A stretch of 34,805 nt of DNA from a virus. Position 1 is the stretch's first letter, and the number at the start of each line of letters is the position of its first letter. The position numbers and the translations under genes were made by a program. Shown piece after piece: positions 1 to 34,805 of this stretch. The stretch is taken from positions 1 to 34,805 of IMG/VR virus record IMGVR_UViG_3300033553_000200. One strand, given 5' to 3'. Below the pieces are notes generated by a model. The model was not told the origin of the DNA. It worked only from the letters and a program-made list of their open reading frames with translations, and searched no databases.

Positions 1-141
1 GAGTTATAAGGCCCGTTTTTAGCCGTTGGTGTGGCGCCTTGAAGTCGCTAGGGTGGGTTTCCACATGCAGTTTTTCTGAACCTGGTGCAAAGGTCGGAAC
101 CTTTCCTCGATTTCTTTCTACTCGAAATGCGTGGACACACC
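1..141. other. Left host flank up to the prophage
   Basis: This is the chromosomal sequence outside the left prophage end. No open reading frame, RNA gene or clear promoter is visible in it. Its last five bases (ACACC, 137-141) are repeated just after the right end of the prophage. The reconstructed empty site joins GTGGAC-ACACC to ATGGACACA, so the target contained two near-tandem TGGACACA copies (132-139 and 34671-34678). Confidence 0.8.
137..141. repeat. Left copy of 5-bp target site duplication (ACACC)
   Basis: ACACC directly precedes TGTGAATTAG, the proposed left prophage end. The same five bases follow the right end at 34665-34669. Mu-family transposition makes 5-bp target duplications, so length and position fit. 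A 5-bp match alone is weak. It is backed by the TG...CA ends and the equal 17-nt spacing of transposase-type sites from both termini. Confidence 0.85.
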
Positions 142-326
142 TGTGAATTAGCTTTAGGTTTGGCACCAGCGGGATAAAACGGGAATGAACGGGAATCAGT
201 GGGAAGAAACCAAGCACATCAACGATTTAGAAGTACCGGGGCGGGAGACTGTGCCAAATGTACCGCAAATCACCGCAACACTGATTTACCATTAAACATT
301 GCCGATTTTGCGTGATGATTGGCACC
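142..326. promoter_or_regulatory. Left end (attL) with transposase-binding-type repeats
   Basis: Three copies of a GGTGCCAAAT-type core lie here: 159-167 (minus orientation, 17 nt from the end), 251-259 (plus, GTGCCAAAT followed by TACCGCAA) and 318-326 (minus, GGTGCCAAT followed by CATCACGCAA). Two more copies lie at the right end. The shared pattern, about GGTGCCAAATNNTCCGCAA, resembles the roughly 22-bp repeated end sites bound by MuA. Three sites at the left with a wide gap match the L1-L2-L3 arrangement of Mu. Binding itself is inferred. Confidence 0.75.
171..210 (+). repeat. Four tandem 10-bp phased GGGAA repeats
   Basis: Four consecutive 10-bp units start at 171, 181, 191 and 201: GGGATAAAAC, GGGAATGAAC, GGGAATCAGT and GGGAAGAAAC. 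The period is close to one DNA helical turn, so all GGGA blocks face the same side of the helix. They lie between the first and second transposase-type sites of the left end. A bend or a cooperative protein-binding array that helps transpososome assembly is plausible, but no binder is identified. Confidence 0.6.
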
Positions 327-364
327 GCCTGAAACTTTAAACACTACTCAACTTCACGAATAGA

Positions 365-387
365 GCTAGGCTCTGATGAGGCCTAGC
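365..387 (-). terminator. Hairpin downstream of the repressor gene
   Basis: GCTAGGCTC and GAGGCCTAGC form an inverted repeat with a TGAT loop and a single bulged base. It lies about 45 bp beyond the stop codon of the leftward repressor gene. On the minus strand it is followed by TCTATTCG rather than a clean T-run. It may be a weak terminator, or a structural element of the left end. Confidence 0.4.
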
Positions 388-432
388 ATTCCTCCCCGCT
401 AGTGGCCTGGTCAATTTAACGGAAAAGACACC

Positions 433-972
433 TTACTGACCGTGGCGAGACATGGCCCGCTCCAGGATCAGCCGAATCTGGTTAGCTGTGGCCGCTCTGT
501 CGCTTGAGGTCCGAAGAAGCTCATAGTTCGACATCGCCATGCCCGCCTTATCCTCAGGGTGCATCTTGTAGTTCTGAGACTCCAGCACTCGCTCCAACAC
601 AGTAATAGCCAGTTCCAGAGCGTCTGCATCCAGCGGCTGCACATAAGCGTCCTGTGAAGCCTCATGGCAAGCGGCCACACTGGATGCGCTCGAAGCTGAC
701 AGGCCTGAGCCGTCCAACCGTTTAGGTCCAATGCCACTATAGACCCAGTCTAATGAATACCCTGCTCTAAAAACCAGGCGGCCTAGTTGCTGAAAGATTG
801 GGCTGGACTCCTCAGAGATCCATCGAGCCAATGTTGAGGGTGAAACGCCTGCCACATTTGCAGCTGCCTTTCTGCCGTCAAACTCCTTGGCAACCTCCTC
901 AATACGAGTTCCTATTCCATCTTTGGTATTCGGAACTGTGAACCTCTCAAATTTGCTAAGTTCCGATTCCAT
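433..972 (-). CDS. CI/Mu c-type phage repressor
   Basis: This 179-residue protein is encoded leftward, divergent from the early operon, where the repressor sits in Mu-like phages. Residues about 20-75 form a helix-turn-helix region (KAAANVAGVSPSTLARWI), followed by LDWVYSGIGPKRL, a signature common just after the HTH in phage CI-type repressors. The C-terminal half is helical and lacks the Ser/Lys peptidase core of LexA-like repressors, so RecA-stimulated self-cleavage is not expected. The ATG at 972 has AGGTG seven bases upstream. It should bind the operators at about 1035-1117 to keep the transposition genes off. The role is inferred from fold and position. Confidence 0.85.
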   Translation of the reverse strand: MESELSKFERFTVPNTKDGIGTRIEEVAKEFDGRKAAANVAGVSPSTLARWISEESSPIFQQLGRLVFRAGYSLDWVYSGIGPKRLDGSGLSASSASSVAACHEASQDAYVQPLDADALELAITVLERVLESQNYKMHPEDKAGMAMSNYELLRTSSDRAATANQIRLILERAMSRHGQ

Positions 973-1034
973 ATAAGCACCTGTTTTTAAAGTTAAAGTT
1001 CATTTTTGGGCCAGCTAGTCCCTATTTTGGGAAT

Positions 1035-1117
1035 CGGAACTTCCGTTTTTGGGTTGTCAGTAACCCAAAGTTGGGTTATGTTTAGTTCCAAGACACCGAT
1101 AGACAACCCAAAAAAAC
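1035..1117 (+). promoter_or_regulatory. Early promoter with nested operators
   Basis: A good sigma70 promoter reads TTGTCA (1054-1059), 17 bp, TATGTT (1077-1082), pointing into the Ner-like gene at 1134. The spacer is almost filled by the perfect dyad TAACCCAA-AG-TTGGGTTA (1061-1078). Around it are a wider inverted pair, GTTTTTGGGTTGTC (1045-1058) and GACAACCCAAAAAAAC (1102-1117), and a separate dyad CGGAA-C-TTCCG (1035-1045). These are strong candidates for repressor and Ner operators. No convincing promoter for the leftward repressor gene was seen, though it must start in this region. Confidence 0.75.
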
Positions 1118-1133
1118 GCCACCGAGGTGACGC

Positions 1134-1469
1134 ATGAAAATCAAAATTCCAAATGATCCAGAGCAGCGCTGGGAGTTGATCAAATACCTTTTGCGCGCCC
1201 GAGGATCTTCCCTTGCCCTTGTGGCCCAGGAGCTGGGCCTGCCACGACAGTCTGTTCTTAACGCTAAGCGCGTCCGGTACCCGCGTGTTGAGCGCGCCAT
1301 TGCCCGGAAGCTTGATATGGCTCCACGGGATATCTGGCCCGACCGCTGGCATCCGAACGGCGACCCGTTGCGCGAGCGTCCGAATATGGGAGAGCGCAAG
1401 CACAATCTTGGTAATCAGCATACAAAATCTAACGCTATCGCGCACTGTCAAATGGCCCGGAGTGCATAA
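1134..1469 (+). CDS. ner: Ner-like early transcriptional regulator
   Basis: This is the first gene of the rightward early operon. The 111-residue product has a Ner/Nlp-type helix-turn-helix over about residues 10-70: GSSLALVAQELGLPRQSVLNA, then YPRVERAIARKLDMAPRDIWPDRW, with the typical IWP(D/S)RW ending. Ner in Mu is about 75 residues and represses both the early and the repressor promoter; this one has an extra C-terminal tail of about 30 residues. GAGGTGA lies just upstream of the ATG. Operators with AACCC/GGGTT arms lie immediately upstream. Confidence 0.88.
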   Translation: MKIKIPNDPEQRWELIKYLLRARGSSLALVAQELGLPRQSVLNAKRVRYPRVERAIARKLDMAPRDIWPDRWHPNGDPLRERPNMGERKHNLGNQHTKSNAIAHCQMARSA

Positions 1470-1471
1470 CC

Positions 1472-1909
1472 ATGAGACGCGTCAAAGACCACGCCACGAT
1501 TGACATCTTTGAGGTTCCGGAGCCGGTTCACCCAACGCCGGGTAGCGGCAACTACGCCTGCCAGGTGAGTGAGCTGGTTGGCAGCGTACTGAAGAGCTGC
1601 CCCGAAGACCGCTATGAGATTGCCGCACAAATGAGCAGGCTGTCTGGCGACGACGTCTCAAAACACATGCTGGATGCCTGGTCCAGCCCCGCCCGCTCTG
1701 AACACAACATCCCGCTTTACCGGGTACCGCTGCTGGAGGAAGTCTGCCATTCACACGCCTTTACCGACTGGATGGTGCACATGCGTGGCGGCCGGGTTGC
1801 GTACGGCCGTGAAGCCCTGGCGGCACAGTACGGGAAGATGCAGCAGATGAAAGACAAGCTCCAGCAGGAAATGCGGGAGCTGAAGCGGCAGATGGGGGAT
1901 GACGAATGA
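1472..1909 (+). CDS. Uncharacterised early protein between ner and transposase
   Basis: The 145-residue product is not recognised. It begins two bases after the Ner-like gene and overlaps the transposase start by ATGA, so it is translated with the early operon. Residues about 25-100 look globular, and the last 35 residues (KMQQMKDKLQQEMRELKRQM) form a clear coiled coil. Small proteins of this sort occur at this place in B3/D3112-type phages. A DNA-binding or transposition-accessory role is possible but not shown. Confidence 0.8.
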   Translation: MRRVKDHATIDIFEVPEPVHPTPGSGNYACQVSELVGSVLKSCPEDRYEIAAQMSRLSGDDVSKHMLDAWSSPARSEHNIPLYRVPLLEEVCHSHAFTDWMVHMRGGRVAYGREALAAQYGKMQQMKDKLQQEMRELKRQMGDDE

Positions 1910-3990
1910 CCTGCCGTGACGTTCTGCCTGTTCAGGAGTGGTATACAGTGGCCGAGCTTGGGGGGCTTCCAGGAATGCCCGGCGGCGAGAGAGGCCGAAG
2001 AAAAGCGCTGGAAAGAATGGCTGCGGAATACCGCAGGCGCCAGGGCAGCAAAGCCATGGAATACGCCTTCGCCAGCCTCCCCCAGGTAGCCCAGGACGCC
2101 ATACTGGCCCAGTCCCTGACCAACGCCGGCACTGGTGACGACGTACTGGAGCCCGTGCAGGACCAGCCCGAGCGCGAACTGGCCCGGTATGACGACCTCA
2201 ATGAAGACCAGATGGCGGTGATGACTGCCCGCGTGGCCTTTGTGCGGGAGATCGAACGGCTGAGCCGGGTCACCACCCAGAAAAAAGCCATCCTGACGTT
2301 AGTCACCAACGCCCAGCTGGGAAATCTAACGTCTTACCTGTCTGCCCGCGTGGTGCGCGCCAACGATCGTAAAACCGCTACCCGCACCCTGTCTGAGCGC
2401 ACCCTGAAACGCTGGCTGGCAGACTTCAAAAAGCACGGTGAACGGGCACTGGCCCCGCGCCGGCGCAAGCAAGACTTGAGCATCCCCGAATGGGGCCCCA
2501 CGTTCCTGAAGTTTTACCAGCGCCCGCAGAAGCCCAGCATTACCGCTGCCTACCAGCAGATGGTGGAACGGACCCCCGCGCCGCACCCATCGATTCACCA
2601 GGTGCGCCGGTGGCTGCAAAAGTTGAGCCCCGAGGCCCGCGAACGCGGCCGCATGGGCTCGCAAGATCTGAAATCCCTGCAGCCGTTCAAGCGCCGCTCA
2701 ACAGACCACCTGTGGCCGAACGATGTGTGGGTCTCCGATGGCCATACGTTCGATGCCGAGGTGATCAACCCGCTGACTGGCCAGCCGTTCCGCCCCGAAA
2801 TCACCGTGGTCCTGGACTGGTACAGCCGCCGCATCACCGGCTTTGCCCTGAACCTTGCGGAATCCACCGTGGCCACGCTGGACGCCCTGCGCCACGGCAT
2901 CACCAATGCCGGCATGTTCAGCATGTTCTATGTCGACAACGGCAGCGGTTTCAAGAACGACTCAATCTATGAAGTGGTGGACCGCCTGGGCGGCACCATT
3001 ACCCACTCCCTGCCTTACAACTCACAGGCACGGGGTGTGGTTGAACGGGTGCACAAAACCTTCGTCACCCTGGCCAAAGATTTCAACAGCTACATCGGCG
3101 TCGACATGGACAAACAGGCCGCCACACGCGCCCACAAGCTGTCCCGAAAAGCCATTAAAGAGGGCTTCAAGCCTGCCCACATTCCGACCTTTCAAGAGTT
3201 TTACGACAGCCTGAGTGCAGCAATCGAGCGCTACAACAACACGCCCCACAACGGCCTGCGCAAGATCCGCGATATGGAACACGGCCGCATGCGCCGCCAG
3301 ACCCCGATGGAAGCCTGGGCCGATGCCGAGGTGGAAGGGTTTGAAGCCATCACCGCCGATCCCGACCTGGTGGCCTCGCTCACCCGGCCGCAGGAGATCC
3401 GCAAAACCCACCGGGGCGAGGTCCGCATTAACGGTGGAATTTATTTCCTGGACGCTCTGCGCGATTTCCACGGCGAGGAAGTGAAGGTTGCCTGGGATTA
3501 CCGCGACAGCGCCAGCGTTGGCGTGTTCACCCTGGAAGGTGAAGTGATCGGTACCGCCGAACTGGACGGCAACGCCACCCCGGCCATGCCAGTGGCCCAG
3601 CTGCAGCGCGCGGCAGACAAACGCGAACGCGGCCAGCTCAAGCGCCTGACCACCAAGGCCAAAACCATCACCGGCCGTGATGTCGAGATCCGCACTATTG
3701 AGCCGGTCGCCAATGACGACGACACCCAACGCCTGGTTGAAGCCGGCCGGGCCAAGGCCAAGCAGCTGGCCGCAGCCAAGAAAGACGAGTTTGTGATTCC
3801 AGAAGACGTCACCGCCCGGTACCGGCTGTGGCAAAAGTTGGATCAGCGAGTAACCGCCGGTGAAAAGCTGAGCGAGAAAGAACAGAAGTGGTGGGAAACC
3901 TACCCATCAACGCCCGGATATCGCGCTATCAAACGCGTGATGGAAGCGAGCGCCAACGGCAAAACCGTCAGCGCCCGCAGGGCCATGTAA
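1906..3990 (+). CDS. A: MuA-type DDE transposase
   Basis: This 694-residue transposase catalyses strand cleavage and transfer at the phage ends. An N-terminal Mu-type winged-helix domain (EWYTVAELGGLPGMPGGERG) comes first and would bind the end or internal sites. A helix-turn-helix follows at about residues 150-240, then the RNase H-like core with D278 (VWVSDGHTFD), D344 (FYVDNGSGF) and E380 (GVVERVHK). The spacing is D-65-D-35-E. A beta-barrel-like region and a basic helical tail complete it, as in MuA (663 residues). The start overlaps the previous gene by ATGA. Its likely sites are the GGTGCCAAAT repeats at both ends. Confidence 0.96.
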   Translation: MTCRDVLPVQEWYTVAELGGLPGMPGGERGRRKALERMAAEYRRRQGSKAMEYAFASLPQVAQDAILAQSLTNAGTGDDVLEPVQDQPERELARYDDLNEDQMAVMTARVAFVREIERLSRVTTQKKAILTLVTNAQLGNLTSYLSARVVRANDRKTATRTLSERTLKRWLADFKKHGERALAPRRRKQDLSIPEWGPTFLKFYQRPQKPSITAAYQQMVERTPAPHPSIHQVRRWLQKLSPEARERGRMGSQDLKSLQPFKRRSTDHLWPNDVWVSDGHTFDAEVINPLTGQPFRPEITVVLDWYSRRITGFALNLAESTVATLDALRHGITNAGMFSMFYVDNGSGFKNDSIYEVVDRLGGTITHSLPYNSQARGVVERVHKTFVTLAKDFNSYIGVDMDKQAATRAHKLSRKAIKEGFKPAHIPTFQEFYDSLSAAIERYNNTPHNGLRKIRDMEHGRMRRQTPMEAWADAEVEGFEAITADPDLVASLTRPQEIRKTHRGEVRINGGIYFLDALRDFHGEEVKVAWDYRDSASVGVFTLEGEVIGTAELDGNATPAMPVAQLQRAADKRERGQLKRLTTKAKTITGRDVEIRTIEPVANDDDTQRLVEAGRAKAKQLAAAKKDEFVIPEDVTARYRLWQKLDQRVTAGEKLSEKEQKWWETYPSTPGYRAIKRVMEASANGKTVSARRAM

Positions 3991-4033
3991 GCGCATGGCC
4001 ATGACACCCAAAGCAACAGCAAAAGGAAGTTAT

Positions 4034-4753
4034 ATGAGCGTCAACACCATTGTACCACTGACTAACGTAGGCCTGCTCGCCCAGGCTGTGGAAAGCGCCG
4101 CCAACCGCCCGCCGGAACTCCCGGGGCTGGTCGTGATGTACGGCCCCAGTGGTTATGGCAAGAGCCTGGCAGCGGCCTACGCCGCCAACCTGCACCGTGC
4201 CTACTACGTAGAGTGCCGCGAAAGCTGGACCAAAAAAGCCTTCCTGATCGCCATCCTGCGTGAAATGGGCATCATCCCCATGAAGACCCTCAGCGAAATG
4301 GTAGACCAGGTGGCCGAACAGCTCAGCCGCAGCGGCCGCCCCATCATCATTGATGACGTCCAGTACGTGATCGACAAAGCCGCCGCCAACGTGCTGACCG
4401 ACATCTACAACGCCAGCCAGGGCACCCTGATTCTGATCGGCGAAGAGCGCGTGCCGGCCTCCATGTCCCGCCTGGAGCGCCTGCACAACCGGGTGCTTGA
4501 GTGGGTGCCCGCCCAGGCTGCCAGCCTGACCGACGTCCAGGAACTGGCCCAGTCCAGCTACCCCGATATCGAAATGGGCGCAGACCTGCTGGAAGAGGTG
4601 CGCGCCCGCGTGAAGGGCTGCCTGCGCCGCATCGCCGTCAACCTCTACCGCATCCACAGTGAAGCCGTCGCCAACAACTGGGAACGGGTAGACCTCGAAA
4701 CCTGGGGTGAACGCGCCATCCACACCGGCCAGCCACCGGCGCGGAGGGCGTAA
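4034..4753 (+). CDS. B: MuB-type AAA+ transposition target protein
   Basis: This is an AAA+ ATPase that in Mu forms filaments on target DNA and stimulates the transposase. From the chosen start (239 residues), the Walker A motif GPSGYGKS is at 37-44 and the Walker B PIIIDDVQ at 103-110, followed by a sensor-like TLILIGEE. An in-frame ATG at 3995 exists, but ATG 4034 has AAGGAAG seven bases upstream, so I prefer it. It follows the transposase directly, as B follows A in Mu. It is shorter than MuB (312 residues) and lacks the long N-terminal helix-turn-helix region, as in D3112-type phages. Confidence 0.92.
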   Translation: MSVNTIVPLTNVGLLAQAVESAANRPPELPGLVVMYGPSGYGKSLAAAYAANLHRAYYVECRESWTKKAFLIAILREMGIIPMKTLSEMVDQVAEQLSRSGRPIIIDDVQYVIDKAAANVLTDIYNASQGTLILIGEERVPASMSRLERLHNRVLEWVPAQAASLTDVQELAQSSYPDIEMGADLLEEVRARVKGCLRRIAVNLYRIHSEAVANNWERVDLETWGERAIHTGQPPARRA

Positions 4754-4755
4754 GG

Positions 4756-5391
4756 ATGCCGAAGAGCATTACCCGCAAGCCCGTACACCTGGAAGCCCAG
4801 GGCCCGAAAGGGGACCGCCAGTCCATGTGGGAAGTGATCCGCTGGCTGCACAAGGCCGGGGAGCCAATCACAGTGCCAGAGGTGTGGGCACGGGCCACTC
4901 ACCTTGCCCCGAAAGGCCGCGTGCGCGATTACTTCAAAGGCCTGGAGGCCGCCGGGTACCTGCGCCGGGTCGAAGGCGAGCCGCGCACAGTGGTGTATTA
5001 CGAACTGGCGCGGGATATCGGCGTGGACGCGCCGCGAGTCCGCGCGGATGGCACCGAAGTTACCCAGGGCCGTGGCCGCGAACAGATGTGGCGCACCGTC
5101 AAAATCATTGGTGACTTCACCTGCCGCCAGCTGGCGCAGGCAGCGTCCACGCCTGACCACCATGTGGCCGAATCAACCGCTCAAGACTACTGCCTGATGC
5201 TGACTGGTGCCGGGTACCTCACCGTCACCCGCCGAGGTGGCCCCGGCAAACCCGCCCGGTACCGCCTGGCCCCGGGCCGCTGGACCGGCCCCCGCGCCCC
5301 GATGGTTCAGCGCCTCAAGCAGCTGTACGACCCCAACACCGGAGAAGTGGTCTACCAGCGCAACCCACAGACAGAGGGAGGCGACGAGTGA
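4756..5391 (+). CDS. Early protein with two winged-helix-like domains
   Basis: The 211-residue product contains two similar halves. Each has a helical bundle followed by a short beta wing: about 20-80 (SMWEVIRWLHKAGEPITVPE ... LEAAGYLRRV) and about 108-172 (QMWRTVKIIGDFTCRQLAQA ... LTGAGYLTV). This duplicated winged-helix pattern suggests sequence-specific DNA binding. The gene lies two bases after the B-like gene and overlaps the next start by GTGA. The family is not recognised precisely. A transcription or transposition-accessory role is inferred. Confidence 0.82.
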   Translation: MPKSITRKPVHLEAQGPKGDRQSMWEVIRWLHKAGEPITVPEVWARATHLAPKGRVRDYFKGLEAAGYLRRVEGEPRTVVYYELARDIGVDAPRVRADGTEVTQGRGREQMWRTVKIIGDFTCRQLAQAASTPDHHVAESTAQDYCLMLTGAGYLTVTRRGGPGKPARYRLAPGRWTGPRAPMVQRLKQLYDPNTGEVVYQRNPQTEGGDE

Positions 5392-5747
5392 GCCGCAAAG
5401 TCGATATCTCCAACTGGGGCGACCAACCCCCGCACTGGGTCCGGCTGCTGGCCAAAGAGGTGGAATCCTCAAGCCGCACCAAGGCAGGTGAGCGCATCGG
5501 CATCAGCCGTACCGCCGTCTCCCTGTTGCTGGCCAACCGGTATTCCAGCCCCAGCACCGCCCGGATGGAAAAACGCATCCTGGACGCCCTCGACGGCATC
5601 CCGTGCCCGGCCCACAACGCCAACATCAGCACCGAACAGTGCCGGGAATATCGCGACCGGCCCGCACCCACGCACAACCCCATGGCCATGCGCGTATGGC
5701 GCGTGTGCCAGAACTGCACGAACAACCCGAATAGAGGTGAGCAATGA
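5388..5747 (+). CDS. Small HTH protein with a Cys-rich tail
   Basis: This 119-residue product starts at a GTG overlapping the previous stop. Residues about 25-60 form a helix-turn-helix (TKAGERIGISRTAVSLLLAN) in the Cro/XRE style. The C-terminal part holds four cysteines: C71PAH, C82REY and a terminal CQNC. They could form a zinc knuckle. Proteins with this layout occur in early operons of transposable phages. A regulatory role is likely, but the target is unknown. Confidence 0.8.
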   Translation: MSRKVDISNWGDQPPHWVRLLAKEVESSSRTKAGERIGISRTAVSLLLANRYSSPSTARMEKRILDALDGIPCPAHNANISTEQCREYRDRPAPTHNPMAMRVWRVCQNCTNNPNRGEQ

Positions 5748-6109
5748 CCATGTACACCACTGCCTACCTGGAGCACTACGCCGACCAGTACGCCAGCGCC
5801 ATGCTCTACAAGCATGGCATCACCCTGGACCAATACCTGGCCGATCCGGCCCGGTACCAGGAACTGATTACCCGGCCGTTCCCGCTGCTGCCCACCCAAA
5901 CCCGGGCGCGGCTGCGGATCATTCAGGACGAGCAGCGGGCCGAGTTCCGCCAGGACGTGGAAAGCCAGCTGGAGAAAGAGCTGGACGACTTCCCGCGTAA
6001 CAACGTGCGCCCCTTCGAGCCCATGCGCCACCACCGCTTCCCGAAAAAGCGTGGCTTTGCCTGCGGCTTCAAGCGCACCCCGAACACACCACACCCAACA
6101 CGAGGTTGA
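5744..6109 (+). CDS. Uncharacterised early protein
   Basis: This 121-residue product is not recognised. The N-terminal half is helical with many tyrosines (YLEHYADQYASAMLYKHGIT). The middle is charged (QDVESQLEKELDDF), and the tail is basic and rich in Pro, Phe and Lys. It overlaps the previous stop by ATGA and ends three bases before the DUF3164 gene, so it is part of the same translation-coupled early operon. No catalytic motif is visible. Confidence 0.75.
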   Translation: MTMYTTAYLEHYADQYASAMLYKHGITLDQYLADPARYQELITRPFPLLPTQTRARLRIIQDEQRAEFRQDVESQLEKELDDFPRNNVRPFEPMRHHRFPKKRGFACGFKRTPNTPHPTRG

Positions 6110-6112
6110 ACC

Positions 6113-6742
6113 GTGAGCACTGAAACTGAAAAGAAGCCAGAGATCCCCGAAGGGTATTTAGTAAACGCTGCCGGCCACCTGGTACCAGAAGGCCAGGTGC
6201 GCGAACAGGACAAACTCCGTGACCAGGTGGTGACAGAGCTGGTCACCCAGGGCGAAAAGCTGAACGAGGATCTAAAAGCCTTCAAGCAGAAAGCCCTGTC
6301 TGATATCGCGGACCTGATCAACATCTCAAGCCAGAAGTGGCAGATGTCCCTGGGCGGCAAGAAAGGAAACGTATCGCTCACATCCTTTGATGGCGAGCTG
6401 ATGATTCAGCGCGTTTACGCCAACCGGATCACCTACACAGAGCAGTTAGAGGTGGCCAAGGCGAAGGTTCTGGAGTGCGTTCAGAGCTGGAGCGCTGGAT
6501 CTAACCAGCACCTTGCAACCCTCGCCATGCAGGCCTTCCAGACCAACAACAATGGCGAAATCAGCGTTAGCAAGCTGGTTCAAATGCTGAATTACGAAAT
6601 CGAAGACGAGGACTGGAAGGTTGCCATGGAAGCCGTCCGCGACAGCCTGACCAACAACGGCAAGGCTGTCTACGTCCGCATCTATCGGCGAGATGAAAAC
6701 GGGAAGTATCGCAGCCTCCCGCTGAACATCGCAGCCCTTTAA
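6113..6742 (+). CDS. DUF3164 family early protein
   Basis: The 209-residue product matches the DUF3164 family of Mu-like phages and prophages. It has an N-terminal PEGYLVNAAGHLVPE segment and a helical region that contains KWQMSLGGKKGNVSLTSFDG. The C-terminal part ends in YRRDENGKYRSLPLNIAAL, typical of the family. The start is GTG with AGGTTGA upstream. The family lies in the early, semi-essential region of Mu-like phages and its biochemical role is unknown. Confidence 0.88.
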   Translation: MSTETEKKPEIPEGYLVNAAGHLVPEGQVREQDKLRDQVVTELVTQGEKLNEDLKAFKQKALSDIADLINISSQKWQMSLGGKKGNVSLTSFDGELMIQRVYANRITYTEQLEVAKAKVLECVQSWSAGSNQHLATLAMQAFQTNNNGEISVSKLVQMLNYEIEDEDWKVAMEAVRDSLTNNGKAVYVRIYRRDENGKYRSLPLNIAAL

Positions 6743-6778
6743 CCAACCCGTAAACCCAACCCAAAGAGGTGTTAAGCC

Positions 6779-7099
6779 ATGACAAGCGAAGAGAAAACCA
6801 TGACCAAAAGCAGCCTGATTGACGCCCTGATTGCCGGCCATCACAGCCGCCGCGAAAGCCAGCAGATCAGCAAAGCCGACATGGAGGCCGTGGTGGATTC
6901 CCTGGGCGCCATCATCCAGGACCGCCTGGCCGAAGGCGGCGAAGTGCCGCTGCCAGGTGTTGGCAAGCTGGTACCGGTGGAGCGCGCCGGCCGCACCGGC
7001 CGCAACCCGCAAACCGGCGAATCACTGATCATTCCCGGCAGCGTGAGCGCCAAACTGCGGCCCTCCAAGGCGCTGAAGGAGGCTCTGAACCATGACTGA
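6779..7099 (+). CDS. HU/IHF-family DNA-bending protein
   Basis: This is a 106-residue histone-like protein. It has the HU-type fold: two helices (TKSSLIDALIAG, ADMEAVVDSLGAIIQDRLAEG), then a beta arm with PLPGVGKLVPVERAGRTGRNPQTGE and a final helix (AKLRPSKALKEAL). The GRxGRNPxTGE stretch is the characteristic HU arm. GAGGTG lies nine bases before the ATG at 6779; an alternative ATG is at 6800. A phage-coded HU could replace host HU or IHF in bending the ends or enhancer during transpososome assembly (inference). It overlaps the next gene by 8 bp. Confidence 0.92.
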   Translation: MTSEEKTMTKSSLIDALIAGHHSRRESQQISKADMEAVVDSLGAIIQDRLAEGGEVPLPGVGKLVPVERAGRTGRNPQTGESLIIPGSVSAKLRPSKALKEALNHD

Positions 7100-7340
7100 G
7101 CATAACCCCGAGCAGTGGCTGGAAGACGCCGGCCAGGCGGCAACCATCACGATCACCCCGAACCGGGAGGGGTTGCAGCTGAGCGTCAAATTTGGCGAGG
7201 AGAAGGTAGACCGCTCCAATCCAACCATCGTGCAAGGGCTTGCCCTTGTTGGCTGCGAAATGATCCAGAAGGTAATTCGCGATCACATGGATGTCACTTC
7301 CGAGAGAACGGCCTATTACGACGATTCGAAAACTGACTAA
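7092..7340 (+). CDS. Small uncharacterised early protein
   Basis: This is an 82-residue acidic protein of unknown family. An AAGGAGG site lies nine bases before its ATG, inside the end of the HU-like gene, so translation is well supported. The sequence looks like a small alpha/beta fold: beta strands (AATITITPNREGLQLSVKF), then a helix (NPTIVQGLALVGCEMIQKVI). No catalytic motif is visible. Confidence 0.75.
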   Translation: MTEHNPEQWLEDAGQAATITITPNREGLQLSVKFGEEKVDRSNPTIVQGLALVGCEMIQKVIRDHMDVTSERTAYYDDSKTD

Positions 7341-7409
7341 GCGAAACGCCCTCCGGGGCGTCTGTCGGGCGTGGTTGCCCGGCACTGATGAGCAGCCAGA
7401 GAGGAAGAC

Positions 7410-7616
7410 ATGGCCAAGACCAATGCCGAGCGCAAGCGCGCCCAGCGTGAACGAAAGCAACGCCTCGGGATGAGGCGCATGGAGATGGATCTCGCCCGGG
7501 GCTTTGAGGATCAAACCGAGTACCTGGTGCGGCTGGTGCTGGATGACGCGGCCCGGATTGAGCGTGACCGGTCACGAAATGAAGAAAACGAGAAAATCGA
7601 GGAGCCGAGATTGTGA
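7410..7616 (+). CDS. Small basic uncharacterised protein
   Basis: This 68-residue protein has a very basic N-terminus (AERKRAQRERKQRLGMRRME) followed by a helical acidic segment. GAGGAAG lies close to the ATG. Its overall look suggests nucleic-acid contact by a helix, somewhat like small ribbon-helix-helix or transposition-accessory proteins, but no family is recognised. In the 69-bp gap before it is a GC-rich inverted repeat (ACGCCC-TCCG-GGGCGT) without a T-run. Confidence 0.7.
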   Translation: MAKTNAERKRAQRERKQRLGMRRMEMDLARGFEDQTEYLVRLVLDDAARIERDRSRNEENEKIEEPRL

Positions 7617-7747
7617 AAGTGTACGGATTTGACGAGACAGATGTGCAGCGCGGCGAAATGCGCGCCGCCAAGGTGGACTCGGTAATGATCGCCGCAGCCA
7701 AGGGCTTCAAGGCCAGCATGATTCCAGTGGAGGATTGCCATGAATAA
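7613..7747 (+). CDS. 44-residue ORF with GTG start, overlapping both neighbours
   Basis: The short frame starts at a GTG that overlaps the stop of the preceding gene (GTGA). GAGGAG lies eight bases upstream, and the frame ends in TAA overlapping the ATG of the next gene by 8 bp. The product begins MKVYGFDETDVQRGEMRAAK and has no recognised domain. The good ribosome site and the gap-free tiling make it probably real. Without it there would be a 123-bp hole in an otherwise packed operon. Confidence 0.65.
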   Translation: MKVYGFDETDVQRGEMRAAKVDSVMIAAAKGFKASMIPVEDCHE

Positions 7748-8141
7748 ATGGGACGAAATCAAAAGCCGCCTGGAGCACCTGGGCGGCCAGGTAACGCTGT
7801 TGGCCGATGGCTACAGGGTCACCCTCAGAAAAATGCATAACGGCAAGCGGATCTTCGTTGTGGTTTATGTGGACGGCCACATCCGTGGCGAGTGGTTCGC
7901 GGTTGAAGGCGGCCAGCCAATGAGCCCGGAAGCGCGATTCTGGCGACCGGTGAAGCGCGCGGCGTACAAGAGAAAAGCCTATAACCAGCTCAAGAGAGCA
8001 TTCGGGAAGAAAAAGGCCGATCAGATGGTTGCGCCTCAAGTGGTCGCTTTCACGCCGGACTTCGGCACCGAAGGCTCAGCCGTGGCCCATTTGAAGAAAA
8101 ACTTTCCGGATCTGGAAATACAAGAGGCCGCCGAGGCATGA
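7740..8141 (+). CDS. Uncharacterised early protein
   Basis: This 133-residue protein starts at an ATG with GGAGG six bases upstream. The first half looks like a beta sheet (GQVTLLADGYRVTLRKMHNG, RIFVVVYVDGHIRGEWF). The second half is very basic (KRAAYKRKAYNQLKRAFGKK). It overlaps the GemA gene by ATGA. Related small proteins occur just before gemA in Mu-like phages, but I do not recognise a function. Confidence 0.8.
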   Translation: MNKWDEIKSRLEHLGGQVTLLADGYRVTLRKMHNGKRIFVVVYVDGHIRGEWFAVEGGQPMSPEARFWRPVKRAAYKRKAYNQLKRAFGKKKADQMVAPQVVAFTPDFGTEGSAVAHLKKNFPDLEIQEAAEA

Positions 8142-8563
8142 GCAACGACCTCCGCAAACGATTCCTCGCCCAGATCCACATTGCCCGTAAAGATCTGGGT
8201 CTGGACGAAGACACCTACCGCCTGGCGATCTCCACCGCCACCGGCGGTAAGCGCTCTTGCTCAGACTGCACCGGCCCGGAGCTGCAGAAGATCCTGCAGC
8301 ACATGAAAGCCCGGGGCTTTAAGCCCAAGGCCCGAAAGGCCGGCCGCAAGAAGCCCCACACGCCGCCCAGCCGTCGGGCGGTGATGAACAAAGTGGAAGC
8401 GCTGCTGGCCGAAGCCGGCCGCCCCTGGGCATACGCAGACGGCCTGGCCAAGCGCATGTTCAAAGTAGAGCGGGTGGACTGGCTGGATGACAGCCAGCTG
8501 TTTCGCCTGATGCAGGCACTGGTAGTAGACGCCAACCGACACGGGAGAGAGTATCGTGACTAA
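8138..8563 (+). CDS. gemA: GemA / gp16-family regulatory protein (DUF1018)
   Basis: The 141-residue product fits the Mu GemA/gp16 family. The N-terminus, RKRFLAQIHIARKDLGLDED, followed by TYRLAISTATGGKRSCSDCT, is characteristic. The C-terminal half contains KVEALLAEAGRPWAYADGLAKRMFKVERVDWL, matching the usual family ending. In Mu GemA alters host gene expression and DNA supercoiling. It lies directly before the Mor-like gene, as in Mu. Confidence 0.92.
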   Translation: MSNDLRKRFLAQIHIARKDLGLDEDTYRLAISTATGGKRSCSDCTGPELQKILQHMKARGFKPKARKAGRKKPHTPPSRRAVMNKVEALLAEAGRPWAYADGLAKRMFKVERVDWLDDSQLFRLMQALVVDANRHGREYRD

Positions 8564-8993
8564 CTCGGATCTTGATCAGAACCTGGCCCTGTTTAACGAC
8601 AAGCTGGACGACTCAATGCTGGACCACATGGACGATCCGGAGATCCTAGCCAAGTGGCCCCAGGGCCTGACCGACATGCTCAGCATCCTGGAATCCGCGT
8701 TCCGCCGTGATGGCGCCAGCCATGAAGACGCCCGCCGCCGGGCCTTCCGGGCCGTGCGCGCGTTGTCGACATTCGCCGGCGGCCGCAGCCACTACATCCC
8801 CAAGGGTGACCAGCTGGAAACCGCCCTGCGTGATCGGGAGATCTGGGAACGCCACAACGGCGCCAACGTCTCCGAGCTGGCGCAGGCCTACCACTTGACC
8901 GAAGTGCAGATTTATTCAATCCTCGCACGGCAGCGCAAGCTGATGCGCGCCCGCCTGCAGCCGGGGCTGTTCGGCGACGACCACCCCCGGTAA
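8556..8993 (+). CDS. mor: Mor-family middle/late transcription activator
   Basis: This is a 145-residue Mor/C-family activator. The central dimerisation region is followed by a C-terminal helix-turn-helix (GANVSELAQAYHLTEVQIYS, then ILARQRK), the usual Mor arrangement. The GTG start at 8556 overlaps gemA by 8 bp. No second Mor/C homologue is visible, so this protein probably activates the promoters feeding lysis and head genes directly. Candidate targets are the matching elements at 9086-9124 and 17150-17182. It is last in the early operon. Confidence 0.9.
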   Translation: MTNSDLDQNLALFNDKLDDSMLDHMDDPEILAKWPQGLTDMLSILESAFRRDGASHEDARRRAFRAVRALSTFAGGRSHYIPKGDQLETALRDREIWERHNGANVSELAQAYHLTEVQIYSILARQRKLMRARLQPGLFGDDHPR

Positions 8994-9085
8994 TCTCCGG
9001 CCCTGGCTGCAGGCACCGCCAACCCTCCCGGGCGTGTTGCCTGCACCACCTTTCCCCTCTGACTTCCCCTTTAACCCCTGAAATT

Positions 9086-9124
9086 TCCCAAAAAGCTTTA
9101 CTCCCTCCTTTATTGCCATCGCCG
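9086..9124 (+). promoter_or_regulatory. Candidate activator-dependent late promoter 1
   Basis: TCCCAAAAAGCTTTA (9086-9100) is followed by CCCTC (9103-9107) and CCATCGCCG (9116-9124). The same three blocks recur in order at 17150-17182, with the first block identical at 14 of 15 bases. Both copies lie in the only long non-coding gaps of the late region. This one is between the Mor-family gene and the lysis cassette, where Mu has Pm/Plys. Promoter activity and dependence on Mor are inferred. The rest of the gap 8994-9186 shows nothing else. Confidence 0.55.
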
Positions 9125-9186
9125 ATAGCCTGAAATCCTAAAGCGTATTGCTACAAATCGCTCACATGCACTCAGGCGAGGCGACC

Positions 9187-9717
9187 ATGACTGAAACCCG
9201 CACCACCGAAGCATCACCGGTACTACCCCGAGTGGCGGCCCATCGTCGCCTGCTGGATACCGTATTAGATCTTCAGCGCCAGCGCCGTACGGCTGTTCCG
9301 GGAGATCTGATCTGCGTGGCCATGAATGCTGCCAGCGATCAGGCCAGGGCCACGGTGTCCAACCAACTGGCAGGGCTCCTGACCACCGGTTACATCGAAC
9401 TGGCGCCACTGCGCGACAACCCGCGTCTTACTGGTTACCAGCTCACCGCCTGGGGCAGCGCGCAACTGGCGTTGGTCACAGACGAAAGTAAAGCCCATTG
9501 CAAAAAACCGTTAGAAACACCCGAGCCCCGGCCATTCTCTAACGCCGAACAACCCTCCGCCCAATCACTCAGCCTGGCCTGCCTGCTGTGCGACCTCGCC
9601 GAAGTACTCAGCGCCCAGATTGCCGTTGCCCAGGAGGCGGGAGACTGGGCCGAAGTACGCCGGTTGATGGACCTGGGGCAGCGCACAATCAACGCTGAAA
9701 AGGAGCTAACCGAGTGA
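9187..9717 (+). CDS. Winged-helix-like protein at the position of Mu C
   Basis: The 176-residue product has a winged-helix-like N-terminal half: RRLLDTVLDLQRQRRTAVPG, SDQARATVSNQLAGLLTTGY, then beta-wing ELAPLRDNPRLTGYQLTAWG. The C-terminal third is helical. I chose the ATG at 9187 because GGCGAGG lies seven bases upstream; an upstream ATG at 9148 lacks such a site. It is the first gene after the Mor-family gene and candidate promoter, so a late regulator is possible. It is not a recognisable C homologue. It overlaps the endolysin by GTGA. Confidence 0.8.
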   Translation: MTETRTTEASPVLPRVAAHRRLLDTVLDLQRQRRTAVPGDLICVAMNAASDQARATVSNQLAGLLTTGYIELAPLRDNPRLTGYQLTAWGSAQLALVTDESKAHCKKPLETPEPRPFSNAEQPSAQSLSLACLLCDLAEVLSAQIAVAQEAGDWAEVRRLMDLGQRTINAEKELTE

Positions 9718-10115
9718 CCCAGATAAAACTGATCGTTCTCCACTGCGCAGCAACACCAAACGGCAAGCACTTCACCGCCGAAGACATCCACCGTTGGCAC
9801 CTGGAGCGAGGCTGGTCAGGTATCGGCTACCACTACGTAATCGATCTGGACGGCAAAGCGGTGCCGGGCCGGCCTCACTATTGGCAGGGCGCGCATGTCT
9901 CTGGCCACAACGATAGCAGCCTTGGCATTTGCCTGATTGGCACGGACGAATTCACGCCGGAGCAGGAACGCACGCTGGAGCGGCTGCTGAAGAATCTGCG
10001 CACACAGTACCCGGCCGCCAAAATCCGTGGCCACCGCGATTACGACCAGGGCAAAGACTGCCCCGGATTTGATGTACCGCAGTGGTTAGAAGCTCGAAAA
10101 ATCGACCCTCAGTAG
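9714..10115 (+). CDS. N-acetylmuramoyl-L-alanine amidase endolysin
   Basis: This 133-residue amidase_2/T7-lysozyme-type protein cleaves the MurNAc-L-Ala bond of peptidoglycan. Zinc ligands are visible as H10 (LIVLHCAAT), H107 (RGHRDY) and C116 (KDCPGF). Y39 (GIGYHYVI) and K114 match the T7 lysozyme catalytic pair. The length is close to T7 lysozyme (151 residues), with no extra wall-binding domain and no signal peptide, so release needs the holin-like gene next to it. The GTG start overlaps the previous stop. Confidence 0.95.
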   Translation: MTQIKLIVLHCAATPNGKHFTAEDIHRWHLERGWSGIGYHYVIDLDGKAVPGRPHYWQGAHVSGHNDSSLGICLIGTDEFTPEQERTLERLLKNLRTQYPAAKIRGHRDYDQGKDCPGFDVPQWLEARKIDPQ

Positions 10116-10124
10116 GAGCAACCA

Positions 10125-10358
10125 ATGATTGCCTGGCCAGACACCCGAGGCAAACCCAGCCGCACGCTGCCCTTTGTGGCAGTGAGCTGGCTGGCCGTCA
10201 CCATCAAATTCCTGATCGCCGAAATGACCCTGGGCCCACTGGGCACCATGGGTTCAATGGACGCCACCGCCTACGGCAGCGCCGTGGCCATGATCCTGGC
10301 TATCTGGATCGGGCGCGAATGGAAACAGAAAGACCTGGAGGCCAAAAATGGGAATTGA
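10125..10358 (+). CDS. Holin-like membrane protein
   Basis: This is a 77-residue protein with two predicted membrane segments, about 14-32 (TLPFVAVSWLAVTIKFLIA) and about 46-63 (AYGSAVAMILAIWIG). It ends in a short charged tail (REWKQKDLEAK). Size, topology and position between endolysin and spanins fit a class II-type holin. TAGGAG lies upstream of the ATG. The family is not certain, so the function is inferred from topology and context. Confidence 0.8.
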   Translation: MIAWPDTRGKPSRTLPFVAVSWLAVTIKFLIAEMTLGPLGTMGSMDATAYGSAVAMILAIWIGREWKQKDLEAKNGN

Positions 10359-10596
10359 ATGGATAGGCGCAGCCATCATGCTGGTGCTCGGCTCCCTGGG
10401 CTTCGCCTTCAAAAAACGGGGTGATGCCGAGAAAGCCAAACGCGAGGCCGAAACCCGCCGGGCCGACCACAACCAGGCCGCCAGTGATGCCCAGACCGAG
10501 GCCACCCAGGCCATGGCCCGCACCGGCAAGCGTCACCGCGAACAGCGGACCAAGCCGAACACCCAGAAACGCGACGATCTGGAGGGCGACTGGTGA
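10348..10596 (+). CDS. Inner-membrane spanin (Rz-like)
   Basis: This 82-residue protein has one N-terminal membrane helix (GIEWIGAAIMLVLGSLGFAF) and a long charged, coiled-coil-like periplasmic part (KKRGDAEKAKREAETRRADH ...). This is the i-spanin layout. The gene overlaps the holin-like gene by 11 bp and the following lipoprotein gene by 4 bp. The pair would bridge inner and outer membranes at lysis. It is short compared with lambda Rz (153 residues). Confidence 0.8.
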   Translation: MGIEWIGAAIMLVLGSLGFAFKKRGDAEKAKREAETRRADHNQAASDAQTEATQAMARTGKRHREQRTKPNTQKRDDLEGDW

Positions 10597-10835
10597 AATA
10601 TTGGTGGTTATTTTTGGCCCTGATCCTCTCCGGCTGCAGCACAACGCAGCCGGTTGAATACGTCACCACGCCGCTGCCACTGCCGCCCCGGCCGGAGCTG
10701 TCCGCCATCAGCGGTGAGCAGTTGCAGTGCCTGAGTGACGAAGCCTACAGCGCCATCGTCAAGCGTGACCGGGGCCGGCGCGAATACGCAGAAACGCTGG
10801 AATCCATCATCCAGTCAACCCACCCAACGGAATAA
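10593..10835 (+). CDS. Outer-membrane spanin lipoprotein (Rz1-like)
   Basis: The 80-residue product has a lipoprotein signal peptide, KYWWLFLALILSGCSTT, with lipobox LSGC and a predicted lipidated Cys. A proline-rich stretch (TTPLPLPPRPEL) follows, as is usual in Rz1-type proteins. It starts at a GTG overlapping the i-spanin gene. Together they form a two-component spanin that fuses the membranes after endolysin action. Confidence 0.88.
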   Translation: MKYWWLFLALILSGCSTTQPVEYVTTPLPLPPRPELSAISGEQLQCLSDEAYSAIVKRDRGRREYAETLESIIQSTHPTE

Positions 10836-10844
10836 GGGCGCGCT

Positions 10845-11249
10845 ATGGAATGGCCAGATGTCGGCTACATGAGATTCAGCTTGGACGTCCTCCAGCTTAT
10901 CGCGCTGCTGGCGCTGGCCGCTTACACGCACATCACCCAGCGCAGCAAGGTGAACGCCCGGGCTATCGAGCGGCTGGGTGACGACCTCAAGCAACGCATA
11001 GACGAAAAGCAGGACGACAACGAGCAGGCACTGGGAAGCCTGGAGCGCCGCGCGGGTGTGTTGGAGCGCCGAATGGACGTGGTTGAAAAAGAGCTTGAGC
11101 GAATGCCCACCCATGAAGACCTGGCAATCACCCACAAGCGCATGAGCCGGGTAGCCGAACAAATGGAAAACATGAGCGGCCAGCTGGTCGCGGTCAACCG
11201 GCAGCTGGGCATGATCAGCGAATACCTGTTAAACGAGAAGCGGAGCTAA
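10845..11249 (+). CDS. DUF2730 family protein (Mu gp25-like)
   Basis: The 134-residue product has one membrane helix at about 12-30 (LDVLQLIALLALAAYTHI), then a long coiled coil (RLGDDLKQRIDEKQDDNEQA ... MEKELERMP-type heptads). This matches DUF2730, represented by Mu gp25, which lies between lysis and head genes. Its role is unknown; topology suggests an anchored coiled-coil protein. Confidence 0.87.
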   Translation: MEWPDVGYMRFSLDVLQLIALLALAAYTHITQRSKVNARAIERLGDDLKQRIDEKQDDNEQALGSLERRAGVLERRMDVVEKELERMPTHEDLAITHKRMSRVAEQMENMSGQLVAVNRQLGMISEYLLNEKRS

Positions 11250-11251
11250 CA

Positions 11252-11548
11252 ATGGATTACCGCCAATACACCGCAGCGGATCAACGCCTGGTGATTCTCC
11301 AGGCCCTGGAACAAGACCCCGGCTACAGCCACAACGAGGCCGTTTTGCGCAGCGTGCTTGAGAGCGTTGGCCATACCGTGTCGCGGGATGCCCTGCGCAC
11401 TGAACTGGCCTGGCTGCAGGAACAAGGGCTGGTCACCATCACCCCGGCCGGTGACATCCAGGTGGTACGCCTGACTGCCCGTGGTGAAGATGTGGCCCTG
11501 GGCCGTGCCCGCGTGCCCGGTGTGGCCCGCCCACGCCTGGAGGGCTGA
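11252..11548 (+). CDS. Mu gp26-like winged-helix protein
   Basis: The 98-residue product looks like a small winged helix: helices YTAADQRLVILQALEQDPGY and SRDALRTELAWLQEQGL, then a beta wing (VTITPAGDIQVVRLTARGED). This fits the small phage proteins annotated as gp26 or VpaChn25_0724-like, found at this point in Mu-like phages. A GGAG site lies six bases before the ATG. A head-gene regulator or packaging accessory are both possible. Confidence 0.85.
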   Translation: MDYRQYTAADQRLVILQALEQDPGYSHNEAVLRSVLESVGHTVSRDALRTELAWLQEQGLVTITPAGDIQVVRLTARGEDVALGRARVPGVARPRLEG

Positions 11549-11551
11549 GCC

Positions 11552-12136
11552 ATGGCCAGAGTCAGACCGGGCACCGTTGAGCGCCTGCCGGACGACGTAC
11601 GCGAAAAGCTCCAGGAGCTGCTGCGTGATCCACGCGTTACTCAGCTGGACGCCACGGAACAGATTAACGACATCCTGGAAGCCGACGGCCACGAAGAGCG
11701 CCTGAGCAAATCAGCCGTGAACCGTTACGCCGTGCGTATGAACCAGGTGGGCGAAAAGCTTCGCCAGAGCCGCGAAGTAGCGGAGATGTGGATAGCCAAA
11801 CTGGGCGCACAACCCCAGGGCCAGCTCGGTAACCTGGTGAACGAAATGCTGCGCTCCATGGCTTTTGACCTCGCCCTGAAACTCCAGGAAGGCGAGCTGA
11901 CCGAGGAATCCATGCCGGCGGTGATTGAGATGGTCAAAGAGTTGTCCCTGTCTGTCACCCGGCTGGAAAAGGCCAGCTCCGAGAACGTCAAGCGTGAAGC
12001 GGAAATCCGCCGTCAGGAGCGCGAACGCGCCGCCGAGGAAGCGGCCGCCAGTGCCGAAACCGCCGCCCGGGCTCAGGGTCTGTCCAGCGAAGGCGTGGCC
12101 GCCCTGCGTGAAGCCATTCTGGGAGGCATGGCATGA
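11552..12136 (+). CDS. Small terminase subunit (DUF3486, Mu gp27-like)
   Basis: The 194-residue product has the DUF3486 start (GTVERLPDDVREKLQELLRD) with an HTH-like segment (SKSAVNRYAVRMNQVGEKLR). A helical middle and a highly charged coiled-coil tail follow. In Mu, gp27 is the DNA-recognition terminase subunit. It overlaps the large terminase by 4 bp. For a transposable phage, packaging starts from a site near the left end, so this protein would recognise the left prophage end (inference). Confidence 0.9.
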   Translation: MARVRPGTVERLPDDVREKLQELLRDPRVTQLDATEQINDILEADGHEERLSKSAVNRYAVRMNQVGEKLRQSREVAEMWIAKLGAQPQGQLGNLVNEMLRSMAFDLALKLQEGELTEESMPAVIEMVKELSLSVTRLEKASSENVKREAEIRRQERERAAEEAAASAETAARAQGLSSEGVAALREAILGGMA

Positions 12137-13677
12137 CCCGTAGCCGCCTATCCCAAGCCGTGGCGGAACACAGCCAGCCGCAACAGGCCAGTGCCATATT
12201 GCTGGGTTACCAGCAGAAGTGGGTGGCTGATAACGCCGCAGTAAAGGTCATTGAGAAAAGCCGCCGTATCGGTTTGTCCTACGCCGAAGCGGCGGACGAT
12301 GTGCTTTACGCGGCCAGCGATGACGGCGCCAACGTCTATTACATCTCCTACAACAAGGAAATGACCCAGGGCTTTATCCAGGACTGCGCCGGGTGGGCCA
12401 AGGCCTACCAGGCAGCGGCCACCCAGATCGAAGAAACGGTGTTGGAAGCAGATGACAAGCAGATCCTCACCTACACCATCAAATTCGATTCCGGCCACCA
12501 GATCCAGGCCTTTACCAGCAACCCGCGTAACCTGCGCTCCAAGGGCCGGCCGGGCGAACGCCTGGTGATTGATGAAGCCGCGTTTGTCGACGACATCGAA
12601 GAGCTGCTGAAAGCAGCCATGGCCATGACCATCTGGGGCGGCCAGATCCGAATCATCAGCACCCACAACGGCGAAGATAACCCGTTTAACACCCTGGTCA
12701 ACGACATCCGCGCGGGCCGCTACGACTACAGCCTGCACCGGGTAGACCTGGACAACGCCCTGGGCGATGGCCTGTACAAGCGCATCTGCCAGGTAACCGG
12801 CAAGCAGTGGACCCGCGAGGGCGAAGCCCAGTGGCGCCAGCAGCTGATCAACCGCTACAAGCCCAACGAAGATGAAGAGCTGTTCTGCATTCCGGCCCTG
12901 GGCGGCGGCAGCTACCTGACCCGCGTGCAGATTGAAGCCTGCATGGCCGAAGCGCCGATTTTGAGATTCAACGGCACCCGCGAATTCAACGCCCTGCCAG
13001 AGCCCGCCCGCCGGGCCGAGATGGACGACTGGATACGCGACAACCTGACCCCGCTGCTGCGCACCCTGGACCCAAAGCGCCGTCACGCACTGGGGCAGGA
13101 CTTTGCCCGCAGTGGTGACTTGTCTGTGATTGCGCCCATGGAGATCGGCTCCACCCTGCACCGCACGGTTCCGTTCCTGGTTGAAATGCACAACGTGCCA
13201 TTCAAGCAGCAGGAACAGGTGCTGTTTGCCGTGGGCAACGGCCTGCCCAGGCTGTGCGGCGTGGCCATCGACAGCCGGGGCAATGGCTCCTACATCGGTG
13301 AAGCCGCCCTGGACGAATGGGGTTCACTGGTGGACCAGGTGATGGCCACCGAAAGTTGGTACCGGGAGCGCATGCCCCGATACAAGGCGCGGTTTGAGGA
13401 CGGCACCATCACCATCCCGAAATCCGATGACGTGCTGGAAGACCACCGCGCGTTCACCCTGGTGCGCGGTGTGGCCCGCCTGCCGGAAGGCAAAACCAAC
13501 AAAGACGGCACCCGCCACGGTGATGCCGCCATGGCCTGTGTATTGGCCGACAGTGCCTCCGACATGGACGGCGTAGAGATTGAATTCACCCCGGCCCCGC
13601 GGCCGGGCAGTAGTTTTGATGATGACGAAGACGAGGCGATCGGGCCCGGCTTCGGCATTGGAGGTGGCGCATGGTAA
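12133..13677 (+). CDS. Large terminase subunit (Mu gp28-like)
   Basis: This 514-residue packaging motor contains an N-terminal ATPase with a variant Walker A (KSRRIGLS, 42-49) and Walker B (RLVIDEAAF, D147-E148). A C-terminal RNase H-like nuclease follows, with acidic residues D323 (LGQDFARSG), D380 (VAIDSRGNG) and D464 (RHGDAAMA). The order and length match Mu gp28. It translocates DNA into the prohead and makes headful cuts into host DNA. It overlaps the portal gene by 7 bp. Confidence 0.95.
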   Translation: MTRSRLSQAVAEHSQPQQASAILLGYQQKWVADNAAVKVIEKSRRIGLSYAEAADDVLYAASDDGANVYYISYNKEMTQGFIQDCAGWAKAYQAAATQIEETVLEADDKQILTYTIKFDSGHQIQAFTSNPRNLRSKGRPGERLVIDEAAFVDDIEELLKAAMAMTIWGGQIRIISTHNGEDNPFNTLVNDIRAGRYDYSLHRVDLDNALGDGLYKRICQVTGKQWTREGEAQWRQQLINRYKPNEDEELFCIPALGGGSYLTRVQIEACMAEAPILRFNGTREFNALPEPARRAEMDDWIRDNLTPLLRTLDPKRRHALGQDFARSGDLSVIAPMEIGSTLHRTVPFLVEMHNVPFKQQEQVLFAVGNGLPRLCGVAIDSRGNGSYIGEAALDEWGSLVDQVMATESWYRERMPRYKARFEDGTITIPKSDDVLEDHRAFTLVRGVARLPEGKTNKDGTRHGDAAMACVLADSASDMDGVEIEFTPAPRPGSSFDDDEDEAIGPGFGIGGGAW

Positions 13678-15290
13678 ACGTACCGAATTTGAAACGCCTG
13701 ATTGGCCGCCTTGTTGGCGATGACGGTGCAGGCAAAGACGAAATTGAAAAAGCCCTGGAAGACGAACAAACCAACGATGCCCGCGTGGGCATGCTGCGTC
13801 GGGAGTTTGCCGAGCATCCCACCAAGGGGCTCACGCCGGCCAAGCTTTACAACATCCTGGAAGCGGCAGAGCAAGGCGATATCAAAGCCCAGCATGAGCT
13901 GTTCGAGGATATGGAAGAGAAAGACCCGCAGATCGGCGCGGATCTCGGAAAACGCCGGCAGCTGGCCGCCGAATTGGAGTGGCAGATTGTCCCGCCCGAT
14001 GGTGCCAACCGCGCAGAGCGCAAGGCGGCAGACCATGCTGCCGAGGTGTTCAGTTCCATGGCCGTGGAAGACCTGATTCTTGATATGGGCTCAGCGATCG
14101 GCCACGGCTTTGCCAACCTGACGCTTCCGTGGGACCGCGACGGCAGCCTGCGCCACATCGGTCAGCCGGAGCTGTGCCCGCATTCCTGGTTCCGGCTGCA
14201 CCCGGATGACCAGAACCAGATCACCCTGCGCGACATGAGCGCCACCGGCGCCCCGCTGTGGCCGTTGGGTTGGGTGCAGCACCGCCACAAGGCCAAGCCC
14301 GGGTACATTGCCCGCAGCGGCCTCGCGCGCATGCTGGTGTGGCCGTATTTGTTTCAAAACTACGCCCTGGGTGATCTGGCCCAGCTGCTGGAAATCTACG
14401 GCATGCCCGCCCGCGTGGGTAAATACCCGCGCAACGCATCCGACAAGGAAAAAGCCACACTGCTGCGGGCGGTGGTCAGCCTTGGGCAGAACGCCGCCGG
14501 CATCATCCCGGATGGCATGGCGATCGACTTCCTGGAAGCGGCACAGGGCCGTTCTGATGTCTATGAGGCAATGATCAACTGGTGTGAACGCGCCAAGGCC
14601 AAAGCGATCCTGGGCGGCACTCTCACCAGCGGTACCGGCGAAGGCACCAACACCAACGCTCTGGGCAACGTCCACGAGCGCGGCCAGAACAGCCTGATCA
14701 AATCAGACATCCGCCAGTACGCCGGCACCATACGCCGCGACATCCTGTGGCCGATGGCCTGCCTGAACTTTGGCATTGAACGGGTAAACCGGGCCCCGCG
14801 CTTCTACCTGGACACCGGTGAAACCGAGGATTACAAAACCCTCTCTGAAGCGCTGCCGGTGTTTGTCGACATGGGCGCGCGCGTCCCGGTGTGGTGGCTG
14901 CACGAGCGCACCGGCATTCCCCGCGCCAGTGATGACGACGAAGTGCTGCAGCCCAAAGTAAAGCCGCAAACCGAGGGCCTGGGCGCACTGCGCCAGGCAT
15001 TGGCCACCCAGCCGGTGGCCGCCCTGAAACAGGACGAGCCCATACGCGACGGCGAAGAACAGGGCGCCCAGCTGAAAACGCTGGCAACGGCCGCCACCGA
15101 TGCTGAAAACGCCCAGGTGGAAGTGATCCGGCAGGCCGTGGAACAGGCCGAAAGCCTGGAAGACCTGCGCGATCGGCTGGTGGAAATCTCCGCCGAGCTG
15201 CCCATTAACGCCCTGGCCGAACTCATGGGCGATGCGCTGGCCGCCGCTGAACTCGCCGGCCGTTCAGACCTGCTGGATGAGGTGAAGTAA
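13671..15290 (+). CDS. Portal protein (DUF935, Mu gp29-like)
   Basis: The 539-residue protein matches DUF935/Mu gp29 portal proteins: N-terminal EFAEHPTKGLTPAKLYNILE, EKDPQIGADLGKRRQLAAEL, and a core with WCERAKAKAILGGTLTSGTG followed by helical clip and stem regions. It would form the dodecameric vertex channel for packaging and tail attachment. It overlaps the terminase by 7 bp and the F-like gene by 1 bp (TAATG). Confidence 0.94.
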   Translation: MVNVPNLKRLIGRLVGDDGAGKDEIEKALEDEQTNDARVGMLRREFAEHPTKGLTPAKLYNILEAAEQGDIKAQHELFEDMEEKDPQIGADLGKRRQLAAELEWQIVPPDGANRAERKAADHAAEVFSSMAVEDLILDMGSAIGHGFANLTLPWDRDGSLRHIGQPELCPHSWFRLHPDDQNQITLRDMSATGAPLWPLGWVQHRHKAKPGYIARSGLARMLVWPYLFQNYALGDLAQLLEIYGMPARVGKYPRNASDKEKATLLRAVVSLGQNAAGIIPDGMAIDFLEAAQGRSDVYEAMINWCERAKAKAILGGTLTSGTGEGTNTNALGNVHERGQNSLIKSDIRQYAGTIRRDILWPMACLNFGIERVNRAPRFYLDTGETEDYKTLSEALPVFVDMGARVPVWWLHERTGIPRASDDDEVLQPKVKPQTEGLGALRQALATQPVAALKQDEPIRDGEEQGAQLKTLATAATDAENAQVEVIRQAVEQAESLEDLRDRLVEISAELPINALAELMGDALAAAELAGRSDLLDEVK

Positions 15291-16531
15291 TGGCCGTGCG
15301 CTATGGCAACCTGCCGTTCCGTGAGCAGATTGACTACCTGCGCCAGAAAGCGGCCATACCCACCCGCGTCTGGACAGACATCTACGCTGGCGAACACGAC
15401 CACTCTTTCATGGTGGCCGGTGCCAACCGCATGGCCATCGTGGAAGACTTCCAGCGCTCGACACAGAAAGCGATCGAAAACGGCGGCACCCTTCAGGACT
15501 TCCGCAAGGATTTTGACAAGATCGTGGAGGGTCATGGCTGGAGCTATAACGGCTCCCGGGGCTGGCGCACCCGCGTGATCTACGAAACCAACCTGATGCA
15601 AAGCTACAACGCCGGGCGTGAAGCGCAGATGGCGGACCCGGAGTTGCGCCGCCTGCGGCCGTACGGGTTGTACCGCCACGGCGGCAGCGAAAACCCGCGC
15701 CCGGAACACCTGGCGAACGATGGCATGGTGGTACCTCTTGACGACGCCTGGTGGCAGCGGTGGACCCCAAAGAACGGCTGGGGCTGCACCTGCAAGAAAT
15801 ACATGATCAGCCAGAAGGAAGCCGAGCGCCGGGGCTACACCGTGCTGGACCGGGGCCCCGATATCGAATACGAGGATAAGGTGGTGGGTGCCAACGGCCC
15901 CAGCCCCCGCACCGTGCGCGTACCCAAGGGCATAGACCCCGGCTTTGAACACCGCCCCGGCGCCGGTCGTGTGCGGGGCGTAACTCCACCCCAGATGGAA
16001 GGCCCGCTGCGAGGCGCCACCGGCCCATTCCCGCGCCGGCCGGCCAGTGACCCCATGCCCGATCCCCGGGAATTTTCCTACGGCCTGCCCAGATCACCAG
16101 AGAACACCACCGCGGCCGTGGACCGTTTCCTGGGCGTATTCGGTGCTCGTCGTGACGGCCAGATGATGCGCTTTGAAGATCCGGTGGGTGAGCCCCTGCC
16201 GATCAGTGACGCCCTGTTCCTGGCAGCGGATGACAGCTGGCAGCTGCCCGCCGGTACCGAAGGCCGCTACATGGGCGTGCTGGCCAACGCCCTGCGCGAT
16301 CCAGACGAGATCTGGGTAGCCGCTGAACTGCCAGGCGATGGCAAGCGCCCCGTGCTGCGCCGGCGTTACCTGGCCCGGTTTGCATTACCTGGTGATGAGG
16401 GCACGGCCGTGGCCATCGTTGAATGGGGCCGCGATGGCTGGGCCGGTATTACCAGGACGGACGAACGCGCGGCCGGGCTTGACCGTCTGCGTCAGGGAGT
16501 GCGCCTGTACCGCCGGGGAGAGGGCGACTGA
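15290..16531 (+). CDS. F-like head morphogenesis protein with extra C-terminal domain
   Basis: This 413-residue protein has the Mu F/SPP1 gp7-type minor head domain in its first 200 residues. Visible signatures are RTRVIYETNLMQSYNAGREA and the Cys/Trp-rich PLDDAWWQRW ... PKNGWGCTCKKYMIS segment near residue 149-175. After a proline-rich linker, residues about 265-413 form a separate domain (VWVAAE-like strands, LRRRYLARFALPG, AIVEWGRDGWAGI). It resembles the PBECR-type barnase/EndoU/RelE-like nuclease domains often fused to such phage proteins. The N-terminal call is firm; the C-terminal one is from pattern only. Confidence 0.92.
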   Translation: MAVRYGNLPFREQIDYLRQKAAIPTRVWTDIYAGEHDHSFMVAGANRMAIVEDFQRSTQKAIENGGTLQDFRKDFDKIVEGHGWSYNGSRGWRTRVIYETNLMQSYNAGREAQMADPELRRLRPYGLYRHGGSENPRPEHLANDGMVVPLDDAWWQRWTPKNGWGCTCKKYMISQKEAERRGYTVLDRGPDIEYEDKVVGANGPSPRTVRVPKGIDPGFEHRPGAGRVRGVTPPQMEGPLRGATGPFPRRPASDPMPDPREFSYGLPRSPENTTAAVDRFLGVFGARRDGQMMRFEDPVGEPLPISDALFLAADDSWQLPAGTEGRYMGVLANALRDPDEIWVAAELPGDGKRPVLRRRYLARFALPGDEGTAVAIVEWGRDGWAGITRTDERAAGLDRLRQGVRLYRRGEGD

Positions 16532-16980
16532 TGGCCGGCGTGAATCTGCAATGGCGTATCGAGACCGACCGGCTGGAGCGAGCCCTGCAGGCCCTGGCCG
16601 ATCGCGGCGGCAACGTCCGCCCCGCGTTTGAGGCCATTGGTGAGGATTTGCTGGTCAGCCACCGGGAGCGCTTCGACCGCCAGGAAAGCCCGAGCGGTGA
16701 ACCTTGGGAACCGCTGAGCGAGGAGTACCGCAAGCGCAAGAAGCGCCGCAAGGATGAGATACTGGTATTGAATACCTATCTGCGAGACACTCAGCGCTAC
16801 CAGGCGGACGATGATCAGTTGGAGTACGGCACCGATAGCAAGTACGGCGCTACCCAGCACTTTGGCGATCCTGAGCGAGGCATACCGTCCCGGGAATGGC
16901 TGGGCCTTTCCAGCGACGATGAAGCCAACGCAGTGAACACTCTGCTGGACTACATGGGCGAACCGCTCAACGATAATTAG
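16531..16980 (+). CDS. Virion morphogenesis protein G (Mu gp31-like)
   Basis: The 149-residue protein fits the phage virion morphogenesis (Mu gpG) family: the middle reads RFDRQESPSGEPWEPLSEEY, followed by YGATQHFGDPERGIPSREWL. In Mu this protein acts in head-tail joining or tail completion. The start overlaps the F-like stop by one base. It is the last gene before the 221-bp gap containing the second candidate late promoter. Confidence 0.92.
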   Translation: MAGVNLQWRIETDRLERALQALADRGGNVRPAFEAIGEDLLVSHRERFDRQESPSGEPWEPLSEEYRKRKKRRKDEILVLNTYLRDTQRYQADDDQLEYGTDSKYGATQHFGDPERGIPSREWLGLSSDDEANAVNTLLDYMGEPLNDN

Positions 16981-17149
16981 CCGGCGGCCTCAGAAGCGCT
17001 ACAGCACCCCGAAGATTCCGAACCGGGGCCAGCGCACCACAGAACAACGTAACCCACGTTAGACCCGCGTTAGATTTCCTGCAACGGGCAATCTGAACTC
17101 TCAGCCCGAACCCTCACGCACGCAACACCCCCGCCAGACCCCCAAAAAC

Positions 17150-17182
17150 TCCCAAAACGCTTTATATCCCTCACCATCGCCG
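17150..17182 (+). promoter_or_regulatory. Candidate activator-dependent late promoter 2
   Basis: TCCCAAAACGCTTTA (17150-17164), CCCTC (17168-17172) and CCATCGCCG (17174-17182) repeat, in order, the blocks found at 9086-9124. It lies just upstream of the protease gene, where Mu has its C-dependent promoter PI. Spacing of the last block differs by 6 bp between copies. Transcription from here would give a very short leader, since the ATG is at 17202. The rest of 16981-17149 shows no feature. Confidence 0.55.
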
Positions 17183-17201
17183 GGCCCGGCAATCTGGCCC
17201 C

Positions 17202-18335
17202 ATGAAACGACACGCATCGAAGTACCCGACCATAGCAGTCTGCAGCCAGGGCAAGCGCCCACCCATTGCGGTGTGTGCCCTGGAAGTCCGGCTGACCGAC
17301 GACAAGACCCGGCTGATCCCCTCCGGCCAGTTCAACGCGCCACGGGGCTCCATGTCTGGAAAAGGCCCGTGGTACCTGGACGAAGCCCACGCCCAGGAAG
17401 TGATCCGCAAGGCCTCCAGCCGCAGCACAGACATTGCCGTTGATTACGAGCACCAGATTCTGCTGTCTGAGGTTAACGGCAAACCGGCTCCGGCCAGTGG
17501 TTGGGTAGACCCACGCTCACTGGAGTGGCGCAGCGATGGCCTCTACGGCCACGTGAGGTGGACCGCCAAGGCCAAGGAGGCAATCACGCCGGGCCCCAAT
17601 GGTGAGCCGCCGGAAATGCGCTACCTCTCCCCCGTGTTCCCGTACGACGCCACCACCGGCGCCGTGCTGGATCTGTTGCACCTCGCACTCACCAACACGC
17701 CCGCCATAGACGACGGCGCCATCACCGAACTGGCGGCCGCGCGCATGGCAATCAACGCTGAAAAGGAGGAATACTCCGTGAACCGTGAACAACTGATTGC
17801 GGCGCTGGGCCTGAAGGCCGACGCCACCGATGAGCAGATCAACCAGGAACTGGCCGCCCTCAAATCCAAGGCCGGCCAGACCGACGAAATCCGCCAGGCC
17901 CTGGAGCTGGGCGACAACGACAAGCCCACCGAAGCAGTAGCCGCGCTCAAGAGCAAGGCGAAAGCTGCCCAGCCAGACATGAGCCAGTACGTACCCCGTG
18001 CGGTGTACGACGAAGTCAACCAGCAGGTAGCTGCTCTGAAACAGGGTGGCGAAACCAAAGAGCTGGATGAACTCATTGACGCCGGCCTGAAAGACGGCCG
18101 CATTGCCGGCAAGGCCCATGCCGATTGGCTCCGTGGTCAGGGCGTTGCGGCCCTCAAAGCGCACCTGAAAGACGCGCCGGGCATCGCGGCCCTGAAAGGC
18201 ACCACCCAGGTGGATGGCCGCAAGCCGCCCAAGGGCGACGGCGACAACCAGCTGACGGAAGAGCAGCTGGCCGTCTGCAAAAACATGGGGCTGGACCCTG
18301 AAACCTACCGCAAGAATCTGGCCGCTCAGGCCTGA
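17202..18335 (+). CDS. Prohead protease with C-terminal scaffold (Mu I-like)
   Basis: This is a 377-residue Mu-like I protein. The N-terminal protease part (about 1-185) contains LIPSGQFNAPRGSM and the family-typical STDIAVDYEHQILLSEVNG and EMRYLSPVF segments. The C-terminal part (about 193-377) is Lys/Ala/Glu-rich and helical, typical of scaffold. In Mu the I protease cleaves scaffold during head maturation. No good Shine-Dalgarno precedes the ATG at 17202. An internal start produces the scaffold alone (separate entry). Confidence 0.92.
   Translation: MKRHASKYPTIAVCSQGKRPPIAVCALEVRLTDDKTRLIPSGQFNAPRGSMSGKGPWYLDEAHAQEVIRKASSRSTDIAVDYEHQILLSEVNGKPAPASGWVDPRSLEWRSDGLYGHVRWTAKAKEAITPGPNGEPPEMRYLSPVFPYDATTGAVLDLLHLALTNTPAIDDGAITELAAARMAINAEKEEYSVNREQLIAALGLKADATDEQINQELAALKSKAGQTDEIRQALELGDNDKPTEAVAALKSKAKAAQPDMSQYVPRAVYDEVNQQVAALKQGGETKELDELIDAGLKDGRIAGKAHADWLRGQGVAALKAHLKDAPGIAALKGTTQVDGRKPPKGDGDNQLTEEQLAVCKNMGLDPETYRKNLAAQA
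17778..18335 (+). CDS. Nested in-frame scaffold protein (Mu Z-like)
   Basis: Within the protease gene, AGGAGG (17764-17769) lies eight bases before an in-frame GTG at 17778, which corresponds to residue 193 of the long product. Starting there gives a 185-residue scaffold-only protein beginning MNREQLIAALGLKADATDEQ. This is the best ribosome-binding site of the region, while the upstream start has none. Mu and lambda (Nu3) make scaffold in the same nested way. It is inferred from sequence and needs a protein test. Confidence 0.75.
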   Translation: MNREQLIAALGLKADATDEQINQELAALKSKAGQTDEIRQALELGDNDKPTEAVAALKSKAKAAQPDMSQYVPRAVYDEVNQQVAALKQGGETKELDELIDAGLKDGRIAGKAHADWLRGQGVAALKAHLKDAPGIAALKGTTQVDGRKPPKGDGDNQLTEEQLAVCKNMGLDPETYRKNLAAQA

Positions 18336-18371
18336 TCAGCGACCCCTAACGGATAACGGGAGGAAACTCTA

Positions 18372-18806
18372 ATGGCAGCGGCCACTAAAAACCGAAACAC
18401 CCCCCACCGCGCCGGCGGCGTGCGTGGCCATAGCGTGAAAGGCGGCGTGCGGTGCTATGCCGGCACCATCGCCGTAATGGCAGCGGACGGCTTCGCCAAG
18501 CCGGGCACCACCGCCACCGGGCTTGTTGCCCTGGGCCGGTTTGACGAGCACGTGGACAACACCGAAGGCGCCGATGGCGAAAAGCTGGCGGCCGTTTCTC
18601 GCGGCAACTTCCGCTTTGACAACAGTGCGGGCGCCGATGAGATCACCGCCGCTGATGCCGGCAAGGTCTGTTACATCGTCGATGACCAGACCGTCGCCCT
18701 CACCAGCGCCACCAGCACACGTTCACCGGCCGGCATTGTCGACACCGTGGACGACTCCGGTGTGTGGGTGAACATCGACCCCACCAACGGCGTTGCCACT
18801 AACTAA
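18372..18806 (+). CDS. Probable capsid decoration protein
   Basis: The 144-residue product lies between scaffold and major capsid, the usual place for a decoration or stabilising protein. It is Gly/Ala/Thr/Asp-rich and mostly beta (GTIAVMAADGFAKPG, CYIVDDQTVALTSA, GVWVNIDP). The pattern resembles DUF2190-type or lambda D-like head proteins. GGGAGG lies about nine bases before the ATG. The exact family is uncertain. Confidence 0.82.
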   Translation: MAAATKNRNTPHRAGGVRGHSVKGGVRCYAGTIAVMAADGFAKPGTTATGLVALGRFDEHVDNTEGADGEKLAAVSRGNFRFDNSAGADEITAADAGKVCYIVDDQTVALTSATSTRSPAGIVDTVDDSGVWVNIDPTNGVATN

Positions 18807-18820
18807 TCAGGAGTAATCCG

Positions 18821-19723
18821 ATGGATTTGAACAACGCAAGCCTTCAGGCCCTGTTCCAGGCCTACAAGATGAACTTCCAGGAGGGCATGTCTTCCCTGGG
18901 GGGTGACGCCGCTCTATTCGAGATTTTCTGCACGGTGGTGCCCAGTACCACCGCCGTAGAGGTTTACCCGTTTCTGAAAAGCCTGCCGCGCATGCGTGAG
19001 TGGATTGGCGATCGGGTGGTCCACTCCCTGGAAGGCGCGGAATTCAGCATCAAGAACCGCAAGTTCGAGCTGACCGAAGGCGTACCGCGCGACAACATCG
19101 AAGACGACACCTACGGCCTTTACGCCCCGGTATTCCAGGAATTCGGGCGCAGCTCCCGCGAGCACCCGAACGAGCTGGCGGTGGAAGTGCTGATTGGCAA
19201 CCCCGAATGCTACGACGGCCAGCCGCTGTTTGATGCAGATCATGCCGTGCTGGATGAAGACGGCAAAGAGACGTCTGTCAGCAACGACATGGGCGGCACC
19301 GGCCCGGCTTGGTACGTGATGGACGCTACTCGTGCCATCAAGCCGTGCATGCTGCAGAAGCGCCGGGATTACAACTTCCGTTCAATCACCAACCTGAACG
19401 ACGCGGAAGTGTTCATGAAGGACCAGTTTCTGTTCGGCGTGGACGCCCGCACCAACGCAGGCCCCGGCCTGTGGCAGCTGGTAGTCCGCTCCAAGCAGGA
19501 CTTCACGGCGGCCAACTACGAGGCAGCCCGCAAGCGCCTGCAGGAGCTGAAAGGCGACTACGGCCGCCCGCTGGCCCTGCGTCACAGCCACACAATGGTG
19601 CCCAGCAATCTGGAAGGCCCGGCCCGCAAGGTGTTGCAGAACACCCTGACCACCGGCGGCGAGACCAACCAGTGGGCCAACACATCCAAGCTGATCCTTA
19701 ACCCCTGGCTGCCGAGCAGCTAA
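18821..19723 (+). CDS. Major capsid protein (Mu gpT-like)
   Basis: The 300-residue protein matches Mu-like major head subunit T: an N-terminal LNNASLQALFQAYKMNFQEG, then VYPFLKSLPRMREWIGDRVV, IKNRKFELTEGVPRDNIEDD, and the final LRHSHTMVPSNLEGPARKVL. It has the HK97-type fold by family knowledge. AGGAG lies eight bases before the ATG. It is followed 27 bp later by a strong terminator. Confidence 0.96.
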   Translation: MDLNNASLQALFQAYKMNFQEGMSSLGGDAALFEIFCTVVPSTTAVEVYPFLKSLPRMREWIGDRVVHSLEGAEFSIKNRKFELTEGVPRDNIEDDTYGLYAPVFQEFGRSSREHPNELAVEVLIGNPECYDGQPLFDADHAVLDEDGKETSVSNDMGGTGPAWYVMDATRAIKPCMLQKRRDYNFRSITNLNDAEVFMKDQFLFGVDARTNAGPGLWQLVVRSKQDFTAANYEAARKRLQELKGDYGRPLALRHSHTMVPSNLEGPARKVLQNTLTTGGETNQWANTSKLILNPWLPSS

Positions 19724-19750
19724 GGCGTTAGGCGAACGATGAAGCGTTAG

Positions 19751-19780
19751 AAAACCCGCTCCCGCGTGGGGCGGGTTTTT
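19751..19780 (+). terminator. Strong rho-independent terminator after the capsid gene
   Basis: AAAACCCGC (19751-19759) pairs with GCGGGTTTT (19771-19779), with CCC/GGG pairing inside and a GCGT loop, followed by TTTTT and then C. It stands between the major capsid gene and the next late gene on the same strand. It could reduce transcription of tail genes relative to capsid. No promoter was recognised just after it, so readthrough is probably needed. Confidence 0.88.
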
Positions 19781-19793
19781 CAGGAGACCGATC

Positions 19794-20264
19794 ATGGCAG
19801 CAAGCAACAGCACCGCAAAGAACAAGGCCGCAGCCAGCACCAAGGCCGCCGCCGAGGCCAAAAAGGCCGAACAGAATTCAACCGCCGGGAATGCCAGCCA
19901 GGCAACCCCGGCCGAGCCCAAAGACGCGGAGAACCAGCAGGAGCAAGACAACGCACCTGGTGAGGCGGGCAAGGACAACGCCGCACCGGCTGAAAACGAC
20001 AAGCCGGGCGAAGACCAGGGCGACAACTCCGGCGATCAGGAGGGCCTCAAGGATGATGAGGCCAAGCCGGCCAATGAAAAACCGGCCCTGTGGGTACGCA
20101 CCAAGCGACGTGTAGGCAGCCGCCGCCGTGCTGGTATCCGCTTCAGCCGCGAAGGCATGGGCGTTGACCTGGAATCCCTCAGCAAGGACCAGGTGAAGGC
20201 CATCAAGGAAGACCCGGCGCTGGACGTGGAAGAGATCACCTACCCGGCAGAACCCGAGGAGTAA
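19794..20264 (+). CDS. Mu gp35-like (HI1506-type) protein
   Basis: The 156-residue protein has a low-complexity N-terminal 95 residues, rich in Ala, Lys, Glu, Asp, Asn and Gln, followed by a conserved small domain. That domain (ALWVRTKRRVGSRRRAGIRF, SREGMGVDLESLSKDQVKAI) is the gp35/HI1506-type FluMu domain. AGGAGA lies upstream of the ATG, right after the terminator. Its role at the head-neck boundary is unknown. Confidence 0.85.
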   Translation: MAASNSTAKNKAAASTKAAAEAKKAEQNSTAGNASQATPAEPKDAENQQEQDNAPGEAGKDNAAPAENDKPGEDQGDNSGDQEGLKDDEAKPANEKPALWVRTKRRVGSRRRAGIRFSREGMGVDLESLSKDQVKAIKEDPALDVEEITYPAEPEE

Positions 20265-20270
20265 CCGGCA

Positions 20271-20675
20271 ATGTACTGCACCCTGGATGACCTGGTTAAG
20301 CGGTTTGGTGAAGACGAGCTGCTGGATCTGGCCCACGACGAGACCGGCCTGGCAGTGGATCAGGCGGTGGTAGACCGGGCGATTGAAGATGCCAGTGGAG
20401 AAATGGACGGCTTTATCTCTGCTGCTGGCTACCCGGTACCGATGGACCCGGTGCCGCTGATCGTCACCGCCTACTGCGCAGACATCGCCCGGTACCGCCT
20501 GTACGACGACCGCGCCACCGAACAGGTGCGCAAGCGCTACGAGGATGCCGTGAAGTTTCTGCGCTCGGTCTCCAGGGGTGACGTAAAGCTGGGCGCCCGG
20601 GTGCATGCCGAGTCGTTGGTGGGTGATGTGCAGTTTGACGCCGGCCGCCGCGTGTTCGGTGGAGGTGGCTTCTGA
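20271..20675 (+). CDS. DUF1320 neck/adaptor protein (Mu gp36-like)
   Basis: The 134-residue helical protein starts MYCTLDDLVKRFGEDELLDL and contains ASGEMDGFISAAGYPVPMDP and ADIARYRLYDDRATEQVRKR, matching DUF1320/Mu gp36. Such proteins are head-completion adaptors with the HK97 gp6-type fold. GAGGAG lies nine bases before the ATG. Confidence 0.93.
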   Translation: MYCTLDDLVKRFGEDELLDLAHDETGLAVDQAVVDRAIEDASGEMDGFISAAGYPVPMDPVPLIVTAYCADIARYRLYDDRATEQVRKRYEDAVKFLRSVSRGDVKLGARVHAESLVGDVQFDAGRRVFGGGGF

Positions 20676-21235
20676 TGCTGGCCGAAGTGGAAGACGCAAT
20701 CATTGAGCGCTGCAAGCTGGTTCTTGGCGCCCACGTGAAAACCGTGGAAGACCTGCCCGGCCGCTGGAGCGAAGCAACCTTGCGCGCGGCCCTGCGCAAA
20801 ACACCAGGTGTTTATGTGGCTTGGGGTGGCGGCAAGAGCCCGTCGAACACCACCAATCAGGCCGCCGTTGGTGGGCGTTACGTGGTGTACGTGGTGACGT
20901 CCCACGCCAGTGGCGAACGTGAACGCCGCCGGGGCAATGACCGCCAGGTGGGTGCCTATGAGCTGGTCGAGCGCGTAGCCCCAGCCGTCCACGCCCTGAA
21001 AGTGGAAGGCATTGGCACTCTGGAGCTGGACAGCATCGACAACCTGTATTCAGAGCGCTTCGACAAGGAAGGGGTGGTGATTTACGGCATTGCCTACCGC
21101 CTGCCGCTGCACTTCAAGCCACCGCTCGACGCCAACACCCTGAACGATTTTGAGCTTTATACCGGCACCCACCAGGTGGGTGGCGACAACGATCCCGAGC
21201 TGCAAAGCCGGGCAGAGCTGAACCAGGAGGAATAA
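20675..21235 (+). CDS. DUF1834 neck protein (Mu gp37-like)
   Basis: The 186-residue product fits DUF1834/Mu gp37, with LAEVEDAIIERCKLVLGAHV at the start, GGRYVVYVVTSHASGERERR in the middle and IYGIAYRLPLHFKPPLDANT near the end. It probably acts as a head-tail joining or tail-terminator-type protein. Its start overlaps the DUF1320 stop by one base. Confidence 0.9.
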   Translation: MLAEVEDAIIERCKLVLGAHVKTVEDLPGRWSEATLRAALRKTPGVYVAWGGGKSPSNTTNQAAVGGRYVVYVVTSHASGERERRRGNDRQVGAYELVERVAPAVHALKVEGIGTLELDSIDNLYSERFDKEGVVIYGIAYRLPLHFKPPLDANTLNDFELYTGTHQVGGDNDPELQSRAELNQEE

Positions 21236-21238
21236 TCC

Positions 21239-21478
21239 GTGGCCCGCAAACCGATTTACGTACAGCCGCGCCAGCGTAACCCCAAAAAGCCCGCCGAAGG
21301 TGTGCTGCAGGTGCGCCGGGAAAACGGCAAACCCATTCCGGCAGCTGGTGCCTGGGTAGAGCCCAACAAGTACATCCGCCGCCGCATGCGTGATGGCGAC
21401 CTGGTGGAGGCGAGGCCGCCGAAGGAAGCGAGTGCCAAACCCGCCGCAAAATCCACCAACACCCAGGCTGAGGAGTAA
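21239..21478 (+). CDS. DUF2635 small protein (Mu gp38-like)
   Basis: The 79-residue product begins at GTG after GAGGAA. The sequence GKPIPAAGAWVEPNKYIRRR followed by MRDGDLVEA is the DUF2635/Mu gp38 pattern. The tail is Ala/Lys-rich. It lies directly before the sheath gene, as in Mu. Its function is unknown, presumably tail assembly. Confidence 0.9.
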   Translation: MARKPIYVQPRQRNPKKPAEGVLQVRRENGKPIPAAGAWVEPNKYIRRRMRDGDLVEARPPKEASAKPAAKSTNTQAEE

Positions 21479-21481
21479 GCG

Positions 21482-22960
21482 ATGATTACCGCCGGTGTTT
21501 TTAACAACATCCCCAGCGCCCTGCGCCTGCCGGGCGTGTTCATTGAATTTGATGATCGCCTGGCCAATAGCGGCGTGTGGCAAACCCGCCTGCTGGTTCT
21601 GGGCCAGCGTAATGAAAATGGCTCAAAGCAGGCCCTGGAGCTGGACCGCGTAACCAGCCCAGAGCAGGCCGAGCGCTACTACGGCCGTGGCTCCATGATT
21701 GCCGAGATGCTGCGCGCAGCACTGGCCGTTGACCCCTACATGGAAACCATGGCCATCCCCCTGGATGACGACCCAGCTGCTGCGGCCGCAAGTGGCAGCA
21801 TCACTGTGTCCGGTACCGCCACGGTTCCCGGCACTCTGGCGCTATACATTGCCGGTTACCGCGTGCGGGTGGGCGTTGCTGCCACTGACCAGGCCTCAGA
21901 CGTAGCCCAGTCCATTGTGGATGCCGTCAACGCTAATGACCGCCTGCCGGTAACGGCGGTGGTGAATGGTACCGAGCCGGCCAAAGTGGATCTGACTTGC
22001 CGCTGGAAAGGCGAAACTGGCAACGATATCGACCTGGACCTGAACCGCCAGGACGAAGAGGCGCCAAGCGGCATTTCCGTCACGTTCCAGGCTATGGCCA
22101 ATGGCGCAGCCAATCCCGATCTGGCCGAGGCCATCGATGTAATGGGTGACCAGTGGTACCACTACATTGCGTGCCCCTACAACGACACCGCCAACCTGGG
22201 CGAACTCAAGGATGAGCTGGACCGCCGCTATGGGCCGATGGTGCAGCAGGGTGGCCGTGCGTTTGGCGCGTTCCGGGGCACCCATTCGGAAACCGGTGAT
22301 TTCGGTGGCGGCCACAACAGCCCGCACCTGACCGTGATGGGTACCAACCACGCGGCCAGCCCCACCTGGTTGTGGGCTGCAACCTACGCCATTGTTGCTG
22401 CCGGCTCGCTGACCAACGACCCGGCCCGCCCGCTTCAGTACCTGGAATTGCCCGGCCTGATTGGCCCGCGCACCTCCAAGGCGTGGATCAACTCAGAGCG
22501 CAACCTGCTGCTATTTGATGGCATCGCCACATTCACCGTGGCCGATGATGGCGCCGTGCGGATCGAGCGTGAAATTACCACGTTCCAGCAAAATGACGCC
22601 GGCATTGCCAGTGACGCCTACCTGGACATCCAGGTACCCGAAACCCTGGAACGCATCCGATACGAGCAGATCAGCCGCATTCTCTCAAAGTATCCGCGCC
22701 ATAAGTTGGCAGAGGACGCGGACGCCGCGCTGTTTGGTGCAGGCCAGAAAATCATGACTCCGAAGGTGGGCGAGTCGGAAATGCTGGACCTCTATGAGGA
22801 CTTTATCCAGGCCGGCTGGGCCCAAGACTACGCAGGCTACAAGAAAAGCCTGTCCGCCAACATCGACCCGGACAACCCCAAGCGCCTGAATATGATCGAC
22901 TCGCCGAAGCTGGTTGGTCAGTACCGCACCCACGCGATGCAGACCCAGTTCCGGCAGTAA
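21482..22960 (+). CDS. Contractile tail sheath protein (Mu L, gp39-like)
   Basis: This is a 492-residue sheath subunit. The N-terminus (NNIPSALRLPGVFIEFDDRL) and the segments SGSITVSGTATVPGTLALYI, MGTNHAASPTWLWAATYAIV and the C-terminal WAQDYAGYKKSLSANIDPDN are typical of Mu-type sheaths. Its presence shows the phage is a myovirus. GAGGAG lies six bases before the ATG. Confidence 0.96.
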   Translation: MITAGVFNNIPSALRLPGVFIEFDDRLANSGVWQTRLLVLGQRNENGSKQALELDRVTSPEQAERYYGRGSMIAEMLRAALAVDPYMETMAIPLDDDPAAAAASGSITVSGTATVPGTLALYIAGYRVRVGVAATDQASDVAQSIVDAVNANDRLPVTAVVNGTEPAKVDLTCRWKGETGNDIDLDLNRQDEEAPSGISVTFQAMANGAANPDLAEAIDVMGDQWYHYIACPYNDTANLGELKDELDRRYGPMVQQGGRAFGAFRGTHSETGDFGGGHNSPHLTVMGTNHAASPTWLWAATYAIVAAGSLTNDPARPLQYLELPGLIGPRTSKAWINSERNLLLFDGIATFTVADDGAVRIEREITTFQQNDAGIASDAYLDIQVPETLERIRYEQISRILSKYPRHKLAEDADAALFGAGQKIMTPKVGESEMLDLYEDFIQAGWAQDYAGYKKSLSANIDPDNPKRLNMIDSPKLVGQYRTHAMQTQFRQ

Positions 22961-22994
22961 CGGTCACACCTTAAACGCAGGAGACTAAAACATC

Positions 22995-23357
22995 ATGAGC
23001 GAAGGTCAAATTACCGGCAAGGCCACAGTAAGAGTGGATGGCGAGGAGCTGCTTGCCGACGTTGACGCAACCCTGAATGTCGGGGGAGTGAGTCGTCAGT
23101 CTGTAATGGGTCCGCGCGGGGTGCAGGGGTTCCAAGAGAGCCCGGAAGCTCCCGCGCTTTCTACCACCGTGCGCCACACCGCCAAGACGGACCTGATAGC
23201 CCTGGGCAAGATCACCGGTGCAACGGTTCTCTTTGAGACCGACACCGGCGATACCTACATGCTGCGCCGTGCATTCGTAACGGACACCGTCGAGCTGAGC
23301 AGCGGGAACGGCAACGTGCGCCTGAACTGGGGCGCCTTTGGAGTGGAGCGCATCTAA
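22995..23357 (+). CDS. Tail tube protein (Mu M, gp40-like)
   Basis: The 120-residue product matches Mu-type tail tube proteins: GKATVRVDGEELLADVDATL at the start, GPRGVQGFQESPEAPALSTT in the middle and ETDTGDTYMLRRAFVTDTVE near the end, with a mostly beta prediction. It forms the inner tube inside the sheath. It shares its last base with the start of the chaperone gene. Confidence 0.94.
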   Translation: MSEGQITGKATVRVDGEELLADVDATLNVGGVSRQSVMGPRGVQGFQESPEAPALSTTVRHTAKTDLIALGKITGATVLFETDTGDTYMLRRAFVTDTVELSSGNGNVRLNWGAFGVERI

Positions 23358-23758
23358 TGTCCAAAGCCCGAGTAACCATCACGCTAATCCACGGCCTGGC
23401 CATCGGCGAGGACACCCACAAGGAAGTGGTGCTGCGCGAGCCCACCGCCGGCGACATTCTGGACGCCCAGGAGGCCTCCGAGCGCCTGATGATGGTGCCC
23501 GCGCCAGACGGCGGCTTTGAGCCCATGCTGATCTCCAGCCCATCACGCAGCAGCATGGAAGTGCTGCGCCGGCAGATCGTCACCATCGGCGATATCAGCG
23601 GCCCGCTGGATGAAAAGCTGCTGCGCAAGCTGGACCCGGAAGACCTGAATTTGCTGTTGCAGAAAACCGGCAACCTCAGCGCCGGCAGCATTAACCAGGT
23701 GCAGGAGGAGCTGGTGAAGCGGGGGCGAGACGAAGGCGGCCGCCCGGACGCTGACTAA
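23357..23758 (+). CDS. Tail assembly chaperone, unshifted product (Mu gp41-like)
   Basis: The 133-residue zero-frame product corresponds to Mu gp41, the short tail assembly chaperone made before a tape measure. It has an N-terminal beta part (KARVTITLIHGLAIGEDTHK) and a helical C-terminal part (EKLLRKLDPEDLNLLLQKTG). A GGGGGCGA slippery site lies ten codons before its stop. The longer frameshift product is listed separately. Confidence 0.92.
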   Translation: MSKARVTITLIHGLAIGEDTHKEVVLREPTAGDILDAQEASERLMMVPAPDGGFEPMLISSPSRSSMEVLRRQIVTIGDISGPLDEKLLRKLDPEDLNLLLQKTGNLSAGSINQVQEELVKRGRDEGGRPDAD

Positions 23759-23873
23759 AGCCATTTGGCGCGTCGCCACACACACCGGGTGGAGCGAAGC
23801 CGAGCAACGCGGCTTCACCATCCGGCAACTCTACCGCTACATCCACCAAACCCGTAAGGAACCCGAAGAATGA
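23357..23873 (+). CDS. Tail assembly chaperone, -2 frameshift fusion product
   Basis: GGGGGCGA at 23721-23728 is the same slippery octamer known for the Mu tail chaperone frameshift, which is -2. If ribosomes read through CGA (residue 124) and slip back two bases, they enter a frame open to the TGA at 23871-23873. It adds 48 residues, including KAIWRVATHTGWSEAEQRGF. The resulting protein has about 172 residues. The extension has good coding character and fills the otherwise empty 23759-23869 gap, and its stop overlaps the tape-measure ATG. The exact slip point is inferred. Confidence 0.85.
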
Positions 23874-25720
23874 GTGAATTGCGCGCCAGTGTGGTCATGA
23901 ACCTGCGGGGCAACCTGGAGCAAAACGCCAGGCGTTATGAAGGCTCCATGCGCCAGCTGTCCACCAACGGCAGCCGGCACATGAATCGCCTGCAGCGTGT
24001 GACCGGCGGCCTTGGCCGCACTCTGGACCGGGTGGGCAACCGCTGGACCGCCCTGGCCACCGGTGCCGCTGGCGTGCAAACCATCCGTTCACTCACCGCG
24101 CTGGAAGAGCGCTTTACCCGCCTGGGTATCCAGTCAAACCAGAGTGCCGAGCAGATGGACGAGCTGCGCCGGCAGATCTTCGACACCGCCCGGGAAGCGG
24201 AGATCCGCGTAGACCCGTCCCAGATCACCAGCGCCATTGAATCAATCGTGGAGAAAACCGGTGATCTGGAGTTTGCCCGGCAGAACATCCGCAACATCGG
24301 CCTGGCCATCAGTGCTACCGGTGCTGAGGGTTCCAACATCGGGGAGATCCTGGCCGAATTCCAGAAGATGGATATCCGGTCCATGGACCAGGTGCTGGAA
24401 ACGATCGACACGCTGAACCAGCAGGGCAAAGAAGGCGCATTCACGCTGCAGAATCTGGCATCCCTGGGCCCGCGAGTGGTTACCGCATACACCGCCGTTG
24501 GCCGGGAAGGGCCGCAGGCTATCCGCGAGATGGGCGCAGCCCTGCAGGTAATTCGCCAGGGTACCGGCAGCTCTGAGCAGGCCGCAACCGCGTTTGAAGC
24601 CTTGCTGCGGACATTCCAGCAGGCGGACAAGATCAAGCAGCTGCGTAAGAACGGCATACGTCTGTACGACCCGGAAGAGCTGGAGAAAGGGCGCCAGGTG
24701 TTGCGTCCGATTAACGAGCTGATGGTGGAGATTGTCGAGGCCGTTGATGGTCGCGGGTCTCTGCTGTCCGGAGTGTTCGACGCCGAAGCAATGCGGGCCT
24801 TTAATGCCGCCCTGGGCGAATACAACCGGACAGGTGGGGTTGAGAGCCTCGATAAGTTTCTGCAAGTCCAGGGCAACGGCAACACCACCATTAACGATTC
24901 CGCCCGGGCAGCCGACACCGCCGCCGGTGCAATGCGCAGCCTGGCTGGGGCGTGGGAATCGTTCGCAGATGAAAACCTCACCGACTACATCCAGGGCCTG
25001 GCCGATGCGCTGAACAGCCTGGACCAGGAAACGGTTGACGCCTGGCTTTCGTTCGGTGGTAAAGCCGCTGCGAGCCTTGCGGGCCTGTACGCCTTGCGCT
25101 CAGTGGGCAAGCTGGCCGGTGATCTGGGCCGTGGTGGCCGCTCTTTGATGCGTGGCCGCACCACTGGCGGTGTGGCTGGCGGGCTTGGCGGTGCCGTGGG
25201 CAGCATGGCACCGGTGCCGGTTTACGTGACCAACTGGGGAGGTGGTCCCGGTGGCACTGGCGGTGCCGGCGGCCGCCGTGGTGGTCGCCCGAGTGTTCCA
25301 AGGCACCGGGTAAACCGTCTTAGCAATTGGCAGGTGGCGCGCCGCGCCCCATCTGTTCGGATGATTCCCGCCGCCGGATTGGGCGCACTGGGTACAGCCG
25401 GCCTTGCCGTTGGTGGCGCCGGCGCCGCTGGCTACGGCGTGGGCACACTGCTCAACGAAAGCTTGTTGACCGATAAAGGCCCGCTGGGCACTCAGACCGG
25501 CCGGGAGATCGGCGAAGCCATTGGCGAGAGTGTGGCAAAAACGCTGGCGTTCTTCGGCAACGACGAAGCCCAGAGAGCGGTGCGCTTCAATGAGCAGCGT
25601 GAGAGCACCGTTAGAATTCAGATTGATCAGGAGGGGCGCGTTAGAGGTGCCACCCCAGAAAAAGGCCCGGGCGGGCCTGATCTGGATGTGGATTCAGGAT
25701 CATGGGGGTTGTGGCCGTGA
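23870..25720 (+). CDS. Tail tape measure protein (Mu gp42-like)
   Basis: This 616-residue protein sets tail length. The N-terminal part is helical and coiled coil (RGNLEQNARRYEGSMRQLST, TALEERFTRLGIQSNQSAEQ). The central tape-measure region contains the GPRVVTAYTAVGREGPQAIR segment and a Gly-rich stretch at about 430-480. A hydrophobic region follows at about 500-530 (AAGLGALGTAGLAVGGAGAA). The length is close to Mu gp42 (about 600 residues), implying a tail of Mu-like length. ATG overlaps the stop of the frameshift product. Confidence 0.94.
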   Translation: MSELRASVVMNLRGNLEQNARRYEGSMRQLSTNGSRHMNRLQRVTGGLGRTLDRVGNRWTALATGAAGVQTIRSLTALEERFTRLGIQSNQSAEQMDELRRQIFDTAREAEIRVDPSQITSAIESIVEKTGDLEFARQNIRNIGLAISATGAEGSNIGEILAEFQKMDIRSMDQVLETIDTLNQQGKEGAFTLQNLASLGPRVVTAYTAVGREGPQAIREMGAALQVIRQGTGSSEQAATAFEALLRTFQQADKIKQLRKNGIRLYDPEELEKGRQVLRPINELMVEIVEAVDGRGSLLSGVFDAEAMRAFNAALGEYNRTGGVESLDKFLQVQGNGNTTINDSARAADTAAGAMRSLAGAWESFADENLTDYIQGLADALNSLDQETVDAWLSFGGKAAASLAGLYALRSVGKLAGDLGRGGRSLMRGRTTGGVAGGLGGAVGSMAPVPVYVTNWGGGPGGTGGAGGRRGGRPSVPRHRVNRLSNWQVARRAPSVRMIPAAGLGALGTAGLAVGGAGAAGYGVGTLLNESLLTDKGPLGTQTGREIGEAIGESVAKTLAFFGNDEAQRAVRFNEQRESTVRIQIDQEGRVRGATPEKGPGGPDLDVDSGSWGLWP

Positions 25721-25722
25721 TT

Positions 25723-26235
25723 TCAGCTCTGGTGCAACTGAGGGTGCCGGCCCTCTTCAATCTTCAGGATCTTAACGCGGGTGGCCGGTTCATCGGTTCT
25801 AAGCTCGGTCACCAGTGTTACGTCTTTCTCGGTCAGGTACACAGTTTCTATGTGCGGGCCCGCGCCGCGCTGGTCGCAAAGACCAACGTTGTCACGGCCG
25901 TGAGAGCAGTAGATGTACTCAACTCCGCCGGTGCCTGCTTGCTGTTCGCAATCCTTTGGCTCAGCCCAGGTGCCACAGTCGCCAACCTCGGGGATATCGA
26001 ACTGGAACTGCTTGAGAACGTCCAGCCTCCATTCCCGGTAACTGTAATCGCGCCCGTACTGGAGCCCCAATTCTCCGGCCAGATCCCGGTATTTGGAGAC
26101 CTCGCCCTGGTCAACGTTGACCGCCCCTGGGTTTTCTTCCTGTGCGGCGCTTCCGGGGAAGGCGACCGGGGAGAATGCCAGCAGGGCCGAAAAAAGGCCG
26201 GCGATTGCCAGCGGCACACGAACGAATTTCAACAT
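25723..26235 (-). CDS. Antisense moron: small secreted protein
   Basis: The 170-residue product lies on the strand opposite to all other late genes, convergent with the tape measure gene (2-bp gap) and divergent from the N-like gene. ATG 26235 has GGAGG about eight bases upstream; an upstream in-frame ATG at 26271 is less likely. A signal peptide is clear (KFVRVPLAIAGLFSALLAFS ... GSAAQ). The mature part has four cysteines (CGTW, CEQQ, CSHG, CDQR) suited to two disulfides. No family is recognised. Position and strand suggest a lysogenic-conversion gene acting in the periplasm or outside. A weak -10 (TATGCT) is at 26260-26265. Confidence 0.82.
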   Translation of the reverse strand: MLKFVRVPLAIAGLFSALLAFSPVAFPGSAAQEENPGAVNVDQGEVSKYRDLAGELGLQYGRDYSYREWRLDVLKQFQFDIPEVGDCGTWAEPKDCEQQAGTGGVEYIYCSHGRDNVGLCDQRGAGPHIETVYLTEKDVTLVTELRTDEPATRVKILKIEEGRHPQLHQS

Positions 26236-26270
26236 GACTTTCCCTCCATCTTCTGCAGGAGCATAGCCCA

Positions 26271-27431
26271 ATGAGCTGGAGAGATCGAATCGGAGACGGT
26301 ACCGCCGAATTCCGGGGCATTGTATTGCACCTGGAGCGCGGTTCTATTTCAGCCGGCCGCCGTGTGCAGGTGCACGAATACCCGATGCGTGATGAGGCCT
26401 ACGCCGAAGATCTGGGCCTGGCGGCGCGGGAATGGCAGATCACCGGCTACCTGATCGGCGATGACTACGACGTAGAGCGCACCCGCCTGACGGATGCCCT
26501 GGACCTTCCGGGCGCGTTTGAGATGCGCCACAGCTACTACGGCACCCACAAAGTGGTGGTGATTGGCGAACCCCGTATCACCGAAACTACCCGGGAAGGC
26601 GGCATGGCCCGGGTGAACATGACCGTGCTGCGGGCGGATGACAAGCCCCGCTATCCCCGCACGGTGGCCGACACCCAGAAGATAGTGGAGGCTCGGGCCG
26701 CCGAGGCGGAAACCGCTCTTAAAGAGGATTTTGAAGAGGATTACAACGTTCTGGATCTTGCGGCCGATCGCGTGGCCGAGGTGGAGAAAACCATTCTGGA
26801 TGCGCTGCAGGATGCCGAGGGCGTGGTCAGCGACGTAACCGGCAAGATTGCAAGGGTAATCCGCACGCCAGGTGATCTGGCCGGCGCCCTCATAGACACC
26901 ATCAGCGGCATTGCCAACCAGCTCCAGGAGCCAATGCGAGCGTTACGCGGCTACGAGGCCCTGTTTGATGCGGGTGAAACAGAGTCTGAATCCGCAGCAG
27001 CGCCGGCCGATGCCCGGCAGCAGGCCCAGGCACAGACCGCCGCAGTCAACTTGATCCGCAGAGGCTCAGCCGTGGCAGCGGCCAAGGCGTCTGCCCAGTG
27101 GAACTACGACACCCGGCAGGATGCCCAGGACGCCCTGGAAAAGATTCACCAGGGCCTGACCGAACCGCTGGAGACATCCGCAACGCTGAACCCCGATACC
27201 GTCCAGCGCTTGGTGTTGTTGCGCGCGGCCGTGGTGGATGACCTGCGCAAGCGCGGCGCCGCGCTGCCAGAGCTGACCGTGTACGAGACCCGACGGGCCA
27301 TGCCCGCCCTGGTTATTGCTCAACGGCTGTATGGCGATGCCAACCGCGCCGATGAAATCGTCACCCGTAACCGCGTACGCCATCCCGGCGCGGTACCAGG
27401 TGGCGCAGAGCTGGAGGTGCTGAGTGAGTGA
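26271..27431 (+). CDS. DNA circularisation / tail protein N (Mu gp43-like)
   Basis: The 386-residue protein has the DNA circularisation N-terminal domain of Mu gpN: SWRDRIGDGTAEFRGIVLHL, GGRRVQVHEYP-like region, DLGLAAREWQITGYLIGDDY and MRHSYYGTHKVVVIGEP. The rest is mostly helical. In Mu the protein is part of the tail/baseplate hub region. AGGAG lies nine bases before the ATG. The start is divergent from the moron. Confidence 0.92.
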   Translation: MSWRDRIGDGTAEFRGIVLHLERGSISAGRRVQVHEYPMRDEAYAEDLGLAAREWQITGYLIGDDYDVERTRLTDALDLPGAFEMRHSYYGTHKVVVIGEPRITETTREGGMARVNMTVLRADDKPRYPRTVADTQKIVEARAAEAETALKEDFEEDYNVLDLAADRVAEVEKTILDALQDAEGVVSDVTGKIARVIRTPGDLAGALIDTISGIANQLQEPMRALRGYEALFDAGETESESAAAPADARQQAQAQTAAVNLIRRGSAVAAAKASAQWNYDTRQDAQDALEKIHQGLTEPLETSATLNPDTVQRLVLLRAAVVDDLRKRGAALPELTVYETRRAMPALVIAQRLYGDANRADEIVTRNRVRHPGAVPGGAELEVLSE

Positions 27432-28464
27432 ACTGATTCTGCGCACCGATGGCCAGCGCCACGGCGGCTGGAAGACCGCGACCGTTCGCCTGGGGCTGCA
27501 GCAAATGGCAGACACCTTTGAGTTGAGCGTTACCGAGAAATGGGCTGACCAGCCAAAACGCCGCCCTCTGCGTACCAGCCAGGCAACAACGCTGGAGATT
27601 GATGGCGAGCGCGTGATTACCGGCCACATTGACGATGTGTTGCCGTCGTATGACGCGAAGAGCCATGAACTGGTGGTCAGCGGCCGCTCGAAAACCGCAG
27701 ACCTGGTGGATTGTTCCGGTACCGCCCAGCCAATCGAGACATCCCGAACCGTGCTGCAGGTGGCCCGCCAGCTGGCCCGGCCGTTCGGTGTAGAGGTGGT
27801 GGCCGAAGTGGATGTGGGCGCACCAATCCGCAACCTGGAAATAGAGCCCGGCCAGACCTACGGCGAGGCGCTGGCGCAGATCGCCAGTTACCGCGCCCTG
27901 ATCCTGGTGGCCGATGCTCAGGGCCGCTTGGTGATCACCCGCCCGCCCCGTGGCCGTCTGTCTACCGCCCTGGTGCTGGGTGAAAACATCCGCCGGGCCA
28001 GTGGCCGTTTCAGCGATCGGGACCGCTTCAGTGACGTGATCGTACAGGGCCAGAGCGTGGCCAGCGACGACGTGTGGGGCGAAACAGCCAGCGAGCCCGA
28101 AGGCCGCGCCAGAGATAAGGCTGTTGGCCGGTACCGTCCCACGCTGGTGCTGTGTGATACCGGCGTGGACCGCAGTTCTTGCAAGCAGCGCGCTGAATGG
28201 GAAGTGCGCCGCCGTTGGGGTGAATCCCGGGGCGTGACCTACACCGTGGCCGGCTGGCGGCATGCCGAAGGCGTATGGCGGCCGGGCTACCTGGTACCGG
28301 TGTATGACCCATGGCTGGAACTGGATGGCGTGGAATGGCTGATCACTGAAGTGCAGCTGATCCTGGATGAGCAAGGCGAGCGCGCGGAGATTCGTGTAGC
28401 CCCGCCAAGCAGTTTTGATCTGCAGGCCCAGCCGGAGCCCGAGCAAGAGGAGGACGCCTGGTGA
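27424..28464 (+). CDS. Baseplate hub protein P (Mu gp44-like)
   Basis: The 346-residue protein matches Mu gp44/P22-independent gpD-like hub proteins: ELILRTDGQRHGGWKTATVR at the N-terminus, then KSHELVVSGRSKTADLVDCS, and EPGQTYGEALAQIASYRALI in the core. It forms the trimeric hub on which the spike sits. The GTG start overlaps the N-like gene by 8 bp; a second GTG at 27428 is out of frame. Confidence 0.92.
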   Translation: MSELILRTDGQRHGGWKTATVRLGLQQMADTFELSVTEKWADQPKRRPLRTSQATTLEIDGERVITGHIDDVLPSYDAKSHELVVSGRSKTADLVDCSGTAQPIETSRTVLQVARQLARPFGVEVVAEVDVGAPIRNLEIEPGQTYGEALAQIASYRALILVADAQGRLVITRPPRGRLSTALVLGENIRRASGRFSDRDRFSDVIVQGQSVASDDVWGETASEPEGRARDKAVGRYRPTLVLCDTGVDRSSCKQRAEWEVRRRWGESRGVTYTVAGWRHAEGVWRPGYLVPVYDPWLELDGVEWLITEVQLILDEQGERAEIRVAPPSSFDLQAQPEPEQEEDAW

Positions 28465-29087
28465 ATCGTCGCGAAGCTTACAAGCTGCTGTCACCAATCT
28501 GGCGCCGGATGCGTCTGCTGATTAGCCGGGGTGTTGTCACCCTGAGCGATTCCGCCGGCGGCCTCCAGCGCCTGCAGGTGAAGCTGCTGAAGGGCGAGAC
28601 CCGCAATGTGGAACACATGGAGCCGTACGGCTTCACCGCTCGTCCATTGCAAGGTGCGGAGACCATAGCGGCGGCCATAGGCGGTGTGCGTGGCCACCTG
28701 GTGGCTCTTGTGGCCAGTGACCGCCGGCACCGTCGTAAAGGCCTGGCTGAGGGCGAAGTGTGTTTGTACACCGATGAAGGCGACGAGCTGGTTTTCAATC
28801 GCGGCCGAATTGTGCGGCTGAAGGCCGGCAACGCGGTGGAGGTGACAGCCCCGCGCGTAAAGGTGTTTGCCAGTACATCGGTCACCCTGGACACCCCGGA
28901 AACCACCTGCACCGGAAACCTGAAAGTACTCAAGAGCATCACCGCCACCATGAACGTGTCAGCCGGCGGCGGAGTACAGGACGGCGTGGGCACCATGAGC
29001 AGCATGCGCAGCACCTACAACGGCCATAACCATGATGAAAACGACAACGGCGGCCCGACCAACACCCCTAACCAGGAGATGAGCTGA
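28461..29087 (+). CDS. Baseplate spike protein (gpV, Mu gp45-like)
   Basis: The 208-residue central spike protein has an N-terminal OB-type part (LQRLQVKLLKGETRNVEHME, GFTARPLQGAE). A beta-helical shaft follows (VEVTAPRVKVFASTSVTLDT, TGNLKVLKSITATMNVSAGG), and the tip carries GHNHDEND with H189 and H191. In Mu gp45 and P2 gpV the tip holds a metal bound by such His-X-His motifs. Length is close to Mu gp45 (197 residues). It pierces the outer membrane on contraction. Confidence 0.94.
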   Translation: MNRREAYKLLSPIWRRMRLLISRGVVTLSDSAGGLQRLQVKLLKGETRNVEHMEPYGFTARPLQGAETIAAAIGGVRGHLVALVASDRRHRRKGLAEGEVCLYTDEGDELVFNRGRIVRLKAGNAVEVTAPRVKVFASTSVTLDTPETTCTGNLKVLKSITATMNVSAGGGVQDGVGTMSSMRSTYNGHNHDENDNGGPTNTPNQEMS

Positions 29088-29527
29088 TGGACGTGCTTCT
29101 GGATGTGATTGGCGGTGAGCTGGACGTGGCCCTGAACGAAGGCGGAGACCTGCAGAGTGACGAAGGCATGCGCACGGCCGTGGCGCTGTCACTGCTGAGC
29201 GATCGCCGGGCCCTGCCGGATGACGAGCTGCCGGGCGGCGGCACCGACCGCCGGGGCTGGTGGGCAGACGCCCTGGCCGATCGGCAAGACGATCAGTTCG
29301 GTTCCCGCCTGTGGCTGCTGGGCCGTGAGAAAGATCTGGCTAGCGTGCGTGACCGGGCAGAAACCTACGCCCGCGAGTCCCTGGAATGGCTGCTGGAAGA
29401 CAAGGTGGCTGAATCCTTGGAGGTGAGCGCTACCACAGTCTCTAACGACACGCTGCAGATCCGCGTGGTGGTGATTCGCGGCGATGGCCCCCGCCTGGCC
29501 GAACAATTTCAATATGTGTGGAGGTAG
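29087..29527 (+). CDS. Baseplate wedge protein (GP46 family, W-like)
   Basis: The 146-residue product fits the Mu gp46 family, with DVALNEGGDLQSDEGMRTAV, ALSLLSDRRALPDDELPGGG and RRGWWADALADRQDDQFGSR. It is related to gp25/W-type baseplate wedge lysozyme-fold proteins. It shares one base with the spike stop. Confidence 0.92.
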   Translation: MDVLLDVIGGELDVALNEGGDLQSDEGMRTAVALSLLSDRRALPDDELPGGGTDRRGWWADALADRQDDQFGSRLWLLGREKDLASVRDRAETYARESLEWLLEDKVAESLEVSATTVSNDTLQIRVVVIRGDGPRLAEQFQYVWR

Positions 29528-29529
29528 TA

Positions 29530-30591
29530 ATGCCCTGGCAGTCACCAACATTAACTGAACTGGCGGAAGGCGTACGCGCCGATATCCGCGCCCGCCGGCC
29601 AGAGGCCCGCCCGGAACTGCGCCGCTCGCTGCTGCGCGTGGTCGCCGATGTGGACGCCGGTGTAGCCCACGGCCTCTATGGATACCTGGCCTGGCTTGCA
29701 AAGCAGCTCATGATCGATACAGCCGATGAGGAATGGCTGGAGCGCTGGGGCGGCATCTGGCAAGTGGTACGCGATGGTGCCTTTAAGGCCACTGGCCCCG
29801 TGCCTGTGACCGGTACTGCCGGGGCGCAGGTGCTGCAGGGCGCTGAGTTGGAGCATAGCACCGGTGCTGTCTACATCGTGGACGAAACCGTAACCCTGGA
29901 CGCCCAGGGCGTAGCAACCCTGCAGGTGACAGCCGAGGAAGCCGGGGCGCCGGGCAATCTGGGCGCGGGCGAAAAGCTGCAATTCGTGGAGCCTGCTGAC
30001 GGCGTAGACGGTGAGGCCGTCCTGGGCAGCGAAGGGCTTACCGGCGGTGCGGACAAGGAAGACCTTGAACGCTACAGAGCCCGCGTGCTTCGCCGCATCC
30101 GCCGCCCACCACATGGCGGCAACGAAGACGATTACATCACCTGGGCTGAGGAAGCTCACCCCGACATCACCCGCGTGTGGGTGTACCCGCGTCAGCCCGA
30201 TATCGGTGAAGTAACCCTACGCCTGGTGTGTGACGAGCTGGACGACATCATCCCTACGGATGCCGTGATTCAAGCGGTTGAAGAACATATTGACGAAGAG
30301 CGCCCGGTAACCGCCAGGGGCTTCTATGTCGTCAAACCAACGCCGGCGCCGTTAGATCCGCAGATCCGTCTAACGCCCGACACCCAGGAAGCGCGCGACC
30401 GCGTAACCGCCGCACTCAAGGACTTTCTGACCGATGTGGCGAAGCCTGGTGGCACTCTATATAGAGAGCAGCTTTCAGGGGTGATCTACGTGGCCGCCGG
30501 CGAAAGCCGCCACGAACTGGTGATGCCCGCCGACAACGTGGAGCACGCAATTAACCAGATTCCTGTACTGGGGGCGCCGACATGGCTCTGA
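29530..30591 (+). CDS. Baseplate protein J (Mu gp47-like)
   Basis: The 353-residue protein matches baseplate J-like Mu gp47: PWQSPTLTELAEGVRADIRA, LERWGGIWQVVRDGAFKATG, GEKLQFVEPADGVDGEAVLG, and RRIRRPPHGGNEDDYITWAE. I chose the ATG at 29530 because GGAGGT (29520-29525) lies at good distance; a start at 29518 would overlap the ribosome site. It is a core wedge component and overlaps the gp48-like gene by 10 bp. Confidence 0.94.
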   Translation: MPWQSPTLTELAEGVRADIRARRPEARPELRRSLLRVVADVDAGVAHGLYGYLAWLAKQLMIDTADEEWLERWGGIWQVVRDGAFKATGPVPVTGTAGAQVLQGAELEHSTGAVYIVDETVTLDAQGVATLQVTAEEAGAPGNLGAGEKLQFVEPADGVDGEAVLGSEGLTGGADKEDLERYRARVLRRIRRPPHGGNEDDYITWAEEAHPDITRVWVYPRQPDIGEVTLRLVCDELDDIIPTDAVIQAVEEHIDEERPVTARGFYVVKPTPAPLDPQIRLTPDTQEARDRVTAALKDFLTDVAKPGGTLYREQLSGVIYVAAGESRHELVMPADNVEHAINQIPVLGAPTWL

Positions 30592-31172
30592 GCCGTGAGC
30601 AATACCGCGACCTGATGAACATGCTGGCACCGCCAGGCCGGGCGCTGCCGCAGGCACCGGACGCCAACTGGCAAAAGCTGACCTATGCCCGCGCCGGCCT
30701 GTTCCAGCGGGTAGACGCCCGCGCGGATCTGCTCCTGGAAGAGGCTGACCCCGGCACCGCCTATGAACTTCTGCCCGATTGGGAGCGCGTGGCCGGCCTG
30801 CCGGACCCCTGCGTGAAGCGCGAGCAAACCATAGCCGAACGCCGAGCCGCACTGCTGCGCGTGCTCACCGGTACCGGTGGTGCCAGCCGGAAGTACTTTG
30901 AAGGCTTAGCGGCAGACCTGGGCTATGACATCACCGTGGAGGACTACACCCCGTTCACCGTGGCGGACACCGTAGATAAGCCTGTCTACGGCCTGGAATG
31001 GCGCTGGACCTGGACCGTCCGCGCGCCCGAACAAACCGTGAATGTTTTCACCACAAAGAGCACCGTCAGCGAGCCCCTGGCGACATGGGGCAACGACCGG
31101 CTGGAGTGCGTCATAAGCCGCCTGAAGCCGGCTCACACCCTTGTTTTATTTGCATACGGAGAGAATGACTGA
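30582..31172 (+). CDS. Tail protein (DUF2313, YmfQ/Mu gp48-like)
   Basis: The 196-residue protein shows the DUF2313/YmfQ pattern: SREQYRDLMNMLAPPGRALP, then FQRVDARADLLLEEADPGTA, TAYELLPDWERVAGLPDPC. The C-terminal half ends in ISRLKPAHTLVLFAYGEND. It links the wedge to the fibre. In Mu the fibre gene S follows it; here a short fibre-like gene and then the DGR follow. Confidence 0.93.
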   Translation: MALSREQYRDLMNMLAPPGRALPQAPDANWQKLTYARAGLFQRVDARADLLLEEADPGTAYELLPDWERVAGLPDPCVKREQTIAERRAALLRVLTGTGGASRKYFEGLAADLGYDITVEDYTPFTVADTVDKPVYGLEWRWTWTVRAPEQTVNVFTTKSTVSEPLATWGNDRLECVISRLKPAHTLVLFAYGEND

Positions 31173-31480
31173 TGGTTGATAGAGTCTATCAGCGCAACGC
31201 AATAGAAAATGCCCCGCAGCCGCCGGCAACCCCGAGCGCGGGTTACCCCACAGACGGCAACCCGGATCAGGGGATTGCAGCAACGCTGCCGGGTGCGTAC
31301 TGGTTTCACATGGTTACCGAGAGCCTGCGCCGGTTGGTGGTGGATGCTGGTCGGGTTCCGGATCACCAGGATTCAGGCCTGGTGTCTAAGTCGGTACTGC
31401 GCTATGTCGATGATGCAGTGCCTGAGGATGAATACCGAATGATCGTAAAGAATGGAATTCCAATGTTGGAGAAGATCTGA
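31172..31480 (+). CDS. Short protein like the N-terminus of a tail fibre
   Basis: The 102-residue product carries the segment GIAATLPGAYWFHMVTESLR followed by RLVVDAGRVPD, a pattern usual at the N-terminus of Mu/P2-like tail fibres, but it ends shortly after. It overlaps the gp48-like stop by one base. It may be an adapter that attaches the variable protein to the baseplate, replacing a full fibre. It is more AT-rich than the upstream tail genes. Confidence 0.8.
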   Translation: MVDRVYQRNAIENAPQPPATPSAGYPTDGNPDQGIAATLPGAYWFHMVTESLRRLVVDAGRVPDHQDSGLVSKSVLRYVDDAVPEDEYRMIVKNGIPMLEKI

Positions 31481-31812
31481 TGCATGGTTATCCGAAAGTG
31501 ATTAACACCCGACAGGATATCGACCACTTGTTAGCATTTCTGGGTAGTAAGTGGGCTACCCAGCAAAACATCGACAAGGCGCTCGATTACCTGCAGGGGC
31601 TCAAAGACGGTACTCAGTATTATGAGTTTGACCGAGTGCTGGGCGCCAATGAGGAACCTGATGGAGATTATCCTGACTATCTCGTTCTTACCGGCGAGGA
31701 GGGCGATCGCCGCCAGCTGGCTCTGGTGCATAACCCGAGCGCCAAGCTTTATCGGCTCGGCCTAACGTTGGACGACGTGGATCAATTGATGGCAACCCTG
31801 GAGTCTCAATAA
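31480..31812 (+). CDS. Uncharacterised protein before the variable protein
   Basis: The 110-residue acidic protein is not recognised. The N-terminal half is helical (NTRQDIDHLLAFLGSKWATQ, NIDKALDYLQGLKDG), and a beta-rich part (YYEFDRVLGANEEPDGDYPD, YLVLTGEEGDRRQLALVH) follows. It overlaps the preceding stop by one base and ends one base before the variable protein. It could be a small assembly chaperone for the tail tip or a structural piece. The region is AT-richer than its neighbours. Confidence 0.75.
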   Translation: MHGYPKVINTRQDIDHLLAFLGSKWATQQNIDKALDYLQGLKDGTQYYEFDRVLGANEEPDGDYPDYLVLTGEEGDRRQLALVHNPSAKLYRLGLTLDDVDQLMATLESQ

Positions 31813-31813
31813 T

Positions 31814-32860
31814 ATGGAAAGCGGCGAACGAATAAGTATGCCTGCGATGGCTGCAGGATTTGCGTCTTTGCTGGGGCAGATAGCAAAAGGCGATGGCGAT
31901 ACAGTTAATGTGCCGGAAGGCATGATCAACATTGGGGGTAATGGTCGCGGCTATTTGCTTCAGGCTGTGGCCAACTGGAACCCCCTGACCAACAACGACG
32001 GCACCTTCTCATCTCTCGGCCTGGGCGACGACATCTGCATCTATGCAGCCCAGTCCGCAACCGGCGTTGCCGACCTGATCGCCAGCAAAAATACCACCTT
32101 CCCGGACGGCTATACCGCAGACAACACCCGCAAAATCGGCGGCTTCCACGTTGGCCGGGTCCGCCCGTTTTCGGAGCGCTATAACGCATCGTATGTGCCA
32201 GCCGTAGGCATCGTGCCGAACAGCGTGTGGGATCTGCACCACCGCCCAGTGTGCGACCCGAGCGGCTTTGCCGAAATGCCTGACGGCCGGTGGATCTCCA
32301 TCTACCTGCTATCCGAAGGCTCCGGTACCGGCGCCGGTGTTGTCCCTGTCAGTCGATACGGCGCAACGCCAATCAAAGACGACATTTATGCCCGGAAGGA
32401 TTTCCCGAACCTGCTGCAAAACGCAGGCATGTACGCCCCGGATGTGCAGCTGCTTCGTTGTTACGCCCAGGGCGCGCCCCAGGGCAGCGACACCAACAAC
32501 GACACCGCCTGGAGCGCCACTAGCAACCCCGGGCCGACTACCACCGGCGCAGTCGCCAAGGCCGTCAGCCAGTTCAACATAGTGGATGCCGTCGGCAACC
32601 TCTGGGACTACCTATCCACCGAGTACAACACAGGCACAGCGTTTAACTGGGATCGATCCGTAGTCAACACCGGCATTGATTCCAGCCACCCGCGTGGTGA
32701 GGTCTACCACGATAACTGGCGCAGCGCCATCGGCGGAGGCAACTTCGACAGCGGCGGCCGTGGCGGCGCCGAGTGCGTGTACTGGAACAACGATCCGTGG
32801 GGCTCGTACGGCAGTGTTGGTGTTCGTGGCGTCAGTGGCCCCCTGCCCCGTGGCGCGTGA
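31814..32860 (+). CDS. DGR variable protein, C-type-lectin-like (Mtd-type)
   Basis: This 348-residue protein is the DGR target. Its C-terminal third has the C-type-lectin/FGE-like pattern FNIVDAVGNLWDYLSTEYN, SAIGGGNFDSGG, GAECVYWNNDPWGSYGS, and ends VGVRGVSGPLPRGA. Residues S313, G315, G317, Y323, D327, G330, Y332 and S334 correspond to adenine-containing TR codons and differ from TR. All belong to the ligand-facing surface in known DGR lectins. The N-terminal half probably links it to the tail. It takes the place of Mu fibres, so receptor binding is the likely role. The C-terminal 11 bp overlap avd. Confidence 0.93.
   Translation: MESGERISMPAMAAGFASLLGQIAKGDGDTVNVPEGMINIGGNGRGYLLQAVANWNPLTNNDGTFSSLGLGDDICIYAAQSATGVADLIASKNTTFPDGYTADNTRKIGGFHVGRVRPFSERYNASYVPAVGIVPNSVWDLHHRPVCDPSGFAEMPDGRWISIYLLSEGSGTGAGVVPVSRYGATPIKDDIYARKDFPNLLQNAGMYAPDVQLLRCYAQGAPQGSDTNNDTAWSATSNPGPTTTGAVAKAVSQFNIVDAVGNLWDYLSTEYNTGTAFNWDRSVVNTGIDSSHPRGEVYHDNWRSAIGGGNFDSGGRGGAECVYWNNDPWGSYGSVGVRGVSGPLPRGA
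32718..32837 (+). repeat. DGR variable repeat (VR)
   Basis: The 120 bases align without gaps to the TR at 33263-33382 (offset 545). They differ at nine places: 32751, 32757, 32763, 32780, 32792, 32801, 32802, 32807 and 32814. TR has A at all nine; VR has G seven times and T twice. The 23 bases at 32815-32837 are identical and form the likely initiation-of-homing (IMH) segment. The two next mismatches (32838, 32840) also face TR adenines. Confidence 0.97.
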
Positions 32861-33263
32861 TAGGGCCGCCCGGCAGGGCGGGCTGGAGCTTTTGAATCGA
32901 GCTGAGGACCTGGTCATGGAAATGGCCGGGCCGATACAGCGAATGCCCAGGAGTTACCGGCACAGGGCCGGCGCCATGCTCGAAGAGCGGTTGATGGAGC
33001 TGGCAGAGCTGATCATAGAAGCTGCGGCCTCTGGTCAGCCGAGCAAGGTCTACCGACTGCAGGAGCACATCCGGAAAGTGAAATTCCGGATATCAGTAGA
33101 GGCGAAAAAGGAACTGATTCGCCCGAAAGTGGCTGGCAGCGTGATGCGCGAGCCGAACCCTGAAGACGACAGGGATTTTGGCGGCTCGCTGTACCAGATT
33201 GAGGCCATGGTCGGAGCCTGGCGCGACAGGATCGACCAAAGAAAACGGGCCAAGGGGGTTTAG
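32850..33263 (+). CDS. avd: Avd, DGR accessory protein
   Basis: This is a basic four-helix-bundle-type protein of 137 residues from GTG 32850. Helices are visible as GGLELLNRAEDLVMEMAGPI, SYRHRAGAMLEERLMELAEL, KVYRLQEHIRKVKFRISVEA and SLYQIEAMVGAWRDRIDQRK. Avd forms a pentamer that binds the reverse transcriptase and TR RNA. The start overlaps the variable protein by 11 bp; GTG 32835 is an alternative, and the longer frame upstream (to 32676) is only the VR read in another phase. The stop touches the first base of TR. Confidence 0.88.
   Translation: MARDRAARQGGLELLNRAEDLVMEMAGPIQRMPRSYRHRAGAMLEERLMELAELIIEAAASGQPSKVYRLQEHIRKVKFRISVEAKKELIRPKVAGSVMREPNPEDDRDFGGSLYQIEAMVGAWRDRIDQRKRAKGV
32866..32881 (+). 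other. Hairpin downstream of VR
   Basis: CCGCCC (32866-32871), loop GGCA, and GGGCGG (32876-32881) form a six-pair GC hairpin 28 bases after the VR end. In BPP-1 a GC hairpin with a four-base loop just downstream of VR marks the target for homing. The loop here fits the GRNA pattern I recall for such elements. It lies inside the avd coding start, so its role is inferred. Confidence 0.5.
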
Positions 33264-33382
33264 GCGCAGCGCCATCGGCGGAGGCAACTTCGACAACGGC
33301 GACCGTGACGGCGCCGAGTGCGTGAACTGGAACAACAATCCGTGGAACTCGAACGGCAATGTTGGTGTTCGTGGCGTCAGTG
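33263..33382 (+). repeat. DGR template repeat (TR)
   Basis: This 120-base non-coding copy lies between avd and the reverse transcriptase. It holds 26 adenines, many in AAC/AAT or GAC triplets in the phase used by VR. Read in that phase it gives GGGNFDNGDRDGAECVNWNN and then NPWNSNGNVGVRG. Nine of the 26 adenines are substituted in VR. The AA-starting triplets can mutate to codons for up to 15 amino acids without stops. Confidence 0.96.
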
Positions 33383-33555
33383 ACACCCCACACATAGAGA
33401 GAGTGTCGAAAGTTCGGCACTACCTAGAACCCCTGAAGGGGGTCAGCCCCTTGGTCCGGGTCTCTCCCAGAGAAACCAAACCGTGAATTAGCGACCCGGC
33501 GCGAATAGGTCTGCCGAAAGCCCCGGGCTCGCTCCCTATCCATTTTGGAGCTGTA
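33383..33555 (+). ncRNA. DGR RNA spacer between TR and reverse transcriptase
   Basis: This 173-base non-coding spacer corresponds to the BPP-1 spacer RNA that binds Avd-RT and primes cDNA synthesis. Visible structures are an RNA hairpin GUGUCGAA (33403-33410) with UUCGGCAC (33413-33420), including one G-U pair, a GACAC/GTGTC pair (33382-33386 with 33401-33405 region) and a CCCCTGAAGGGG hairpin near 33429-33440. GGAG (33547-33550) serves the RT start. The exact RNA ends are not known. Confidence 0.6.
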
Positions 33556-34593
33556 ATGGGCAGGAAAGCCAAAAACCTGATTGAAGAAGTGGCGGACTGG
33601 AACAACCTGGTAGCCGCCCACAAATTGTGTCGGCGCGGTAAATCCCGAAACCGCGAAGTGCTGGAGTTTGAGTCTGATCTATGGGCAAGCCTGGGCGCGA
33701 TTCAGAACGAATTGCTCTGGGGCATGTACGAGATTGGCGACTACAGACACTTCCTGGTCTACGACCCAAAGCGCCGCGAGATATCCGCTGCACCCTACCG
33801 AGACAGAGTTGTGATGCAGGCCATCTGCCGCGTGTGCGAGCCGATATGGACCAACGCCCTGATTCCGGACACCTTCGCCTGCGTCCGGGGTCGAGGCGTT
33901 TACCAGGCCATACACCGCCTGCAAAGCTGGATGAGGTATTACCGCCGGCGCGGCGAAACAGCCTACGCACTACACATTGACGTGGCCGGGTTCTTTCGAA
34001 GCATCCCTCACGACGTAGCAAAGCGAGTGATTCGCCGCCGGATCGCCTGTCCGCTCACGCTAAAGGTGCTGGACAACATCATAGAAAGCATGCACTCCGG
34101 CGAACCTGGTATCGGAATCGCCACTGGCAACCTGCCCAGCCAATGGGTCGGCAACCTGACGCTGAACGAAGTGGACCAGGCAGCCAAGCGCAAAGGAGGC
34201 ATCACCCACTATATGCGCTACATGGACGACATCATGGTCCTGAGCGCTGATAAAGAGCAGCTGCGCCAGTGGCAAAGAGCCATCGAAATGGAGCTGCACA
34301 AGCTGGGCTTGCGCGCCGGTAAGGTCAACATCCGGGAGGCCGAAGGCGTTACCTACGTCGGATACCTGATCTGGAGCTTCGGGGCCTGCGTGAAAGGCCA
34401 AACCCGCCGGCGAATCCGCCGCCGGATGCGAGGCCTGCAAAGCAGCCTGGCCAAAGGCCATATCAGCAAATCCCGCGCCCGGGACACGCTGCAGTCGTGG
34501 CGGGCGCACTTGATTAAGGGCGAATGCCGAGGGTTCTGGCAGAGGCGGGTTGCTGAGTGGGAGGAGCGGGAGAGGCGGTTGCAGGATCGTTAG
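33556..34593 (+). CDS. DGR reverse transcriptase
   Basis: The 345-residue protein has the group II intron-like RT core of DGRs. Motifs are visible: RVVMQAICRVCEPIW (RT1/2), D142 in YALHIDVAGFFRSIPH (RT3), the DGR-type IGxxxSQ-like ATGNLPSQWVGN (191-196 core GNLPSQ, RT4), and Y222-M-D-D225 in THYMRYMDDIMVLS (RT5). A thumb with GVTYVGYLIWSFG and many arginines follows. There is no maturase or endonuclease domain. It copies TR RNA with errors at adenines. It is last before the right phage end, a place open to cargo genes. Confidence 0.97.
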   Translation: MGRKAKNLIEEVADWNNLVAAHKLCRRGKSRNREVLEFESDLWASLGAIQNELLWGMYEIGDYRHFLVYDPKRREISAAPYRDRVVMQAICRVCEPIWTNALIPDTFACVRGRGVYQAIHRLQSWMRYYRRRGETAYALHIDVAGFFRSIPHDVAKRVIRRRIACPLTLKVLDNIIESMHSGEPGIGIATGNLPSQWVGNLTLNEVDQAAKRKGGITHYMRYMDDIMVLSADKEQLRQWQRAIEMELHKLGLRAGKVNIREAEGVTYVGYLIWSFGACVKGQTRRRIRRRMRGLQSSLAKGHISKSRARDTLQSWRAHLIKGECRGFWQRRVAEWEERERRLQDR

Positions 34594-34616
34594 GGCGGCA
34601 TTTTCTTGCTTTTTTC

Positions 34617-34664
34617 GGTGCCAAATCCTCCGCAACATTGGGCCAAATCCGGCGCGCGTTTACA
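34617..34664. promoter_or_regulatory. Right end (attR) with two transposase-type sites
   Basis: R2 reads GGTGCCAAATCCTCCGCAAC (34617-34636), and R1 has GGGCCAAAT at 34640-34648. Both face outward, spaced 23 bp. R1 ends 17 nt (counting from its GCCAAA) before the terminal TTTACA at 34664, exactly like the first left site. The pattern matches the R1-R2 arrangement of Mu. The sequence 34594-34616 between RT and R2 shows nothing else. Confidence 0.82.
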
Positions 34665-34669
34665 ACACC
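34665..34669. repeat. Right copy of 5-bp target site duplication (ACACC)
   Basis: ACACC follows the terminal TTTACA and matches 137-141. It supports insertion by Mu-type transposition. Host sequence resumes with ATGGACACAATT, which continues the reconstructed empty site. Confidence 0.85.
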
Positions 34670-34696
34670 ATGGACACAATTTGGCCACAGCCAAAT

Positions 34697-34727
34697 AAAA
34701 AAGGCCTGCGTTTTCACGCAAGCCTTT
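34697..34727 (-). terminator. Terminator of the tRNA-Arg gene
   Basis: On the minus strand AAAGGCTTGCG, a TGAAAA loop and CGCAGGCCTTT form a hairpin with one mispair, followed by a run of T (34697-34702). It lies nine bases after the tRNA 3' end, in host DNA. The prophage ends 33 bp beyond this terminator, so the tRNA unit is undamaged. Confidence 0.85.
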
Positions 34728-34735
34728 GAAAATAA

Positions 34736-34805
34736 TGGCCCGCCCGTCAGGATTCGAACCTGAGACCTTCGCCTCCGGAGGGCGACGCTCTATCCAGCTG
34801 AGCTA
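34736..34805 (-). tRNA. tRNA-Arg (anticodon CCG), 5' end cut by window
   Basis: The minus strand reads a full D arm (GCTC...GAGC), anticodon stem TCGCC/GGCGA with loop CTCCGGA and anticodon CCG (34776-34778), T arm TCAGG-TTCGAAT-CCTGA, acceptor CGGGCGG, discriminator G and encoded CCA. Seventy bases are present; the first seven of the acceptor stem lie beyond the window. It is a host gene and was not used as an att site. Confidence 0.97.

Follow-up and report, generated by a model that had tools for sequence, protein, structure and literature searches.

The diversity-generating retroelement (DGR) of phage BPP-1, which unlike the phage studied here is to our knowledge not transposable, is ordered as mtd with its variable repeat (VR), avd, the template repeat (TR) and brt, the reverse transcriptase (RT) gene. 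The element described here shares this order, an Mtd-type target and a hairpin with a GRNA loop, and its RT is 35% identical to that of BPP-1. In BPP-1, efficient homing needs a GC-rich hairpin with a 5'-GRNA loop located 4-34 bp after the VR (PMC3240598).

DGRs on transposable Mu-like phages are already known and had been reported by 2013. The Bacteroides hankyphage is transposable and generates 5-bp duplications, as here; its DGR acts on a tail fibre, and VR mutagenesis has been measured both in cultures and in virions (PMC6199706, PMC12135933). Its backbone and host are unrelated to those described here, and its target is very large and reported to be unrelated to characterised proteins. 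Faecalibacterium phage Mushu is also Mu-like and carries a DGR with avd and RT near its right end, the activity of which has been measured (PMC5883640, PMC11792537); its main target, however, is a Hoc-like head decoration protein encoded downstream of the RT. The title of a 2013 paper by Toussaint (cited in PMC5883640) refers to Mu-like phages with DGRs in Firmicutes. Bacillus phage BalMu-1 (KP063902) is Mu-like, with a DGR-type RT (37.5% identical) that follows the baseplate genes near the right end; in contrast to the present phage, lysis genes come after the RT.

Chromohalobacter phage YPCBV-1 (OP380511; PMC9769972) is Mu-like and shows the same succession of a Gp48-type gene, two small ORFs, a variable protein (VP) gene, avd, a gap containing the TR, and RT. 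Its VP and RT are 49% and 44% identical to those described here, and its VR (34074-34199) and TR (34591-34716) are likewise 126 bp long, with 14/14 differences at adenines. It is a different species with a different host, and neither VR variants over a constant TR nor cassette exchange has been reported for it. The gene at 33159-34208 of this genome (our L007) encodes the variable protein of the DGR; its annotation is that of a SUMF1/EgtB/PvdO non-heme iron enzyme, and the authors of the genome discuss the gene as an auxiliary metabolic one (PMC9769972). Given the hankyphage, Mushu and YPCBV-1, the suggestion in a preliminary description of this locus that no well-studied example is known in this phage group has to be withdrawn.

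Less documented is a cassette shared with P2-like phages. Pseudoalteromonas phages ACA1 and ACA2, which differ from each other mostly in the VR, carry a DGR on a P2-like tail, an arrangement termed otherwise unobserved (PMC10612066). Unlike in the present element, their TR is translated within the RT gene, and their RT is just 32% identical. The RT of the Burkholderia P2-like phage KS5 was set aside as a precedent, since its authors argue against a DGR. Frequent DGR transfer has been inferred from metagenome surveys and recombination of targets has been proposed (PMC8144416); a limited literature search, with most subscription journals outside it, turned up no publication describing the exchange of a DGR between Mu-like and P2-like phages.

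Our analysis makes it very probable that the locus is a recently active DGR of BPP-1 type forming the receptor-binding end of a Marinobacter Mu-like myovirus, and that the C-terminal part of VP, avd, TR and RT have been exchanged as a unit with P2-like phages.

A Mu-like prophage in Marinobacter DNA

The window, meaning the whole stretch of 34,805 nucleotides analysed (IMG/VR record IMGVR_UViG_3300033553_000200), carries genes for MuA, MuB, portal, protease, capsid, sheath, tape measure, baseplate J and Gp48 in Mu-type order, the gene order of Mu itself being the yardstick. The features are listed in Table 1. With both MuA and MuB, TG...CA ends bordered by a 5-bp duplication, and a head and contractile-tail gene order, this is a Mu-like transposable phage.

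The match to an environmental relative, L003 (94% identical over 30060-34664), breaks off precisely after ...GCGCGTTTACA at 34664, and beyond this point the L003 flank is unlike that of the window, as it belongs to another insertion site; the right end was therefore placed at 34664. The left end was set at 142 because the match to a further relative, L015, begins exactly there. The motif TTTGGC lies at equal offset in both inverted prophage ends. Over 118-134 bp, the right flank shares 93-95% identity with five Marinobacter genomes, in which it adjoins a tRNA-Arg gene. The ends, the ACACC duplication and the Marinobacter flank therefore indicate an integrated (or headful-packaged) Mu-like phage, and this flanking sequence identifies Marinobacter as its host genus.

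Table 1. Positions of the prophage and of its DGR module in the window
Feature	Position	Strand	Basis or remark
Mu-like prophage, end to end (TG...CA)	142..34664	+	L015/L003 match limits and flanking ACACC
Target duplication ACACC, 5-bp	137-141 and 34665-34669		flanks of prophage
MuA-type transposase	1906..3990	+	phrog_310 1.6e-158; Pfam Mu-transpos_C, HTH_Tnp_Mu_1
MuB-type transposition ATPase	3995..4753	+	phrog_296 3.7e-57; Pfam AAA_22
Mu Gp48-like baseplate protein, final backbone gene ahead of receptor module	30582..31172	+	Pfam Phage_Mu_Gp48 4.2e-32
Small ORF, probable baseplate anchor (presumed N-terminal piece of split tail fibre)	31172..31480	+	position; G006 comparison
Small adaptor/chaperone-like ORF, 110 aa	31480..31812	+	precedes VP in every relative seen
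Variable protein (VP), Mtd-like, most probably receptor-binding	31814..32860	+	Pfam mtd_2nd 1e-21; Mtd chains
Segment common to P2-like contigs at high identity (VP C-terminal part, avd, TR, RT)	32019..34572	+	breakpoint scan; blast limits
Variable repeat (VR)	32718..32843	+	126-nt repeat; 11/11 differences at TR adenines
avd	about 32853-33263	+	phrog_3206; start codon uncertain; overlaps VP gene end
Hairpin after VR, putative homing signal	32864..32883	+	GRNA-type loop GGCA, 7/8 stem pairs
Template repeat (TR)	33263..33388	+	core shared unchanged with L003; 1-2 differing sites in L004-L006
DGR reverse transcriptase, YMDD intact	33556..34593	+	phrog_1423 7e-102; 8ub7_A 1.3e-45; Pfam RVT_1
Host flank, Marinobacter DNA; partial tRNA-Arg gene on - strand	34665..34805		identity to Marinobacter genomes

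The preliminary description had placed VP, VR, avd, TR and RT in BPP-1 order, on the strand of the late genes, at 31814-34593 of a Mu-like myovirus. All parts were recovered there on the plus strand, and matches to MuA, MuB, the Mu portal, Mu Gp48, baseplate J and the sheath bear out the phage context. The proposal that the cassette takes the place of the tail-fibre and G-segment region of Mu also agrees with the data: the VP module lies to the right of Gp48, no invertase match was found among the scanned ORFs, and 31000-34805 holds no long inverted repeat. An invertible tail-fibre segment with a Gin-type invertase is present in Mu and is not a defining character of the group. The RT gene stops 71 bp short of the right phage end.

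Its precisely placed ends, its host genus and the natural variants of its VR make this phage a well-delimited gammaproteobacterial example of a transposable phage with a DGR. A sister phage, G006 (L016/L034, 34301 bp), has the same Mu-like backbone at 87-89% DNA identity. Between the early genes, 7330-7600 aligns to relatives only as short pieces, some of them repeated, and window positions 7335-7415 match two places in L016.

The probable receptor module and its variation at adenines

Only two small ORFs separate the Gp48 and VP genes. The first, the probable anchor, retains its N-terminus in G006 while its C-terminus is exchanged along with the cassette. The product of the second possibly serves the receptor protein as an adaptor or chaperone; the ORF has homologues in YPCBV-1 (33.9% identical) and in two P2-like contigs, L005 and L006, and gave no family match in PHROG and Pfam searches. 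For its structure model (pLDDT 62) the best PDB match had E=0.13, and there was one weak match in a viral library, to an uncharacterised protein.

Residues 64-341 of VP match the solved Mtd variants (chains 1yu1-1yu4, E 3e-10 to 7.5e-9), and this homology spans the VR, located at the 3' end of what is by sequence an Mtd-type (C-type-lectin) target gene. Nine positions differ among the four solved Mtd variants in the ungapped stretch up to residue 341, and eight of these nine, compared by eye, also vary within the set of VPs from the window, L003, L005 and L006. The diversified surface of VP is therefore probably the same as in Mtd. An AlphaFold model of VP, based on four sequences, reached a mean pLDDT of 29 and was discarded.

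Mtd homology and gene position together make VP most probably a receptor-binding protein, and the part of the earlier proposal by which the DGR varies such a protein stands as most probable; that retrohoming does so rather than inversion is something that we infer. VP might instead be a virion surface adhesin for environmental or mucus-like material and not receptor-binding, as has been proposed for the Hoc-like DGR target of Mushu (PMC5883640), but this is very improbable, since the window target is Mtd-homologous and placed after the baseplate genes, and in P2-like relatives it follows the N-terminus of a tail-collar fibre.

VR and TR form the single outstanding direct repeat in the repeat search (126 nt, 91% identical, 545 nt apart). 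They differ at 11/28 A sites of the TR and at 0/98 other sites (Fisher p = 1e-8), with eight A to G, two A to T and one A to C changes, a comparison that rules out a chance repeat. The 3' end of the VR is A-poor and invariant, and no clear BPP-1-like (GC)14 IMH element was recognised there. The putative homing hairpin, GGCCGCCC-GGCA-GGGCGGGC, lies 20 bp after the VR; its counterparts are GGCCCCGC-GACA-GCGGGGCC in G006 and GGCCCCGC-GGCA-GCGGGGTC in YPCBV-1, so that the GRNA loop rule is kept while the stem sequences vary. The folding energy is unexceptional and would not by itself single out the site.

The Avd assignment comes from a weak match to the PHROG family 'Avd protein of DGR' (phrog_3206, 1.3e-8) and from a Pfam bAvd match (1.1e-4) under the cut-off of that family; a sequence search against solved structures gave no match. 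The RT is of DGR type with a catalytic YxDD motif, as judged from family matches and the motif itself, and the chain that it matches, 8ub7_A, is labelled 'Reverse transcriptase'. Assignment to a retron or group II intron was rejected, as the match to the phage DGR-type RT family is full-length and a TR/VR pair lies alongside. A pattern search found no RT relatives in a collection of species-representative genomes, and five Marinobacter genomes contain no close DGR RT, so the cassette is rare or under-sampled. A search among viral contigs gave four close relatives of the RT.

The TR core of L003 is identical to that of the window, whereas the VRs differ at 17 sites, 16 of which are TR adenines. 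With the TR core identical, these 17 differences are best explained by repeated mutagenic copying and not by drift, and the system has thus been active in nature. The VRs of L005 and L006 show the same adenine-biased pattern. Compared with its own TR, each VR analysed has 11-14 adenine differences, and the single non-adenine change lies at the 3' border in L003. Across loci, TR cores differ at 0-2 sites and VRs at 13-20, nearly all of them TR adenines.

The preliminary description had named fixed VRs together with an inactive RT in related genomes as evidence against an active element; the relatives compared have open RT frames, and their VRs differ almost solely at adenines of the TR. The DGR of the window is, on this comparative evidence, complete and apparently active. 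It might be an inactive relic, once functional but with a VR now fixed in this prophage: present activity is beyond the reach of one prophage sequence, and published DGRs are sometimes silent in a given culture (PMC11792537). We regard this as decidedly improbable in view of the open frames, the intact YMDD and the contrast between nearly constant TRs and divergent VRs.

For an active element the enzymatic steps can be proposed by analogy with BPP-1. The RT, together with Avd, would copy TR RNA and make errors at adenines; steered by VR/TR homology and the downstream hairpin, the cDNA would then take the place of the VR at the 3' end of the Mtd-like gene. Progeny would display differing receptor-binding surfaces.

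Probable exchange of the cassette with P2-like phages

A nearly identical cassette occurs in P2-like contigs (RT 97% identical, TR with one base different). Such contigs, L004, L005 and L006, come from three metagenomes. Upstream of the cassette L005 carries gp25, J, a Tail_P2_I protein and the N-terminus of a P2-type tail-collar fibre; in L004 a P2-type sheath and an FII tube follow the cassette; in L006 it lies between the fibre N-terminus upstream and a different sheath downstream. Judging by the differing flanks of these contigs and of the window, the cassette sits on no fewer than three backbones. Since the P2-like contigs span only 6-8 kb, their replication type was judged solely by the tail genes. 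By this reading they appear to be further, separate cases of a P2-like DGR beyond ACA1 and ACA2.

Hypervariable-repeat cassettes are hard to assemble, and contigs this short might be metagenome assembly chimeras formed at the repeated, variable cassette. This is scarcely probable: each of the three comes from a different metagenome, L004 and L005 are identical over 1483 bp, and in L006 a single contig spans both junctions, its cassette having 82.6% identity to that of the window and hence not being copied from it.

The boundary of the shared segment lies inside the VP gene. In a breakpoint scan done by codon, the mismatch between the window and L005 falls from 33% to the left to 9% to the right of about 32019, a step reached in 0/2000 permutations. 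It recurs within three bases in every pair of a Mu-like and a P2-like sequence, and L005 versus L006 gave no significant mismatch step in the same scan. The same drop is seen at fourfold-degenerate sites (adaptor 0.63, VP 0.33, avd 0.13, RT 0.24), which argues for recombination rather than protein-level selection. In the part to the right of 32019, the window lies roughly as near to P2-like L005 as to Mu-like L003.

The cassette might alternatively descend from a common source with no recent exchange, its DGR half being merely more conserved than the adaptor half. Functional constraint on VP and RT would act in this direction, and copying of the TR into the VR keeps that stretch similar. It is nevertheless unlikely, as the step is abrupt, falls at one site of the VP gene and is equally strong at fourfold-degenerate sites, and the backbones on each side are unrelated.

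Module exchange among phage backbones is the simplest account of these sequence comparisons. The C-terminal part of VP, avd, TR and RT would pass jointly from phage to phage, through recombination with P2-like phages, while the anchor, the adaptor and the N-terminus of VP would remain with the backbone; the route and direction of this exchange we infer. Frequent transfer of DGRs has been inferred in metagenome surveys (PMC8144416), and here the junction is visible. It is likely that DGR receptor modules act as interchangeable plug-ins in Marinobacter phages, the unit moving between the Mu-like and at least two P2-like backbones via a breakpoint in the receptor gene, so that phages would both swap the module and mutate it. 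Relatives bear this self-diversifying receptor module on tail architectures that are unrelated, which makes its spread and docking testable.

The cassette of the sister phage G006 differs from that of the window and stands nearer to the one in YPCBV-1. Its RT is 46% identical to the window RT, its small ORFs resemble those of YPCBV-1, and its VR and TR differ at adenines only (9/9). Its anchor ORF starts like that of the window and ends like that of YPCBV-1, with the swap junction inside.

Between the window and L003, both Mu-like, the VP gene shows another step near 32307, where the mismatch climbs from 2% to 9%; this is perhaps a second breakpoint.
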